Shown here: in pieces, positions 1-64,000 of the stretch | Layout: each line of letters begins with the position of its first letter | How positions within the stretch are numbered: position 1 is the first letter of the stretch | DNA from: Physcomitrium patens | Lineage: Eukaryota; Streptophyta; Bryopsida; Funariales; Funariaceae | NCBI RefSeq assembly: GCF_000002425.4 | Contig: NC_037253.1 | Location: forward strand, 8,365,176-8,429,175 | Direction: 5' to 3' | Length of the DNA: 64,000 nt | Notes under the pieces: generated by a model | Databases searched by the model: none | Seen by the model: the letters and a program-made list of their open reading frames with translations, nothing else | What the model was told of the DNA's origin: nothing | Position numbers and translations under genes: made by a program

Positions 1-154
1 CTATGTCCATTCAAATCATCTTGACCTACTATCCATCTAGTCACAATTGAGCTAGTATCCATTGTAAGAATCACTGATCTATTGCATTTATAATCAATTT
101 TTCTTAGCATTGAATGTGATGTCAAAAATTTCTTCAATCTTTGCACTTCTTTAA

Positions 155-189
<35 letters not shown>

Positions 190-1740
190 CCATTTAAATC
201 AATAACTGTTATATAATAGCTTATATAATGGATTTGCTATGTGAATATAATGAAAAGTCCAAATATGATAAATTATATAAGCATCCAAAAACCTACACAC
301 CTTTGCAATCCTCTTTTATTCTCCTAATTGCATCAAATTTGGTTGGATCTGGTTTTCTTCTATAAAATTGATATAAATATCCAACAATTATAACCTCTTG
401 TATCTTAAATGTAGATTTTACATCCAATAATGTAAGATGAACTTCTTCAAGCTAAGTCAATATTTTTTTTACTATCTTGTATATTATTAATAATATACTT
501 GTGACATCTCTTTTTATCTAAAGTCTTATTCTTATCTTCTTTTTTATATCCTTTAATAGAAATATTAGCTTCAATAAACATAGTCTTTTTAAGAATATAA
601 TCCTTCAATACCTTGTTCATCATGTTCATCATATGTACATTTGAATTAATAGTATCTTGAAGAAGAGTAAATATTTTAACTAGTTCAAGTAGTATTTTCG
701 TTGTTGTCATGTCTCTACTCTCTTTTGCAAGTTAAAATTGGTCATAGCTTAAATACAAATTATTCATTGAATAGATTACCTTTCTTACAAATTCTTCAAT
801 AAATTCATCTACTATTAATCTAATTCTTATATTTCTGATAGTTACTACATTTATTGGCTATATATCTTAAATAAATCATAATGATTTATTTTTTTAGATA
901 CTATAAACCATTAACTAGAATATAAAGTAAAAGAGAGCTCCAAAATCTTCATCTTCATCTTTTCTTTCATTAATTCCACTAAGCTTGGTAATTATGCCCT
1001 TGGCATTGGAATTAGCCTCAAATTCTAAGATACATGTGGTATAGTAAAAATAACCATATGTATTATAATATTTGGATCCACACACCTAATTTTATAAAAT
1101 TCATAGCCAAATGATTTACTTTATTTTGCCAACATCTCTTTAAAGTACATAATTTCCTCTGGCAGTAAAGAACCATCAAAACCAATCTTCAATTCTTCAA
1201 AATTCTCTTTAGTGAACTTATTGCTAATATTCATTGGATACCTTAAGCTCTTTTTTTTTGACACTTTTTTATATGTTCTTTAGAATCTTTTGACAAAGGT
1301 TCAACAACAAATTTTACCTTCTTATCTATTGTTTTATATTTTATTTCAACCACAACCTTTGGTGCTTGAAAAGATTCAATGATATAATAAACTTCTTTCA
1401 AATAAATTTATATAACTTTATCATCATTACTTAATCCAATAGATGCAAGCAATTTCAAAGGATCCTCTAATCTATTTTCTTTATAAATACTAGTAATCTT
1501 TTTATAATCTTCTAATATTTTTAATCTACACAATTTATTTTTAATAGCACACAATCTTTTTTTTTTTTTTTAATTTTTTTCAAATCTTCAATATTCTTAT
1601 ATATAATACTTCTATTTTCAAAAATACTAATAAATCTTGCATCAAAGGCATCTACATCTTATGAGAGTACTTCCCCTTTTATACCTCTATAATCTCGCTT
1701 TGTAGTTTTATTTCTATAAGTATGACAAGAACAAGAATTA
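1..1740 (-). mobile_element. Decayed Ty3/gypsy fossil, family 2 (protease-RT side)
   Basis: Read on the minus strand, this stretch holds the remains of a Ty3/gypsy pol gene running off the left edge of the window. The part near 960-1560 resembles the segment just before reverse transcriptase. The part near 1-900 resembles the RT palm; the readable piece at 447-710 keeps an RT-like stretch around HMMNMMNKVL. The same lineage recurs on the plus strand at 24660-28333. It is very AT-shifted and has dozens of breaks, so it is an old fossil. A run of 30 T lies inside it. Family assignment rests on my memory of related plant gypsy polyproteins, not on a search. Confidence 0.6.
160..189. repeat. Homopolymer T30
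   Basis: Thirty consecutive T on the plus strand inside the family 2 fossil. Seen directly. It is a slippage-prone tract. Confidence 0.95.
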
Positions 1741-2044
1741 ATATGCTTGAGAAGTTTGATGGAACAAGATCAAAATTTTGAAGATTTTTGTAGTAAGTCA
1801 AACTCTATCTAAGACTACATCTCTTCTAATATCCAAATGGATTTATTCAAGTTAGGTTCATAGGCGCATTTCTATCAGGAAGTGCTTTCTCTTAGATTAC
1901 ACCTTTAATGCAAAAAGATTCACAACTTCTTTATGATTTGAATTCATTCTAAGAAGTGTTTATTACCACATTTGAAGAAAATGATCAATAAAGAGTAATA
2001 AAGATCAAGCTCTTATCATTATAACAAAGATCATGGTCTTGTAT
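1740..2044 (+). mobile_element. Chromovirus gag scrap, interrupted by copy C
   Basis: This plus-strand stretch aligns by eye with the gag (capsid) region of copy A near 17980-18290: it shares the EKFDG-like start and the same order of words. It is a decayed piece of a related element. Copy C (2045-8477) appears to have inserted into it, because the gag-like text seems to resume for a few tens of bases after 8477. Many breaks; old. Confidence 0.6.
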
Positions 2045-2611
2045 TGTCAAGGATAAGAACTCGATGAAAAGGTAATTCAGACAAGTGAGCCTTCACTGAA
2101 AGAAAGGTAACAAAATATAAATAAAAAAGTATGTATATTAAAAGAGAAACTGGAATGGCTATTGCCAAAAGACAAGAAAACTAAAGACCTTTGAAACTAG
2201 ACTGGAAGCAAGAAAGGAGTTGACAAGAGTGAAGAAGGCTTCACTCTTGTTTCTATATATACTATCTAACTAGGGACTACATGGCTCTTAGAGGTTCAAT
2301 AGGACCTCCAATATGTGTTGACTTTGTAGGACACATACCTTGACTTACAAGGCAAGTTTTTCTATGTGTGGGCCACATAGTTCACTTGATCTTCAACCTA
2401 ACAACATGTGTAGCACATGGCTAACTTATTGACCACGATTCTAATCCAAAAAGTCAATTAAAGATACCTATGAAGTCAAAGCAGTATCTATAAAGCTTCT
2501 AGGAAGCTTCCATATTAAATACTATAGAATTAACTTACTTTTATCTACTTTTACTTACTTCCACCTATTTGTATATGTAATTATTGGCTTACATGCTTAT
2601 GTCTGTGATAT
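2045..2611 (-). repeat. 3' LTR of copy C
   Basis: This LTR of about 567 bp lies at the 3' end of C, on the left because C is on the minus strand. It begins TGTCAAGG on the plus strand, the complement of the family's CCTTGACA end, and its other end abuts the C-rich complement of the polypurine tract. It retains the TATA-like motif and the inverted repeat seen in the LTRs of A and B. Confidence 0.85.
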
Positions 2612-5600
2612 TATTCCCCCTTCTAGAAATGAGTTCCACGAGGAGCGGTCATCATATGTTGAGGAAATCTATGATGCGACGAATTATATTTGTCACATAC
2701 TCTGATCTTTGTTCTCTTTGAAGATGATTGATAGGGCCTCTCAACCATCGATAGTGTCCCATACCAGGGCGGGAAGACCACGCAGTTATTTGATCATTGT
2801 TGAGGCCTTCATAACTTCCTTTGAATAGAACAGTTGAAACACCATCAAGAGTTGTTCCTATCTCTAGCAAAATCACCAAACATCGGGAGTCCCTTCCCAA
2901 ATCGTGATACCAAACGTGTTGTATCTCACCATCTATTCAAAGAAGAACATGGTGTTCTTGAAGAACTTCATCTCGATTACATTGTCTTGAAGGTTGTGAC
3001 AATCGTAATGTCTCATCTGACACGTCAACAAATGAAGGCTCTTGAGTCGAATCTGCTGGTTGTTGGTTCTCCATCTCCTGAGCGTCACAACTACAAAGAA
3101 GCTACGAACAAGGATTGAAAGTAGAATGTTATCTTGCCTAGATATTGTTTCTTTTATAAAGAAGGTTTTCATCTTGATTTTAATGAATGTCATCGATGAA
3201 AAGCCTCCACTGCCTTTATTGCATTTATAAGATTCTTTATTGGCCCTCATGTGCATTCACTAATATCATATCCGTGCCAATGGACAAGATATTTCAATTT
3301 ATTTTGGTATCGCCTTGAATCTAAGACTTCTTCTACTTCAAACTCTTCATTATTGTCGACTTCTATAGGAGGAGGTAGAGCTTGTCGTCTTCTTGATATG
3401 TCCACTATCTTGTATGATTCAAGAAGAGATACATGGAATACTGAATGGATTTTTATTGACTCCGGTAGATATAAACGATATGCAACTGGATTGATTTGTG
3501 TAGAAATAGAAAATGATCGAAGTCTTCAATAGTCCAACTTGCCACAAGGATGAGTGGTCTTGATATTGTGACGAAGTAGCCATACCTTATTACCCAAGAA
3601 GAATGGTGGTTGTTCCTTTTGATAGACATCCACATTGATCTTTGGTTGTTCTTGAGCCTCTTTTAACAACGCCTTTATCCTTGCATATAGCTCTGATAAA
3701 TGAATCGCCAAATCTTTCGTAGCAGGATTATCAACTTTTGAAAAGTCAAAAGTATCAAGTCGTGGATGATAACCATAATTAGCAAAGAAAGGTGTTTGTT
3801 TTGTAGAAGAATGTACCGTGTTATTGTAAGCAAACTCTGCCAATAGTAAAAGAGTTGTCCAATCATCTTGTTGGTAATTAATGGTACATCTTAAATATTG
3901 CTTCAAAACTTGATTAACACGCTCCGTTTGTCCATCAGTTTGAGGATGGAATGCCGAAGATAGTTTTATATCCACTTTTAGAATCTTGAAAAGAGTCCGC
4001 CAAAATCTTGATATAAATTGAGTTTCCCTATCTGATATAATATCCTTGGATAATCCATGATAGCGATAGATATTGTCAAGAAAGAGCTTAGCTGTTTCTT
4101 CACCTGTGATAGATTTTGTACATGGTACAAAATATGCCATCTTGGTAAAACGATCTACTATCACGAATATAGAATCATAAGAACCTGAGATTGGAAGATC
4201 CATGATGAAGTCCATAGAAACAGAAGACCATGGTTGTTTTGGAATGGATAATGGCTGAAGAAGTCCAAAAGGTCGATGATGAAGAATTTCTGATCTTGAG
4301 CAAACATCACATGATTGTACAAAATCTTTGATTGCCTTTCACATTTGAGGCCACCAAAAATCCCTAGATATCAGCTCCAAAGTCTTATTATATCCAAAAT
4401 GTCCTACTGTTGGGAAGTCATAACGAGCTTGAAGAATACATAAACATGCTTCTCCTTCTAGAATATATAGGCATCCTTCGAAATAGAATAGGTTGTTCTT
4501 AAATTCAAATTTAGAAGGATCATGAGATTTAGAAGAATTATTCTTGATATCATGAAGAAGAAGATCTGAAGACATACTTAACTGGACTTTCTTAAGAAAA
4601 GTTAAATCAATAGTCAATGTTGATTTTATTGCTTGAAGATGAAATTACTTCGACTTCAAGAGAACCATTCTTTGTTGCTCAAAAGCTACATCTCCTTCTT
4701 TTGGTGTAAGATAAGAATGTCTAGACAAGGCATCAGACAAACCTTATTGTTTACTTGGCCGATAAGTGATGATGAACTCGAATCTTGGTAAAGACATGCT
4801 CCAATGAGCGTAACGACGATTTAATACACGTGCTGACATAAAATATTCAAGGTTCTTGTGATCCATATACATGATGACTGGACTAGAAGAGCCTTCTAGA
4901 TTATGATGCCATTCTTGAAAAGAATCTACAATTACAAAAAGTTCTTTATCATGGATCTCATAATTTATTTCAGTTACTGAGAATTTTCTTAAATGAAAGG
5001 CTACTGGATGAAGTTTGTCATCTGTTCCCATTTGTAATAAAACCGCACCCACATCAAAGTCTCATGCATCTGTTTCCATAAAGAATGCTTTGAAAAAATC
5101 AACACGATACAAGATTGGTGCAAAAACAAACGCTATCTTCAAAGATTCAAAAGTAACTTTTGCTTCTTGATTCCATAAGAATTTGTCTTTACAAGTCAAA
5201 TGTGTAAGTGGAGCTGCAATTCAAGAGAAGTCCTTGATGAAGATCTGATAGTAGTTAGCAAATCCCAAAAAGCATTGGACATCTCTTACCATTTTTGGGA
5301 TCTTCCAATCTATAATAGTTTGAACTTTCTTAGGATCCATCATAAGTCCATCATTTGAAATGATGTAACCTAAGAAATCGAATTGAGTAGTCTGGAATAT
5401 ACACTTTTTTATCTTGGCATAGAGTCTTGAATGTCTTAATTTTTATAACATACGACGAACATGAAGTTCATGTTCTTTTGGATTTTTAGAATAGATAAAG
5501 ATGTCATCTAGATAACAGACCACAAAATCGTCCAAAAACTCTCAAAAAATATCATTCATTAGATGTTGAAAAGTTGCTGGTGCATTTGTAAGTCCAAAAG

Positions 5601-7739
5601 ACATGATATTGTATTCAAAATGTCTATACCTAGTTCGAAACGCAGTCTTCCATTCATCTCCTTCTTTGATGCATACTAGATTGTATGCTCCCCAAAGATC
5701 TATTTTTGTATAGATCTTAGCTTAATTCGGCTGATCAAGAAGTCCAGATATTAAAGATAGTGGATATCTGTTCTTGATGGTAATCTTGTTGAGTCCTTGA
5801 TAATCAACACACATCCGTAATGATCCATCTTTTTTCTTCACAAATAGAATTGGAGCTCCTGCTGGAGATTTAGAATGGGGTATGAAATTCTTGGCTAGAT
5901 TTTCTTCAATATACTCCTTGAGTTCAATCAACTCATTTTGTGATAAACTGTAGATTGGTCCAAATGGCGATTGTGCTCCTTCTTGAAGGTCAATTGAGTA
6001 ATTGTAGGGACGATGTTTCAAGAGTGTATCCACATTTTTTTTTTTTTCAAATACATCTTGAAATTCTTGATATTGGCTTGGAATGCCATGTGAAGTCTTT
6101 CTACTATTAGAAACGGGTGTGGCATAAATAATATATGGTGATTCTTTCACAGCAGCATACAAAAAAGCTTTTGTACCTATAAACATGGATTTAATTGAAC
6201 TCGACTTATGACTCTCTACTTGATTAACTACATTGTTAGTTATACTTTTAGAAAAAGTAAGAGTTAAGGAAATTCAATCTATTTGAGGGTTGTATTTTTC
6301 TAACCACAATAAACCTAAAATGACTGGATTAGAGGGAGATCTAATGATATTAAATACTACAAAGCTATTATGACCATTGATTATTACTTCTATAGGAAGG
6401 ATTTTGTGAGTAAAATCTCCAAAAGAGAATGGACGACCATCTATGACTTCTACATAAACATGTTTAGTATTCTTTATTAAAGATATGCTATGTCTTTTAG
6501 TAAATTCTTCATGTAAGAAACACGCTGAGGCTCCTGAATCTAACAAGGAAAAGGTTTTATAATATTTAGGTCCTAAAATAATATTTAATGTAAAACAAGG
6601 AGAGGGCTCTGAGGAGAGAATAGGACCTTTACTAGATGTTGTGCAAGGTTCCAATTGCACGGTCCCTATTATAGTTGGACAAACTCATTTTTTGACATAT
6701 TGTCTTCTTTCACAGCCATACTCCTCATTTTGTGATTGCGTCATTTCTTTGGATAATGTTGAGCAGTGTGCTTTGATTCTCCATAATATAAACATAATCC
6801 TTCTTGACAACGACAAGTCTTTTTTTACTCAGTAAGAGGTTTGAAATGTACTGCATTAATTTGCATATCCTCTACTTCCGAATGTATGTGTTGAAGAGGT
6901 GTTGGTGTTGCCATTGAATTATAGTAATGTTGAGGTCCACTTGTATGGTTCTCAGATCAAAATTCAAAAAGGCAATTGTCACACTTCACAGCAAAGTCAA
7001 TTACTTGACTCAATGTTTGAGGATTAGGTAAGTTGAGCATTATTTTTTTTACCTCATATTGTAATCCATAGAGAAATTAGCTAATAAGTGCAGTATCATC
7101 CCACTTGATATCAGTTGCAAGTTGTCAAAATTGTGAAGCGTACAATGTTATTGATCAATTGTCTTATTGTAAGATACGGATCTTATTGGTTGCAACACGA
7201 ATTGCATCATGTTCTCCATATATGGATCAAAAATCCACCAGAAAAGCCTCTAAATTATCCAATATTAGATCTCGTCGTTCAAGAAAAGATGAAAATCACG
7301 ATAGTGCTAAATCTGAAAGAAGTATACCAATGAATCTAACTTGCAATCCTGGAGTTGGATAGCTTTGGGATTGAAGTTCAATCACAAGTTACACTTGATT
7401 GATAAATCCTCGAAACTTGGATCTAGTGCCATCAAACTTCTCGGATAGGACAATTTTTGGTTCTCTAACTCTGGAAGGAAGTTTCACCATAAGAGAAAGG
7501 ACATGGTTTGGTGCACATGTTGAAGTAGCTCCACCAATTTCTATATCTTCACTTCCTGTCAATCATGTTACTCCTTGTGGTAGTAAATTGAGTTGATGCA
7601 TCCCAAGCATTAACTCCCTCAATTATTCTTGTATTTGTGCTATTGCACTCTTCATTTCAACAAGTTCTCCCATGATAACACTTAGAAAAGAGAAGATGTC
7701 TAATATTGCTCAAGACAAATAGAAGAGAGGACTTGAGAA

Positions 7740-7740
<1 letters not shown>

Positions 7741-7780
<40 letters not shown>
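7741..7780. repeat. Homopolymer A40
   Basis: Forty consecutive A on the plus strand, inside copy C near its gag start. Copies A and B lack it, so it arose after insertion of C, probably by slippage from an A-rich seed. Confidence 0.95.
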
Positions 7781-7783
<3 letters not shown>

Positions 7784-7904
7784 TAAGGACAATATCAGTT
7801 TAGAAGAGGATAATCTGTAACTTCTAATATGCTTATATCTTATCAAGAAAAAGGGATAATCCACTCTTAATAAAGATTAGACAAAGCTCTGATATTATAG
7901 GTGT

Positions 7905-7915
7905 ACTCTTGTCAA
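7905..7915 (-). promoter_or_regulatory. Primer-binding site of copy C (self-priming type)
   Basis: On the minus strand this reads TTGACAAGAGT, starting 2 nt after the 5' LTR. It is exactly complementary to the inferred transcript start within the same LTR, whose 11 nt lie on the minus strand at 8092-8102. That this match survives in an otherwise decayed copy supports it as a family feature. See copy A. Confidence 0.7.
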
Positions 7916-7917
7916 TC

Positions 7918-8477
7918 TGTCAAGGAGAAGAACTCGATGAAAAGCAATTCAGACAAGTGAGCCTGTACTCAAAGAAAGATAACAAAATATAAATAAACAA
8001 GTATATATATTCAAAGAGAAACTGGAATGGCTATTGCCAAAAGATAAGAAAATTAGAGACCTTTGAAACTAGACTGGAAGCAAAAAAGGTGTTGACAAGA
8101 GTGAAGAAGAATTCATTCTTATCTCTATATATACTATCTAACTACGAGCTATGTGGCGATGTTCTATAAGACCTTCAATATGTGTTGACTTTGTAGGATA
8201 CATGCCTTGACTTACAAGGCAAGTTTTTCTATGTGTGGGCTACATAGTTAGCTTGATCTTCAAGCTAATAACATGTGTGGCACATGGCCAACTTGTTGAC
8301 TACGTTTCTAATCCAAAAAGTCAATTAAAGACACCTATGAAGTCAAAATAGCATCTATGAAGCTTCTAAGAAGCTTTCATATTAAATACTATAGAATTAA
8401 TTTACTTTTACCTACTTTTACTTACTTCCACCTATTTGTATATGTAATTACTAGCTTACATGAGTATGTTTGTGATA
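7918..8477 (-). repeat. 5' LTR of copy C
   Basis: This LTR of about 560 bp is the 5' LTR of the minus-strand copy C. It starts TGTCAAGG on the plus strand and ends at a TGTGATA-like terminus. It is visibly diverged from the left LTR of the same copy, in keeping with C being older than A or B. Confidence 0.85.
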
Positions 8478-8482
8478 TATAT

Positions 8483-8859
8483 TCTAGTTTCAACTATCAT
8501 GTGAAAATTGTGCATAAATATATTTAATATATAATTTACTATACAATGTAGTAAAAGCCATATTATTAAATTTTAGTTGATTATAAAATATGATTAGATT
8601 ATTATTTTGAAGTGGTTAGTTAAAAAGAGCTATTATTGCAATTGGTTTTATGTTGATTATAGTTTTATATATTTAGAGCTACTTTTATTAGATATTGGTG
8701 ACTTTTAAAATCTTTTTTTATTTTTTTTATTTGATATTTAAAGCATACATTATATAAATCTTATAAAAAAAGAATAGAATAGAAATTTTAGTAGAAAAAA
8801 GAATAATTAGGACATCCATATGGACAAATGGAGATGGATGATGAAAATCTCTATTGCTA
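8483..8859. other. AT-rich stretch, no gene
   Basis: Very AT-rich sequence. The first few tens of bases may continue the gag scrap broken by copy C. I see nothing else in it. Confidence 0.6.
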
Positions 8860-9660
8860 TTGGCCAAAAGATATATTCAATGAACTTCAATGAGACTGCT
8901 TCATGTCTTATTAAGGATTAGGATTATTTTTTTGAAGTCATTTGATTTTTCAAGACTAAGATTAAAAATTTTAGGTTTATGACTATGGTTTTGGAGTAAA
9001 TTTTGTATGATTTAGAATATTTATGAAAGACATATAGGCCCTCAAAGTTAAGGTATTAGTTTTAACCTACTATCATACTGTTGGACATAACATACACGTA
9101 TTAAAAGCAATGAATGATTGGTGACTTTGGTTGAAGAGAATACTTTTTTGACTATATTTTTTATATATTTCTTAATAAATTCTAAGCTAGATTAAAGAAG
9201 ATGTAGGAAGTTGAAGTCAACACTTATGATGTAAGAATAGTAAGTAATCTAATTTACTAATAGTTATATTTTAAGTTATATCTTGAGTAATTTGACAAGA
9301 TTTTAGCTAACTTTTTTTGTTATTATGTTATTAAACTTTATATATAAATTTTATAGAATTTAAATCTTAGATTTTTGAGATATGGAAAAAATAGTATTTA
9401 GATGCTTGTAAATTAGGATTCATAGCACCTATTAGGATTTTTAAGATGCTAGACGATTTGTAGTAGATTTATAGTTTATTTTTTTGGTAGTAAAATTTAA
9501 GGATAAATTCTACATCATGTATTAATTTGAGAAAAATTGAACCATTGATTTAAAAAAATATGAATTTCTAAATTTCAGAGAAAAAAAAAACCTTTGCTGG
9601 AGAAAAATGTTTTGAAAAGATTTTGCTACAATTTGGACATTTTATGCAAAGTAAAGAGGT
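8860..9660 (+). repeat. Dispersed AT-rich repeat R1, copy 1
   Basis: This is a decayed repeat of unknown class. The same word order recurs in the same orientation at 16190-16981, with shared phrases around GTTGAAGTCAA, ATATCTTGAG and TATTAGGATTTT. It recurs inverted at 14300-14760. No coding potential was seen. It could be part of the LTR or internal region of an old LTR element, but no ends were recognised. Confidence 0.55.
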
Positions 9661-9899
9661 TTTTGGAAGCCAATACTTTATATATATATATATATATATA
9701 TACATGTTAAAGATGAAGATATGGAGCTATGACAAAATTTATGATATAAAGATGAATTTTTGTAAGAAAATTATGGATTTTCTTTGAACTTATAGAAAAT
9801 CAAAATTATCAGCAATAAATTAGTTATGATTTAATATAGCAAGGAATTTGAAGGCAATTCTATATGCTTTAGAATGCCTTATGTATAAAGCTTCTTAAA
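9661..9899. other. AT-rich stretch with (TA)n at 9679-9702
   Basis: Contains a TA dinucleotide run of about 24 bp. Otherwise featureless. Confidence 0.6.
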
Positions 9900-10270
9900 T
9901 ATAAAAGAATTTTATCAATAATACATCTTTTATAATATTCTATTTATTTGGTCTCTATAATAAGAATACATCGTTTATTGAAACTTGTCTAATAAATTAA
10001 AGCTAAGTTTTCTATAGCTAGGTACCTAATGCATTTTTACATAGAAAATCATACCATTTAACAATGATTAGCTACTATATATACTGTTGAATTCCAAAAT
10101 CTTACTTGCAACATAGACTAGAATGACAAAGCTCTTATTAATCAATTTTTATATGTCTTAGAGGATAAAATCAAAGATTTGTTATTAAAATTATCAGAAG
10201 CAAAATCTTTGAAATAGTTTATTACTTAAGTCATTACATACAATAATTTATTATTTAAAAGATATTATTG
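9900..10270 (+). mobile_element. Chromovirus gag scrap, + strand
   Basis: The stretch around 10080-10260 matches, in plus orientation, the gag-region text found on the minus strand in fossil D near 30180-30370. Shared phrases include TTGAATTCCAAAATCTT and AGATTTGTTATTA. It is a small piece of a family 1-related element with many breaks and no LTR attached. Confidence 0.6.
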
Positions 10271-10780
10271 TAATATATATTCTCTTATTTAGAAATGCAA
10301 TGGATACTTGATTATGAAAGATGAAGTTATATTTTACAAATATTTAAGAAACCTTAATAGGTTTTATTCATATAAGATGAATGATGACTTGGAAGATTGA
10401 TTATGGATAGAAGATTATGATTGTTGTTTATTGAGAGTTGTGTGTGTGTTTCAACAGAGGAAGTTTGTGATTATAGAAATTGTGTGAATTCAGATTGGTT
10501 GGAGTGAAGTTTGTTATTTTTGGTGTTGGATGGAATTTATGTATTTTGAGCGGTCTTTTAAGAGTGAAGGATTGCACATTGTGGTTATTAATTGATGAAG
10601 GAGTATTGTTACTAGAAGAAAATATTGTAGTATTTCTTGGTGTTTTAATAGTTCGAAATACAGTTAATTATATGATCCTAACAAGTGGAACTTATGCGCT
10701 TAGTCTTTCCCTATATTTGAATTCTCCTATACATATTTATTCTGGAAGGAATTGTACAATAAGTAAAATGACAACCACAT
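10271..10780 (+). repeat. Probable 5' LTR of the family 3 element
   Basis: This is the sequence directly upstream of a tRNA-Asp-like primer site, so its right part should be the end of a 5' LTR. The left boundary is a guess, because no second copy was found in the window to fix it. Confidence 0.4.
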
Positions 10781-10782
10781 TT

Positions 10783-10800
10783 TGGCGCCGCAGCCGGGAT
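10783..10800 (+). promoter_or_regulatory. Primer-binding site, tRNA-Asp type (family 3)
   Basis: The 18 nt starting TGGCGCCG and ending GCCGGGAT match the well-known plant Ty3/gypsy primer site complementary to the 3' end of tRNA-Asp, with only a few mismatches. It lies upstream of gag in the expected place. This differs from family 1, whose primer site looks self-complementary. Confidence 0.75.
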
Positions 10801-13800
10801 TGACAATAGCATTGAGTATTAGGAATTAACTGCTGGATGAGTAGATGGGAAATAGGAAGAAAATTCAGTAGTATATAATGAAAGATTATGGTTATTAAGA
10901 ATGAGAACATTGTAGTAAAGAAAACACGCTAATCGAAAGAAAGACAAGAGAGAGTACAAGCAAGAGAATTATTGAAAAATGAGCAAGAACGTAAATTAAA
11001 AAAGAAGTATCAAAAAAGTTGGATTAAGCCATGGTTGCATACTTGTCGGCATATCCGAGCATATCCAGATGCTCATCAATCTCTAATATTTTAGACATAT
11101 ATACCATTAAAAATATTACCAAGAGCACTCGTAGGAAATTTAATCAATAGTCCAACGTATCTCTTGAGCTCATTAACTGCAAGTGGAGGAAATATAGAAG
11201 AATTGGGCACTCCGTTGGGTACCCTCCTAATAGCGGAAACTATTGATTCTATAAAAACTGGTCCCATAGAATGGCATAAATGGCTTGCCAATAAGGGCCA
11301 ATTTAGCATATTTCAAAATCCATCATTTTCACCTCCAATTCAACCAATAAACTTATTCAGAGATAATAATAATAAATTGAGGAGGTTGGAAAGTCCGGAA
11401 AAGATAATTGAAGAAGGCGATGGTAATTTTAATAAGAGATTAAATGGCACATTGTCCTCTTCAATGATGATGACTAGTCCAACAGTTCAAATAGCAATCC
11501 AAATGGGTGATGTAGGTGATCGTACAACTAGCGTGGCTCCGTTACCTACTTTTAGGTACTTTCTGGATGCGGATCCTAATCAACATTTTTCTCAATTTTT
11601 CACAGCATATATAGCCAATAATGGAAGAACCAAAGATATTTGGTTACGATGGTTGCCAGCAACCTTAAAAGACACGGTATTTGAATGGTACAACTATCAA
11701 CTAATAGGTCAATTTCTGAATTGGGAAACATTGAAGAGTACATTTTTAATCCATTTTCGGCCAATAGGTTTTGAGGATCAACTTTGAGAAAGATTAATGA
11801 CTAGCAAAATGGATCCAGGAGAGACAATGGAATCATACTATGGTCGTATGGCAGATATACTCCGCAAGTGGCTAAATCATCAAATGCCAGAGGCATTTAT
11901 CTTATCTATATTAATTAATGGTTTGCACCCACCAGAGTTAAAAATGTTTGTAAAGGAAGCTCAACCCATTACGGTGTCTGCATCCCTTAATAGAGCCAAG
12001 GTTTGGAAAGAATGCTATTGTAATCAATTTTTAAATGCAGGAACTACAATGATTCCAGTTCAAGGTAGTTATCAAAATCCGACTTGGAATGGATCAGTGG
12101 ATAGTTATCCACGGATGCTAGAAACAGGGGCCAATTCCAGTGCCAATATTCAGGGGCCAGTTAATGTCACTCCATTGCAAACTATACCATCGAACGTGAA
12201 AACAACGTATGCTCCATATTTTTTCTATCAACAACAAGCGTTAATTTTGGCAGAATTACCAATAATATGAGCCTTAAAAGATTCCAATGAAACCTTGTTA
12301 TTGAACCTGACAAAGAAAATGGAAGAAATGACCATCAATATGGCCAAGGATAAAGAGAAGAGGTAAAAGGCTACCAATATTAGGACCAATGTATGGTACA
12401 ATAATTGTAAGGGCCACGATCATTTGGTAATAGAATGTCCTTCACCCTCACAAATGATGGATCAATGTACATTTTGCAGAGGAAAGCACTTAACAACTAA
12501 TTGTTGGAATTGGCAAAGGCAACAACAATTCAGTAATCAAATCATGATCCCACCAATTTACTGAGATGTCAATCAAGTTCAATTAAGAAATACGTTTGGA
12601 TGGAATAAAAATCGATCTAATCGACAAAATTGAGCATTCAATAACTTTCAAAGTTCCAATTTTAATCATGGGTCTACATTGAACCTCAATAATTACGTTA
12701 AAGAGCAGCAAAGATATCAGCAATATGCTCTATCAGTGCCACCAAACCAAGTTCCCTCTATTCCAATGGGACAACGAGGATCATTTTCTAACCTTATATG
12801 GAATAAGCCTAGTAGGTATGTATTGGTGGAAATACCCAATATGCCGGATGGGGGTACAAGAAGCCCACTTCGTTGTTTCCATTGCAAACAGATTGACCAC
12901 TATGCCAATGAATATCCCAATTCTAAAGCTAGTGACGATTCTATGCCAGTGTGTGGGAATTGCAAGCAATTGAGGCATACTTATCAATAATGTAATGCTC
13001 CGTTTAATTTCAATAATCGAGATCAGCAGATAGAAAGCCAAGGAAAAATCGAGGAGATAAATCAAGGTCCGTAAGATTCTTCAATAAATCGGGTGGAATG
13101 TATCCAAGCCGTTCTTACCAAGAATCAATAAAAGAAAAAATGATCGATTCAACATTTGGGTGATTCTGAAGCGAAGGGCCAATTGGACCCAATTATGGGG
13201 CCATCCAATCTAGGTCTTGAAATGGGCTCCTTACTCAATATTAGACCTGAATCGATTGTGCATCCTAATGAGGTATCGATTACGGATGCTTTGATTCTAT
13301 TCCAAGCAGTTTCGTTCTCTATGTCGTTTTGAGAAACGTCCTTTTTATTGAAAGATCCTCTCAGAGGCATGAATTCTAAAGAAGCTCTACTACTGTTCCA
13401 GTTCCGAGTCCAAGGCAAAAGAATATCTTACCTCATGGAGTTATACTCAAACCAATGAAAAGAAAGAGGGCATTGGAAATTACCTTAAATATGGAACCCT
13501 ATGATATTTTGAAGGATCTGAATGCTATTCGGCCTTCTATTTCTATGAAGCAACTTCTAGTGGTCGCACCAGAATACCCTTCTATATTGAATTCATCATT
13601 AATATGGCATAAACAACGTAATAAGGAAGTTTGTGAAGTCAGTTTGAATCCTGACCCAAGTGCACCAACTATCGATGTTTTGATTGATGGTGTTATGATC
13701 TAGAGTATTCAGTTGGATGGTGGTTCCAGTATCAATTTAATGAATGTTGATACAATAGATGCTTTAGATTTGGAATACTTAGTATCTACGACATTGGTAT

Positions 13801-14215
13801 TATGGATGGCAGATCATAGCCAGGTTAAACCAATGGATATTTTATAGAGTGTTTAAATTAAAATTGCTAGTATTGCATATGAAATCGAATATATTGTCTT
13901 TTTGCTACAACGTTCAACTTTATCACATCCAATTTTATTGGGACGGCCTTGACTTTATCAAGCAAAGGCCAAGAATGATTGGAGTCGGGGTACTTTGAAA
14001 ATTGGCAAGGGCGGAGACAAAATGGTATTACAAATGTACCTAGTACACTATCACAAGGAGTCTCAATTATAAGCATTTGAATTGATGTCAGATGATGAAC
14101 TTAGCTCCGATAATGATGCAATCACACCAATTATGGAGGCGCCCATGGAGGCAGTGCAACATCCTAGAGTGGTGTATCAATGTGGAGGTCCGAAGAAGTA
14201 CTTAATATATCCGAC
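10783..14215 (+). mobile_element. Decayed Ty3/gypsy fossil, family 3 (gag to protease)
   Basis: After the primer site comes a gag-like region at about 11160-12990. It has a capsid-type core around 11560-11980 and Cys/His zinc-knuckle-like spacings near 12870-12990 (CFHCK and CGNCK). Then comes a protease-like segment near 13700-13830 containing DGGSS. RT, RNase H and integrase are not seen, so the 3' part is missing or replaced by the repeats that follow. About ten or more breaks; old, but less AT-shifted than family 2. The primer-site type suggests a Tat/Athila-like plant lineage; that placement is inference. Confidence 0.7.
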
Positions 14216-14299
14216 AGTGTTATATGGCATGATTTGCTATTTAAGAATACACTGGGTATCTAGCTATAGAGAGTGTAGCTTAAACCTTTATATTAAACT

Positions 14300-14760
14300 T
14301 GTCTTAGCTTCCAAAACTCCTTTATTTTGCACAAAACTCAAAATATAACAAAATCCCTTCAAAAAATATTTATCCCGTAAAGGGTTTTCTTATCCCAAAC
14401 TTTAGAAATTCATATCTCTTGATCTAATTGTTCAATTTGTCTCAAATTTATAGAATAGGTAGAATTCACCCTTAAATTTTATCACAAAAAAAACCAATGG
14501 GAAATTCACTCTCAATCTTTTGGCATCAAAGAAATCCTACCAGACGCTCTAAATCCTAATTTATAAGCATCCAAGTACTATTTTCTTAATATCTTAAGAA
14601 TCCAATACTCAAATGTTATAAAACTTATGTAAAAAGCTTATTCTTATGAAATTATACATTTCCTGAAATTTTGAGCCAAAACCTTATCAAATTGCTCAAG
14701 ATATAGCTCAAGACACAACCACTAGTAAATCGGATCACTTATTAAAAGAATTCAAAAGAA
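14300..14760 (-). repeat. Dispersed repeat R1, copy 2 (inverted)
   Basis: The reverse complement of this stretch follows 9210-9660 phrase by phrase. With copy 1 it flanks the family 3 fossil as an inverted pair. Diverged and AT-rich; class unknown. Confidence 0.55.
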
Positions 14761-14859
14761 ATCAACAATAAACCTTAAAAGAATTCCTAAGAAATCATAA
14801 AGAAATATAAGAATAATTACAAATATATCTTAAATAAATCTTAACCAAATCTTAATTTA

Positions 14860-15190
14860 ATCCTAGTTGAAACCTTAATAGATTTCAATCAAATCCTAGG
14901 CCAAATCCTAAATTCTAAATAAATCCTTAATCCTAAATCCTAAGCAAATTCTTAATCCTAAATCCTAAACAAATCATAAATCCTAACTCTTAAGAAAATC
15001 CTAAATCCTAAAAAAAATCCTAAACCAAATCCTAAATCTTAATTCATTTCTAAACTCTAACCAAATTTTAACTAAGTCCTAAGTAAATCTTAAATCTTAA
15101 TCTAATCCTAATCCTAAACCAATGTTAATCCTAAATCAAATCCTAATTAGAACCTAATCAACTCAATCTAATCCTAGCATAATTTAAAAC
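14860..15190. repeat. Degenerate ATCCTAA-type repeat (telomere-like)
   Basis: About twenty or more irregular copies of words such as AATCCTA and TCCTAAA are spread over some 330 bp. TCCTAAA differs by one base from the plant telomere unit CCCTAAA. It could be a decayed interstitial telomere-like tract or a simple minisatellite expanded inside an AT-rich repeat. Confidence 0.6.
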
Positions 15191-15302
15191 CTCAATATCT
15201 ATCAATTAAATTATTAATCTTGCTTAAAATTTTATATACTTTTAAAAAACTAAATTAGTAATAAATATATAAAATTTTAAGATAATTTTACTTATCAAAT
15301 AG

Positions 15303-15331
<29 letters not shown>
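15303..15331. repeat. Homopolymer A29
   Basis: Twenty-nine consecutive A on the plus strand, at the left edge of repeat R2. Confidence 0.95.
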
Positions 15332-15333
<2 letters not shown>

Positions 15334-15349
15334 CCTAAAATCTACTCAG

Positions 15350-15960
15350 ATATTTGCCAGTCTCCTATTTCAATCTAAATGTTGAATTTTTAATGCCAAT
15401 ATTTATTTTTCAAACCATTCAATTGTTCTCAAATTTCACATGTATATAGAAAATCAGTTCTATTATTCTTACACATCAACTTCACTTCAATCCAACTAAT
15501 AGACTATTGAAGATCTTAGAAAATCTAATTGTCTCTTAAAGTCTAATTTTCAAGACTTCAACCTATTTGAAATTCAATAATCTTTAATTCATTTGTTTTA
15601 TCAAGCTCAAAATTATAACATATACTTTAGACAACTATTCACATAAGCCTTCAAAATTTGATTCATGAATCTACTACCAACCTCACAAAATCCTTCAAAA
15701 AGAAAATATCTTTTTTATTTCACAAATTCTTAAATCACTCAAAACAAATGTGACTTTGCAAAGCTTTCACAAAGTCAATACATACTCAAATCACTCAAAA
15801 TCAATGCTCAAAAAAAATTCTACTAAGTTTGCACTCAAATTGCATTCTTTAATCTACCAAAAAACCTCGGAGTTACTATAGGTACCTAGTTTTGTGCCTT
15901 GGGATCTGATTTCGACTTAGATTAATAATCGGTGTCATACTATAATTACTTATAGTATGT
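15350..15960. repeat. Dispersed AT-rich repeat R2, copy 1
   Basis: This stretch has the same word order as 45490-46080 and 47490-48020. All three end near a shared phrase close to GTTTTGTGCCT followed by GGAT(T/C)TGATTT. No coding potential. Class unknown; it may be a piece of a large LTR. Confidence 0.6.
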
Positions 15961-16189
15961 AAAAATTAGTAAAAACATATAATATGTTCATAGGTCTTGG
16001 TATGTATTAGATTAGTTAATAGATTAATTTAAAGATGTGGACATTAGAAACTTTATTTTGAGTTTTATTTATTTTGATTATAGCATTTAAAAAATTATAG
16101 AACCTAAATATTTAGTATGAAGCCTTGAAAAGAGATTAGAGCCTAAAGATAAAAAATTTAACTAATATGAGGCTTATAGGAAGTGATGA

Positions 16190-16981
16190 AAGTAAGGCAT
16201 GGTCAAATGAAGGCAGGAAATGAGGATCTTCATTCCTATTGGTCAAAGGCTATGCCTAATAGGCTTTTAGGAGGCAGTCTACAACCATAACAAGTATTTT
16301 TAGCAACCTCAAAGAGGAAGCTAAGAGTCAAAAGCTAAGATTTCAAACTTTAGAATTTGGGCTACAATTTGGATGCAAAAATTAATGAGTTTGGAGTTAA
16401 GATGAAGAAGTTATAGCCATTTGAAATTAAGTTATTATTTTAAGATATATTATTGCTCTTTTGAGAATATAAGGAATTTAATATTAGTTTTTGGACATCA
16501 AAAGATGCAATTAGAACAGAGATTTTATGACTTACATCTTTCATAAAATAATTATTATATTTAGAGTATAAATGAAGAAGTTATAGAGAGTTGAAGTCAA
16601 TGCATCTAAATCAAAGGCAGTAAGTCAGTGATTTTGTTCATAGTAATGGTTGGAGCCATATCTTGAGTTTTCAAACAAAACTTTAGCTCAAACCTTTTGG
16701 AGAAGGTAGATTAATGTATTAATAATATATAAATATGAATTTTATAGCATTTAAGTGCTTAGTTTGTGAAATATGAAGAAAATTACACACATGTGTATAA
16801 AAACTAAGGTTTGAAGCTACTATTAGGATTTTGGCAATATCTTAAGATCCGCAATGAATTTGTAATTGAAATTTTTTGTGATAGTTTTTAGAAGTACATC
16901 AATACTTCATATAAAATTTGAATATGTTTGAATAGTCTAATTGAGAGATATGAATTGTTGAAGTTTAAAAATAATATCCCA
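16190..16981 (+). repeat. Dispersed repeat R1, copy 3 (target of copy A)
   Basis: Direct repeat of 8860-9660, somewhat better preserved. Copy A is inserted at its right end, at TAAGG. Confidence 0.55.
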
Positions 16982-16986
16982 TAAGG

Positions 16987-17538
16987 TGTCACGGCCATAA
17001 TCATGTAAGCTAATAATTACATATAGAAATAGGTAGAAGTAAGTAAAAGTAGATAAAAGTAAGTTAATTTTATAATATTTAATATAGAAGCTTCCTAGAA
17101 ACTTCCTAGACGCTGCTTTGACTTCATAGGTGTCTTTAATTGACTTTTTGGATTAGAAACGTGGTCAACAAGTTGGCCATGTGCCACACATGTTGTTAGC
17201 TTGAAGATCAAATTAACTATGTGGCCCACACATAGAAAAACTTGCCTTGTAAGTCAAGGCATGTGTCCTACAAAGTCAACACATATTGGAGGTCCTATAG
17301 AACGTCACCACGTAGCCCCTAGTTAGATAGTATATATAGAGACAAGAGTGAAGGCTTCTTCACTCTTGTCAACTCCTTTCTTGCTTCTAGTCTAGGTTCA
17401 AGAGTCTTTAGTTTCTTGTCTTGTGGCAATAGCCATTCCAGTTTCCTTTTAATATACCTACTTGTTTATATTTTGACTTATTATATCGAGATAGCCTTTT
17501 TGTGTATATTTTCCCTCATCGTGTCTTTGTCCTTGACA
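16987..17538 (+). repeat. 5' LTR of copy A
   Basis: This 552-bp LTR begins TGTCACGG and ends CCTTGACA. It holds a TATA box at 17331-17338 and a perfect 13-bp inverted repeat at 17341-17370. It differs from the 5' LTR of copy B at only about two sites, but from its own 3' LTR at about fourteen. Confidence 0.95.
17331..17372 (+). promoter_or_regulatory. LTR core promoter, hairpin and inferred transcript start
   Basis: TATATATA at 17331-17338 is followed by GACAAGAGTGAAG (17341-17353), a 4-nt loop and its exact complement (17358-17370). The 11 nt ACTCTTGTCAA at 17362-17372 begin 31 nt after the first T of the TATA box, a normal spacing for a plant start site. They are exactly complementary to the primer site after the LTR. 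The start site is inferred from spacing and complementarity, not measured. Confidence 0.65.
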
Positions 17539-17540
17539 GA

Positions 17541-17551
17541 TTGACAAGAGT
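17541..17551 (+). promoter_or_regulatory. Primer-binding site of copy A (self-priming type)
   Basis: TTGACAAGAGT begins 2 nt after the 5' LTR and is an exact 11-nt complement of the inferred first 11 nt of the element's own RNA (17362-17372). In Tf1 and relatives the first 11 nt of the transcript prime reverse transcription in this way. A tRNA-iMet-like fragment, TATCAGAGC, lies farther on at 17562-17570, but 23 nt from the LTR, an unusual distance for a primer site. Confidence 0.7.
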
Positions 17552-17749
17552 ACACTTACAATATCAGAGCTTTGTTTTTCTTGAGTGAGAGTGGATTACG
17601 CCTTTCTCTTGACAAGACATAAGCATATTAGAAGTTTGCAGATTATCCACTTCTAAACTGATATTGTTCTTAGTATCTTCTTTGTTATCAAGTCTTTCTT
17701 TTCTTTTGTCTTGAGCAGTATCAAACAAATTTTTCTTCTTAGTGTCATT

Positions 17750-18754
17750 ATGGCAGAGCTTGTTGAAATGAAGAGTGCAATGGCACTAATGCAAGAGCAA
17801 ATGAGGGAGTTAATGCTTGCGATGCATCAACTCAACTCACCAACACATGAAAGAACAAGAATAGCAAAAAGTGGGGATATAGAGATGATCGGAGCTGCTT
17901 CAACATCTACAACAAATCACGTTCCTTCTCCAATTGTACAACACCCTGTAAGTACTAGAAAACCAAGAATTCCCTTACCCGAGAAATTTGATGGTACGAG
18001 ATCAAAGTTTCGAGGATTCATCAATCAAGTACAATTGGCAATTGAACTTCAACCGCAAAGCTATCCAACTCCAAGATCACAAGTCAGGTTTATTGGCACT
18101 CTACTTTTTGGTTCTGTATTATCGTGGTTTTCGTCTTTTCTTGAACAACGAAATCCAATATTGGACAATTTGGAAGCTTTTTTGGCAGAGTTTCAATCTA
18201 TGTATGGTGAACACGATGCAACTCGTATTGCAACAAATAAGATCCGAATTTTGTGACAAAGAAATCACTCAGTAACAGTATATGCTTCACAATTTTGACA
18301 ACTTGCAATTGATATCAAGTGGGATGATGCTGCGCTCATCAGTCAATTTCTTTATGGATTGCAATACGAAGTAAAGAAATTGATGCTCAACTTACCTGAT
18401 CCTCAAACTTTGAGTCAAGCAATCGATTTTGTGGTAAAATGTGATAATCGACTTTTTGAATTTCGATCTGAGAATCATTCACGGGAACCTCAACGTTATT
18501 ACTCAATGGCAACATCAACATCTTTGCCAAACGTACATTCGAAAGTAGAAGACATGCAAATTGACGCGGTACGTATTAAACCCCTAACTCAGCAAGAAAA
18601 GATTCATCGTCGTCAAGAAAGATTATGTTTATATTGTGGAGAACCTAAGTACACTGCTCAACATTGTCCAAAGAAGCGACGCAACTATAAAATGAGGGGT
18701 ACGACGGTCAAAGAAAACAACATGTTGGAAAACGGATTCGTCCAACTACAATAG
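17750..18754 (+). pseudogene. gag: gag region of copy A
   Basis: The region encodes a capsid-type protein. It starts with a short coiled-coil-like segment rich in Met, Glu and Gln, followed by a retrotransposon gag core containing EKFDGTRSKFRGF, and ends with a CCHC zinc knuckle near 18627-18670 (CLYC...H...C, spacing C-X2-C-X4-H-X4-C). Gag would form the particle that packages the RNA in the cytoplasm. The pol frame starts just after it. It is part of a fossil with a few breaks; the same region in copy B is nearly identical. Confidence 0.85.
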
Positions 18755-18759
18755 GGACC

Positions 18760-21700
18760 ATGCAGCTGGAACCTTGTACAATTCCTAATGAAGGTCCTAT
18801 CCTCTCCTCAGAACCCTCTCCTTGTTTTATAATAGACTTATATTTAGGACCTAAGAATTACAAAGCCTCTGCTTTATTAGATTCAGGAGCCTCAGCATGT
18901 TTTTTAGATGAACAATTTGTTAAAAGTCGTAAAATATCTTTTGTACAGAAACCTAAACCAGTACATGTAGAAGTCATAGATGGTCGTCCCTTGTCTTCTG
19001 GAGGTGTCACTCATGAAACTCATCCTATAAAAGTAACAATAGACGGTCATGATAGCTACATAGCTTTTAACATAATTAAATCCCCGTCCAATCCAGTTAT
19101 TTTAGGTTTATCCTGGCTAGAAAAATATAACCCTCGAATAGATTGGAATTCGTGTAAACTTGACTTTTCCCAGAGCGTTATTAATAGTTCTACTAACCAA
19201 GTAAAAAATTATAAGTCTAGTATAGTAAAACCCGTACTGATAGGTGCAAAAGCATTTATACACGCAGCAAAAGAAGGATCAACTTTTGCTATTTATGCTG
19301 CACCTATTTCTGAAAACGTAAAGACTTCAAGTGGCATTCCAAGTCAATATCAGGAGTATCAAGACGTTTTTGAGAAAAAAAATGTAGATATTCTTCCTGA
19401 ACATCGCCCATATGATTGTTCAATCGACCTCAAGGAAGGAACTCAGCCACCATTTGGACCAATTTACAGTTTTTCGCAAGATGAGATGGCTGAACTCAAG
19501 ACATATATTGACGAGAATTTAGCGAAGAATTTCATACGCCATTCAAAATCTCCAGCAGGAGCTCCAATTCTATTCGTAAAGAAAAAAGATGGATCTTTAC
19601 GAATGTGTGTTGACTATCGAGGACTCAACAAGATCACAATCAAGAACAGGTATCCATTACCTTTGATATCAGGACTCCTTGACCAGTTGAATCAAGCTAA
19701 GATCTATACAAAAATAGATCTAAGAGGAGCATATAATCTAGTACGGATCAAAGAAGGAGATGAATGGAAGACTGCGTTTCGAACCAGGTATGGACATTTC
19801 GAATATAATGTCATGCCCTTTGGACTCACGAATGCACCAACTGCTTTTCAACATCTCATGAATGATATATTTTGTGAATTCTTAGACAATTTTGTTGTCT
19901 GCTATCTAGACGATATCCTGATCTATTCTAAGAACGTCGAAGAACATGAAATACATGTTCGTCAAGTATTACAAAAACTTACAGATCCAGGATTGTACGC
20001 CAAGATGGAAAAGTGTGTATTTCACACTACTCAAGTTGACTTTTTAGGATACATCATTTCAAATGATGGTCTCATGATGGATTCTAAGAAAGTCCAAACA
20101 ATCATGGATTGGAAGATTCCAAGGACAGTAAGAGATGTCCAATGTTTCTTGGGATTTGCCAATTACTATCGGATCTTCATCAAAGATTTCTCACGAGTTG
20201 CAGCTCCACTTATACGCTTGACTAGTAAAGATAAATTTCAATGGAATCAAGAAGCGGAAGCAGCATTTGAAGCCTTGAAGACATCGTTTGTCTCTGCATC
20301 AGTCTTATATCGTGTTGACTTTTCCAAGGCATTTTTTATGGAAACAGATGCATCAGATTTTACCTTGGGTGCAGTTTTATCACAAATGGGAACAGATGAC
20401 AAACTTCATCCGATAGCTTTTCATTCAAGAAAATTCTCAGCAGTCGAGATCAATTATGAGATCCACGATAAAGAACTTCTTGCGATCATGGATTCCTTTC
20501 AAGAATGGCGTCATTATCTAGAAGGCGCTTCTAGTCCAGTCACTGTGTATACAGATCACAAGAACCTCGAGTATTTCATGTCAGCACGCTTGTTGAATCG
20601 TCGTCAAGCTCGTTGGAGTATGTCTTTGTCAAGATTCGAGTTCATTATCACTTATCGGCCAGGAAAACAACAAGGTTTGTCCGATGCCCTATCTAGACGT
20701 TCTTATTTTGCACCAAAAGAAGGAGATGCAACTTTTGAGCAACAAAGAACGGTCCTCTTGAAACCAGAGCAATTTCATCTCCGAGCAATGAAATCAACAT
20801 TGATTGTTGATTCAACTTTTCTCAAGCAAATCCAGTCCAGTATGTCCTCAGACCCTCTTGTTCATGATATCGAGAATAATTCTTCCAAGTCTCATGATTC
20901 TTCTAAGTTCGAGTTCAAGAATAATCTATTATATTTTGAAGGACGCCTATATGTTCCAGAAGGAGAAGCACGTTTACGTGTTCTTCAAGCACGTCATGAC
21001 TTTCCAGCAGCAGGGCACTTTGGATATAATAAGACTTTGGAACTCATATCAAGAGATTTTTGGTGGCCACAAATGTGGAAGTCAGTCAAAGACTTTGTAC
21101 AATCATGTGATATTTGTTCAAGATCAAAAATTCCTCGTCATCGACCTTACAGACTTCTTCAGCCATTACCTATACCAGAACAACCATGGTCTTCTGTTTC
21201 TATGGATTTCATCACAGATCTTCCAAGCTCAAGATCTTATGATTCTATATTTGTGATAGTAGATCGTTTCACCAAGATGGCACACTTTGTGCCATGTACA
21301 AAATCTATCACAGGTGAAGAAATAGCTAAGCTTTTCATTGATAATATCTATCGCTATCATGGATTACCTAAAGATATCATATCGGATAGGGGAACTCAAT
21401 TTGTGTCAAGATTCTGGAGGACCCTTTTTAAGATTTTAAAAGTGGACATAAAGCTATCTTCGGCTTTCCATCCTCAAACTGATGGACAAACAGAGCGCGT
21501 AAACCAAGTCTTGGAGCAGTATTTAAGGTGTACTATCAACTACCAACAAGATGATTGGATAACCCTTCTGCCATTGGCAGAGTTTGCTTATAATAATACG
21601 GTACATTCTTCCACGCAACAAATACCTTTCTTTGCCAATTATGGCTATCATCCACGACTTGATACTTTTGATTTTTTAAAAGTTGATAATCCTGCAGCAG

Positions 21701-21837
21701 AAGATATGGCAAATCGGTTGTCAAAGTTACATGCAATAATGAAGACACAATTGAAGGAAGCTCAAGAACGACAAAAGATAAACGTAGATCTATATCGTAA
21801 GGAGCAACCACAACTCAACGTGGGTGATAAGGTATGA
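18760..21837 (+). CDS. pol: pol region of copy A (protease, RT, RNase H, integrase)
   Basis: This is an open frame of 1025 codons. The aspartic protease motif DSGAS is at residues 41-45. Reverse transcriptase spans about residues 255-420, with YLDD at 382-385. RNase H begins near residue 527 (ETDAS). The integrase HHCC zinc region is at about 745-790 (ends CDIC). The integrase core follows, with Asp near 815, Asp near 876 and Glu near 912; the last two are separated by 35 residues, the family's D-D-35-E pattern. The products would mature the particle, copy the RNA and insert the DNA. The chromodomain part lies just downstream. This is the longest conserved pol stretch in the window; the element as a whole is a fossil. 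Confidence 0.9.
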   Translation: MQLEPCTIPNEGPILSSEPSPCFIIDLYLGPKNYKASALLDSGASACFLDEQFVKSRKISFVQKPKPVHVEVIDGRPLSSGGVTHETHPIKVTIDGHDSYIAFNIIKSPSNPVILGLSWLEKYNPRIDWNSCKLDFSQSVINSSTNQVKNYKSSIVKPVLIGAKAFIHAAKEGSTFAIYAAPISENVKTSSGIPSQYQEYQDVFEKKNVDILPEHRPYDCSIDLKEGTQPPFGPIYSFSQDEMAELKTYIDENLAKNFIRHSKSPAGAPILFVKKKDGSLRMCVDYRGLNKITIKNRYPLPLISGLLDQLNQAKIYTKIDLRGAYNLVRIKEGDEWKTAFRTRYGHFEYNVMPFGLTNAPTAFQHLMNDIFCEFLDNFVVCYLDDILIYSKNVEEHEIHVRQVLQKLTDPGLYAKMEKCVFHTTQVDFLGYIISNDGLMMDSKKVQTIMDWKIPRTVRDVQCFLGFANYYRIFIKDFSRVAAPLIRLTSKDKFQWNQEAEAAFEALKTSFVSASVLYRVDFSKAFFMETDASDFTLGAVLSQMGTDDKLHPIAFHSRKFSAVEINYEIHDKELLAIMDSFQEWRHYLEGASSPVTVYTDHKNLEYFMSARLLNRRQARWSMSLSRFEFIITYRPGKQQGLSDALSRRSYFAPKEGDATFEQQRTVLLKPEQFHLRAMKSTLIVDSTFLKQIQSSMSSDPLVHDIENNSSKSHDSSKFEFKNNLLYFEGRLYVPEGEARLRVLQARHDFPAAGHFGYNKTLELISRDFWWPQMWKSVKDFVQSCDICSRSKIPRHRPYRLLQPLPIPEQPWSSVSMDFITDLPSSRSYDSIFVIVDRFTKMAHFVPCTKSITGEEIAKLFIDNIYRYHGLPKDIISDRGTQFVSRFWRTLFKILKVDIKLSSAFHPQTDGQTERVNQVLEQYLRCTINYQQDDWITLLPLAEFAYNNTVHSSTQQIPFFANYGYHPRLDTFDFLKVDNPAAEDMANRLSKLHAIMKTQLKEAQERQKINVDLYRKEQPQLNVGDKV

Positions 21838-21839
21838 CT

Positions 21840-22248
21840 ACTTCGTCGCAATATCAAGACTACTCGACCTTGTGACATGTTGGACTATCGTAGGCTTGGC
21901 CCCTTTTCTGTTTCTGAACAGATCAACCCAGTTGCATATCGGTTACATCTACCGGAGTCAATGAAGATCCATCCTGTATTCCACGTGTCTCTTCTTGAAC
22001 CATATAAGACAGTGGATATACAAGGAAGAAGACAAATGCCACCGCCTTCTATAGAAGTAGATAATAATGAAGAATTTGAGGTGGAAGAGATATTAGACTC
22101 AACGCGGCGCCGAAATAAGCTGGAATATCTTGTTCATTGGCGCGGATATGATATTAGTGAACGCACATGGGAGCCATCCAGGAATCTAGCAAATGCATTA
22201 GCTAAAGTCAAAGTTTTTCATCAACGACATCCATCGAAACCAAGATAA
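21840..22248 (+). pseudogene. Integrase C-terminus with chromodomain, copy A
   Basis: This region encodes a GPY/F-like segment (RLGPFSVSEQ near 21892), then HPVFHVSLLEPYK, and a chromodomain at about 22065-22200 with the aromatic signature YLVHWRGY...TWEP. In chromoviruses this domain guides integration to modified chromatin. The end (FHQRHPSKPR) is very like fungal Tf1/sushi-type elements. It is part of a fossil; the same layout is seen in copy B. Confidence 0.85.
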
Positions 22249-22342
22249 AAATCTCTCTTATAAAAGAGACAAGATTGAGACAAGATAACATTCAATTTCC
22301 TATCCTTGTTTGTAACTTCTTTGCATTTGTGACGCTAATTAG

Positions 22343-22765
22343 ATGGAGAGCCAACAACCAGCGGATTCAACTCAAGAACCTTCGTTTGCTGACCTGCCGG
22401 ATGAGACATTACGATTGTCACAACCTTCAAGACGACGCAATTGAGATGAAGATCTTCAAGAACGATATGTTCTTCCTCGAATAGATGGTGAGATACAACG
22501 CATTTGGTATCACGATTTGGGAAGGGACTCCCGATGTTTGGTGATTTTGCTAGAAGTAGGAACAACTCCTGATGGTGTTCCAAATATTCTATTCGAAGGA
22601 AGTTACGAAGGCCTCAACAATGATCAAATAATTGGGTGGTCTTCCCGCCCTCGTATGGGACACTACCGATGGTTGAGAGGCCCTATCAATCATCTTCGAA
22701 GAGAACAGAGATCAGAGTATGTGGCGAATACAATTCGTCGCATCATAGATTTCCTCAACATATGA
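22343..22765 (+). pseudogene. Uncharacterised 3' accessory region, copy A
   Basis: Between the chromodomain and the polypurine tract lies a coding-like region of about 140 codons; the piece 22517-22765 reads as 82 residues ending RRIIDFLNI. I do not recognise the product. It has no clear membrane segment and is rich in charged residues. The same region occurs in copies B (62680-63102) and C (2655-3080) and as a decayed trace in G. Between A and C most differences change the amino acid, so there is no sign of constraint after insertion. About one break here. Coding function is unproven. Confidence 0.45.
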
Positions 22766-22792
22766 TGACCGCTCCTCGTGGAACTCGTCTCT

Positions 22793-22803
22793 AGAAGGGG
22801 GGG
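22793..22803 (+). promoter_or_regulatory. Polypurine tract of copy A
   Basis: AGAAGGGGGGG lies 3 nt before the 3' LTR. This is the usual plus-strand primer of LTR elements. The same 11 nt are present in copy B. Confidence 0.9.
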
Positions 22804-22806
22804 TAA

Positions 22807-23358
22807 TGTCACGGCCATAATCATGTAAGCTAATAATTACATATAGAAATAGGTAGAAGTAAGTAAAAGTAGATAAAAGTAAGTTAATTCTATAATATTT
22901 AATATAAAAGCTTCCTAGAAACTTCCTAGACGCTGCTTTGACTTCATAGGTGTCTTTAATTGACTTTTTGGATTAGAAACGTGGTCAACAAGTTGGCCAT
23001 GTGCCACACATGTTGTTAGCTTGAAGATCAAGCTAACTATGTGGCCCACATGTAGAAAAACTTGCCTTGTAAGTCAAGGCATGTGTCCTACAAAGTCAAC
23101 ACATATTGGAGGTCCTATAGAACGTCGCCACGTAGCCCCTTGTTAGATAGTATATATAGAGACAAGAGTGAAGGCTTCTTCACTCTTGTCAACTCCTTTC
23201 TTGCTTCTAGTCCAGGTTCAAGAGTCTTTAGTTTCTTGTCTTGTGGCAATAGCCATTCTAGTTTCCTTTTAATATACATACTTGTTTATATTTTGACTTA
23301 TTATATCGAGATAGCCTTTTTGTGTATATTTTCTCTCATCGAGTTTTTGTCCTTGACA
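22807..23358 (+). repeat. 3' LTR of copy A
   Basis: 552 bp, TGTCACGG to CCTTGACA, followed by the target duplication TAAGG. It differs at about 14 sites from the 5' LTR of A and at about 14 sites from the 3' LTR of B. Confidence 0.95.
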
Positions 23359-23363
23359 TAAGG

Positions 23364-23889
23364 ATACATAAGGATTTAGAATTTTTTATTATATTTTGGA
23401 TATTTTTGAGAATTTAAGACTTGTATATTTGGATTAATTACTGGTCAAAGTGACACATATATGTATATACTTAATCTTTCTTATCTCAAGACGTGATTGA
23501 GCAATTAGTGACAGCCAGGAGCAATATTTTCTTGAGGCAAATTTTTTCTACCCTAACACAGGTCCTCTCTAAGTATCAATTTTTTTCCTTTTGAATTAAT
23601 TTTTATTAAGATTAACTCCTAATTTTCTCCTATATATGCTCATATCCTTTTATTTTTATAATCTACTTTATTTTGCTTTATTTATGATCTTACAAAGTAA
23701 GTAGAAGCCTATTTTATAAAAAGGTGGTATTTACACCTTTAATTTTATTTTCTATTAGATTATTATCTATTTTTAAAGATAATTTGTTATAATATTTGAA
23801 GTAAGATCTTCTATAACATATAAATTTCTTTAACTTTTTTACCAATTAGTTGTATTACATCATGACAATGATTCTTGATAGAATTACAA
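23364..23889. repeat. Dispersed AT-rich repeat R3, copy 1
   Basis: The part from about 23640 to 23870 shares word order with 46110-46340 and 48110-48345: a phrase like CTTTATTTTGTCTT, then AAGTAAGTAGAA, and an end near AGTTGTATTACA. The left part is the far side of the site where copy A inserted. Unknown class, no gene. Confidence 0.5.
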
Positions 23890-24659
23890 ATATTTTTTTT
23901 CAAAGAAGTTATGGAGGTCTTAACAATGATTAAATAACAATGTAGTCTTTCCACCTTAGAATGAGACATTACCAATGGTTGAGAAGACCTATAAAATATC
24001 TTCATAATAAACAAAGATTAGAGTACATAGCAAATATAATTTGCTACATTTTAAACTTCTTCAACATGTGATCATTAATGGTTAAAGAACTTGTTTTTAG
24101 AAAAGGGAGTAATGTCATGAAAATATATTTATTGTAATTATTACCTAAGTAATATGAATAGATAGAAGTAGATAAAAATATATTAATTTCATAATATATT
24201 TTAAAGATATTTTTTAGAAGCTTTATAGATGCTTCTTTGATTTTACATGTGTTTGTAGTTCATTGGTAGGTTAAAAATTTAGTCAATAAATTAACCACAT
24301 ACTACATGTATTGGTAGCTTAAGAAATAAGATAAATATGTAGCACTTATATAGAAAACTTTCTTTGCAAGTTAAGATATGTGTTGTGTAAAGTCAACACA
24401 TTTTGGAAGTCCTATAGAATATCACCACATAGTTCCTATGCAGATAGTATATATAGAGGCAAGAGTGAAGCTTTCTTCATTGTTGTCAAGTTCTTTCTTA
24501 CTTCTACTCTAACTTCAAGAAGTCTCTAGTTTTCTTATCTTTTGGCAATAGCCATTCTAGTTTCTTTTTAATATATATACTTCCTTATTTTTACTTTGTC
24601 ATATTCTTTAAAAAAGTCTCACTTATTTAATTACTTTCATCAAATTTTTGTCCTTAATA
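23890..24659 (+). mobile_element. Fragment G: decayed 3' end of a chromovirus with LTR
   Basis: It contains a decayed match to the 3' accessory region (about 23900-24070), a worn polypurine tract near 24100-24110, and an LTR at 24113-24659 that starts TGTCATG. No 5' part remains. It is strongly AT-shifted, with many breaks, and is much older than A, which lies just upstream. Confidence 0.7.
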
Positions 24660-24954
24660 AGTGATTAACATCAAGATAGAAGAAAATATTAGCAAGAATT
24701 ATAATAGAGGCCAAAGTATCACAATGTCAAACTAATAAGCTATAGAGGAATAATGGCGAAGCTTTGATAATTTATACGTGTCCATTTTAAGTAAGAATTA
24801 CTACAATGACGTGTGTAAAGATTGAAGGCATTAAAGAATCAATCTTAATATTGATAGATCATGGTTTTGAGATCAATATCTTATCCATAAGGATTTATGA
24901 GAACAAAAAATAGCCAATTGATAGTAACTATGGATGGATGTTATGGATTGCTAA

Positions 24955-24955
<1 letters not shown>

Positions 24956-24985
<30 letters not shown>
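24956..24985. repeat. Homopolymer A30
   Basis: Thirty consecutive A on the plus strand, within the protease-side part of the family 2 fossil. Confidence 0.95.
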
Positions 24986-24987
<2 letters not shown>

Positions 24988-25120
24988 TTATAAATCATGT
25001 CAAACAATAGACATTAAAATTGGTGATATAGAGGTAGAACAAAACCTCTTTATACAAAATCTAAGAAATTATCCAATCATTTTGAAGCAGCCATATATTA
25101 CTACAACAAAGATAAAAAAT

Positions 25121-25147
25121 AAAAAAAAAAAAAAAAAAAAAAAAAAA
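25121..25147. repeat. Homopolymer A27
   Basis: Twenty-seven consecutive A, about 135 bp after the previous tract in the same fossil. Confidence 0.95.
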
Positions 25148-28100
25148 GGTATTGGATGATGGCTCACACTATGCTAAGGTACGTAGCGATGATGGTAAGA
25201 GGTTAGCGCAATTTCTCACAGTAAGGCCAAATCATAAGAAATTTAAAGTTCAACTTAGGAAAACTTCTATGAACCATGAGCATGATGATTTTCAAGATTT
25301 TTAGATTGTACATATTGAATATGAAGTGCCATGGATGCAAAAAATCACCTATATACAAAAAAATGCCTCAATATATAAAAAAGTAAGTGTAGGATTTGGA
25401 ATTTAATAGAAGATGGATTCATAAGTTTTTAAAAGGTTAAATATTTTGACTTAATATATAAAAGATTAATTAAGAAAATTAAAAAAAAAATTAAAAAATT
25501 ATTGTGATTTTAAGAAATGAGTTTTTTTTTAGAGTTATTAAAGAAGAAGGATTTTCAAATGATGTTTTAGAAGATTAAGAGACTTTGTAAGAAAAAGTCA
25601 CTATGTCTAGTAATTTGATAGTAGAGATTTACTCAAGAAATTTATATGAAGAGATTTTGAAGATAGCTATTAAAGCAAGGTTGATTGAAAGTTATGGATT
25701 AAAAATTTAAACAATAGTAAATATTAAATATAAGATTGTAGTAAAGAAGGTGAAGCCAGTGGTAATACAATTCCCACCAAACTCCAAAGATCAAATCAAA
25801 AAAGCTCAAGAAGAGCTTGGATTGAGTGAAATATAAAGGATTGGATATAATTTTATAAAAGAGACATTGGTCAAATTAAAAATTTCAGAAAGTAAATTCT
25901 TGAAAGAACTTGAAAAGAAAATATTTTAAAAAATGATCTCCAAGTATGGTAAGGTTTTTGCTTCTTCATTGAATAAGATTAAAAGAGGCCAAAGATTTAA
26001 CATTGGATGCTAATATATGTAGAAGGTTTGTAAAAGTTACATTAAAAATATAGAGAAGATTTTGAAGAGGTTCAAAGACGTGAATCTAACCTTCTCCATT
26101 TATAAGTCCAAATTTGGAGTAGATGAGATTGTAGTGGTTGAAAACTTATATAAAAGATATAGTAGAAAATCTAACCTTAAAAAAATTGATGTTATTGCTA
26201 AGATGAAGGTATATAGTAGCATCATTGAAATAAGAAGATTTTTGAGAGCTTGTATTCTATCAAATTTAGACTCCTCACTTAGTTCATATAGTTGAGTCAT
26301 TATATAATATATTAAAAAAAGACTAAATTTAAATGGAATAAAAAGTCAGAACTAGCTATAGAAAGTCTAAAAGAAATTTTGAAGTCACCGTCAATTTAAA
26401 GATTAATTGACTATGATTGTGGCAGACCAATTGTTGTTACAATTGATATAAGACTAATTACTATTAGTTGGATTATTTGTTAAGATGATACAAGAAGGAA
26501 AAGATTTGCCATCTAATTTATATTAAGTATTCTTATAAATAGACAAAGAACATATCCATAAGTAAAGAGGGGATTTTTAGAAGCATACAACTATAAAGGT
26601 AGATAAACATTACTTAATTGGAGCCAATGTGGTATTAAAAATTAATTGCTTATCATTATTAGATATAATTACTAACTTTTCTATTCTTAATATTTCTATG
26701 TTGACGTAGATAGCCTATATTAGATCACTCAATCATATATTGGTACATATTTCTAGTAAGATGAATATTATAGTAGGTATACTATTTAGACCCAAATATA
26801 TTTATGAAGAAGAGATGGAGTATAAGAGATTGATAAAAATGATAAAGATGAGGACTACAACTATATTCTAGCTAGTAATAGAAGAAGCTTAGGTAGTCAA
26901 GATCATTATTTTAAAGAAGATTTTTATAAACGCAAGTTGAAAAATATTGGCATTTAGTTGAGTACAATGAAGAAACAAGAAGGTTGGTTAGAAAATGCTT
27001 TCAAAGATATTAGATATCAATCCTATGGCTATATTTTGAGAAGTAGTTTCTTGTAGAAGAAGCCAAAGAAGAAAGATGGAATACCATTGAAAGTGGTAGA
27101 TGATGCAAAGAGAAAGAATCAAGTTTTCAAAGAATTTTATGATACATTTTGGATATGTCTCAAAGGAGCTTTGAGCCACTTACTATAAAATCAAAGAAGG
27201 ATATTGGTCAAAAGATCTGTATAAAGATGTAGAATATTTTTTGGCTTCATGCATTGAATATCAATTGTAATTCAAAGTCAAATTTAAAAATGAATTGTAT
27301 CCTACCTATTCACTTGCTCTGCATTTCTAATAGATGATTGACTTAGTGGCTTTATCATTAGAATTATGGAGTATGAAGTATCTTATTTTGAAAAAAGAAG
27401 AGTTTTAAATTATGTTGAAGGTAGAGCTATAAGAACCAAGACCACAAATAGAGTGTGTAGATTCATTTTGGAGGATATCTTTAGCAAATATAGTAGCATT
27501 GGAAGGATGAGAGTTGATTTAAGAGAATTAAATATAATAAAAGCCATTGATTTTTTTAAAGATATGATATAAAATTAAGGCTAATAAGTACTTATAATCC
27601 CAAGACTAATGACAAGGTTAAGAGATGACATATTTCTACTTAAGTCCTTTTATTAAGGCTTATAGAAATAAATCAAAGCAATAGCCAAGACTTCTATTAT
27701 TTGATTTATGAGTAGGTAGGACCACTCATAGTATTGTTATTGATTATATGTCTATTGAATTGATATTGGGCCAGAAGCTAATCATGCCTAGAAAGGATTT
27801 TGTACTTACTTGGATGTTGCTAGATTAAAATGCATCATAACAACAAGATTATTAGAGCTCTTGATTCAACAACTTGAAAGATTGTCTAAAGATCAAGAGA
27901 TTGTATTTGAGAAACTAAAAGCTGTCAAGTTGAGTATCAAAGAAAGATTTGACAAAATTCATTATTTGAAATCCAAAAAAATTGAAGTTGGAGATTCGAT
28001 ATTAGTGTTTAATAGTAGTTTAGAGCATCAATATAGCAGTCTTAGAAAGTTTTCTTAAAGATGGTTTGATTTATATGATGTAGTAATAGTACATGACAAT

Positions 28101-28333
28101 GCCATATATTTGCTTTGTAAGTTAATTCGTACAAGGCTAAAGATATATGTGGCTAAAAAATGAATAAAGGCATTTAAGAAAAAAATAATACATTTAATCA
28201 AAATGATCTTATAAATTTTGAGATTTTAGATCTAGACAAGATAAAAGATGTAGAAGCATTTGACAAAGATGAAGAAAATGAAAATATTGAAGTTGGCACA
28301 TGCCAAAGGATGTGTAGGTTTAGAGGGAGTGGA

Positions 28334-29040
28334 TGTCATATTAAAAATAGTATAATATATAAAAATAAGATAAAATATTATAAAAATTTAGTTTTTAATA
28401 AAAAAAATAGTAAAAATAAAATAAATAAAATAAAATAAAAAGATAGTCATGAATATTGATAATTTATTTCCAAAGATAAATCAAGATAGATTAATATGGA
28501 CTTGAGATGGAATAGTATGGTACTAAAGTAAAGAGACATGAGCTGAGGTAAAGTGACATGGATTTGTGTTGACTTTTAGGCCACTCTTTCTTTAGATATA
28601 ACCAGCTATTCTTTGGAGATTTTTTTAGAGTATTTTTAGTATTTTATTTGAAATTTTTGAAAAGTTCTTCCTATCTTTGTTAGCTTTTCAAAAAGCTCTC
28701 ATTTGCTCTAAAAAGAATTAGCTTGAAGATAGAATACTTTTTAGAATAAAAAGAGAGTTAGATGCTCTTCAAGGTCATTTTTAAGGTTTTTTTTGGCCGT
28801 TTTTTTATAGTATTTTAACTATTTTATTTAAAAATTTTGAAAATTAGATTTTTTTATATTAACTCTTCAAAAAAAATTTATTTGCTTTAAAAGGAGTTAA
28901 TATGAAGATAGAGTGAGTTTTTAGATGAAAGAAAGTTATTAATATTATTTATTCATAAAATATGTTATAAAAAAATTTAAGAAATAAAATTTGATATGTA
29001 TATTTATAGACTAAACAGCTCTCTAAAGATTCATCACATG
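28334..29040 (+). repeat. Possible 3' LTR of family 2, with an internal tandem duplication
   Basis: It starts TGTCATATT right after a purine-rich tract, as an LTR would. Within it, 28621-28780 and 28801-28940 are diverged tandem copies with a period of about 180 bp, sharing words such as AGTATTTTA and GAAGATAGA. The right end was not found, because no second copy is present. Confidence 0.4.
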
Positions 29041-29269
29041 CTCAAATCTAATGAAGTATAGAACTATGGTCTCTAATTGGGTAAAAAAAAGATGACAACT
29101 TCTACATATTATCAAGCATATGAAGTAGTGGAGTTTATTTGAATGAAAGGTAGTATTTGACCATATCTACTTGTTACCATAATTCTTATATTTTTCTAAA
29201 ATAAACACTCTTCTCATGACAACAAATAATTTTTTGAAAGAATATCTCTATTCTTCTTCTTAAAAATAT

Positions 29270-31505
29270 CTTGATAGTCTTAGTATTGGCTTAAAGTACC
29301 ACTTCAAGTCTTTCTACTATAAAAAATAATAATGGTTTATATAGCAAAAAGTGATTTTTTTTTACAACATACATGAAAGCTCTTATACCTATCAATAAAG
29401 GTTTGATTGTATTGAATTTATGGACTTTTTTTCCACTAATAGAATTTTGAATTAAACTACAAAAAAATTAAGATTATAAAAAATCTAATTTATTTAATAA
29501 TTATATTTTTTTATTCATGATAATTATAAAATAAATAGGTTCAAGAGAGATCTAATTACATTAAACATTTCCAAGCTATTATAATCTTTAGTTGCTACAT
29601 TTAAAAGAATAATTTTTTGGATAAAATCTTCAAAAAAAAAAACCATCTATAATTTCTATATGCATAGATTTAATTTTTTAAATTTAGAATATTTCTTTTT
29701 TTTTAACAAAGTATTTGTTTATAAAATAAGCTAAGACTTTTGAATCTAATAAAGCAAAGACTTTGTATTTTTTTGGTTATAAAAAATCTTCTTTTATTAA
29801 GCAAGGTGAGGGATTTGAGGAGAAAATAGGATATTTATTAGATATTATATAAGATTCTAGTTGCATAATTTTTATTGCAATTGAAAAAACTTAGTTTTTA
29901 ATATGTTATTTTTTTTAGAAACCATGCTCTTTATTTTGTAATTATGTTGTTTTTTGGATAATATTGAATGATATACTTATTTTTTCTACAATATAAGTAT
30001 AAATCTTCTTCACAACATTGAGTCTTTTTTTCATTATAAGAAGTTTAAAATATACCTTGTTAATTTGCATGGATTCCGGCCTTGATGAATAAACTTTCAA
30101 AAATTTAGAAGTCATTGCTATGACTTGACTTATACTTCTTCAATCAAATCTTTTTTCTTAGCATCTTATAAAGAATTGATTTTTGTAAGTAATGGCTTAA
30201 GCAATAAATTATTCTAATGAATCTATTCTTACTATTGTCAATAATAAATCTTTGATATTATCTTTCAACTTATATCAAAATTAATTGATAAAGACTTTGT
30301 CATTCCAATTCATGTTGCAAACAAGATTTTGGAATTCAACAACATATATTGTAGCTAAATATAATATTTATTGTAAAGATAGGAATTTGGTCTCTACTAT
30401 CTTTTTTTAATTATTTTTTGTAAATGTAGCTATAAATAATTCTAAGAATGAATTCAAATTATAAGAGAATTATAAATCATTTTCCATCAAGGATACAAAG
30501 AAAGAAAAAACACTCCTAGATAGAAGTGCATTTATAAATCTAACTTCAGTAAATCCATCAAAGTATAGAAAAAGATGTAAACTTAAATAAAGCTTTATTT
30601 TTTATAGAAATCTTTAAAATTTTGATCTTATTCTATCAAACTTTTCTATACTTGTAATAGTAAGATGTTTTGGTGTAGACTCTAAACATTGTTGTTGACC
30701 TCTTCTATAGGTATAGAAATACTATCTCTATGATTGACATTAGAAATATAAGAGATTTCCACCTTAAGAGTGTTGACAAGCTTATGAAGATTTGCAATAG
30801 TTGCAAATCTATTCTTACTTCTATTGAAAGTGGCATTTATGATTTTTGCTTCCATAAACAACTCAAAGAAATCTACAAGTTTAATTAGAAAAAGGTATTC
30901 CGCAACTTCTAATACCAGATGAAAATTTACATAAAGAAAAATGGTCTACTTTCTTTAAGAAAAAATTCAATGTTAAAAAATTAGGTATTAATTTTAAAAT
31001 AGATAGTCTAAAAATTTTAAAATATAATAATAGAAGTGAGATAATTCATTCACTTCTAAAATAAAAAAGAATAATAAGTTAGGATTTTTTTCAAATTATT
31101 AAGGACATAAATTTTAAAGAATAAAAGAGTCAATACACTCTTATGTCACTTAAAAAGAATGAAGAATTATTTAAAGATGGTATAATATTGAATTAGAATG
31201 ACTATTATTAAAGATAAAAAAATTAGAGCCTCTTGAAATAAGACTAAGAATAAAAAAAGCATTGATAAGAGTGAAGAAGTCTTAATTCTTACATCCATAT
31301 ATACTATTTAATTAGGAGCTATGTAGTGACGTTCTTGTATTGCCTAACTTATTGGCTAAGTTTCTAACCTATCAATTAACTACAAACACATCTAAAGACA
31401 AATTTGCATCTATAAAGCTTCTAAGAAGCTAAACTATAAGATATTATCAAATTTATCTACATTTATCCTTTATCTAATACCTATTATTTAAATAAATAGT
31501 TATGT
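29270..31505 (-). mobile_element. Fossil D: 5' half of a chromovirus (LTR, gag, protease)
   Basis: Read on the minus strand: LTR 31099-31505, gag about 30900-29990, protease region about 29900-29420, and the start of the pre-RT region to about 29270. It matches the equivalent minus-strand text of copy C. The RT, integrase and 3' LTR are absent. Dozens of breaks and heavily AT-shifted; old. Confidence 0.7.
31099..31505 (-). repeat. LTR of fossil D
   Basis: It begins near TATTAAGGACA on the plus strand, as solo LTR F does, and keeps the TATA region and a worn form of the LTR hairpin. It is shorter than the intact LTR, so it has lost pieces. Confidence 0.65.
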
Positions 31506-31599
31506 CTCTGAATTTCCAAAATTTTAATTAATTATTAGAAATTATTTTTTTTAAAGCATTGAATATCAAAGATAAAATTTTAATTCAACATATAAATGC

Positions 31600-31745
31600 A
31601 ACATATAATTTATTTAATTTATATAATTTAATTTATATAAAAAATAATAATCAAAAATAATTATAATACATATAATTGTAATTTATATAATTTAATTTAT
31701 ATAAAAAATAATAATCAAAAATAATTATAATACATAATAATTTAA
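31600..31745. repeat. Tandem repeat, about 64-bp unit, just over two copies
   Basis: A phrase beginning TTTAATTTATATAAAAAATA at 31627 recurs at 31691, nearly identical over the whole unit. AT-only microsatellite-like sequence. Confidence 0.75.
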
Positions 31746-32261
31746 TTTATATAAAAAAATATATAAAAAATCATAATCAAAAATAAAAAATCACTCATAA
31801 TAATTTTTTAAACTTTTTAAACTTATATTAATACAATTATGTTATTTCTTGACTTATTTTTATTTGAAATGTAGCACTTAGGCGTTATTAAAGGAATAAA
31901 GTTTTATTAAAGAATAAAAAGATAATTTAGATTTGTAAATAATTTAATTAAAAAAAATTTAAAAATATTAGATTTTTAAAGATTATATTAAAATACCAAA
32001 TCTTTTAAATTTTATAAAGGTTTTGATAAACTTTGATAATAGAACTCTTAGCAAGGGCTATTTTGGAACCCGTCAAAGAAAGAGAGATAGAATGTTGTAT
32101 TGATTACTTCTCATGGATATGATACTAAAAATTAGTAGAAGAATATGTTTATGATGAAAAAAATCTATTATAAGAGAAGCTAGAGAAGCATCAAAAATAA
32201 ATTGTAAAAACAAATTGGCAAAATATGAAAAAATTATATACTTGCTTTGCACGATTTACAG
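31746..32261. other. AT-rich stretch, no gene
   Basis: Nothing recognisable. Composition becomes more balanced from about 32040 on. Confidence 0.6.

Positions 32262-32293
<32 letters not shown>
32262..32293. repeat. Homopolymer A32
   Basis: Thirty-two consecutive A on the plus strand at the edge of the balanced-composition stretch. On the plus strand this could be the poly(A) end of a retroposed RNA, but no flanking duplication was seen. Confidence 0.95.
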
Positions 32294-32296
<3 letters not shown>

Positions 32297-32299
32297 ATA

Positions 32300-35110
32300 A
32301 TCTATAAAAGAAAAGAGATGCATCGAAGCAAAATTTGTACATAGTTAATGTAACATCTGTACAGTTAATTAGAGAATAGGTCTAAGCAAATAAGACGAGC
32401 AAATGATCGTTGAATAACAAAACATATCTGATGAATACGCAGCGACTGATTATAAAAGTTTTCAAACCAACCCCAGTGCCCATGTTACATACAATTTACC
32501 ACATGAAGAGCGTGGACAACTCAAGTCTGTATTCAGTTTTCAATGATGAAATTATTTGTAATGCACTTACCTTCATTTATAACAACCGCCTTCACTTATC
32601 TCATCCTTTTAAAATTGACTTAGCAAGGATTATTCCTCCTCACAGAAGCTCATACCAGTTGATATTCACACCTCTCCTTTTATAGATCCAGTCTTGAAGA
32701 ATATGAAAGTTCCACTTGCTGTCCTGTCTTGGCACAATGGCAGTTTGTCTCAAGTTTGTCATCATTTTCACAAAGTCAAAAGTCTAGCACAAAGATATAG
32801 AAAGTGTCAGCAAATGAGTGATGCATCCAACCTAAATTAAACAACTTGAAAACCCAGTAAGACATGACGCTATCATGTGCATTTTCTGCATCTGCAGAAA
32901 GGCTGAAAGTAGACATGATGAGAAACAAACAGAAAGGTAAAGAATAAAAAATACTATGGTTAGAATCATGACGTTCAGGAGAGGCGGCAGGATGATACTG
33001 AAAGCTCATTGGCTTCATAGTAGGGAATGTGGCAGAAGCACATGTACCAATCATTCAAACCAAATCAACCCCCCACAAGAAACATGTCTAGATAAAAAGC
33101 ATAGTTGCGGTTCTGTAAGAATGAGTAATGATGCAAAAAACTAGAATAAATACGATGAATCAGTTTCATCCGAAAGTCAGGTATTTGTTCTCTGCTTAAG
33201 AGAAGCTCCGGAAGAAATAAACAGCCCAATATAGCCGTCGGCGTATACTTTATCACAGATCTTATGACTAGCATTGAGCTTGTACATGTTGATAAGATTG
33301 TGCACAATCATGCTTTAAACAAACATATTGACTTGATCCTATTGTGGTTCGAAGTTTCAAGATTTCAAACGGGAATGTCAAAGGCTCTGTTCAGCTGTCA
33401 TCGGACAATACATTACCAACTTTACAGTCGACGGACACATGCATCAGTTAAGAGATAAGCCATAGTTCAGGATGTGCACCTGAGGATTGGTTTCCACGGA
33501 AAGTAGCCAAGTGATGCACAGGATGGTTACCACAATGCTGACCAATATCATTCTAAATGTCGTACTACCAGGTGCCTGTTCCACGAGCTGATGTCTAGGG
33601 TAAATTTCGAGTTCTAGGACTCAACCAACCAAATCTTGCACACTTTTAACACCATAAGCACCTGCAAAAAGGGCCACCGAGCCATTTGCAAAAAAGAACA
33701 TCAACCAGCTTGAGCATAATTTTTCTAAAGATGAATAAGTGGGCAGAATGACAGTAATTTTACACACATACGAGGCAAGTCCCAAAGGAATGTTCTGCTT
33801 GACATTGAAATCATCTTTCACCACCAGCGAAACACCGCATGACTTGGAAATCGTGATTCTGAACTATGCTTCATAAGCCTTAAAAGGAATTGTAGTTTTT
33901 AAACAAGAAATTTTTAAAGAGATGTTTCCCTGGTTTCCGAGTTGATTCTTCCGAGGATTAGCGGAGGTGATTCTGACGCTCGACAATGCTGGACTTGAAA
34001 ACCTCTTGCAATGCGGCAGAATGCCATTCACATGAACCAGCAAAGCTCAACTAACCAAATATGACTTAACAGTAGTGAACTCTTTCAATTAGTACCAATT
34101 GGCTCATTTAATACCTTTCTTCTCTTGTCAACCAAGGCCAACGATTCCAAAATTCTGATATGGGTCGTCTGATCGCCTGAAACTGATCTCAAAGATCGTC
34201 TCGTAAAAACCACATAATTGGTAGTCAACGCAACGATGATTTCAGAACTACATAGAATCACAATCCTCCAGCATGAGTCGATGACTACCGATTTACTTCA
34301 GGAGAGGTTACATTTACTATTACTTGAAGGAAGGACAACTGAATTTATCAACAGGTAATTCTCAAAATTCGATCCCTTACCTGTTAGCTTCCAGGTGTGG
34401 TCAGGACTCCAATCAAACTAAGATTTTCTCGCAAACGCGTATGAATAGCCGGGTGTCATTGATCGAGTAACCAGGCATTATCGAAACATATGTAAAATAT
34501 AACACAAGACTGCAGATGGTTTAGATCTTGAACCTAAAGATACCTGTAACCGCTAGTTTAACACCCTGACATCACCATGGTCTCCACAGGAAACGGACAA
34601 AAGGATAAAACCCGGAACGAAGTTGGAAACCAACTTTCTGAAGACAGACCGGCACATCTTTCCAAATAGAAAAAGTCAGATGTCATCCAGATCCGCACAG
34701 CAGCCAACCCACATCGAACTTACATCCTCAAGATCCCTGTGCCACAACCACTCGATCCTCCAAGTAAACTGCACTAATACTGTGCAACAGGGAGACCAAA
34801 GTCACAACTTTCATACAAGAAAAACTGTTCAAGTAATCACAAGACGGAGATGAAGACGAAGGTGGTGAGAATTGCATGCCATGCCAGCATGTGGTGGATG
34901 TGGTCTTCCCTCTTCAGGAGTCACCTCCCATTCCAACGTCGCATTGAGTCCTGATTTGTGGGTATCAGTCCATAGCTCCCGAGGAAGAAGCTGGAAGGTC
35001 TGCAACAGCAACCCCGGCAGCAACACACCACTCTCTTCATCACTTCATGAGAAGGCTTGTTTCCACGTTGTTTTGCCCTCACCCCAGTTGGTACTATTTT
35101 TTTAGTGTTT
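32300..35110. other. Balanced-composition stretch without a recognised gene
   Basis: The base composition is clearly less AT-biased than in the neighbours, as expected of host genic or intergenic DNA. Short frames exist on both strands (for example 92 codons on the minus strand at 32776-33054 and 67 at 33621-33824), and some are preceded by acceptor-like pyrimidine-AG sequences. None resembles a protein family I know. It may hold UTRs, a non-coding RNA or exons of a gene I cannot assemble. Confidence 0.5.
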
Positions 35111-38100
35111 GTTTTCAATTTTGAGCATTTTGTCAGTTGCATAACTTTCTCATTTATTCACTCGTGTCTGAAAATCTTTTTATAAGATATATCAAGTTTT
35201 AGTGTGATATTTAAGGTAAGATATTTTTTATATCACAATTTAGAAGTATTTTTAAAAAGAAATGAAAAGAAAAGAAAATTATTTAAAAGAGCCTATTACA
35301 ATGAAGGCAAAGTAGACTCAAAATATGTCTTGCTCACTCAAAAGTAAAGTGATAATTGTTCTTGGATAATACCAACATATTTTTATTTTTATTTATTTTT
35401 TTTGTAAAGAGAATTATTTATTTGGTACAATCACATTAATTTTGGTTTGATAAGACAATTGGTGAGTTCTTGCAATGTATCTTATAATAAATATTATGTG
35501 ATAGGTGTTCATTGATAGGATGATGTTTGAGCAATGGATGGAAGAAAAATATTTACATGCTTTTATATATTTATATATATAAAAACATATTTTATGTTAG
35601 AAAGAATCAGTGGCATACTTTAGTATTTAAAAAAAGTGATATTAAAGTAATGAAAGAAGTTAAAATTTTAATATTATAAGCAATATTGGTTATAAAGTAA
35701 ATAGATGTATATTAGGTAGATAGTATTTATTTCTATAAGCATTGAGAGAGCTCTTGATAAGTAGAGTAGATCTATTTATTGGTTATGTGTCTATAAAAAA
35801 TCTAAAAGCTATTGTAATAGTATCTTTCATTTTGGACTCTTGTCTTATGAGCCTTGGGTTCGTTAAGAAGTTTTGACATGGTTTTTTTGTTAATAAGCTT
35901 ATACAAAGGCAAGTATATGAATATTTTTAATCTTGTTAATACATTTTTTGTTCTCTAGTCTTAGTTCAAGGCTCTTTAATTATTTTTTTATTATATAATA
36001 GTTATTCTATTACTCTTTTACTTAATAAAAATTATTATATTATTATTTTTTAAAAGATTATAAACTTACTCCATTTAAGTATTTTTTTCTTTTAAGAATT
36101 GTCTAGTTTTATTTCTTAGACATTTAATCTTCAATTAAACATTAGTTTTATGCTTATTAATTTTATTATTTAAAAATATAATATTTCTTTTTACTTATAA
36201 AAATTAATGTTTTAAAGTTATTAATTATAAGCCATTAAAACTGAAAATTTTAATTTTTTAAAATTTTTTAATTAGGATTAAAAAGTAGTTAAAAAAATAA
36301 TCATGATCTTTTTCATAAAATAAAAAATGGAAATTAAGAAAACAATAGGTAGATTAGAGCCATATTAGATGATTAAACCTACTCAAGAATTTCAATAGAA
36401 TTTAGTAGATTTATTTGAATTATTTTGTAGCTTTTAATGTATAATTTAAATTTTCATTAATACAAAGAATTATTAGCTTTTAATGGCCATTACAACAAAT
36501 TAGAACATAATAGAATATTTTTAATGTCTTCTAAGCTATTTGAATATTTTTAAACATTAATGCAATTTCAAATTTATAAAAGAAGCATTTACTTCTACAA
36601 AAACTAACATAACTAGCAATAAGTAAGAAATTAGTTGCAATAATCTCAAATAAGTTGGTGCATCCAAAAAGTATGTAGAATTTTAAAAAGACCCATGAGG
36701 CTATTTTTACATATGTTTATGTTGATTTTGTAAGAGTTAAAGAATTTAAGCTTTAATAAGAAGCAAGCTTAGAATTTTGTAAATTACATTGCAAATTTAT
36801 AAGTTTTACTTTGTTATTTTATAAACTTATTATTTTTTATATTTAATCTTCATTCGATTCTTTACAATTTTTTATGACAATCTGATTTTTTAATATCTAA
36901 ATTTATATATTAAAATTACCATTTAATAATTTAATAACTAGTTTAATTTTGAAAGTAATTATAATCATACAGTTATTCAGAAAAATTATTAACTGAGCCT
37001 ATTTAAATAACTAAGCGAAATAAAGATGTTGTACCAATAAGCATATTTTTTTAGATTGGTTTTTTCATCTTTAAATAATTTTCATCAAAAAAATCTTAAA
37101 TCCTAAAAAAATTAGTATTTGTATTTTTTGGTTATGAAATATTAAACAAGTCTTTCAATATTTTTATGATTTAGCAAAGAAAATAGGAGTTTTATGATGA
37201 TAAATTCTTCTAATTAAACTTCTTAGTTTGTTAGAATATATTATAAAAGTTTACTACAATTGTATAGTTATTACTTTCTTAATGCAATTTTTGTCTTCAT
37301 ACATATTTATAGTTTAGTAAATTATAAAGTTACAAAAAATAAAGAATAAAAAAACTTACTGTATCTTTTTTTTTTTACACATTAATGTAGAATATATATC
37401 TAGTACACTTAGAAAAATTCTATAAAAGAAGTTGTTTTCTCTAACATCAATCCATTCTATTTATGAGCAAAGTGAAAACTAACTTGATGCTGATTGATTT
37501 ATGGTTGCCATCTAGCCTATTACAAAGAAGATATCTTCATTATACTATGAATCCTTAAAAAAAAATACTTCTAAAATATAATAAATTTACAAATAATTAC
37601 CATTTCTCTATAGCTAGGGCTTTTTGACAAAGAAGAATTTTATTAAGAAAAACTACTATCAAAGAATGGACTCTAAGTATTCACCATATTTTAAGTTGTG
37701 AATTGAAGGTATTGGCTTGGTAAGTGATAAATTTTTAATTCTTACAATTGTTTTGGTAAATAAAAATTTACTAAAAAAGAAAATATAATTAGAAACTATA
37801 TTAAATATTTAAAAGAATCAAACTTATAGCAACCAATTAATAATAAGAAATTTTGAAAATATTATAAAAATAAAAAAAGTTGTAATAATCATAATTATTT
37901 AATAATGTGAAATATATTCAAAGAAGTACTAGGAATTAGAAATAAAACTACCATTATCTTCAACATTCACATCCATGTAGAACTATATTGCAATTTAAAT
38001 GATAAAATATAATTTATTAATATAAACCAAAAAAATAAAAGTTTTAAACTAATACTACTACTATTTATTTAACAAATCTAAAAAAATCCTACATTATATA

Positions 38101-38452
38101 AGAATAATCAAAGCTTATAAATATATAGAACAGACTAAAGATTCTTTAAAAACTAAGATAATTGGTATTAATTTAAGTTTTTGAAGAATATCTAATTGAA
38201 CAAAAAAAGACTAAAGTATGAAACTAAAATCAAATCAAAAGCTATATAAGGTCAACACAAATAAAGAACAAGACTAAACTTATTGTAAAATAAAATATGT
38301 TGTTTATTCAAAACCCAATTTTATATTTATACAAATTTGCATCAAATCTAAAAGAAAAACATTTGATTAAACCTGATAAGTTACAGATTGAAGTAGATGT
38401 AATTAAAGCCAACTATTTGTATAAAAGATCACTTAATTAAATAATTTTAAAT

Positions 38453-38485
<33 letters not shown>

Positions 38486-38689
38486 CAAACACACTTGTAT
38501 TTTGTAAAGACTTAGTAATTTTTATACAATAAATTCACCATGTAATTTAATACCATACAAATTTAATTACAAAAAAATTATTAAAAAAACTAAAATTAAT
38601 TTAAAATATATATTTAATTAATCATAATCTTGAATAATATCTTTATTAATCATAATCTTAAATTATATTAATATTTGTCTTGTATTATA
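35111..38689. other. AT-rich desert, no gene
   Basis: Extremely AT-rich, with short homopolymers and a TA run near 38456-38485. No frame, RNA gene or repeat family was recognised. Probably very old transposon-derived DNA. Confidence 0.6.
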
Positions 38690-39060
38690 AATGTTTTTAG
38701 TGGACTTTGCTTGCATGTTTTTTAACAACCTTTGTGGAGGATTCAAAGAGAAAGGGAGGGAGAAGGGGAGGAGAGAGGACTAGGGTTGTTAAAAAACTTA
38801 GCCCCTCTTCTGTGCAGGGGCGTGGGGGCAATGCCCTTGTGGGTTGGTGTATGTTTAATTTGAAGTCCATTTACGGCAAGCACTTGGATTAACAATAGGA
38901 TTTTGTTCAGACCTGATAGGGACCATTGTAGTGCATAACATGAGATTTTTGCAGTGAAAGTTGATTCTTTGGTGTATTTTGCAGTGGACATAGCTTTAAT
39001 CCTTAAGTGAAACACTTACATCTTTGTGTCTTCAAAATTTGATTGATGTGAGTATAATCT
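38690..39060. other. Small GC-richer island with stacked hairpins
   Basis: It stands out from the AT desert. A perfect 14-bp inverted repeat, GTTTTTTAACAACC (38717-38730) and its complement (38784-38797), encloses a purine-only run of 35 nt (38745-38779). Then follow GCCCCT...AGGGGC (38801-38821) and GGGCAATGCCC. The one short frame across it has no family resemblance. It could be a solo LTR or other short mobile element; no target duplication was recognised. Confidence 0.5.
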
Positions 39061-40065
39061 GTGAGCATTTCTAACAAGTTTTAACAAATACACCTTATAT
39101 TCTAAATTTAAAGGTAATATTAATACATATATTTTAAATATTATATTATATTAATATTATAAAATAATCACAAATACAATTAATTCATTCAAATTATTAT
39201 GTATAATTTTTTTCTTAATCATAACTTAAACAACTAATAATAATTAATTCTATTTACATCTTATTTTTATATAATAAAGTTATATTTCGTAGTAGCTATT
39301 GTAATTTAATTATAATTTCTAATAAATTTATACATATTAACTAAATTATTTTATTTATTTATTTTTATTCAATTCTATCTATATTCTATTACTTTAGAAT
39401 TAATTTATATATTATAAAATTAATTTTTATTATTACTTTATCCATCATTTCTTTAATTCTTAATCTAAATATGGTTTTGAGTCCATTCTACCACCTCTTT
39501 GTCTTTCCAACTAATTCTTTTTGGACAATCAAAATATAGCATAACACTATTGAAGTTTAATTTGTAAAATTATATATTAATTTTTGTTAATTGCTTTAAT
39601 ATTCACACCTATATAAATGTCTTTTAAAGAGAAATTTGACTTTACAAGACTTAATCCAATATACTACTCCACAACTTTTTTTACTTCTCAAATCAACAAG
39701 CATTCCATACTTGAATCCAATAATGGAAACAAATTATATAGAGTTACTTATTTGGTGTAAACTATCTAATAACAATAACCTATTTTGATGATTCTCAGAC
39801 TTCATTTGTCTACTAAGTGCCGAGAATTAAATATAGACAAATTATCACATATTTAATTCTAAGATATTTAGAATTTTATAATTTTTTGTTAAAATTTAAT
39901 ATTTTCTTTAATATTTCTTTCTTAACACATACAAATAAATAAATAATCTACTATTAAACTTACTTTTGTTGCCAATTATTTTTCTACAACAAACATGTCT
40001 TTCTTACAATAAATAGATAAAATGTATGGATACACAACCACCTTAGGCATTTTAATAAACTTGTG

Positions 40066-40105
<40 letters not shown>

Positions 40106-40270
40106 AATTTAATTATATATGATTTTTTTCTATATTCTTTATATATATATATAATCTTATAAGATACTCTTCATATTCTCTTGATTGATAATGTTTATTA
40201 TTTAAATATTTTGCACTCTCTAAGGTTTTAAGATTGTATAAAAAAATAATGAAAAAATAATAATCATATA

Positions 40271-40309
<39 letters not shown>

Positions 40310-41324
40310 GAGACTAGTAGCTCTAGTTTATAAAAATAGCCAAATAAAGTTGAATAAATAAATTTAATTCTTATATATTTCCAAACTTCTCAAACATTTA
40401 AATCTCAATTATTTTTGAGATGCTTTAATTTTAATAATCAAAAATTAAATTGAATATGATATTCATCAAATTCAATACAATTTTATAGTCTTGCATCTAC
40501 ATAAGTAATAATTACTTATAATTAATATTTAATTTAATCTATAGTGTATATATATATATAAGACATATATTTTAAGAATAAACTTAATTTAAAAATTATG
40601 AAAATTTTTAATTCTTAATAAATTTAATAATCAATATTCAATTAAGCTTATAAAAATCTCTTTAAAATATGTTAAATGAAAATTTTAAATTTAAATTATA
40701 ATTAAAATAGAAAAATATTTATTTAGAATTTAAAATTTAAAAATACATTATTTTAATATCATGCTAAAAATGAAGTAATGATTAAAGATTAACACATAAA
40801 AAAATATGTTTTTAAAAATATAATAAAATAATATTTTTATATATTATAAGTACTTTTAAATATATTTTACGAGAATTAATAAATATATATTTTAAATAAT
40901 AAAATTATATTATTTTAAGAAAAATAATTTATTAGATTTTAACATATTTTATATAAAAAATAATCTAATAAAATAATTAATCGCAAAATCAATTAAATAT
41001 TTTACTATAAAACTGGGTTTCAAAGAATATAATATAAAATGTGATGGTTTCAATGGATTTTTTATAATAGAAATATATTTTTAATTTAAAAATATTATTA
41101 TAGTTTATTTTTTATGTAAATTATATATTTTATTTATTTTTAAATCTTCTATAATTGCTTGCTTATTGATCTATAAAATATTAATATTTAAAATATGGAT
41201 ACTATAAATGTTAGCTTTGATATTATAATAACTTGGATTCTCAATTATAACTTCAATTTAAATATATCATTCTATCAAAAATATTTAATCAAAATTTACA
41301 TAGATAATTATTTCTTAAAACAAC
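39061..41324. other. AT-rich desert with (TA)n runs
   Basis: No gene. TA dinucleotide tracts lie at 40072-40101 and 40274-40306. Otherwise strongly AT-biased low-complexity sequence. Confidence 0.6.
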
Positions 41325-44300
41325 ATCACAAATACAAAGGAATTGCAAATAAAAATAGAAGATAGAATGCAATCTTTATTGGATCTTATTTACTTCATAG
41401 AAGAAAAAAATGTTTGATCTTACATCTTGATTTTAATTGATATTGTGAATGAAAAGCATGAACTTTCTTTGTTACATTTGTAAGATTTTTAGATGTCTCT
41501 CATATGCATTCACTAATATCATATTTGTACTATTATATAAGATATACTAATCTATTTTGGAACTGTCTTGAAATTAATACTTTTCTATCTTAAATTCTTT
41601 AATATTACCTACTTCTATAAGAAGTGGAATTTTTCTTTTTTTAGTATATTTATTATCTCGTATGGCTTTAAAAAAGATACATAGAATATAGAATAATTCT
41701 TTATTGACTTTAGAAGATAAAATTGATATGCAATTAGGCCCACAAATAAAAAATGGTACAAATGTATGATAATCTAGCTTCTTACAAAGGCAAATGGTCT
41801 TGATATTATGACAAAGTAATCATACCTTCTTGCCAACATATGATTGAGGCTATTATTTGTGATGGATATTTGCATTAATTTTTTGTTTTTTTTTAGTTTC
41901 TTTTAAGTGTGCTTTCACTTTTGTGTATAGTTCTAATAAAAAAAATTCCAAATCTGTTGTTCTAAGATTATTAATTTTTATTCAAATGTCAAAAGAAATA
42001 TCCAATCATCTTGATGGCAACTGATAGTACATTTCAAATACTCCTCCAAAAATTAATTCATATGTTTTTTTTATCTATTATTTTTAAGATATAAGGCCAA
42101 AAGTTATTTTATATATATATTATTAATATTTTAAAAATATTATTTTAAAATCTAAATAATAATTAAATCTTCTAATTTATATAATATCTTTTAATAGTCT
42201 ATAATAGTAATAAATATTATTATAAAAAAATCATATGTATTTTTTACTTACATAAAATGTGCTATTTTAGTGAAGCAATTCAATAAAACTAATAAAGAAT
42301 CATAAAAACTTGAAATTAAAATTTTGGTCGTAAATTCCATAGGAACAAATTATTATAATTATTTTAATTTTGGAAATGGCTAGAAAAATCTATTAAATCA
42401 ATGACAAGAAGTTTTTGATCTTGAAAAAATATTAATTAATTTAATGAAGTCATTAAAATATTTTTTACATTTGAAGCCACCAAATAATTTATAATTTTAA
42501 TTTTAAGCTCTAATTTTATTCAAAATATTATGAAATTAAAAAAATGATATTGAACTTAAAGATCACATAATTATACTTCACTTTTTAAAATATATGAGCT
42601 TTTCTGGAAATACAAAAGATTTTTCTTAAATTCAAATTTAGGAATATTATAAAATTTAGAAGAATTATTCTTAATATCATAAACAAGAAGATTTGGGAAC
42701 ATACTTGATTAAACTTCTTTAAAAAATGTTAAATCATGAATAAATATTGATTTCATTATTTGAAGATGAAATTTTTTTGCTTCCATGGAACAACTTTTTT
42801 TGATTAAAAATTTCATTTATTTCTTTTAAAGCAAGATAAAAAAAAATTAAAAAAAATTATCTAAAAAATCTTTTTTTTGTAGCCAATAAATAGTATTAAA
42901 TAAAAATCTAATAATGACATGTTTTAATGGACTTGAAAAAAATTTAAAACACTTATTGATATATAATTCTTAAAGTTTTTATAATATGTATAAAAAATGA
43001 TTAGAATAAAAGTGCCTTCCAAATAATGGCGCCATTTGTAAAATGAATCTACAATTGTAAGTTTTTTAAAATATTTTTCAAATGAAAAGCTACTAAATGA
43101 AGTTTGTTAACAAATCCCATTTATAATAATATTGAATCTAAAATAAAGTCTAGAACATAAGTTTTTATAAAAAAAAACAAAATGCCTTAGAAGAATCAAT
43201 GAAATATAAAATTAATACAATAATAAAGGTTGTCTTCAAAACTTCAAAATTTTCTTTACTTTCTTTGTTCCACTGAAGTTTTTTTTTACAAATTATACAT
43301 ATCAGTAGAGCTATAACTTAAGAAAATTTCTTAATAAAAATCTAATATTAATTGATAAATTTCAAAAAGTCTTAGACATTTTTTATAGCTCTTAGAATCT
43401 TCTAATGTTTGATGTATAAACTTTCTTAGGATCCATCATAAAGTTATCCTTTATAATGATATATCCTAAGAAATCAAACTTGAATTGTGTGAAATATATA
43501 TTTTTCCTATTTGGCCTATAATCTTATATTTTTAATTTTTTGTAACTCATTACTAATAAAAAGTTCATATTTTGTATTCTTTGAGTAGGTTAAAATGTTT
43601 TTTAGATAAAAAGAAATAAAATCATCTAAAAATTCTTTTAAAATAATATTTTTTATTTGTTAAAAAATAATCGATCCATTTTTAATTTTAAAAGGCATAA
43701 AATTATATTTAAAATGTCCATACTTACTTTTGAATGTAATCTTCTATTCACTTCCTTCTTTAATGCATATCAAAAAATATGCTTTTTATAAATCTATATT
43801 AATATAGATCTTTCTTTCATTTAATCAATTATAAAGTCTTAATGTCAACAATAGAAGATACTTATTCTTGATTGTAATCTTGTTAAATTGTAAATTATCT
43901 ATACACATTCTTAATGGTTTATTTTTAGGTTTTTTATTTTTCTAAAATAAGATAGGTGCTCTTGCTAGAGATTTTTAAATATAATGTATGATATTCTTAA
44001 CCAAATTTTTATTAATATACTTATTGAGTGAAGATAATTCGTTTTGTAATAAAATATAAATTAATATAAATGATAGTTGAACTCCTTTTTTAAGCTCAAT
44101 GGAGAAATTATAAGGACCATATTTTAAAAGAATATTTAAATTTTTCTTTTTAAAATCATCTTAATAATCTTTATACTAGCTTGAAATGTTGCTTGAATTC
44201 TTTTCAATATTAGAAATAGATGTAGCATAAATCACAAAAAATGATACTTCTTTTGCAGTATATATGAAAGTTCATATACTTAAAAATAAGAATTTGATTA

Positions 44301-45128
44301 TACTAGACTTATAATATTCTACTTACTTAGAAAAAATCTTGGTTATAAGAAATTCTACAAAAAAAATCAATATTATAAGAAATTCAATTTGTTCAAGGAT
44401 TATAATGTTTTAGCTATAATAAATATAAATTTATTAGATTAAATAGAATTATAAAAATATTAAGTATTAATAAGCTATTATGACTATTTATTACTATATC
44501 TATAAGAATAATTTTGTGAGTAATATCTTCAAAAGACAAAAGACAACTATCTATGATTTTTACATGCACAAGCTAAATTTTCCTTACTAAAGATGTTTTA
44601 TGTTTTTTAATAAATCCTTCATCTAAAAAAATATACTAAGGCTTATGAATGTAGTAAAGTAAAGGCTTTGTGATTTTTAGGTTTAAAAAAAATATCCATT
44701 ATAAAATAAGATGAAGGTTTTGAATAGAGTATAAAATCTTTACTAGGTGTTGCAAAAGATTTTAGTGACACAATCTTTATTATAAATGGAAAATTTTATT
44801 TTCTAATATAATTTCTTCATGAATAGCCATGCTTCTTATTTTGTAGCTACATTTCTTTTTTGAACAATATTGAGTAGTGTACTTAGGTTCTCTATAATAT
44901 AAGTACAATCTTTTTTAATGACAATGAATTTTTTTCTTCCTAAGTGAGAAATTTAAAAACTACTTTATTAATCTGCATAGGTTTTGGTCTTGATGAATAA
45001 TTTTCTAAGAACTTAAGAATTTTTGGTATAACTTGAATTATTCTTCTTCAATAAAATATTTATTTTTAGCATCTTTTAAAAACTTAATTATTATATAAAA
45101 TGACTTAAATACTATATTATTTCAATAA

Positions 45129-45235
45129 GTTTAATTTTGGTACTTTTAATAACAAATATTTAAAAAAGTAATTATTAATGACTTAAATAATATATTATTG
45201 TTAAAGATTTGTTATTAAAAGTACCAAAATTAAAC
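45129..45235. repeat. Perfect 29-bp inverted repeat (fold-back) in fossil E
   Basis: The arm 45129-45157 is the exact reverse complement of 45207-45235, with a 49-bp spacer. A phrase ATGACTTAAATA occurs in direct orientation before each arm. Both arms are gag-derived text in opposite orientations, suggesting a local template-switch event rather than two insertions. Confidence 0.85.
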
Positions 45236-45239
45236 TCAA

Positions 45240-46330
45240 TAATTAAAATAATCAATTTTAATTACATAAATTATTTCAATATAACTCAATAAAATTAAAA
45301 TTATATTATAATTAAACTCAATCCTAATCAATTTTTAGAATAATTTTAAGACATCAACTAATAATAATTAAATTGTTTATTTTACTTAAATATTTTTATA
45401 TATTCCGATCTAAAAATTAACAAAAATAATAAAATTTCTAAAAATGATTAATTTATCAATTCAAATAAAAAAAATCTTAATTTTTTCAATAATTAGTTAT
45501 CATCCTTCTTTAACCTTAATGTCACTTTACCAACAGCAATAGCTCTTTCTTAAATCATTCACTTGTCTTTTAAATTTTCAAAATTATTACAAATTAAGTT
45601 CACTATTTGCTTACAAAAAATTATACTAATTCAACTAGCAGATTTTTTAACATCAAAGAAGCCTTCATTGACCTTTGAAATCCAAATTCTAATATTTTAA
45701 CTCAATTGAATTTTAATAATCTTTGATCTAATTGTGCAACTAAATTCAAATCCACAAATGCACTTATAGTAAATAAATCTATATTCCTACAAAATTTCAT
45801 CTATTAGTTTGCTATAATGCTTATAAAATTCTTTAAAAAAATATAAATATTTTTTTATTTTTAAAATCTTAAGTTACCTAAAATAACTTTAATTTTGCAA
45901 ACCTCTCATAAGGTCAATATCTTTACAAAGTCGATAACTTTAAACCAATGCTCATACAACCTTCATCAAGTTTGCTCTATAATCTTCTTCTTTAATTAAC
46001 AAAAGAGCCCTATAATTATTGTAGTTGCATAGTTTTGTGCCTTTGGATTTGATTTCAAACAAGTTTCATAATTAATCTTCTTTAAATATTAATATCTTAC
46101 TTTTTAAGATAATTTTTATTTAAAGATGATAATAATATTATTTTTTTAATCTGCTTTATTTTATCTTATTTATGGCCTTAAAAAGAGAATAAAAAATCTT
46201 CTTATAGCATTAACATTAGATATTTTTAATACTTCCCTATTTTTTATCTAGACTTTGCTATTATATTATTCAATTAAGTTTTTCTATAATATAATGCATA
46301 TTTGCTTTTCAACCAATAGTTGTGTTACAA
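45240..46330. repeat. R2-R3 repeat, copy inside fossil E
   Basis: R2 (45490-46080) followed by R3 (46110-46340), in the same order as at 47480-48345. It interrupts the gag of fossil E. The ends are approximate and no target duplication was identified. Confidence 0.55.
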
Positions 46331-46879
46331 AATGATACTATTACAATCAAGGCTTTAAAATTTGGCAATATAAATAGTAGTTGGTTGTGATCCATATTTT
46401 AAAGATAAGAACTTGATTTTCATTAACTTTTCGTGATCACTGTCTCCAAATGTGACCATAAGCACTTTCAAGAATAAATTTAAATCATATAGGATTTATG
46501 AATCACTTTTTGTCAAAGATACAAATTAAAAGAGAACATTCTAAAATATTTATACATTGATAAATCCAACTTGGATAAGTTTGTATAGATATTACAAAGC
46601 ATATAATCTTAAATAAAACTTAATTTGTTGTAAAAATCCTTGAAATTTTAATCTTATTCTATTTAATTTTATTAATATATTAATCTCTAACTTATTTACA
46701 TTTATAATAATAAGGATCTTTAGATTTACTTTTAAGATTGATCTATTAACTTTCTTTAATTACACAACTTCTTAGTATAGACATTATACCTCATTATTGA
46801 CTTTAAAGAAAAATAATATGAAGTGAGACAATCTAATTACTTCTAAAAAAAATATAACAAATTGACATTCTTATCAAAT

Positions 46880-47463
46880 TATGAAAGATATAAATCATAA
46901 TAAAATTCTAAAGAAGAAATATATTCTTAAGATACCTAAACAAAAAAAATTAAATAAATCAAAGATAAATATAAGATAGAAAGTAGAATGTTTGTTGTCA
47001 AATAAAAATATACTAAAGATTCTTGAGCTAAGATAAGAATACAAGAAATTTGTTGAAAAGAGTGAAGAAGACCTTATTCTTGCCTCCATATATATTATCT
47101 AATTAAAGAGCTACATGGCAATGTTTCATAGGTCATTTGACACATGTCCAACTTATGAGAGACTTGTCTAACTTTCAAAGCAATTTTCTAATATATGTGC
47201 CACATTGTCAACTTGTACAATAAGTGACCAACACCTGCAAAATACATCCAACTTGTAAAACAAGGGATCAATATATGCAATACATGGCCAATTTAATGGC
47301 CACATTTTTAACCTATGAATTATCTATAAATACATAAAAAGTCAAATTTATATTTATAAAGCTTTCAAGGAGCTTTTTCACAAGATATTATCAAATTTAC
47401 TTATTTCTACTTACTTTTACCTAATTCCTCTTATATTTATTAGTATTAGTAATTTTGTAACAC
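46880..47463 (-). repeat. 5' LTR of fossil E
   Basis: It matches the LTRs of C, D and F in word order (AAGAGTGAAGAAG, then a TATA-like stretch, then the CACATG-rich middle). It is diverged and contains extra internal repeats of an ACTTGTAAAACAAG-like phrase. Confidence 0.65.
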
Positions 47464-47479
47464 CTTCAACATCATTATT

Positions 47480-48345
47480 AACCTTTTAGTATCAATAGCT
47501 ATATTTTAAAAAGTTTATTTACTTTCAAAACTTAATCAGATTAAGTTAGCTATTAGAATACAAACAATTGTTACAATCCAACCAATGGATTGCTCAAAAT
47601 TGCAAAAATTCTTACTAACCTTCAAAATCTAATTTCTAAAACCTTAACTCATTAAAATCTCAAATACTTTTGATTTGACCATTAAATTAAGTTCTATTTT
47701 ACATCATAAATTTAACACAACTATATTCACAAATCCTCAAAATTTCATCTATAGATATGCTACAAAAGTCACATAATTTATAAATTTGTAATTCTTTTAA
47801 TTCCACAAAAATTAAAGTTATTAAAAACAACCTTGGCTTTATAAATCTTTCACAAAATTATTGTAAATTCAAATCCTTTCAATTCCTCAAAACCAATACT
47901 TGAAGAAACACTATCAAATTTTCTCTTAAACCTTGCTCTTCAATCAACAGAAATCCCCATATTTTTTGTGGGTGCATGGTTTTGTGCCTCAAAGTATGGT
48001 TTTGATTCTAATTTACAACCAATCCTTTTAAGGTGTATTAATCTAAAGTTTCTTTAGGAAATTTCTACTCAAATCTATTTTCTACTTTCACCTTAAGATA
48101 TGTATATATATATATATATATATAATGTTATTTTTGTTAACTTACTTTATTTTGTCTTGTTTATAGTCCTACAAAGTAAGTAGAAACTTTTTTTACTAAA
48201 AGACAGCACTAATACTAAATTATTTTTACTATATTTTTAACTTTTATTAATCTTTCTAAAATAACTTACTACTATAGTTTAAAATAAACTCTTCTATAAT
48301 ATAATCCTCTTTGTTTTTTTCTTCATCCAATAGCTGCATTACAAT
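47480..48345. repeat. R2-R3 repeat, copy next to fossil E
   Basis: The third R2 copy is followed by R3. It has the same shared end phrase near GGTTTTGTGCCTC and the same R3 start. A TA run lies at about 48102-48123. It ends near AGCTGCATTACA. Confidence 0.55.
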
Positions 48346-48508
48346 TCAACAAATTATAAAGTCTAATAAGCTTCTAAAAAACTTTTTCTGAAGATATCAA
48401 CAATATCAATCTACTTCAAGATCAATTCCAAATACCAAAGTTCCTAAAATAACATTCTTTATAAATCAAAAAGATATGTTCCTTTCAAATTTTGAAAAGA
48501 GAGGGTTT

Positions 48509-48590
48509 TCACATCAATTCTATAAGATGATGTGATTGTGAAGCAAAGTGTTTCTACATCAATTCTATAAGATGCTGTAGAAACACTTTG
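48509..48590. ncRNA. Twin small stem-loops (possible structured RNA or MITE relic)
   Basis: Two near-identical phrases (ACATCAATTCTATAAGATG) lie 45 bp apart, each inside its own inverted repeat: TCACATCA...TGATGTGA (48509 on) and CAAAGTGTTTCTAC...GTAGAAACACTTTG (48544-48557 with 48577-48590, perfect 14 bp). The flanks differ between the two, yet each still pairs. Whether it is transcribed is unknown. Confidence 0.35.
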
Positions 48591-48599
48591 ACAGTGGTA

Positions 48600-50416
48600 T
48601 TGCTCATTGTTATCTACAACTTTAGATATAGGTGCTTTCGTCATCGCTGAAGGGAATAGTCGTTGGAGTAACAAATGGTAGTGGTGTGCAGGGGCATGAC
48701 AAGGCACCAGTTCATGTTGAAAGAACACAGTTAATACATATAATTGCACGAAATCTCATGAATTGCCTCATTACCACGCACTCCTTGAAAGTAAATGAAA
48801 TCGATGCGCCTTTCAAAAGTGCTACACTACAATTTACGTGGGAAGCAACAGACTCGCACCGAAATCGTCACACACTGCAAGGTTTTTATGCTTTGAAATC
48901 GTCTGAAGTAACGACCTGAGAGAATTCGCGGTTACGAAGATGTGGGGTGTTTGATGACCTATACACTCCGACAAAATTGGATACGAAGCCATTCCACACC
49001 AGAAGGATCTGCTTGTTCAAAGCTTGATGAATTGGAATTCCGTTGGTGCTTGCTGCGTTTCTGTTCTACTTATCATTTGGCGCAATGGGGGCGCTCCAAA
49101 ATCACATCTTTCCACTTTCATCAGCGAAAATGTCAGTCACAGCTCTTGTGACAGTGGAACAGATGGCTTCCGTTTGATACGCACAACTAGCAGCGTCTAG
49201 GTTCACGCCCAAGTTGATTGGATGTATGAATAAGGCAAGGACACATAGAAGAACATTGCAAAAATTCACAAAAATTGCTAGTTTCCAAGTAAGAACAACG
49301 AGAGATCAGCATTTGTCAAAGTTCATGTCAGTAGTCAGACAAGTGTGATTAGACGGAGAACGATGCACTGTGCCGAGAACTAACTACAAGTTTGCACCGT
49401 GTGCTCTTCTGCGCACGTTTTGTTACGGAGACCTCGAACATCCCATTATTTTGCACTTAGTAGCGATAACAAGATATGAATATCATCTTTTTTTAGCAAC
49501 TTGTAAAGTTTAGATGAGATGGAATGAGTCGCAATCTGAGAGTGTGACTGCAGCCCATAGGATGGTATCTTAGAAGACTTCACCTCATAATAACATGCGC
49601 TTAATATCATGTTACATGTATTTTTATTGAAAGGATCGGTAAAACTTGTGTGACGCTCGACTGGTGATTTTGCTGTAGATTTTATTAGTAATGGTTGCGA
49701 TTGTATACAAGGAAATTTGAGCAAGCATTGGATACCATCATTCGTGCTTTCAAGGATGTCACACAACACTACGTCAACAAATGGCCTTGAAGTGAACAGA
49801 CAGGGATGAGTCACAATCTTTGCAAGCTGAGTCCATTTTCCACTAATTAACAATCTGATTGCCTCCGCTGCAATTTTTAACTAGCACCAAGCATCCATCT
49901 AGACATGAATAATGAACTGATAACCCCTTAATCTCGGAAAACAGACCTGCATTGTCCTGCCGGTTGAACCTCAAACATCAACAGAAAAATGAGCTGGTTT
50001 CCCACTAGAAATGGATCCCAAGCCTTGCCAGCGTCTCGCCACCGAAAATAAAAAGTCACAGTAGACCATCCAATTAACAGTAATTCAGAATGCAGCAGAT
50101 CATTCCACTCGCGGATGATTCTTAGGGGCAACCGTTTTAAATGCTTATACTCGACTTCGATGTTTACGATGTTGACAGAATCATCACTGATCGATCTTAT
50201 CTACTCCCGAACATTCCTGCATGCACATGGACGTTGTCAATGGACCAAATTTTGCAAACCTGATTGAATGTGTTACACTGAAAGGTTGGCATTATGATCT
50301 TCGTTGACGTCTAGAAACTTGTTAAGCAATCTGACGGAATTGTAAGTGGAGGCACATCACACAAGAATCTCGATTAGATAGGATTAGGGCGTACATTTGT
50401 GATTGAATTCACAGGT
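48600..50416. other. Balanced-composition stretch, no recognised gene
   Basis: This is host-like composition downstream of the glycine-rich protein gene. The longest frame is 135 codons on the minus strand at 49446-49853, with no family resemblance and no supporting context. It may include the 3' UTR of the glycine-rich protein gene near 50417. Confidence 0.5.
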
Positions 50417-51354
50417 TCAATGGTGACCTCCTCCTCCTCCCCCTCCCCCGCCGCCACCGCCACCGCCACCGCCTCCACCTCCACCTCCACCTCCGCCACC
50501 CCCTCCTCCCCCGCCTCCTCCGCCGCCACCTCCTCCTCCTCCTCCTCGATGATATCCTCCAGGTCCATGCCCATAGCCAGATCCGTCTCCATAACCAGAA
50601 CCTGGGTCATTTCCATAGCCTGCTCCATTTCCGTAGCCCGAACCATTTCCATAACATGATCCGTTTCCATTGCCGGGCCAGTTGTTGTACCCACCATTGT
50701 TGTGTCCACCACGGTCGCAGCTATCACAACCTCCTCCCCCATACCATTTTTCAGATGCCGCAAGCTTTCTCGATTTTGGATTCTGCAGACCACAGAGACC
50801 GGATCCAGCTCAGAGATTAATATTCATGGGTCATGGGTATTGTAAAACATTCAAAGTGCCTCGACTTCGAACAGTGCGCGAACAAAATCACTCCCGCTGA
50901 AAGGCATTAATCACAAGAATAGGTGCCACACCTGATGTGAATCGGTCGCATGCAAAAGAATGGGATAGTTCTTATTGCCTATCTGAATAAAACTTAATCG
51001 ATTGGATTTCAGTCTAAACCACAAGTTGTTCATTTTCATTGCTGAGGATTTATTTCGGTTAGTATCACTGCGATGACAAAGCTGATTCTGAAATGTCAGC
51101 TGAAATGTAGTTGCTATCATGAGTCTAACTTTTGTGTATCAATGATCTGTGGAGGAATCTTCAAGAGACATCCACAAGAATTAGTTGAACTACAACCTTG
51201 CAAGGTATAGGAAACTTGCCCTGATGCCGATCGCAGCTTGCGCAGGATTATCCATAAGGTGAGGCCTGGCCAACACGGGAAGAATAAGAGCCTGGATAAT
51301 GAAAAGTGCAATAAGAACAAAAAAGACGTCTCCAAACAACTTAGTAGTCGCCAT
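50417..51354 (-). CDS. Secreted glycine-rich protein, two exons
   Basis: Exon 1 runs 51354-51220 (45 codons from ATG) and exon 2 runs 50782-50417 (121 codons and TGA), giving 166 residues. Exon 1 encodes a signal peptide: Met-Ala-Thr-Thr-Lys, a long hydrophobic core, then PVLA with likely cleavage after residue 29. Exon 2 encodes NPKSRKLAASEKWY, a CDSCD pair, repeats of GYGNGSGYGNGAGYGN type, and then exactly 40 consecutive Gly before His-His-stop. This is the build of plant cell-wall glycine-rich structural proteins, so the extracellular matrix is the likely site. The intron (51219-50783, 437 nt) starts GCAAGT and ends CTGCAG. It is a GC-AG intron in phase 0, and both exons agree in phase. 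The nearest GT donor would shift the frame. Other frames across the GGN tract are shadows. Confidence 0.75.
50783..51219 (-). other. Predicted GC-AG intron of the glycine-rich protein gene
   Basis: The donor GCAAGT matches the known consensus for the rare GC class, and the acceptor is a pyrimidine-rich stretch ending CTGCAG. Phase 0 at both ends. Inferred from frame consistency, not from transcripts. Confidence 0.6.
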
Positions 51355-51405
51355 CGCTGCACGATGTAACGTTGAAGCGACGCAGTAGAGTTATAGCTCA
51401 CCATG

Positions 51406-51408
<3 letters not shown>

Positions 51409-51437
<29 letters not shown>
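51409..51437 (-). promoter_or_regulatory. (TA)n tract in TATA-box position of the glycine-rich protein gene
   Basis: An AT dinucleotide run of 29 bp ends 54 nt upstream of the exon 1 ATG. If used as a TATA box it would give a start near 51380 and a short leader, and would leave out the upstream ATG at 51404. It could also be only a microsatellite. Confidence 0.45.
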
Positions 51438-51440
<3 letters not shown>

Positions 51441-54232
51441 CTAGAAATGCACAGAACCAACTGCTTCTGAACGCAGTACATGTGAAACTGCAACAGTATT
51501 TCAAAGTTATCAAATCAACTTAGACCTTTGCAGTTCATCGAGAGCTTGTGCTTAAACTCTGCAAGTTAAGGGAGAAATATTACTCCCTAAGCCAATTGAG
51601 TAGCTGCAGGAATCCGAACAGCTTGGCGTCTTAATGCTCTGGTTCGTACAGTACCGTGATGTTAGGTTTTCTTCTGTACCGGAATGAACCGCCCCATCGC
51701 AAGGATTTTATCCAGACCACCCACCTCCGCCGTGGATACATCTCCTTCTATGCAAATTATTATGCAGTTGCAACAACCCTGGAAAGCATGAAATCAGATT
51801 TTACGGCCAACGCTTGTCGCAACACATGTCTAGGCGGCAGTTTTAAATTCATATGCAACATGTGAAAAATGTGTGGAGATTGCACACTTTTGGAACTGTG
51901 TACTAATTCTCTAACATGGCAGTGGTGTCAACCGATTTTTGAGCCAATTTCCACCTTAAACCTTAAAGCCTGTTACATGGCTTCTAAAACCCTGCAGCTA
52001 CATCACGAACCTGTAGAACCACATGCAGGGTCTAGGATTGTGGGTATTTGGTGAAACTAAGCATAGCTGGAATGGCTGAAACATCGAATTAATCCACTAG
52101 TTACCGGCGCGGCACACGCCATTAAATTGAGAATTTGCATCATTTGCTACTGAGTTCCGTCAATTGTCCGGAAAAGAAATTACAGCAGCGACCGTTTCAT
52201 CAAAAGCAATCAGTTCCTGTGTATGGTCCCAATAGTTGCGTGACAGGATGATGTAACAGACAGAAAATTATGAGAGACACGCATTTATGGGGAAACCTGG
52301 GATGTTAGCATGATTCAAGGTCTGAATTAGGACTTCATTACCTGCATCGCTGCCTTAACTGCCGCAACGCAGCAGGGGAGCATCTCCCTCTTTACCATCT
52401 ATTTTCAAGCTGAAACCACGTTGTTTATTTTCCGAATAATTCTTGAAATAATTAATGAATGACAAAACCCACAAGACTAGTCTCACTGAGATTGAATGCA
52501 CAAGCTTCCAATTCCTTGTCCATTACCACATGGAAAGACTAAGGTTTTGAGGTGCAACTGGCACAAAATCTGGCTATCTTGAAGCAAATTGAGTGTGTCT
52601 GAACAATGACTTTTTGATGCTAAAACTAAAAGAGAACCAATTTGGAGAATATCTTTCAGCTACTTTCTTGTAATTATGTACGTTGACACATCCCAAAAAT
52701 TGTGAACCTATTCAAGATTCATACCATCCGCCAAGCAAAGACTGCGGGGGGCACGTGAACATTTGCAAAGCTAAGCTTGCTGGCGTATATGATGGCATAT
52801 TTTGTCAGGCGTCATCGTGGAATGCAAGTCGTTAGAGTGCAACAAATCGTCCAGCCATATTCTCTCTTTCATGCTCATGAATCAAGCGTTTCTTAAAATG
52901 GACGGATCTTTCAAGTAACAAATCCGAGACGAATCCAGTAGGAGTAATGACTTCTCGTTTTACAAAACTAGATCCTACTTGCTTATTAAGGTATCAGCAA
53001 TACATGTCTCTTACGGAGCTTATAGAGACATATACTATCTTCACTTGAGCATCAAAGATTCAGTAAAGAATGGTGGCTTTTTAAACTAGGTTGACTCATT
53101 CGTCGATGCAGAAACGGCACTCGTGAGGCACTTCTACATGAAGGCCAGGACAGATGGAACTATCGAAACAGCCACTTATTCTCTGGAGGAAAATTATATT
53201 TAAAATGAAATGAAATAAAATAAAAAGAAGCAGACTATCAAAATGTGCACAATCATAGTGCTGTGACTTCACCTGGTAGATTTTCCTGGCAGGCCTCCTA
53301 CGACATGTTAGCCTAAGGAATATCCGGACAAACTTCCAACAACAAATTCTCCCCCATCCTTCGCCATTTTACCTCCTCTGCCGTGCTGAAGCAGTGGAGG
53401 GAAGAGCAGGTCCTCACCACCCCCAGCTCATCAGCTCTGAGCCTTCCGCCTCTCGTTCTCCACCAAGGTACAGAAACACCCACGCTTGCAGCTTGCGGAC
53501 TTTGGATAATCCTGTCAGCAAGGATTGACAACGCCAGGTCCACGATAAGAGGCATCCGAGGAGATTACCTAGTTTCTGAGGGGAAGGAGGTGGGGAAACC
53601 CGACGACAGCTTGGTCTCCATGAGGAGGCAGTAGGATTGGTCCCGAAACCCCGAGCAAAACCCGCGGCCCCACAAGATTTGCAAAGGCAATTCCGCTCGA
53701 AGCCGGCATGCTTCACCTGAAGGTTGACCACCAATTCGTGAGCGTTCACGCTGCAATTAGCAGCGTGTCATCGTTTGCCCAATGTGGGAAAAGTGCGTCA
53801 CTCGAAGCTGATCGTTCCCCGACCCAATCGCACTTTTGCCTCGCAACCTCTTTGTCCCTGCCGATTTTTAAAGCTTTGTTTGATTACTAGCTTGATTGGT
53901 TCGGTGTGAAACCAACATTTGGTCGAAAGGAAAAGTTGCACAGCAATAATCGCGATAGCCCACGCATATCCTCCGCATTGTGCAAGCAATTGCGACCTTT
54001 TTCTTTCACTTTTTATATAATTTTCTTTGAGTTTGGGTTTGTCTTTTTCACATTTCGGTATGTACAATGTTCGCTTTCCGTAATCAGTTAAAAATGCTTA
54101 AATTTGTTGTCGCGTTTTGAAATCCAACTGCATATGGTTTTATAACACCTGTTCATTGCATTCAATTGCGCTCCATGTGTGAGGTCTATTTCATGGTCCT
54201 ACAAGCTTATAGCCTTTTCTCCCTCACTTGTG

Positions 54233-54265
<33 letters not shown>

Positions 54266-54556
54266 TACACATAAATCCTAGTGGAAATTTGTGCAATTGA
54301 GTATGCAAACAATGTTCATAACTACATAAGTCTTCTACAACAATTCTTAAAAACATAAGTTAAAAACATATACATATAATAATTCTACATATGGTCAACA
54401 CCATAGAAATGGAGTTTTCTTATCCACTTCTACATCAGAAACACCATAAATATTGTAATCATTACACTTCTACATTACACTTTTTCTTTTAGGCTCTGTA
54501 TTAAAAGATACTTCCAGAGCATAAAAAATATATTTTGCTTTTGGTTTTCACGTTTT

Positions 54557-54588
<32 letters not shown>

Positions 54589-55098
54589 AGTATATGTGTG
54601 TATGGTTCCAGTGCCATAGCACTTTAAGGCAAAATTAGTACATGAATCAGATTTTTGTAAAACTTTTTAAGAAATTATCATAATCTACCTTTTATGAAAC
54701 AATACAATATTCGTGTACATTGCATGTTATTCCTCTTTTAATACAGTCACCTCATGGATTCTAATTACGAAATTGAAAACGAAGTAGAACTGTGTTTACA
54801 GCTTTATTTCACTGTTTGAATTTGACAGACAGAATTGGTTGAACATTAGCACAATTATTCTTTACCTTGAATGGAGAATCGAAACGGACCCATACATCAA
54901 AGTGGTCCTTCGTTAAGTCTTCGTTAACCTGCTGTGACAGTTGCGTATTGTAATTAGCACCTGAATCTCAAGGGCTCGGGGCCGCGAATATGTCTCGGGC
55001 CAAACTTTTGAGCCGCTACTGGTTGATTTCCTTCATAACAGACCATGACGAATTTGTGGAAGAAAAAATTGCTCTATTCCACGATTCGTCAACATCCA

Positions 55099-55108
55099 GT
55101 GACGTCAC
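55099..55108. promoter_or_regulatory. Perfect palindrome GTGACGTCAC (bZIP-type site)
   Basis: It contains TGACGTCA, the classical binding palindrome of bZIP factors. A single occurrence in host-like DNA; it may be chance. Confidence 0.3.
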
Positions 55109-55693
55109 TACCTCTGCCGCCCCTCTGTTCAACGTTGCTCTATTCCCCCTTGCATCTGCCTTCGTTGTCTGTGCACCTGTTTCGCCTTCGCTAGATATGG
55201 CTGACACCACGGATTCCGTCCGCAATTCCTCCTGTAACTAGATTTGGAATCTTGCTTAGTGGCCATCACAACAGTAAATGCGTTTCACCTCCTTGCTATG
55301 AGGAACATGGATTTTTTTCCGCTGTACTATTCCTGTGCGAAAATCTTCATCAGTATTTTTACCTAACCGTGCCCGTTCGCAGGGCCACAGAGGGTAAGCT
55401 TCTCTCTCCCCTTCCTCGGGCTCTCTGCACTCTGACCGGTTCTACTTGCGGAGGACAGCATGCTCGGTGCAGAATTCCCAAGTCTGACTGTGCAGTCGAC
55501 AGGGCGAGAGACTATAATTAGTGGCCCCCCCGTTACCCAGTTGGACTGGGCGGGAAAGATGCTTCTATGCCTTTGAATTCCCTCCTTTTCCTTGGCGACC
55601 ACGAGATGCCAGAAAACATCTCAGTTGGCATCTGCGCTTGAGTTACTTGTGAGTTGGTGCAAATGACACAGAGCCTCCCACAAAAACCCCCGA

Positions 55694-55750
55694 CCCCCAA
55701 TAAATATAATATATATTTTTGCCCCCCAATAAATGTAATATATATTTTTG
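55694..55750. repeat. Tandem duplication, 29-bp unit, two copies
   Basis: CCCCAATAAAT followed by an AT stretch and TTTTTG occurs twice in tandem with one internal difference. Confidence 0.8.
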
Positions 55751-56220
55751 TATGTGCGTGTGCACACTCACGCAAGGAATTATGTACTTGCAGGGAATAT
55801 GTAACTTTTATATACAATTGTATATTATTATTATTAAAAAAAATAATATTGTAATTGATATTCTTTTTGAAAGTTCCAAATCATGATGTCTTTCCTACGT
55901 AAAGTTAAAACCAAATTTTTACTGAGTTCATGAAGCATTCATATTACCATATTACTTCCTTTGCATATAATATGTTGAAGAGAAACATGATTTAGTTAGG
56001 ATACCACAGAATGGAAGGAGAGAAGGGTGAAGAAAAGGGAAAAATATGAATAAATAAATTAATTAATATGGGAGAATATTAAATCTGTCCACTTAAATTC
56101 ACCCACCATATGATTATGCAATTTGAAATTGTTTCAAGACTTCTTCAGCCCGACCCCAATTCCTTCAAGTCTTTGTGCTGCCATGGTGAGTTGATTTAAG
56201 ATTTAGGTGGGTGGACTTAC

Positions 56221-56677
56221 TATTCCCCTTTCTATATTCACTAAAGTTGGAAGTCTCTGTTTTGTCTGATTAATAGAATGTAATTTTTTATTTTATTTTT
56301 ACGTATAATAATACAATACATAATAAAAACCAAGAATATAAACATTATAATTTAATATAAAATTAAGTTATTTAATTAATATTTCATAAAAAATATCCAT
56401 AAAAAATTATATTCTTAAAAATTATATATATATATATATATAATGAAAATTTGATAGAAAATGATATTAATTTGCAACAGTAAAAAAACTTAAAATTTTG
56501 GTTTATGATGTAATTTTATAATTTTTAATTATAAAAATAAATTCTCATCATATTTATATAAATATTATTATTATTATAAATTATCAATGTATAGAATAAT
56601 AAAAAACTAAAAAATTAAAAATTAAAAATTATACATTCATATTTTATGAATACCATACAAAAATTAACACTATATAT
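56221..56677. other. AT-rich stretch, no gene
   Basis: Composition drops sharply to AT-rich. A TA run lies near 56427-56442. Nothing else was seen. Confidence 0.6.
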
Positions 56678-57215
56678 TATTAAGGACATAACTCTTAAAG
56701 AATTGAAAGTTCAATGCACTCTTATGTCATTTGAAAAGACTAGATAATCACTCAAAGATAATATAATATTAAATTAGAATGATTATTGCCAAAAACAAGA
56801 AGACTAAGAAGACTTGAAACAAGACTAAGGACTAAAAAAGCATTATTAAGAGTGAAGAAGACTTCACTCTTGTCTCTATATATACTCTTTAACTAAAAGC
56901 TATATAACAATGTTTTATACGACCTCCAACACGTGTTGACTTGGCTAGTTACATGTCTTATCTTACAAGACAAGTTTTCTATATGTGCACTACATGGTTA
57001 GCTTGTCCTCTAAGCTACCAATACATATAACATATGACTAATTTCATGACTAAGTTTCTAACCTATCAATTAACTACAAACATGTATAAAGTCAAAGCAA
57101 TGTTTATAGAGCTTCTAAGAAGTTTATCTAGAAGATATTATAAATTAATCTATTTTCACTTAATTTTACTTAATCATATAGGTAATTATTGAAGTAAATA
57201 TGTATATCCATGACA
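56678..57215 (-). mobile_element. Solo LTR F (family 1), decayed
   Basis: A single LTR of 538 bp in minus orientation, with TATAT on both sides (56673-56677 and 57216-57220), a plausible 5-bp target duplication although AT-rich sites make chance likely. It retains AAGAGTGAAGAAGACTTCACTC-like hairpin text and the TATA region. Solo LTRs arise by recombination between the two LTRs of one element. Older than B, which lies 109 bp away. Confidence 0.75.
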
Positions 57216-57324
57216 TATATATATCTATTTTTATGACCTTTATTTTTTTATTTTTTTGTTTTGTTCTTTTTGTTTTGTTTTTTTTGACACACCAAAGGAA
57301 TGAATCTTTTGGATAAGAACTTCC

Positions 57325-57875
57325 TGTCACGGCCATAATCATGTAAGCTAATAATTACATATAGAAATAGGTAGAAGTAAGTAAAGTAGATAAAAGTAAG
57401 TTAATTCTATAATATTTAATATAGAAGCTTCCTAGAAACTTCCTAGACGCTGCTTTGACTTCATAGGTGTCTTTAATTGACTTTTTGGATTAGAAACGTG
57501 GTCAACAAGTTGGCCATGTGCCACACATGTTGTTAGCTTGAAGATCAAATTAACTATGTGGCCCACACATAGAAAAACTTGCCTTGTAAGTCAAGGCATG
57601 TGTCCTACAAAGTCAACACATATTGGAGGTCCTATAGAACGTCACCACGTAGCCCCTAGTTAGATAGTATATATAGAGACAAGAGTGAAGGCTTCTTCAC
57701 TCTTGTCAACTCCTTTCTTGCTTCTAGTCTAGGTTCAAGAGTCTTTAGTTTCTTGTCTTGTGGCAATAGCCATTCCAGTTTCCTTTTAATATACCTACTT
57801 GTTTATATTTTGACTTATTATATCGAGATAGCCTTTTTGTGTATATTTTCCCTCATCGTGTCTTTGTCCTTGACA
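57325..57875 (+). repeat. 5' LTR of copy B
   Basis: 551 bp, TGTCACGG to CCTTGACA. It is nearly identical to the 5' LTR of A, with about two differences. The TATA box is at 57668-57675. Confidence 0.95.
57668..57709 (+). promoter_or_regulatory. LTR core promoter and inferred transcript start, copy B
   Basis: Same arrangement as in A: TATATATA, the 13-bp hairpin, and ACTCTTGTCAA at 57699-57709 beginning 31 nt after the first T of the TATA box. Confidence 0.6.
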
Positions 57876-57877
57876 GA

Positions 57878-57888
57878 TTGACAAGAGT
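57878..57888 (+). promoter_or_regulatory. Primer-binding site of copy B (self-priming type)
   Basis: TTGACAAGAGT, 2 nt after the 5' LTR, is exactly complementary to 57699-57709. Confidence 0.7.
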
Positions 57889-58086
57889 ACACTTACAATA
57901 TCAGAGCTTTGTTTTTCTTGAGTGAGAGTGGATTACGCCTTTCTCTTGACAAGACATAAGCGTATTAAAAGTTTGCAGATTACCCACTTCTAAACTGATA
58001 TTGTTCTTAGTATCTTCTTTGTTATCAAGTCTTTCTTTTCTTTTGTCTTGAGCAGTATCAAACAAATTTTTCTTCTTAGTGTCATT

Positions 58087-59091
58087 ATGGCAGAGCTTGT
58101 TGAAATGAAGAGTGCAATGGCACAAATGCAAGAGCAAATGAGGGAGTTAATGCTTGCGATGCATCAACTCAACTCACCAACACATGAAAGAACAAGAATA
58201 GCAAAAAGTGGAGATATAAAGATGATCGGAGCTGCTTCAACATCTACAAGAAATCACGTTCCTTCTCCAATTGTACAACACCCTGTAAGCACTAGAGAAC
58301 CAAGAATTGCCTTATCCGAGAAATTTGATGGTACGAGATCTAAGTTTCGAGGGTTCATCAATCAAGTACAATTGGTAATTGAACTTCAACCGCAAAGCTA
58401 TCCAACTCCAAGATCACAAGTCAGGTTTATTGGCACTCTACTTTCTGGTTCTGTATTATCGTGGTTTTCGTCTTTTCTTGAACAACGAAATCCAATATTG
58501 GACAATTTAGAAGCTTTTTTGGCGGAGTTTTGTTCTATGTATGGTGAACACGATGCAACTCGTGTTGCAACAAATAAGATCCGAATTCTGCGACAAGGAA
58601 ATCGTTCAGTAACAGTATATGCTTCACAATTTTGACAACTTGTAATTGACATCAAGTGGGATGATGCTGCGCTCATCAGTCAATTTCTTTATGGATTGCA
58701 ATACGAAGTAAAGAAATTGATGCTCAACTTACCTGATCCTCAAACTTTGAGTCAAGCAATCGATTTTACGGTAAAATGTGATAATCGACTTTTCGAATTT
58801 CGATCTGAGAATCATTCACGGGAACCTCAACGTTATTACTCAATGGCAACATCAACATCTTTGCCAAACGTACATTCGAAAGTAGAAGACATGCAAATTG
58901 ACGCGGTACGTTTTAAACTTCTAACTGAGCAAGAAAAGATTCGTCGTCGTCAAGAAGGAGTATGTTTATATTGCAGAGAACCTAAGCACACTGCTCAATA
59001 TTGTCCAAAGAAGCGACGCAACTATAAAATGAGGGGTACGATGGTCAAAGAAAACAACATGTTGGAAAACGGATTCGTCCAGCTACAATAG
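58087..59091 (+). pseudogene. gag: gag region of copy B
   Basis: It matches the gag of copy A throughout: coiled-coil-like start, capsid core and CCHC knuckle (CLYCREPKHTAQYC) near 58960-59005. Part of a fossil with a few breaks. Confidence 0.85.
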
Positions 59092-59096
59092 GGACC

Positions 59097-62000
59097 ATGC
59101 AGCTGGAACCTTGTACAATTCCTAATGAAGGTCCTATCCTCTCCTCAGAACCCTCTCCTTGTTTTATAATAGACTTATATTTAGGACCTAAGAATTACAA
59201 AGCCTCTGCTTTATTAGATTCAGGAGCCTCAGCATGTTTTTTAGATGAACAATTTGTTAAAAGTCGTAAAATATCTTTTGTACAGAAACCTAAACCAGTA
59301 CATGTAGAAGTCATAGATGGTCGTCCCTTGTCTTCTGGAGGTGTCACTCATGAAACTCATCCTATAAAAGTAACAATAGACGGTCATGATAGCTACATAG
59401 CTTTTAACATAATTAAATCCCCGTCCAATCCAGTTATTTTAGGTTTATCCTGGCTAGAAAAATATAATCCTCGAATAGATTGGAATTTGCGTAAACTTGA
59501 CTTTTCCTAGAGCGTTATTAATAGTTCTACTAACCAAGTAAAAAATTATAAGTCTAGTATAGTAAAACCCGTACTGATAGGTGCAAAAGCATTTATACAC
59601 ACAGCAAAAGAAGGATCAACTTTTGCTATTTATACTGCACCTATTTCTGAAAACGTAAAGACTTCAAGTGGCATTCCAAGTCAATATCAGGAGTATCAAG
59701 ACGTTTTTGAGAAAAAGAATGCAGATATTCTTCCTGAGCATCGTCCATATGATTGTTCAATTGACCTCAAGGAAGGAACTCAGCCACCATTTGGACCAAT
59801 TTACAGTTTATCGCAAGATGAGATGGCTGAACTCAAGACATATATTGACGAGAATTTAGCGAAGAATTTCATACGCCATTCAAAATCTCCAGCAGGAGCT
59901 CCAATTCTATTCGTAAAGAAAAAAGATGGATCTTTACGAATGTGTGTTGATTATCGAGGACTCAACAAGATCACAATCAAGAACAGGTATCCATTACCTT
60001 TGATATCAGGACTCCTTGACCAGTTGAATCAAGCTAAGATCTATACAAAAATAGATCTAAGAGGAGCATATAATCTAGTACGGATCAAAAAAGGAGATGA
60101 ATGGAAGACTGGGTTTCGAACCAAGTATGGACATTTCGAATATAATGTCATGCCCTTTGGACTCACGAATGCACCAGCTGCTTTTCAACATCTCATGAAT
60201 GATGTATTTCGTGAATTCTTAGACAATTTTGTTGTCTGATATCTAGACAATATCTTGATCTATTCTAAGAACGTCGAAGAACATGAAATACATGTTCGTC
60301 AAGTATTACAAAAACTTACAGATGCAGGATTGTACGCCAAGATGGAAAAGTGTGTATTTCACACTACTCAAGTTGACTTTTTAGGATACATCATTTCAAA
60401 TGATGGTCTCATGATGGATTCTAAGAAAGTCCAAACAATCATGGATTGGAAGATTCCAAGGACAGTAAGAGATGTCCAATGTTTCTTGGGATTTGCCAAT
60501 TACTATCGGATCTTCATCAAAGATTTCTCACGAGTTGCAGCTCCACTTATACGCTTGACTAGTAAAGATAAATTTCAATGGAATCAAGAAGCGGAAGCAG
60601 CATTTGAAGCCTTGAAGACATCGTTTGTCTCTGCATCAGTCTTATATCGTGTTGACTTTTCCAAGGCATTTTTTATGGAAACAGATGCATCAGATTTTAC
60701 ATTGGGTGCAGTTTTATCACAAATGGGAACAGATGACAAACTTCATCCGATAGCTTTTCATTCAAGAAAATTCTCAGCAGTCGAGATCAATTATGAGATC
60801 CACGATAAAGAACTTCTTGCGATCATGGATTCCTTTCAAGAATGGCGTCATTATCTAGAAGGCGCTTCTAGTCCAGTCACTGTGTATACAGATCACAAGA
60901 ACCTCGAGTATTTCATGTCAGAACGCTTGTTGAATCGTCGTCAAGCTCGTTGGAGTATGTCTTTGTCAAGATTCGAGTTCATTATCACTTATCGGCCAGG
61001 AAAACAACAAGGTTTGTCCGATGCCCTATCTAGACGTTCTTATTTTGCACCAAAAGAAGGAGATGCAACTTTTGAGCAACAAAGAACGGTCCTCTTGAAA
61101 CCAGAGCAATTTCATCTCCGAGCAATGAAATCAACATTGATTGTTGATTCAACTTTTCTCAAGCAAATCCAGTCCAGTATGTCCTCAGACCCTCTTGTTC
61201 ATGATATCGAGAATAATTCTTCCAAGTCTCATGATTCTTCTAAGTTCGAGTTCAAGAATAATCTATTATATTTTGAAGGACGCCTATATGTTCCAGAAGG
61301 AGAAGCACGTTTACGTGTTCTTCAAGCACGTCATGACTTTCCAGCAGCAGGGCACTTTGGATATAATAAGACTTTGGAACTCATATCAAGAGATTTTTGG
61401 TGGCCACAAATGTGGAAGTCAGTCAAAGACTTTGTACAATCATGTGATATTTGTTCAAGATCAAAAATTCCTCGTCATCGACCTTACAGACTTCTTCAGC
61501 CATTACCTATACCAGAACAACCATGGTCTTCTGTTTCTATGGATTTCATCACAGATCTTTCAAGCTCAAGATCTTATGATTCTATATTTGTGATAGTAGA
61601 TCGTTTCACCAAGATGGCACATTTTGTGCCATGTACAAAATCTATCACAGGTGAAGAAATAGCTAAGCTTTTCATTGATAATATCTATCGCTATCATGGA
61701 TTACCTAAAGATATCATATCGGATAGGGGAACTCAATTTGTGTCAAGATTCTGGAGGACCCTTTTCAAGATTTTAAAAGTGGACATAAAGCTATCTTCGG
61801 CTTTCCATCCTCAAAACGATGGACAAACAGAGCGCGTAAACTAAGTCTTGGAGCAGTATTTAAGGTGTACTATCAACTACCAACAAGATGATTGGATAAC
61901 CCTTCTGCCATTGGCAGAGTTTGCTTATAATAATACGGTACATTCTTCCACGCAACAAACACCTTTCTTTGCCAATTATGGCTATCATCCACGACTTGAT

Positions 62001-62585
62001 ACTTTTGATTTTTTAAAAGTTGATAATCCTGCAGCAGAAGATATGGCAAATCGGTTGTCAGAGTTACATGCAATAATGAAGACACAATTGAAGGAAGCTC
62101 AAGAACGACAAAAGATAAACGTAGATCTATATCGTAAGGAGCAACCACAACTCAACGTGGGTGATAAGGTATGACTACTTCGTCGCAATATCAAGACTAC
62201 TCGACCTTGTGACATGTTGGACTATTGTAGGCTTGGCCCCTTTTCTGTTTCTGAACAGATCAATCCAGTTGCATATCGGTTACATCTACCGGAGTCAATG
62301 AAGATCCATCCTGTATTCCACGTGTCTCTTCTTGAACCATATAAGACAGTGGATATACAAGGAAGAAGACAAATGCCACCGCCTCCTATAGAAGTAGATA
62401 ATAATGAAGAATTTGAAGTGGAAGAGATATTAGACTCAAGGCAGCGCCGAAATAAGCTGGAATATCTTGTTCATTGGCGCGGATATGATATTAGTGAACG
62501 CACATGGGAGCCATCCAGGAATCTAGCAAATGCATTCGCTAAAGTCAAAGTTTTTCATCAACGACATCCATCAAAACCAAGATGA
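59097..62585 (+). pseudogene. pol: pol and chromodomain region of copy B
   Basis: Protease (DSGAS near 59217), RT (about 59820-60420), RNase H (about 60675-61000), integrase zinc region and core (about 61330-61850), GPY/F-like segment and chromodomain (about 62225-62560), in the same order as copy A. Several breaks. Apart from these it is very close to A, which speaks for a recent common source or conversion between the two. Confidence 0.85.
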
Positions 62586-62679
62586 AAATCTCTCTTATAA
62601 AAGAGACAAGATTGAGACAAGATAACATTCAATTTTCTATCCTTTTTTGTAACTTCTTTACATTTGTGACGCTAATTAG

Positions 62680-63102
62680 ATGGAGAGCCAACAACCAGCG
62701 GATTCAACTCAAGAACCTTCGTTTGCTGACCTGCCGGACGAGACATTACGATTGTCACAACCTTCAAGACGACGCAATTGAGATGAAGATCTTCAAGAAC
62801 GATATGTTCTTCCTCGAATAGATGGTGAGATACAACACGTTTGGTATCACGATTTGGGAAGGGACTCCCGATGTTTGGTGATTTTGCTAGAGGTAGGAAC
62901 AACTCCTGATGGTGTTCCAAATATTCTATTCGAAGGAAGTTACGAAGGCCTCAACAATGATCAAATAACTGGGTGGTCTTCCCGCCCTGGTATGGGATAC
63001 TACCGATGGTTGAGAGGCCCTATCAATCATCTTCGAAGAGAACATAGATCAGAGTATGTGGCGAATACAATTCGTCGCATCATAGATTTCCTCAACATAT
63101 GA
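62680..63102 (+). pseudogene. Uncharacterised 3' accessory region, copy B
   Basis: Equivalent of 22343-22765 in copy A; the piece 62854-63102 ends RRIIDFLNI. It occupies the same place between chromodomain and polypurine tract. Function unknown. Confidence 0.45.
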
Positions 63103-63129
63103 TGACCGCTCCTCGTGGAACTCGTCTCT

Positions 63130-63140
63130 AGAAGGGGGGG
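63130..63140 (+). promoter_or_regulatory. Polypurine tract of copy B
   Basis: AGAAGGGGGGG, 3 nt before the 3' LTR, identical to copy A. Confidence 0.9.
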
Positions 63141-63143
63141 TAA

Positions 63144-63695
63144 TGTTATGGTCATAATCATGTAAGCTAATAATTACATATAGAAATAGGTAGAAGTAAG
63201 TAAAAGTAGATAAAAGTAAGTTAATTCTATAATATTTAATATAGAAGCTTCCTAGAAACTTCCTAGACGCTGCTTTGACTTCATAGGTGTCTTTAATTGA
63301 CTTTTTGGATTAGAAACGTGGTCAACAAGTTGGCCATGTGCCACACATGTTGTTAGCTTGAAGATCAAGCTAACTATGTGGCCCACACGTAGAAAAACTT
63401 GCCTTGTAAGTCAAGGCATGTGTCCTACAAAGTCAACACATATTGGAGGTCCTATAGAACGTCGCCACGTAGCCCCTAGTTAGATAGTATATATAGAGAC
63501 AAGAGTGAAGGCTTCTTCACTCTTGTCAACTCCTTTCTTGCTTCTAGTCTTGGTTCAAGAGTCTTTAGTTTCTTGTCTTGTGGCAATAGCCATTCCAGTT
63601 TCCTTTTAATATATGTACTTGTTTATATTTTGACTTATTATATCGAGATAGCCTTTTTGTGTATATTTTCCTTCATCGAGTCTTTGTCCTTGACA
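63144..63695 (+). repeat. 3' LTR of copy B
   Basis: 552 bp ending CCTTGACA at 63695, followed by CTTCC. Its first dozen bases show several C-to-T differences from the family norm. It differs at about 13 sites from the 5' LTR of B. Confidence 0.95.
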
Positions 63696-63700
63696 CTTCC

Positions 63701-63847
63701 ATTAAGTGTAGAGAAGATTGCATAGCCATGGATTGAATTACCAATTACAGTATTTGCTTTGGGTACATCAATGCCATCACTTGATAGTTTAAGGTCATCT
63801 CAGACCAATATTTTATAACTTTTGTTTATAAAAATTGTGTAAAAAAC

Positions 63848-63900
<53 letters not shown>

Positions 63901-64000
63901 TTATAAATGTATTTAATTTTAAGTAATATATTTTTATAAAATATATTATTTTAAATTATATGTAATAAAATTTATTTTATAAAATTTTAATTTAAAAGTA
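63701..64000. other. Right edge: AT-rich DNA with a compound (CA)n(TA)n microsatellite
   Basis: A CA run at about 63846-63881 passes directly into a TA run to about 63902. No gene was seen. Confidence 0.8.

Follow-up and report, generated by a model that had tools for sequence, protein, structure and literature searches.

The Ty3/gypsy-type element present in three full copies (A, B and C) in the 64-kb window, by which we mean the whole stretch of DNA analysed here, is with a probability of roughly 0.9 a land-plant chromovirus of the Tf1/sushi type, probably of the Tcn1 clade and most likely RLG1 of Physcomitrium patens, that is primed for reverse transcription by the first 11 nucleotides of its own RNA. 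Two complementary 11-mers, their position relative to the 5' LTR, their recurrence in copies that number in the thousands and the way they change together from one family to another are observed directly; the RNA start is predicted from TATA spacing, and cleavage and priming are proposed by analogy with Tf1. The features of the window to which the text refers are as follows.

16987-23358, plus strand: copy A, with target duplication TAAGG at 16982-16986 and 23359-23363
57325..63695, plus strand: copy B, with primer 57699-57709, primer-binding site (PBS) 57878-57888 and target duplication CTTCC
2045..8480, minus strand: copy C, older, its start placed approximately (about 8480), with primer 8102-8092 and PBS 7915-7905
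16987..17538, plus strand: 552-bp 5' LTR of copy A, TGTCA...TGACA
22807..23358, plus strand: 3' LTR of copy A, in which the U3 arm is at 23161-23173 and a further primer word at 23182-23192
17331..17338, plus strand: TATA box TATATATA of copy A
17341..17353, plus strand: U3 arm GACAAGAGTGAAG of copy A, complementary to 17358-17370
17362..17372, plus strand: putative self-primer ACTCTTGTCAA, predicted first 11 nt of the RNA
17541..17551, plus strand: PBS TTGACAAGAGT, exact complement of 17362-17372
17558..17667, plus strand: leader stem 3' of the PBS, 17558-17567 pairing with 17658-17667
17750..18754, plus strand: gag region of copy A, two ORFs, the first with a DUF4939/Ty3 capsid match
18760..21837, plus strand: pol ORF of copy A, with protease, RT, RNase H and integrase
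21877..22248, plus strand: C-terminal part of the copy A integrase, with Tf2-1-like SH3 domain and chromodomain
24110..24660, plus strand: old LTR from a relative, with about 75% identity and a decayed hairpin and primer region

The 5-bp target duplications TAAGG and CTTCC fix the LTR end of copies A and B at the CA of TTGACA, and against this boundary three claims of an earlier, sequence-only reading hold up in copy A: the PBS is an exact 11-nt complement of the word inside the LTR, it lies two nucleotides past the 5' LTR (CA ending at 17538, spacer GA at 17539-17540), and the primer word starts 31 nt downstream of the first base of the TATA box. The match extends over exactly 11 nt, with mismatched flanking pairs on either side, and the pair is common to all three full copies. 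The primer 11-mer occurs 9 times in the window, compared with 0.02 expected, in the six LTRs (two each for copies A, B and C) and at the three sites after a 5' LTR. Taken together, TATA spacing and the C|A context predict an RNA start at or near the A of ACTCTTGTCAA (17362). The first 11 nt of such an RNA would fold back to pair with the PBS, two bases past the 5' LTR, the RNase H of the element would, as in Tf1, cut after nucleotide 11, and RT would then extend the 11-nt RNA as minus-strand primer. The primer:PBS duplex is found in the minimum-energy fold of copy A, of copy C and of a related contaminant contig (L009), and in the consensus fold of both of the families considered below. Whole-leader fold energies weigh on the other side, being ordinary for copy A and L009 (z of -0.66 and -1.0, respectively) and lower for copy C (-2.63).

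The coding part of copy A is that of a chromovirus. Pfam searches with pieces of copy A return a DUF4939/Ty3-type capsid, protease, RT, RNase H, H2C2 and core integrase, SH3 and chromodomain matches, and the best matches of the RT among solved structures are Ty3 chains. The chromodomain aligns with those of CDYL and HP1 and, judged by eye, keeps the aromatic residues at what we take to be the aromatic cage positions, as expected of a classical (group I) chromodomain. RT and RNase H lie upstream of integrase, which is followed by the chromodomain; in copia elements, of which the TAR lineage is an example, integrase precedes RT, an order that is not found in copy A. The pol region of copy B is broken into several ORFs. 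The window also contains LTR remnants of relatives. At 43180-43911 and 46979-47215 (minus strand) a more distant relative, with an RT that is 48% identical, has left a remnant in very AT-rich surroundings, adjoined by a related LTR fragment. Gag-like ORFs at 11095-12990, with zinc-knuckle-like motifs recognized by eye and no match in Pfam, lie within an older element of another kind, and a degenerate, faintly telomere-like AAATCCT tandem array is located at 14903-15042.

Beyond the window we used pieces of copy A to search twenty 10-kb stretches spaced 1.5 Mb apart on one contig, of which one stretch is largely masked. The genome contains a second family, with primer AGTCTCGACAA and site TTGTCGAGACT (stretches L035 and L051; L036 is a copy of this family with one primer change), and the same family 2 pair is present in contaminant contig L009, whose RT is 75% identical. 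Relative to copy A, 3 of the 11 pairs differ in family 2 and L009, and all three are changed on both sides. Further variants are L054, with primer AATCTCGACAA and a site that has one extra base, and L041, with primer AATCTCGATAA and one mismatch to its site. Fourteen copies, located by LTR, leader or gag similarity (3 from the window, 10 from the stretches and L009), were compared, the last 11 letters of the site being used for L054; an apparent family-2/family-1 mismatch at L051:3920 was rejected and left out, as it reflects a truncated family-1 LTR next to another LTR. Pairing is 11/11 in 10 copies and 10/11 in the other 4, where it must be kept in mind that the junction motif used to place the site in 12 of the 14 rows requires TTG and so presets the first three site letters there. 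Position 2 of the duplex is occupied by C-G, G-C and A-T pairs, position 6 by T-A and C-G, and position 8 by T-A and A-T. When sites are shuffled among the 6 distinct rows a mean of 52.0 paired cells is obtained, compared with 62 of 66 observed, and 109 of 20,000 permutations are as good, a statistic that ignores the relatedness of the copies. The distance from TATA box to primer is 30-32 nt in all 14 copies.

Counts over the genome (470 Mb in 101 contigs) establish that these pairs are abundant. With 85 matches to chlorophyll a/b-binding proteins the genome is that of a green plant, and its size and dominant chromodomain gypsy family suggest a moss. The exact family 1 pair, with a gap of 158-188 nt, is found at 3,608 places, each of which matches on both strands since the pattern is its own reverse complement, and the exact family 2 pair at 1,640 places. 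Mixed family 1/family 2 pairs, searched with the spacing typical of the respective family, were seen at 4 + 4 places, and in three of one set of 4 a family-2 LTR is inserted in the opposite direction. Opening the variable positions gives 4,706 (family 1) and 2,307 (family 2) places, and reversed-pattern controls yield 0 for the exact, mixed and opened-position searches alike. Among 20 copies picked for an exact 18-nt primer region the LTR junction motif is present in 17, with an intact PBS in 15 of these 17.

Changes within families are less orderly. We selected 20 family-1-like copies, 17 for their odd primers and 3 for diverged surroundings; a two-sided change is seen in one of the former (L063, position 9), and all three of the latter pair 11/11. 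In a family-2-like sample of 20, from which L091 and L092 were left out as false joins inside an LTR, 4 of the remaining 18 show a two-sided change (L080, L082, L084 and L088), 12 have only unmatched changes and 2 the standard pair. Twenty further stretches, informative only at positions other than 2 because the fetch pattern required A-T there, gave a mixed outcome at those positions. Decay of dead copies would produce unmatched changes of this kind. The sequence-only reading had put forward paired changes between the two 11-mers as a check of its proposal; they are borne out between families, by the three two-sided changes, but not within a family, where most single changes are unmatched, so that the positive evidence comes from the differences between families.

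Contigs L009-L014 are eukaryotic chromovirus sequences inside bacterial genome records, evidently contamination, some of which are useful as outgroups. L010 and L013, with RTs that are 56% and 51% identical, respectively, each have a primer/PBS pair of their own, CTTGTGAATTAT/ATAATTCACAAG in L010 and ATCGAATCCT/AGGATTCGAT in L013, with sites two bases past the apparent CA of LTRs whose ends are not fixed by duplications. The L013 pair lies 33 nt after TATATA. That of L010 is found about 55 nt after a TATA-like word, unlike the 30-32 nt spacing of the 14 copies, and this counts against the self-priming model. No pair was seen in L011, L012 or L014; L012 stops no more than about 220 nt past the chromodomain match, and the beginning of L014 is too near its PBS region for a primer to fit. 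Stretch L052 has a 12-nt inverted pair with no LTR visible around it, and inspection by eye upstream of gag in L046 and L047 revealed no LTR or pair. A search of viral contigs gave no relative, the one weak match (27.7% identity) being in a phage record.

Priming by a tRNA was considered as a rival. A PBS that starts with TGG near the LTR, as in the tRNA-primed Tekay, CRM, Galadriel and Reina elements, is missing from copy A, where the first TGG after the 5' LTR begins at nt 54 and none occurs in the first 53 nt. The usual plant primer site for initiator tRNA-Met is TGGTATCAGAGC, and the nine bases of its core are present as TATCAGAGC (17562-17570), a word that recurs in several copies of both families, so one could imagine that initiator tRNA-Met primes there and that the 11-mers are incidental. 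We consider this very improbable, and rejected it, because the TGG needed to pair with the CCA end of the tRNA is missing, CAA standing in its place, and because the word is part of a covarying stem; it also begins 24 nt past the LTR and is lacking in L009 and L041-like copies. The stem in question (17558-17567/17658-17667, 10 bp) encloses about 90 nt of leader and includes TATCAGAGC in its left side. Across 8 copies, all of them distinct rows in a register chosen by hand, 76 of 80 pairs are kept; permutation gives a mean of 72.0, with 175 of 20,000 trials reaching the observed count, and both sides are changed at positions 1, 2, 8 and 9. In this element a search for tRNA-type primer sites can mislead, since the tRNA-Met-like word belongs to an RNA stem, and in the open-licence literature we have found no description of a covarying stem 3' of the PBS that explains such a word. 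Two family-2 copies, L035 6050-5830 and L051 1240-990 on the minus strand, apparently have the stem and its leader unit twice in tandem.

The second set of concerns involves a U3 arm. The 13 nucleotides of GACAAGAGTGAAG (17341-17353) pair with CTTCACTCTTGTC (17358-17370) and so mirror the first nine bases of the primer; this arm, a third related segment on which the sequence-only reading is silent, and the beginning of R can fold into a hairpin. A hairpin of this sort is as compatible with the 5' end of an RNA as with its 3' end and 17362 is a start predicted from sequence, so that self-priming from an RNA that starts further upstream, with the primer internal or with the arm as part of the 5' end, has to be weighed. 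We think it very unlikely, as the arm starts 10 nt past the beginning of the TATA box, closer than is usual for a start site, and a 5' hairpin would, from the predicted energies, compete with primer:PBS pairing. It might also be argued that, with a 9-nt core common to arm, primer and PBS alike, the dyad is a DNA site, bound by a regulator or serving as a promoter palindrome, and that the PBS word was copied from the U3 arm and plays no part in priming. To this we give hardly any credence: the primer/PBS match is 11 nt, two beyond the shared core, and ends exactly there, primer and PBS change jointly between families, and the PBS stays two bases past the LTR end with no other primer site seen. 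Tf1-type self-priming is the best reading of the data, and the suggestion of the sequence-only reading that this family primes itself is well supported by the exact complement, the TATA position, the two-sided changes between families and the lack of a tRNA-type site in copy A; priming itself is likely.

The arm stem is itself well preserved, with 10-13 of its 13 pairs kept in the 14 copies. Among 9 distinct rows 108 of 117 cells are paired, compared with a permuted mean of 97.3 (35 of 20,000 as good), one pair outside the primer is changed on both sides in L041 and L054, and family 2 has G-U. Predicted hairpin energies lie between -15.7 and -21.0 kcal/mol for 10 of 11 LTRs, with copy C at -8.6 kcal/mol, and a perfect primer:PBS duplex is put at -14.4 or -16.2 kcal/mol. 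If the RNA starts at the primer, the arm would be absent from its 5' end and present in the part contributed by the 3' LTR, so that only the 3' copy of the primer would be masked. These considerations lead to a tentative proposal, one that we hold to be possible and nothing stronger, in which transcription arms the primer: the U3 arm would lock the primer copy of the 3' LTR in a hairpin, the arm-free 5' copy would pair with the PBS, and arm, primer and PBS would be under a joint constraint. Against masking, the predicted fold of the first 60 nt by themselves leaves the 5' primer copy only 0.15-0.96 unpaired, and a junction hairpin recognized by eye in L013 leaves the primer in its loop. As a hypothesis, the arm is the part of the system worth testing.

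Self-priming has been shown for Tf1 and since implicated from sequence in other fungi, vertebrates and plants; the Tf1 self-primer is 11 nt in length, and self-priming has also been proposed for Tcn1 of Cryptococcus (PMC7175516). Our element shares with Tf1 and the sushi group (Tf1 and Tf2 of Schizosaccharomyces pombe, Tj1, sushi-ichi) a chromodomain integrase, and with Tf1 an 11-nt complementarity of the predicted start of the RNA to a PBS adjoining the 5' LTR (PMC7175516, PMC10085805). It differs in its host, a land plant, and apparently in two details. The pretzel of Tf1 has two flanking duplexes besides primer:PBS, making three in the leader RNA (PMC10085805), and the flanking duplexes are not clearly present in the leader of our element (10 tests, the best with 11, 21 and 47 of 300 shuffles), which tells against the model. 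The U3 arm of our element mirrors the primer, and the available text of PMC7175516 and PMC10085805 makes no mention of such an arm in Tf1.

The sequence-only reading knew of no described case in land plants, a claim of novelty that has to be corrected because Neumann et al. (2019; PMC6317226) had already predicted self-priming for the majority of Tcn1 chromoviruses, in that survey a clade of mosses and club-mosses, and for TAR elements of the Ty1/copia superfamily, and not for other plant chromoviruses. The Tcn1 clade, with its chromodomain gypsy elements and predicted self-priming, has no known difference from our element. TAR elements share with it only the predicted self-priming in land plants; they are copia elements, unlike our element with RT before integrase and then a chromodomain. 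Tcn1 elements are reported in Physcomitrella (PMC6911290), and it is the published placement of Physcomitrella elements with Tcn1 (PMC2864245, PMC3350952, PMC6911290) that makes membership of the clade probable here; for SM-Tcn1 of Selaginella, PMC2864245 gives evidence of neither tRNA priming nor self-priming. RLG1 of Physcomitrium patens, with 5,092 complete copies in 462 Mb assembled and transcription in protonema (PMC7466625), is likewise a dominant chromodomain gypsy family, in a genome of comparable size, and the accessible text of that paper does not mention a PBS or self-priming. Neither the U3 arm nor covariation of primer and PBS in mosses turned up in the open-licence literature, and the available text of the papers cited does not appear to address how the 5' primer copy is told from the 3' copy.

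The element is a better-documented case of a self-priming already predicted for mosses, for which the matched changes that separate sister families give new backing. A family of thousands of copies, with several sister families, offers a natural covariation test in a land plant, in which the mechanism is measurable. The mirrored arm suggests how self-primed elements may tell the 5' from the 3' copy of the primer and, if the proposal is true, the joint constraint on arm, primer and PBS would explain how such an element keeps priming, and cleavage by RNase H, away from the wrong RNA end.
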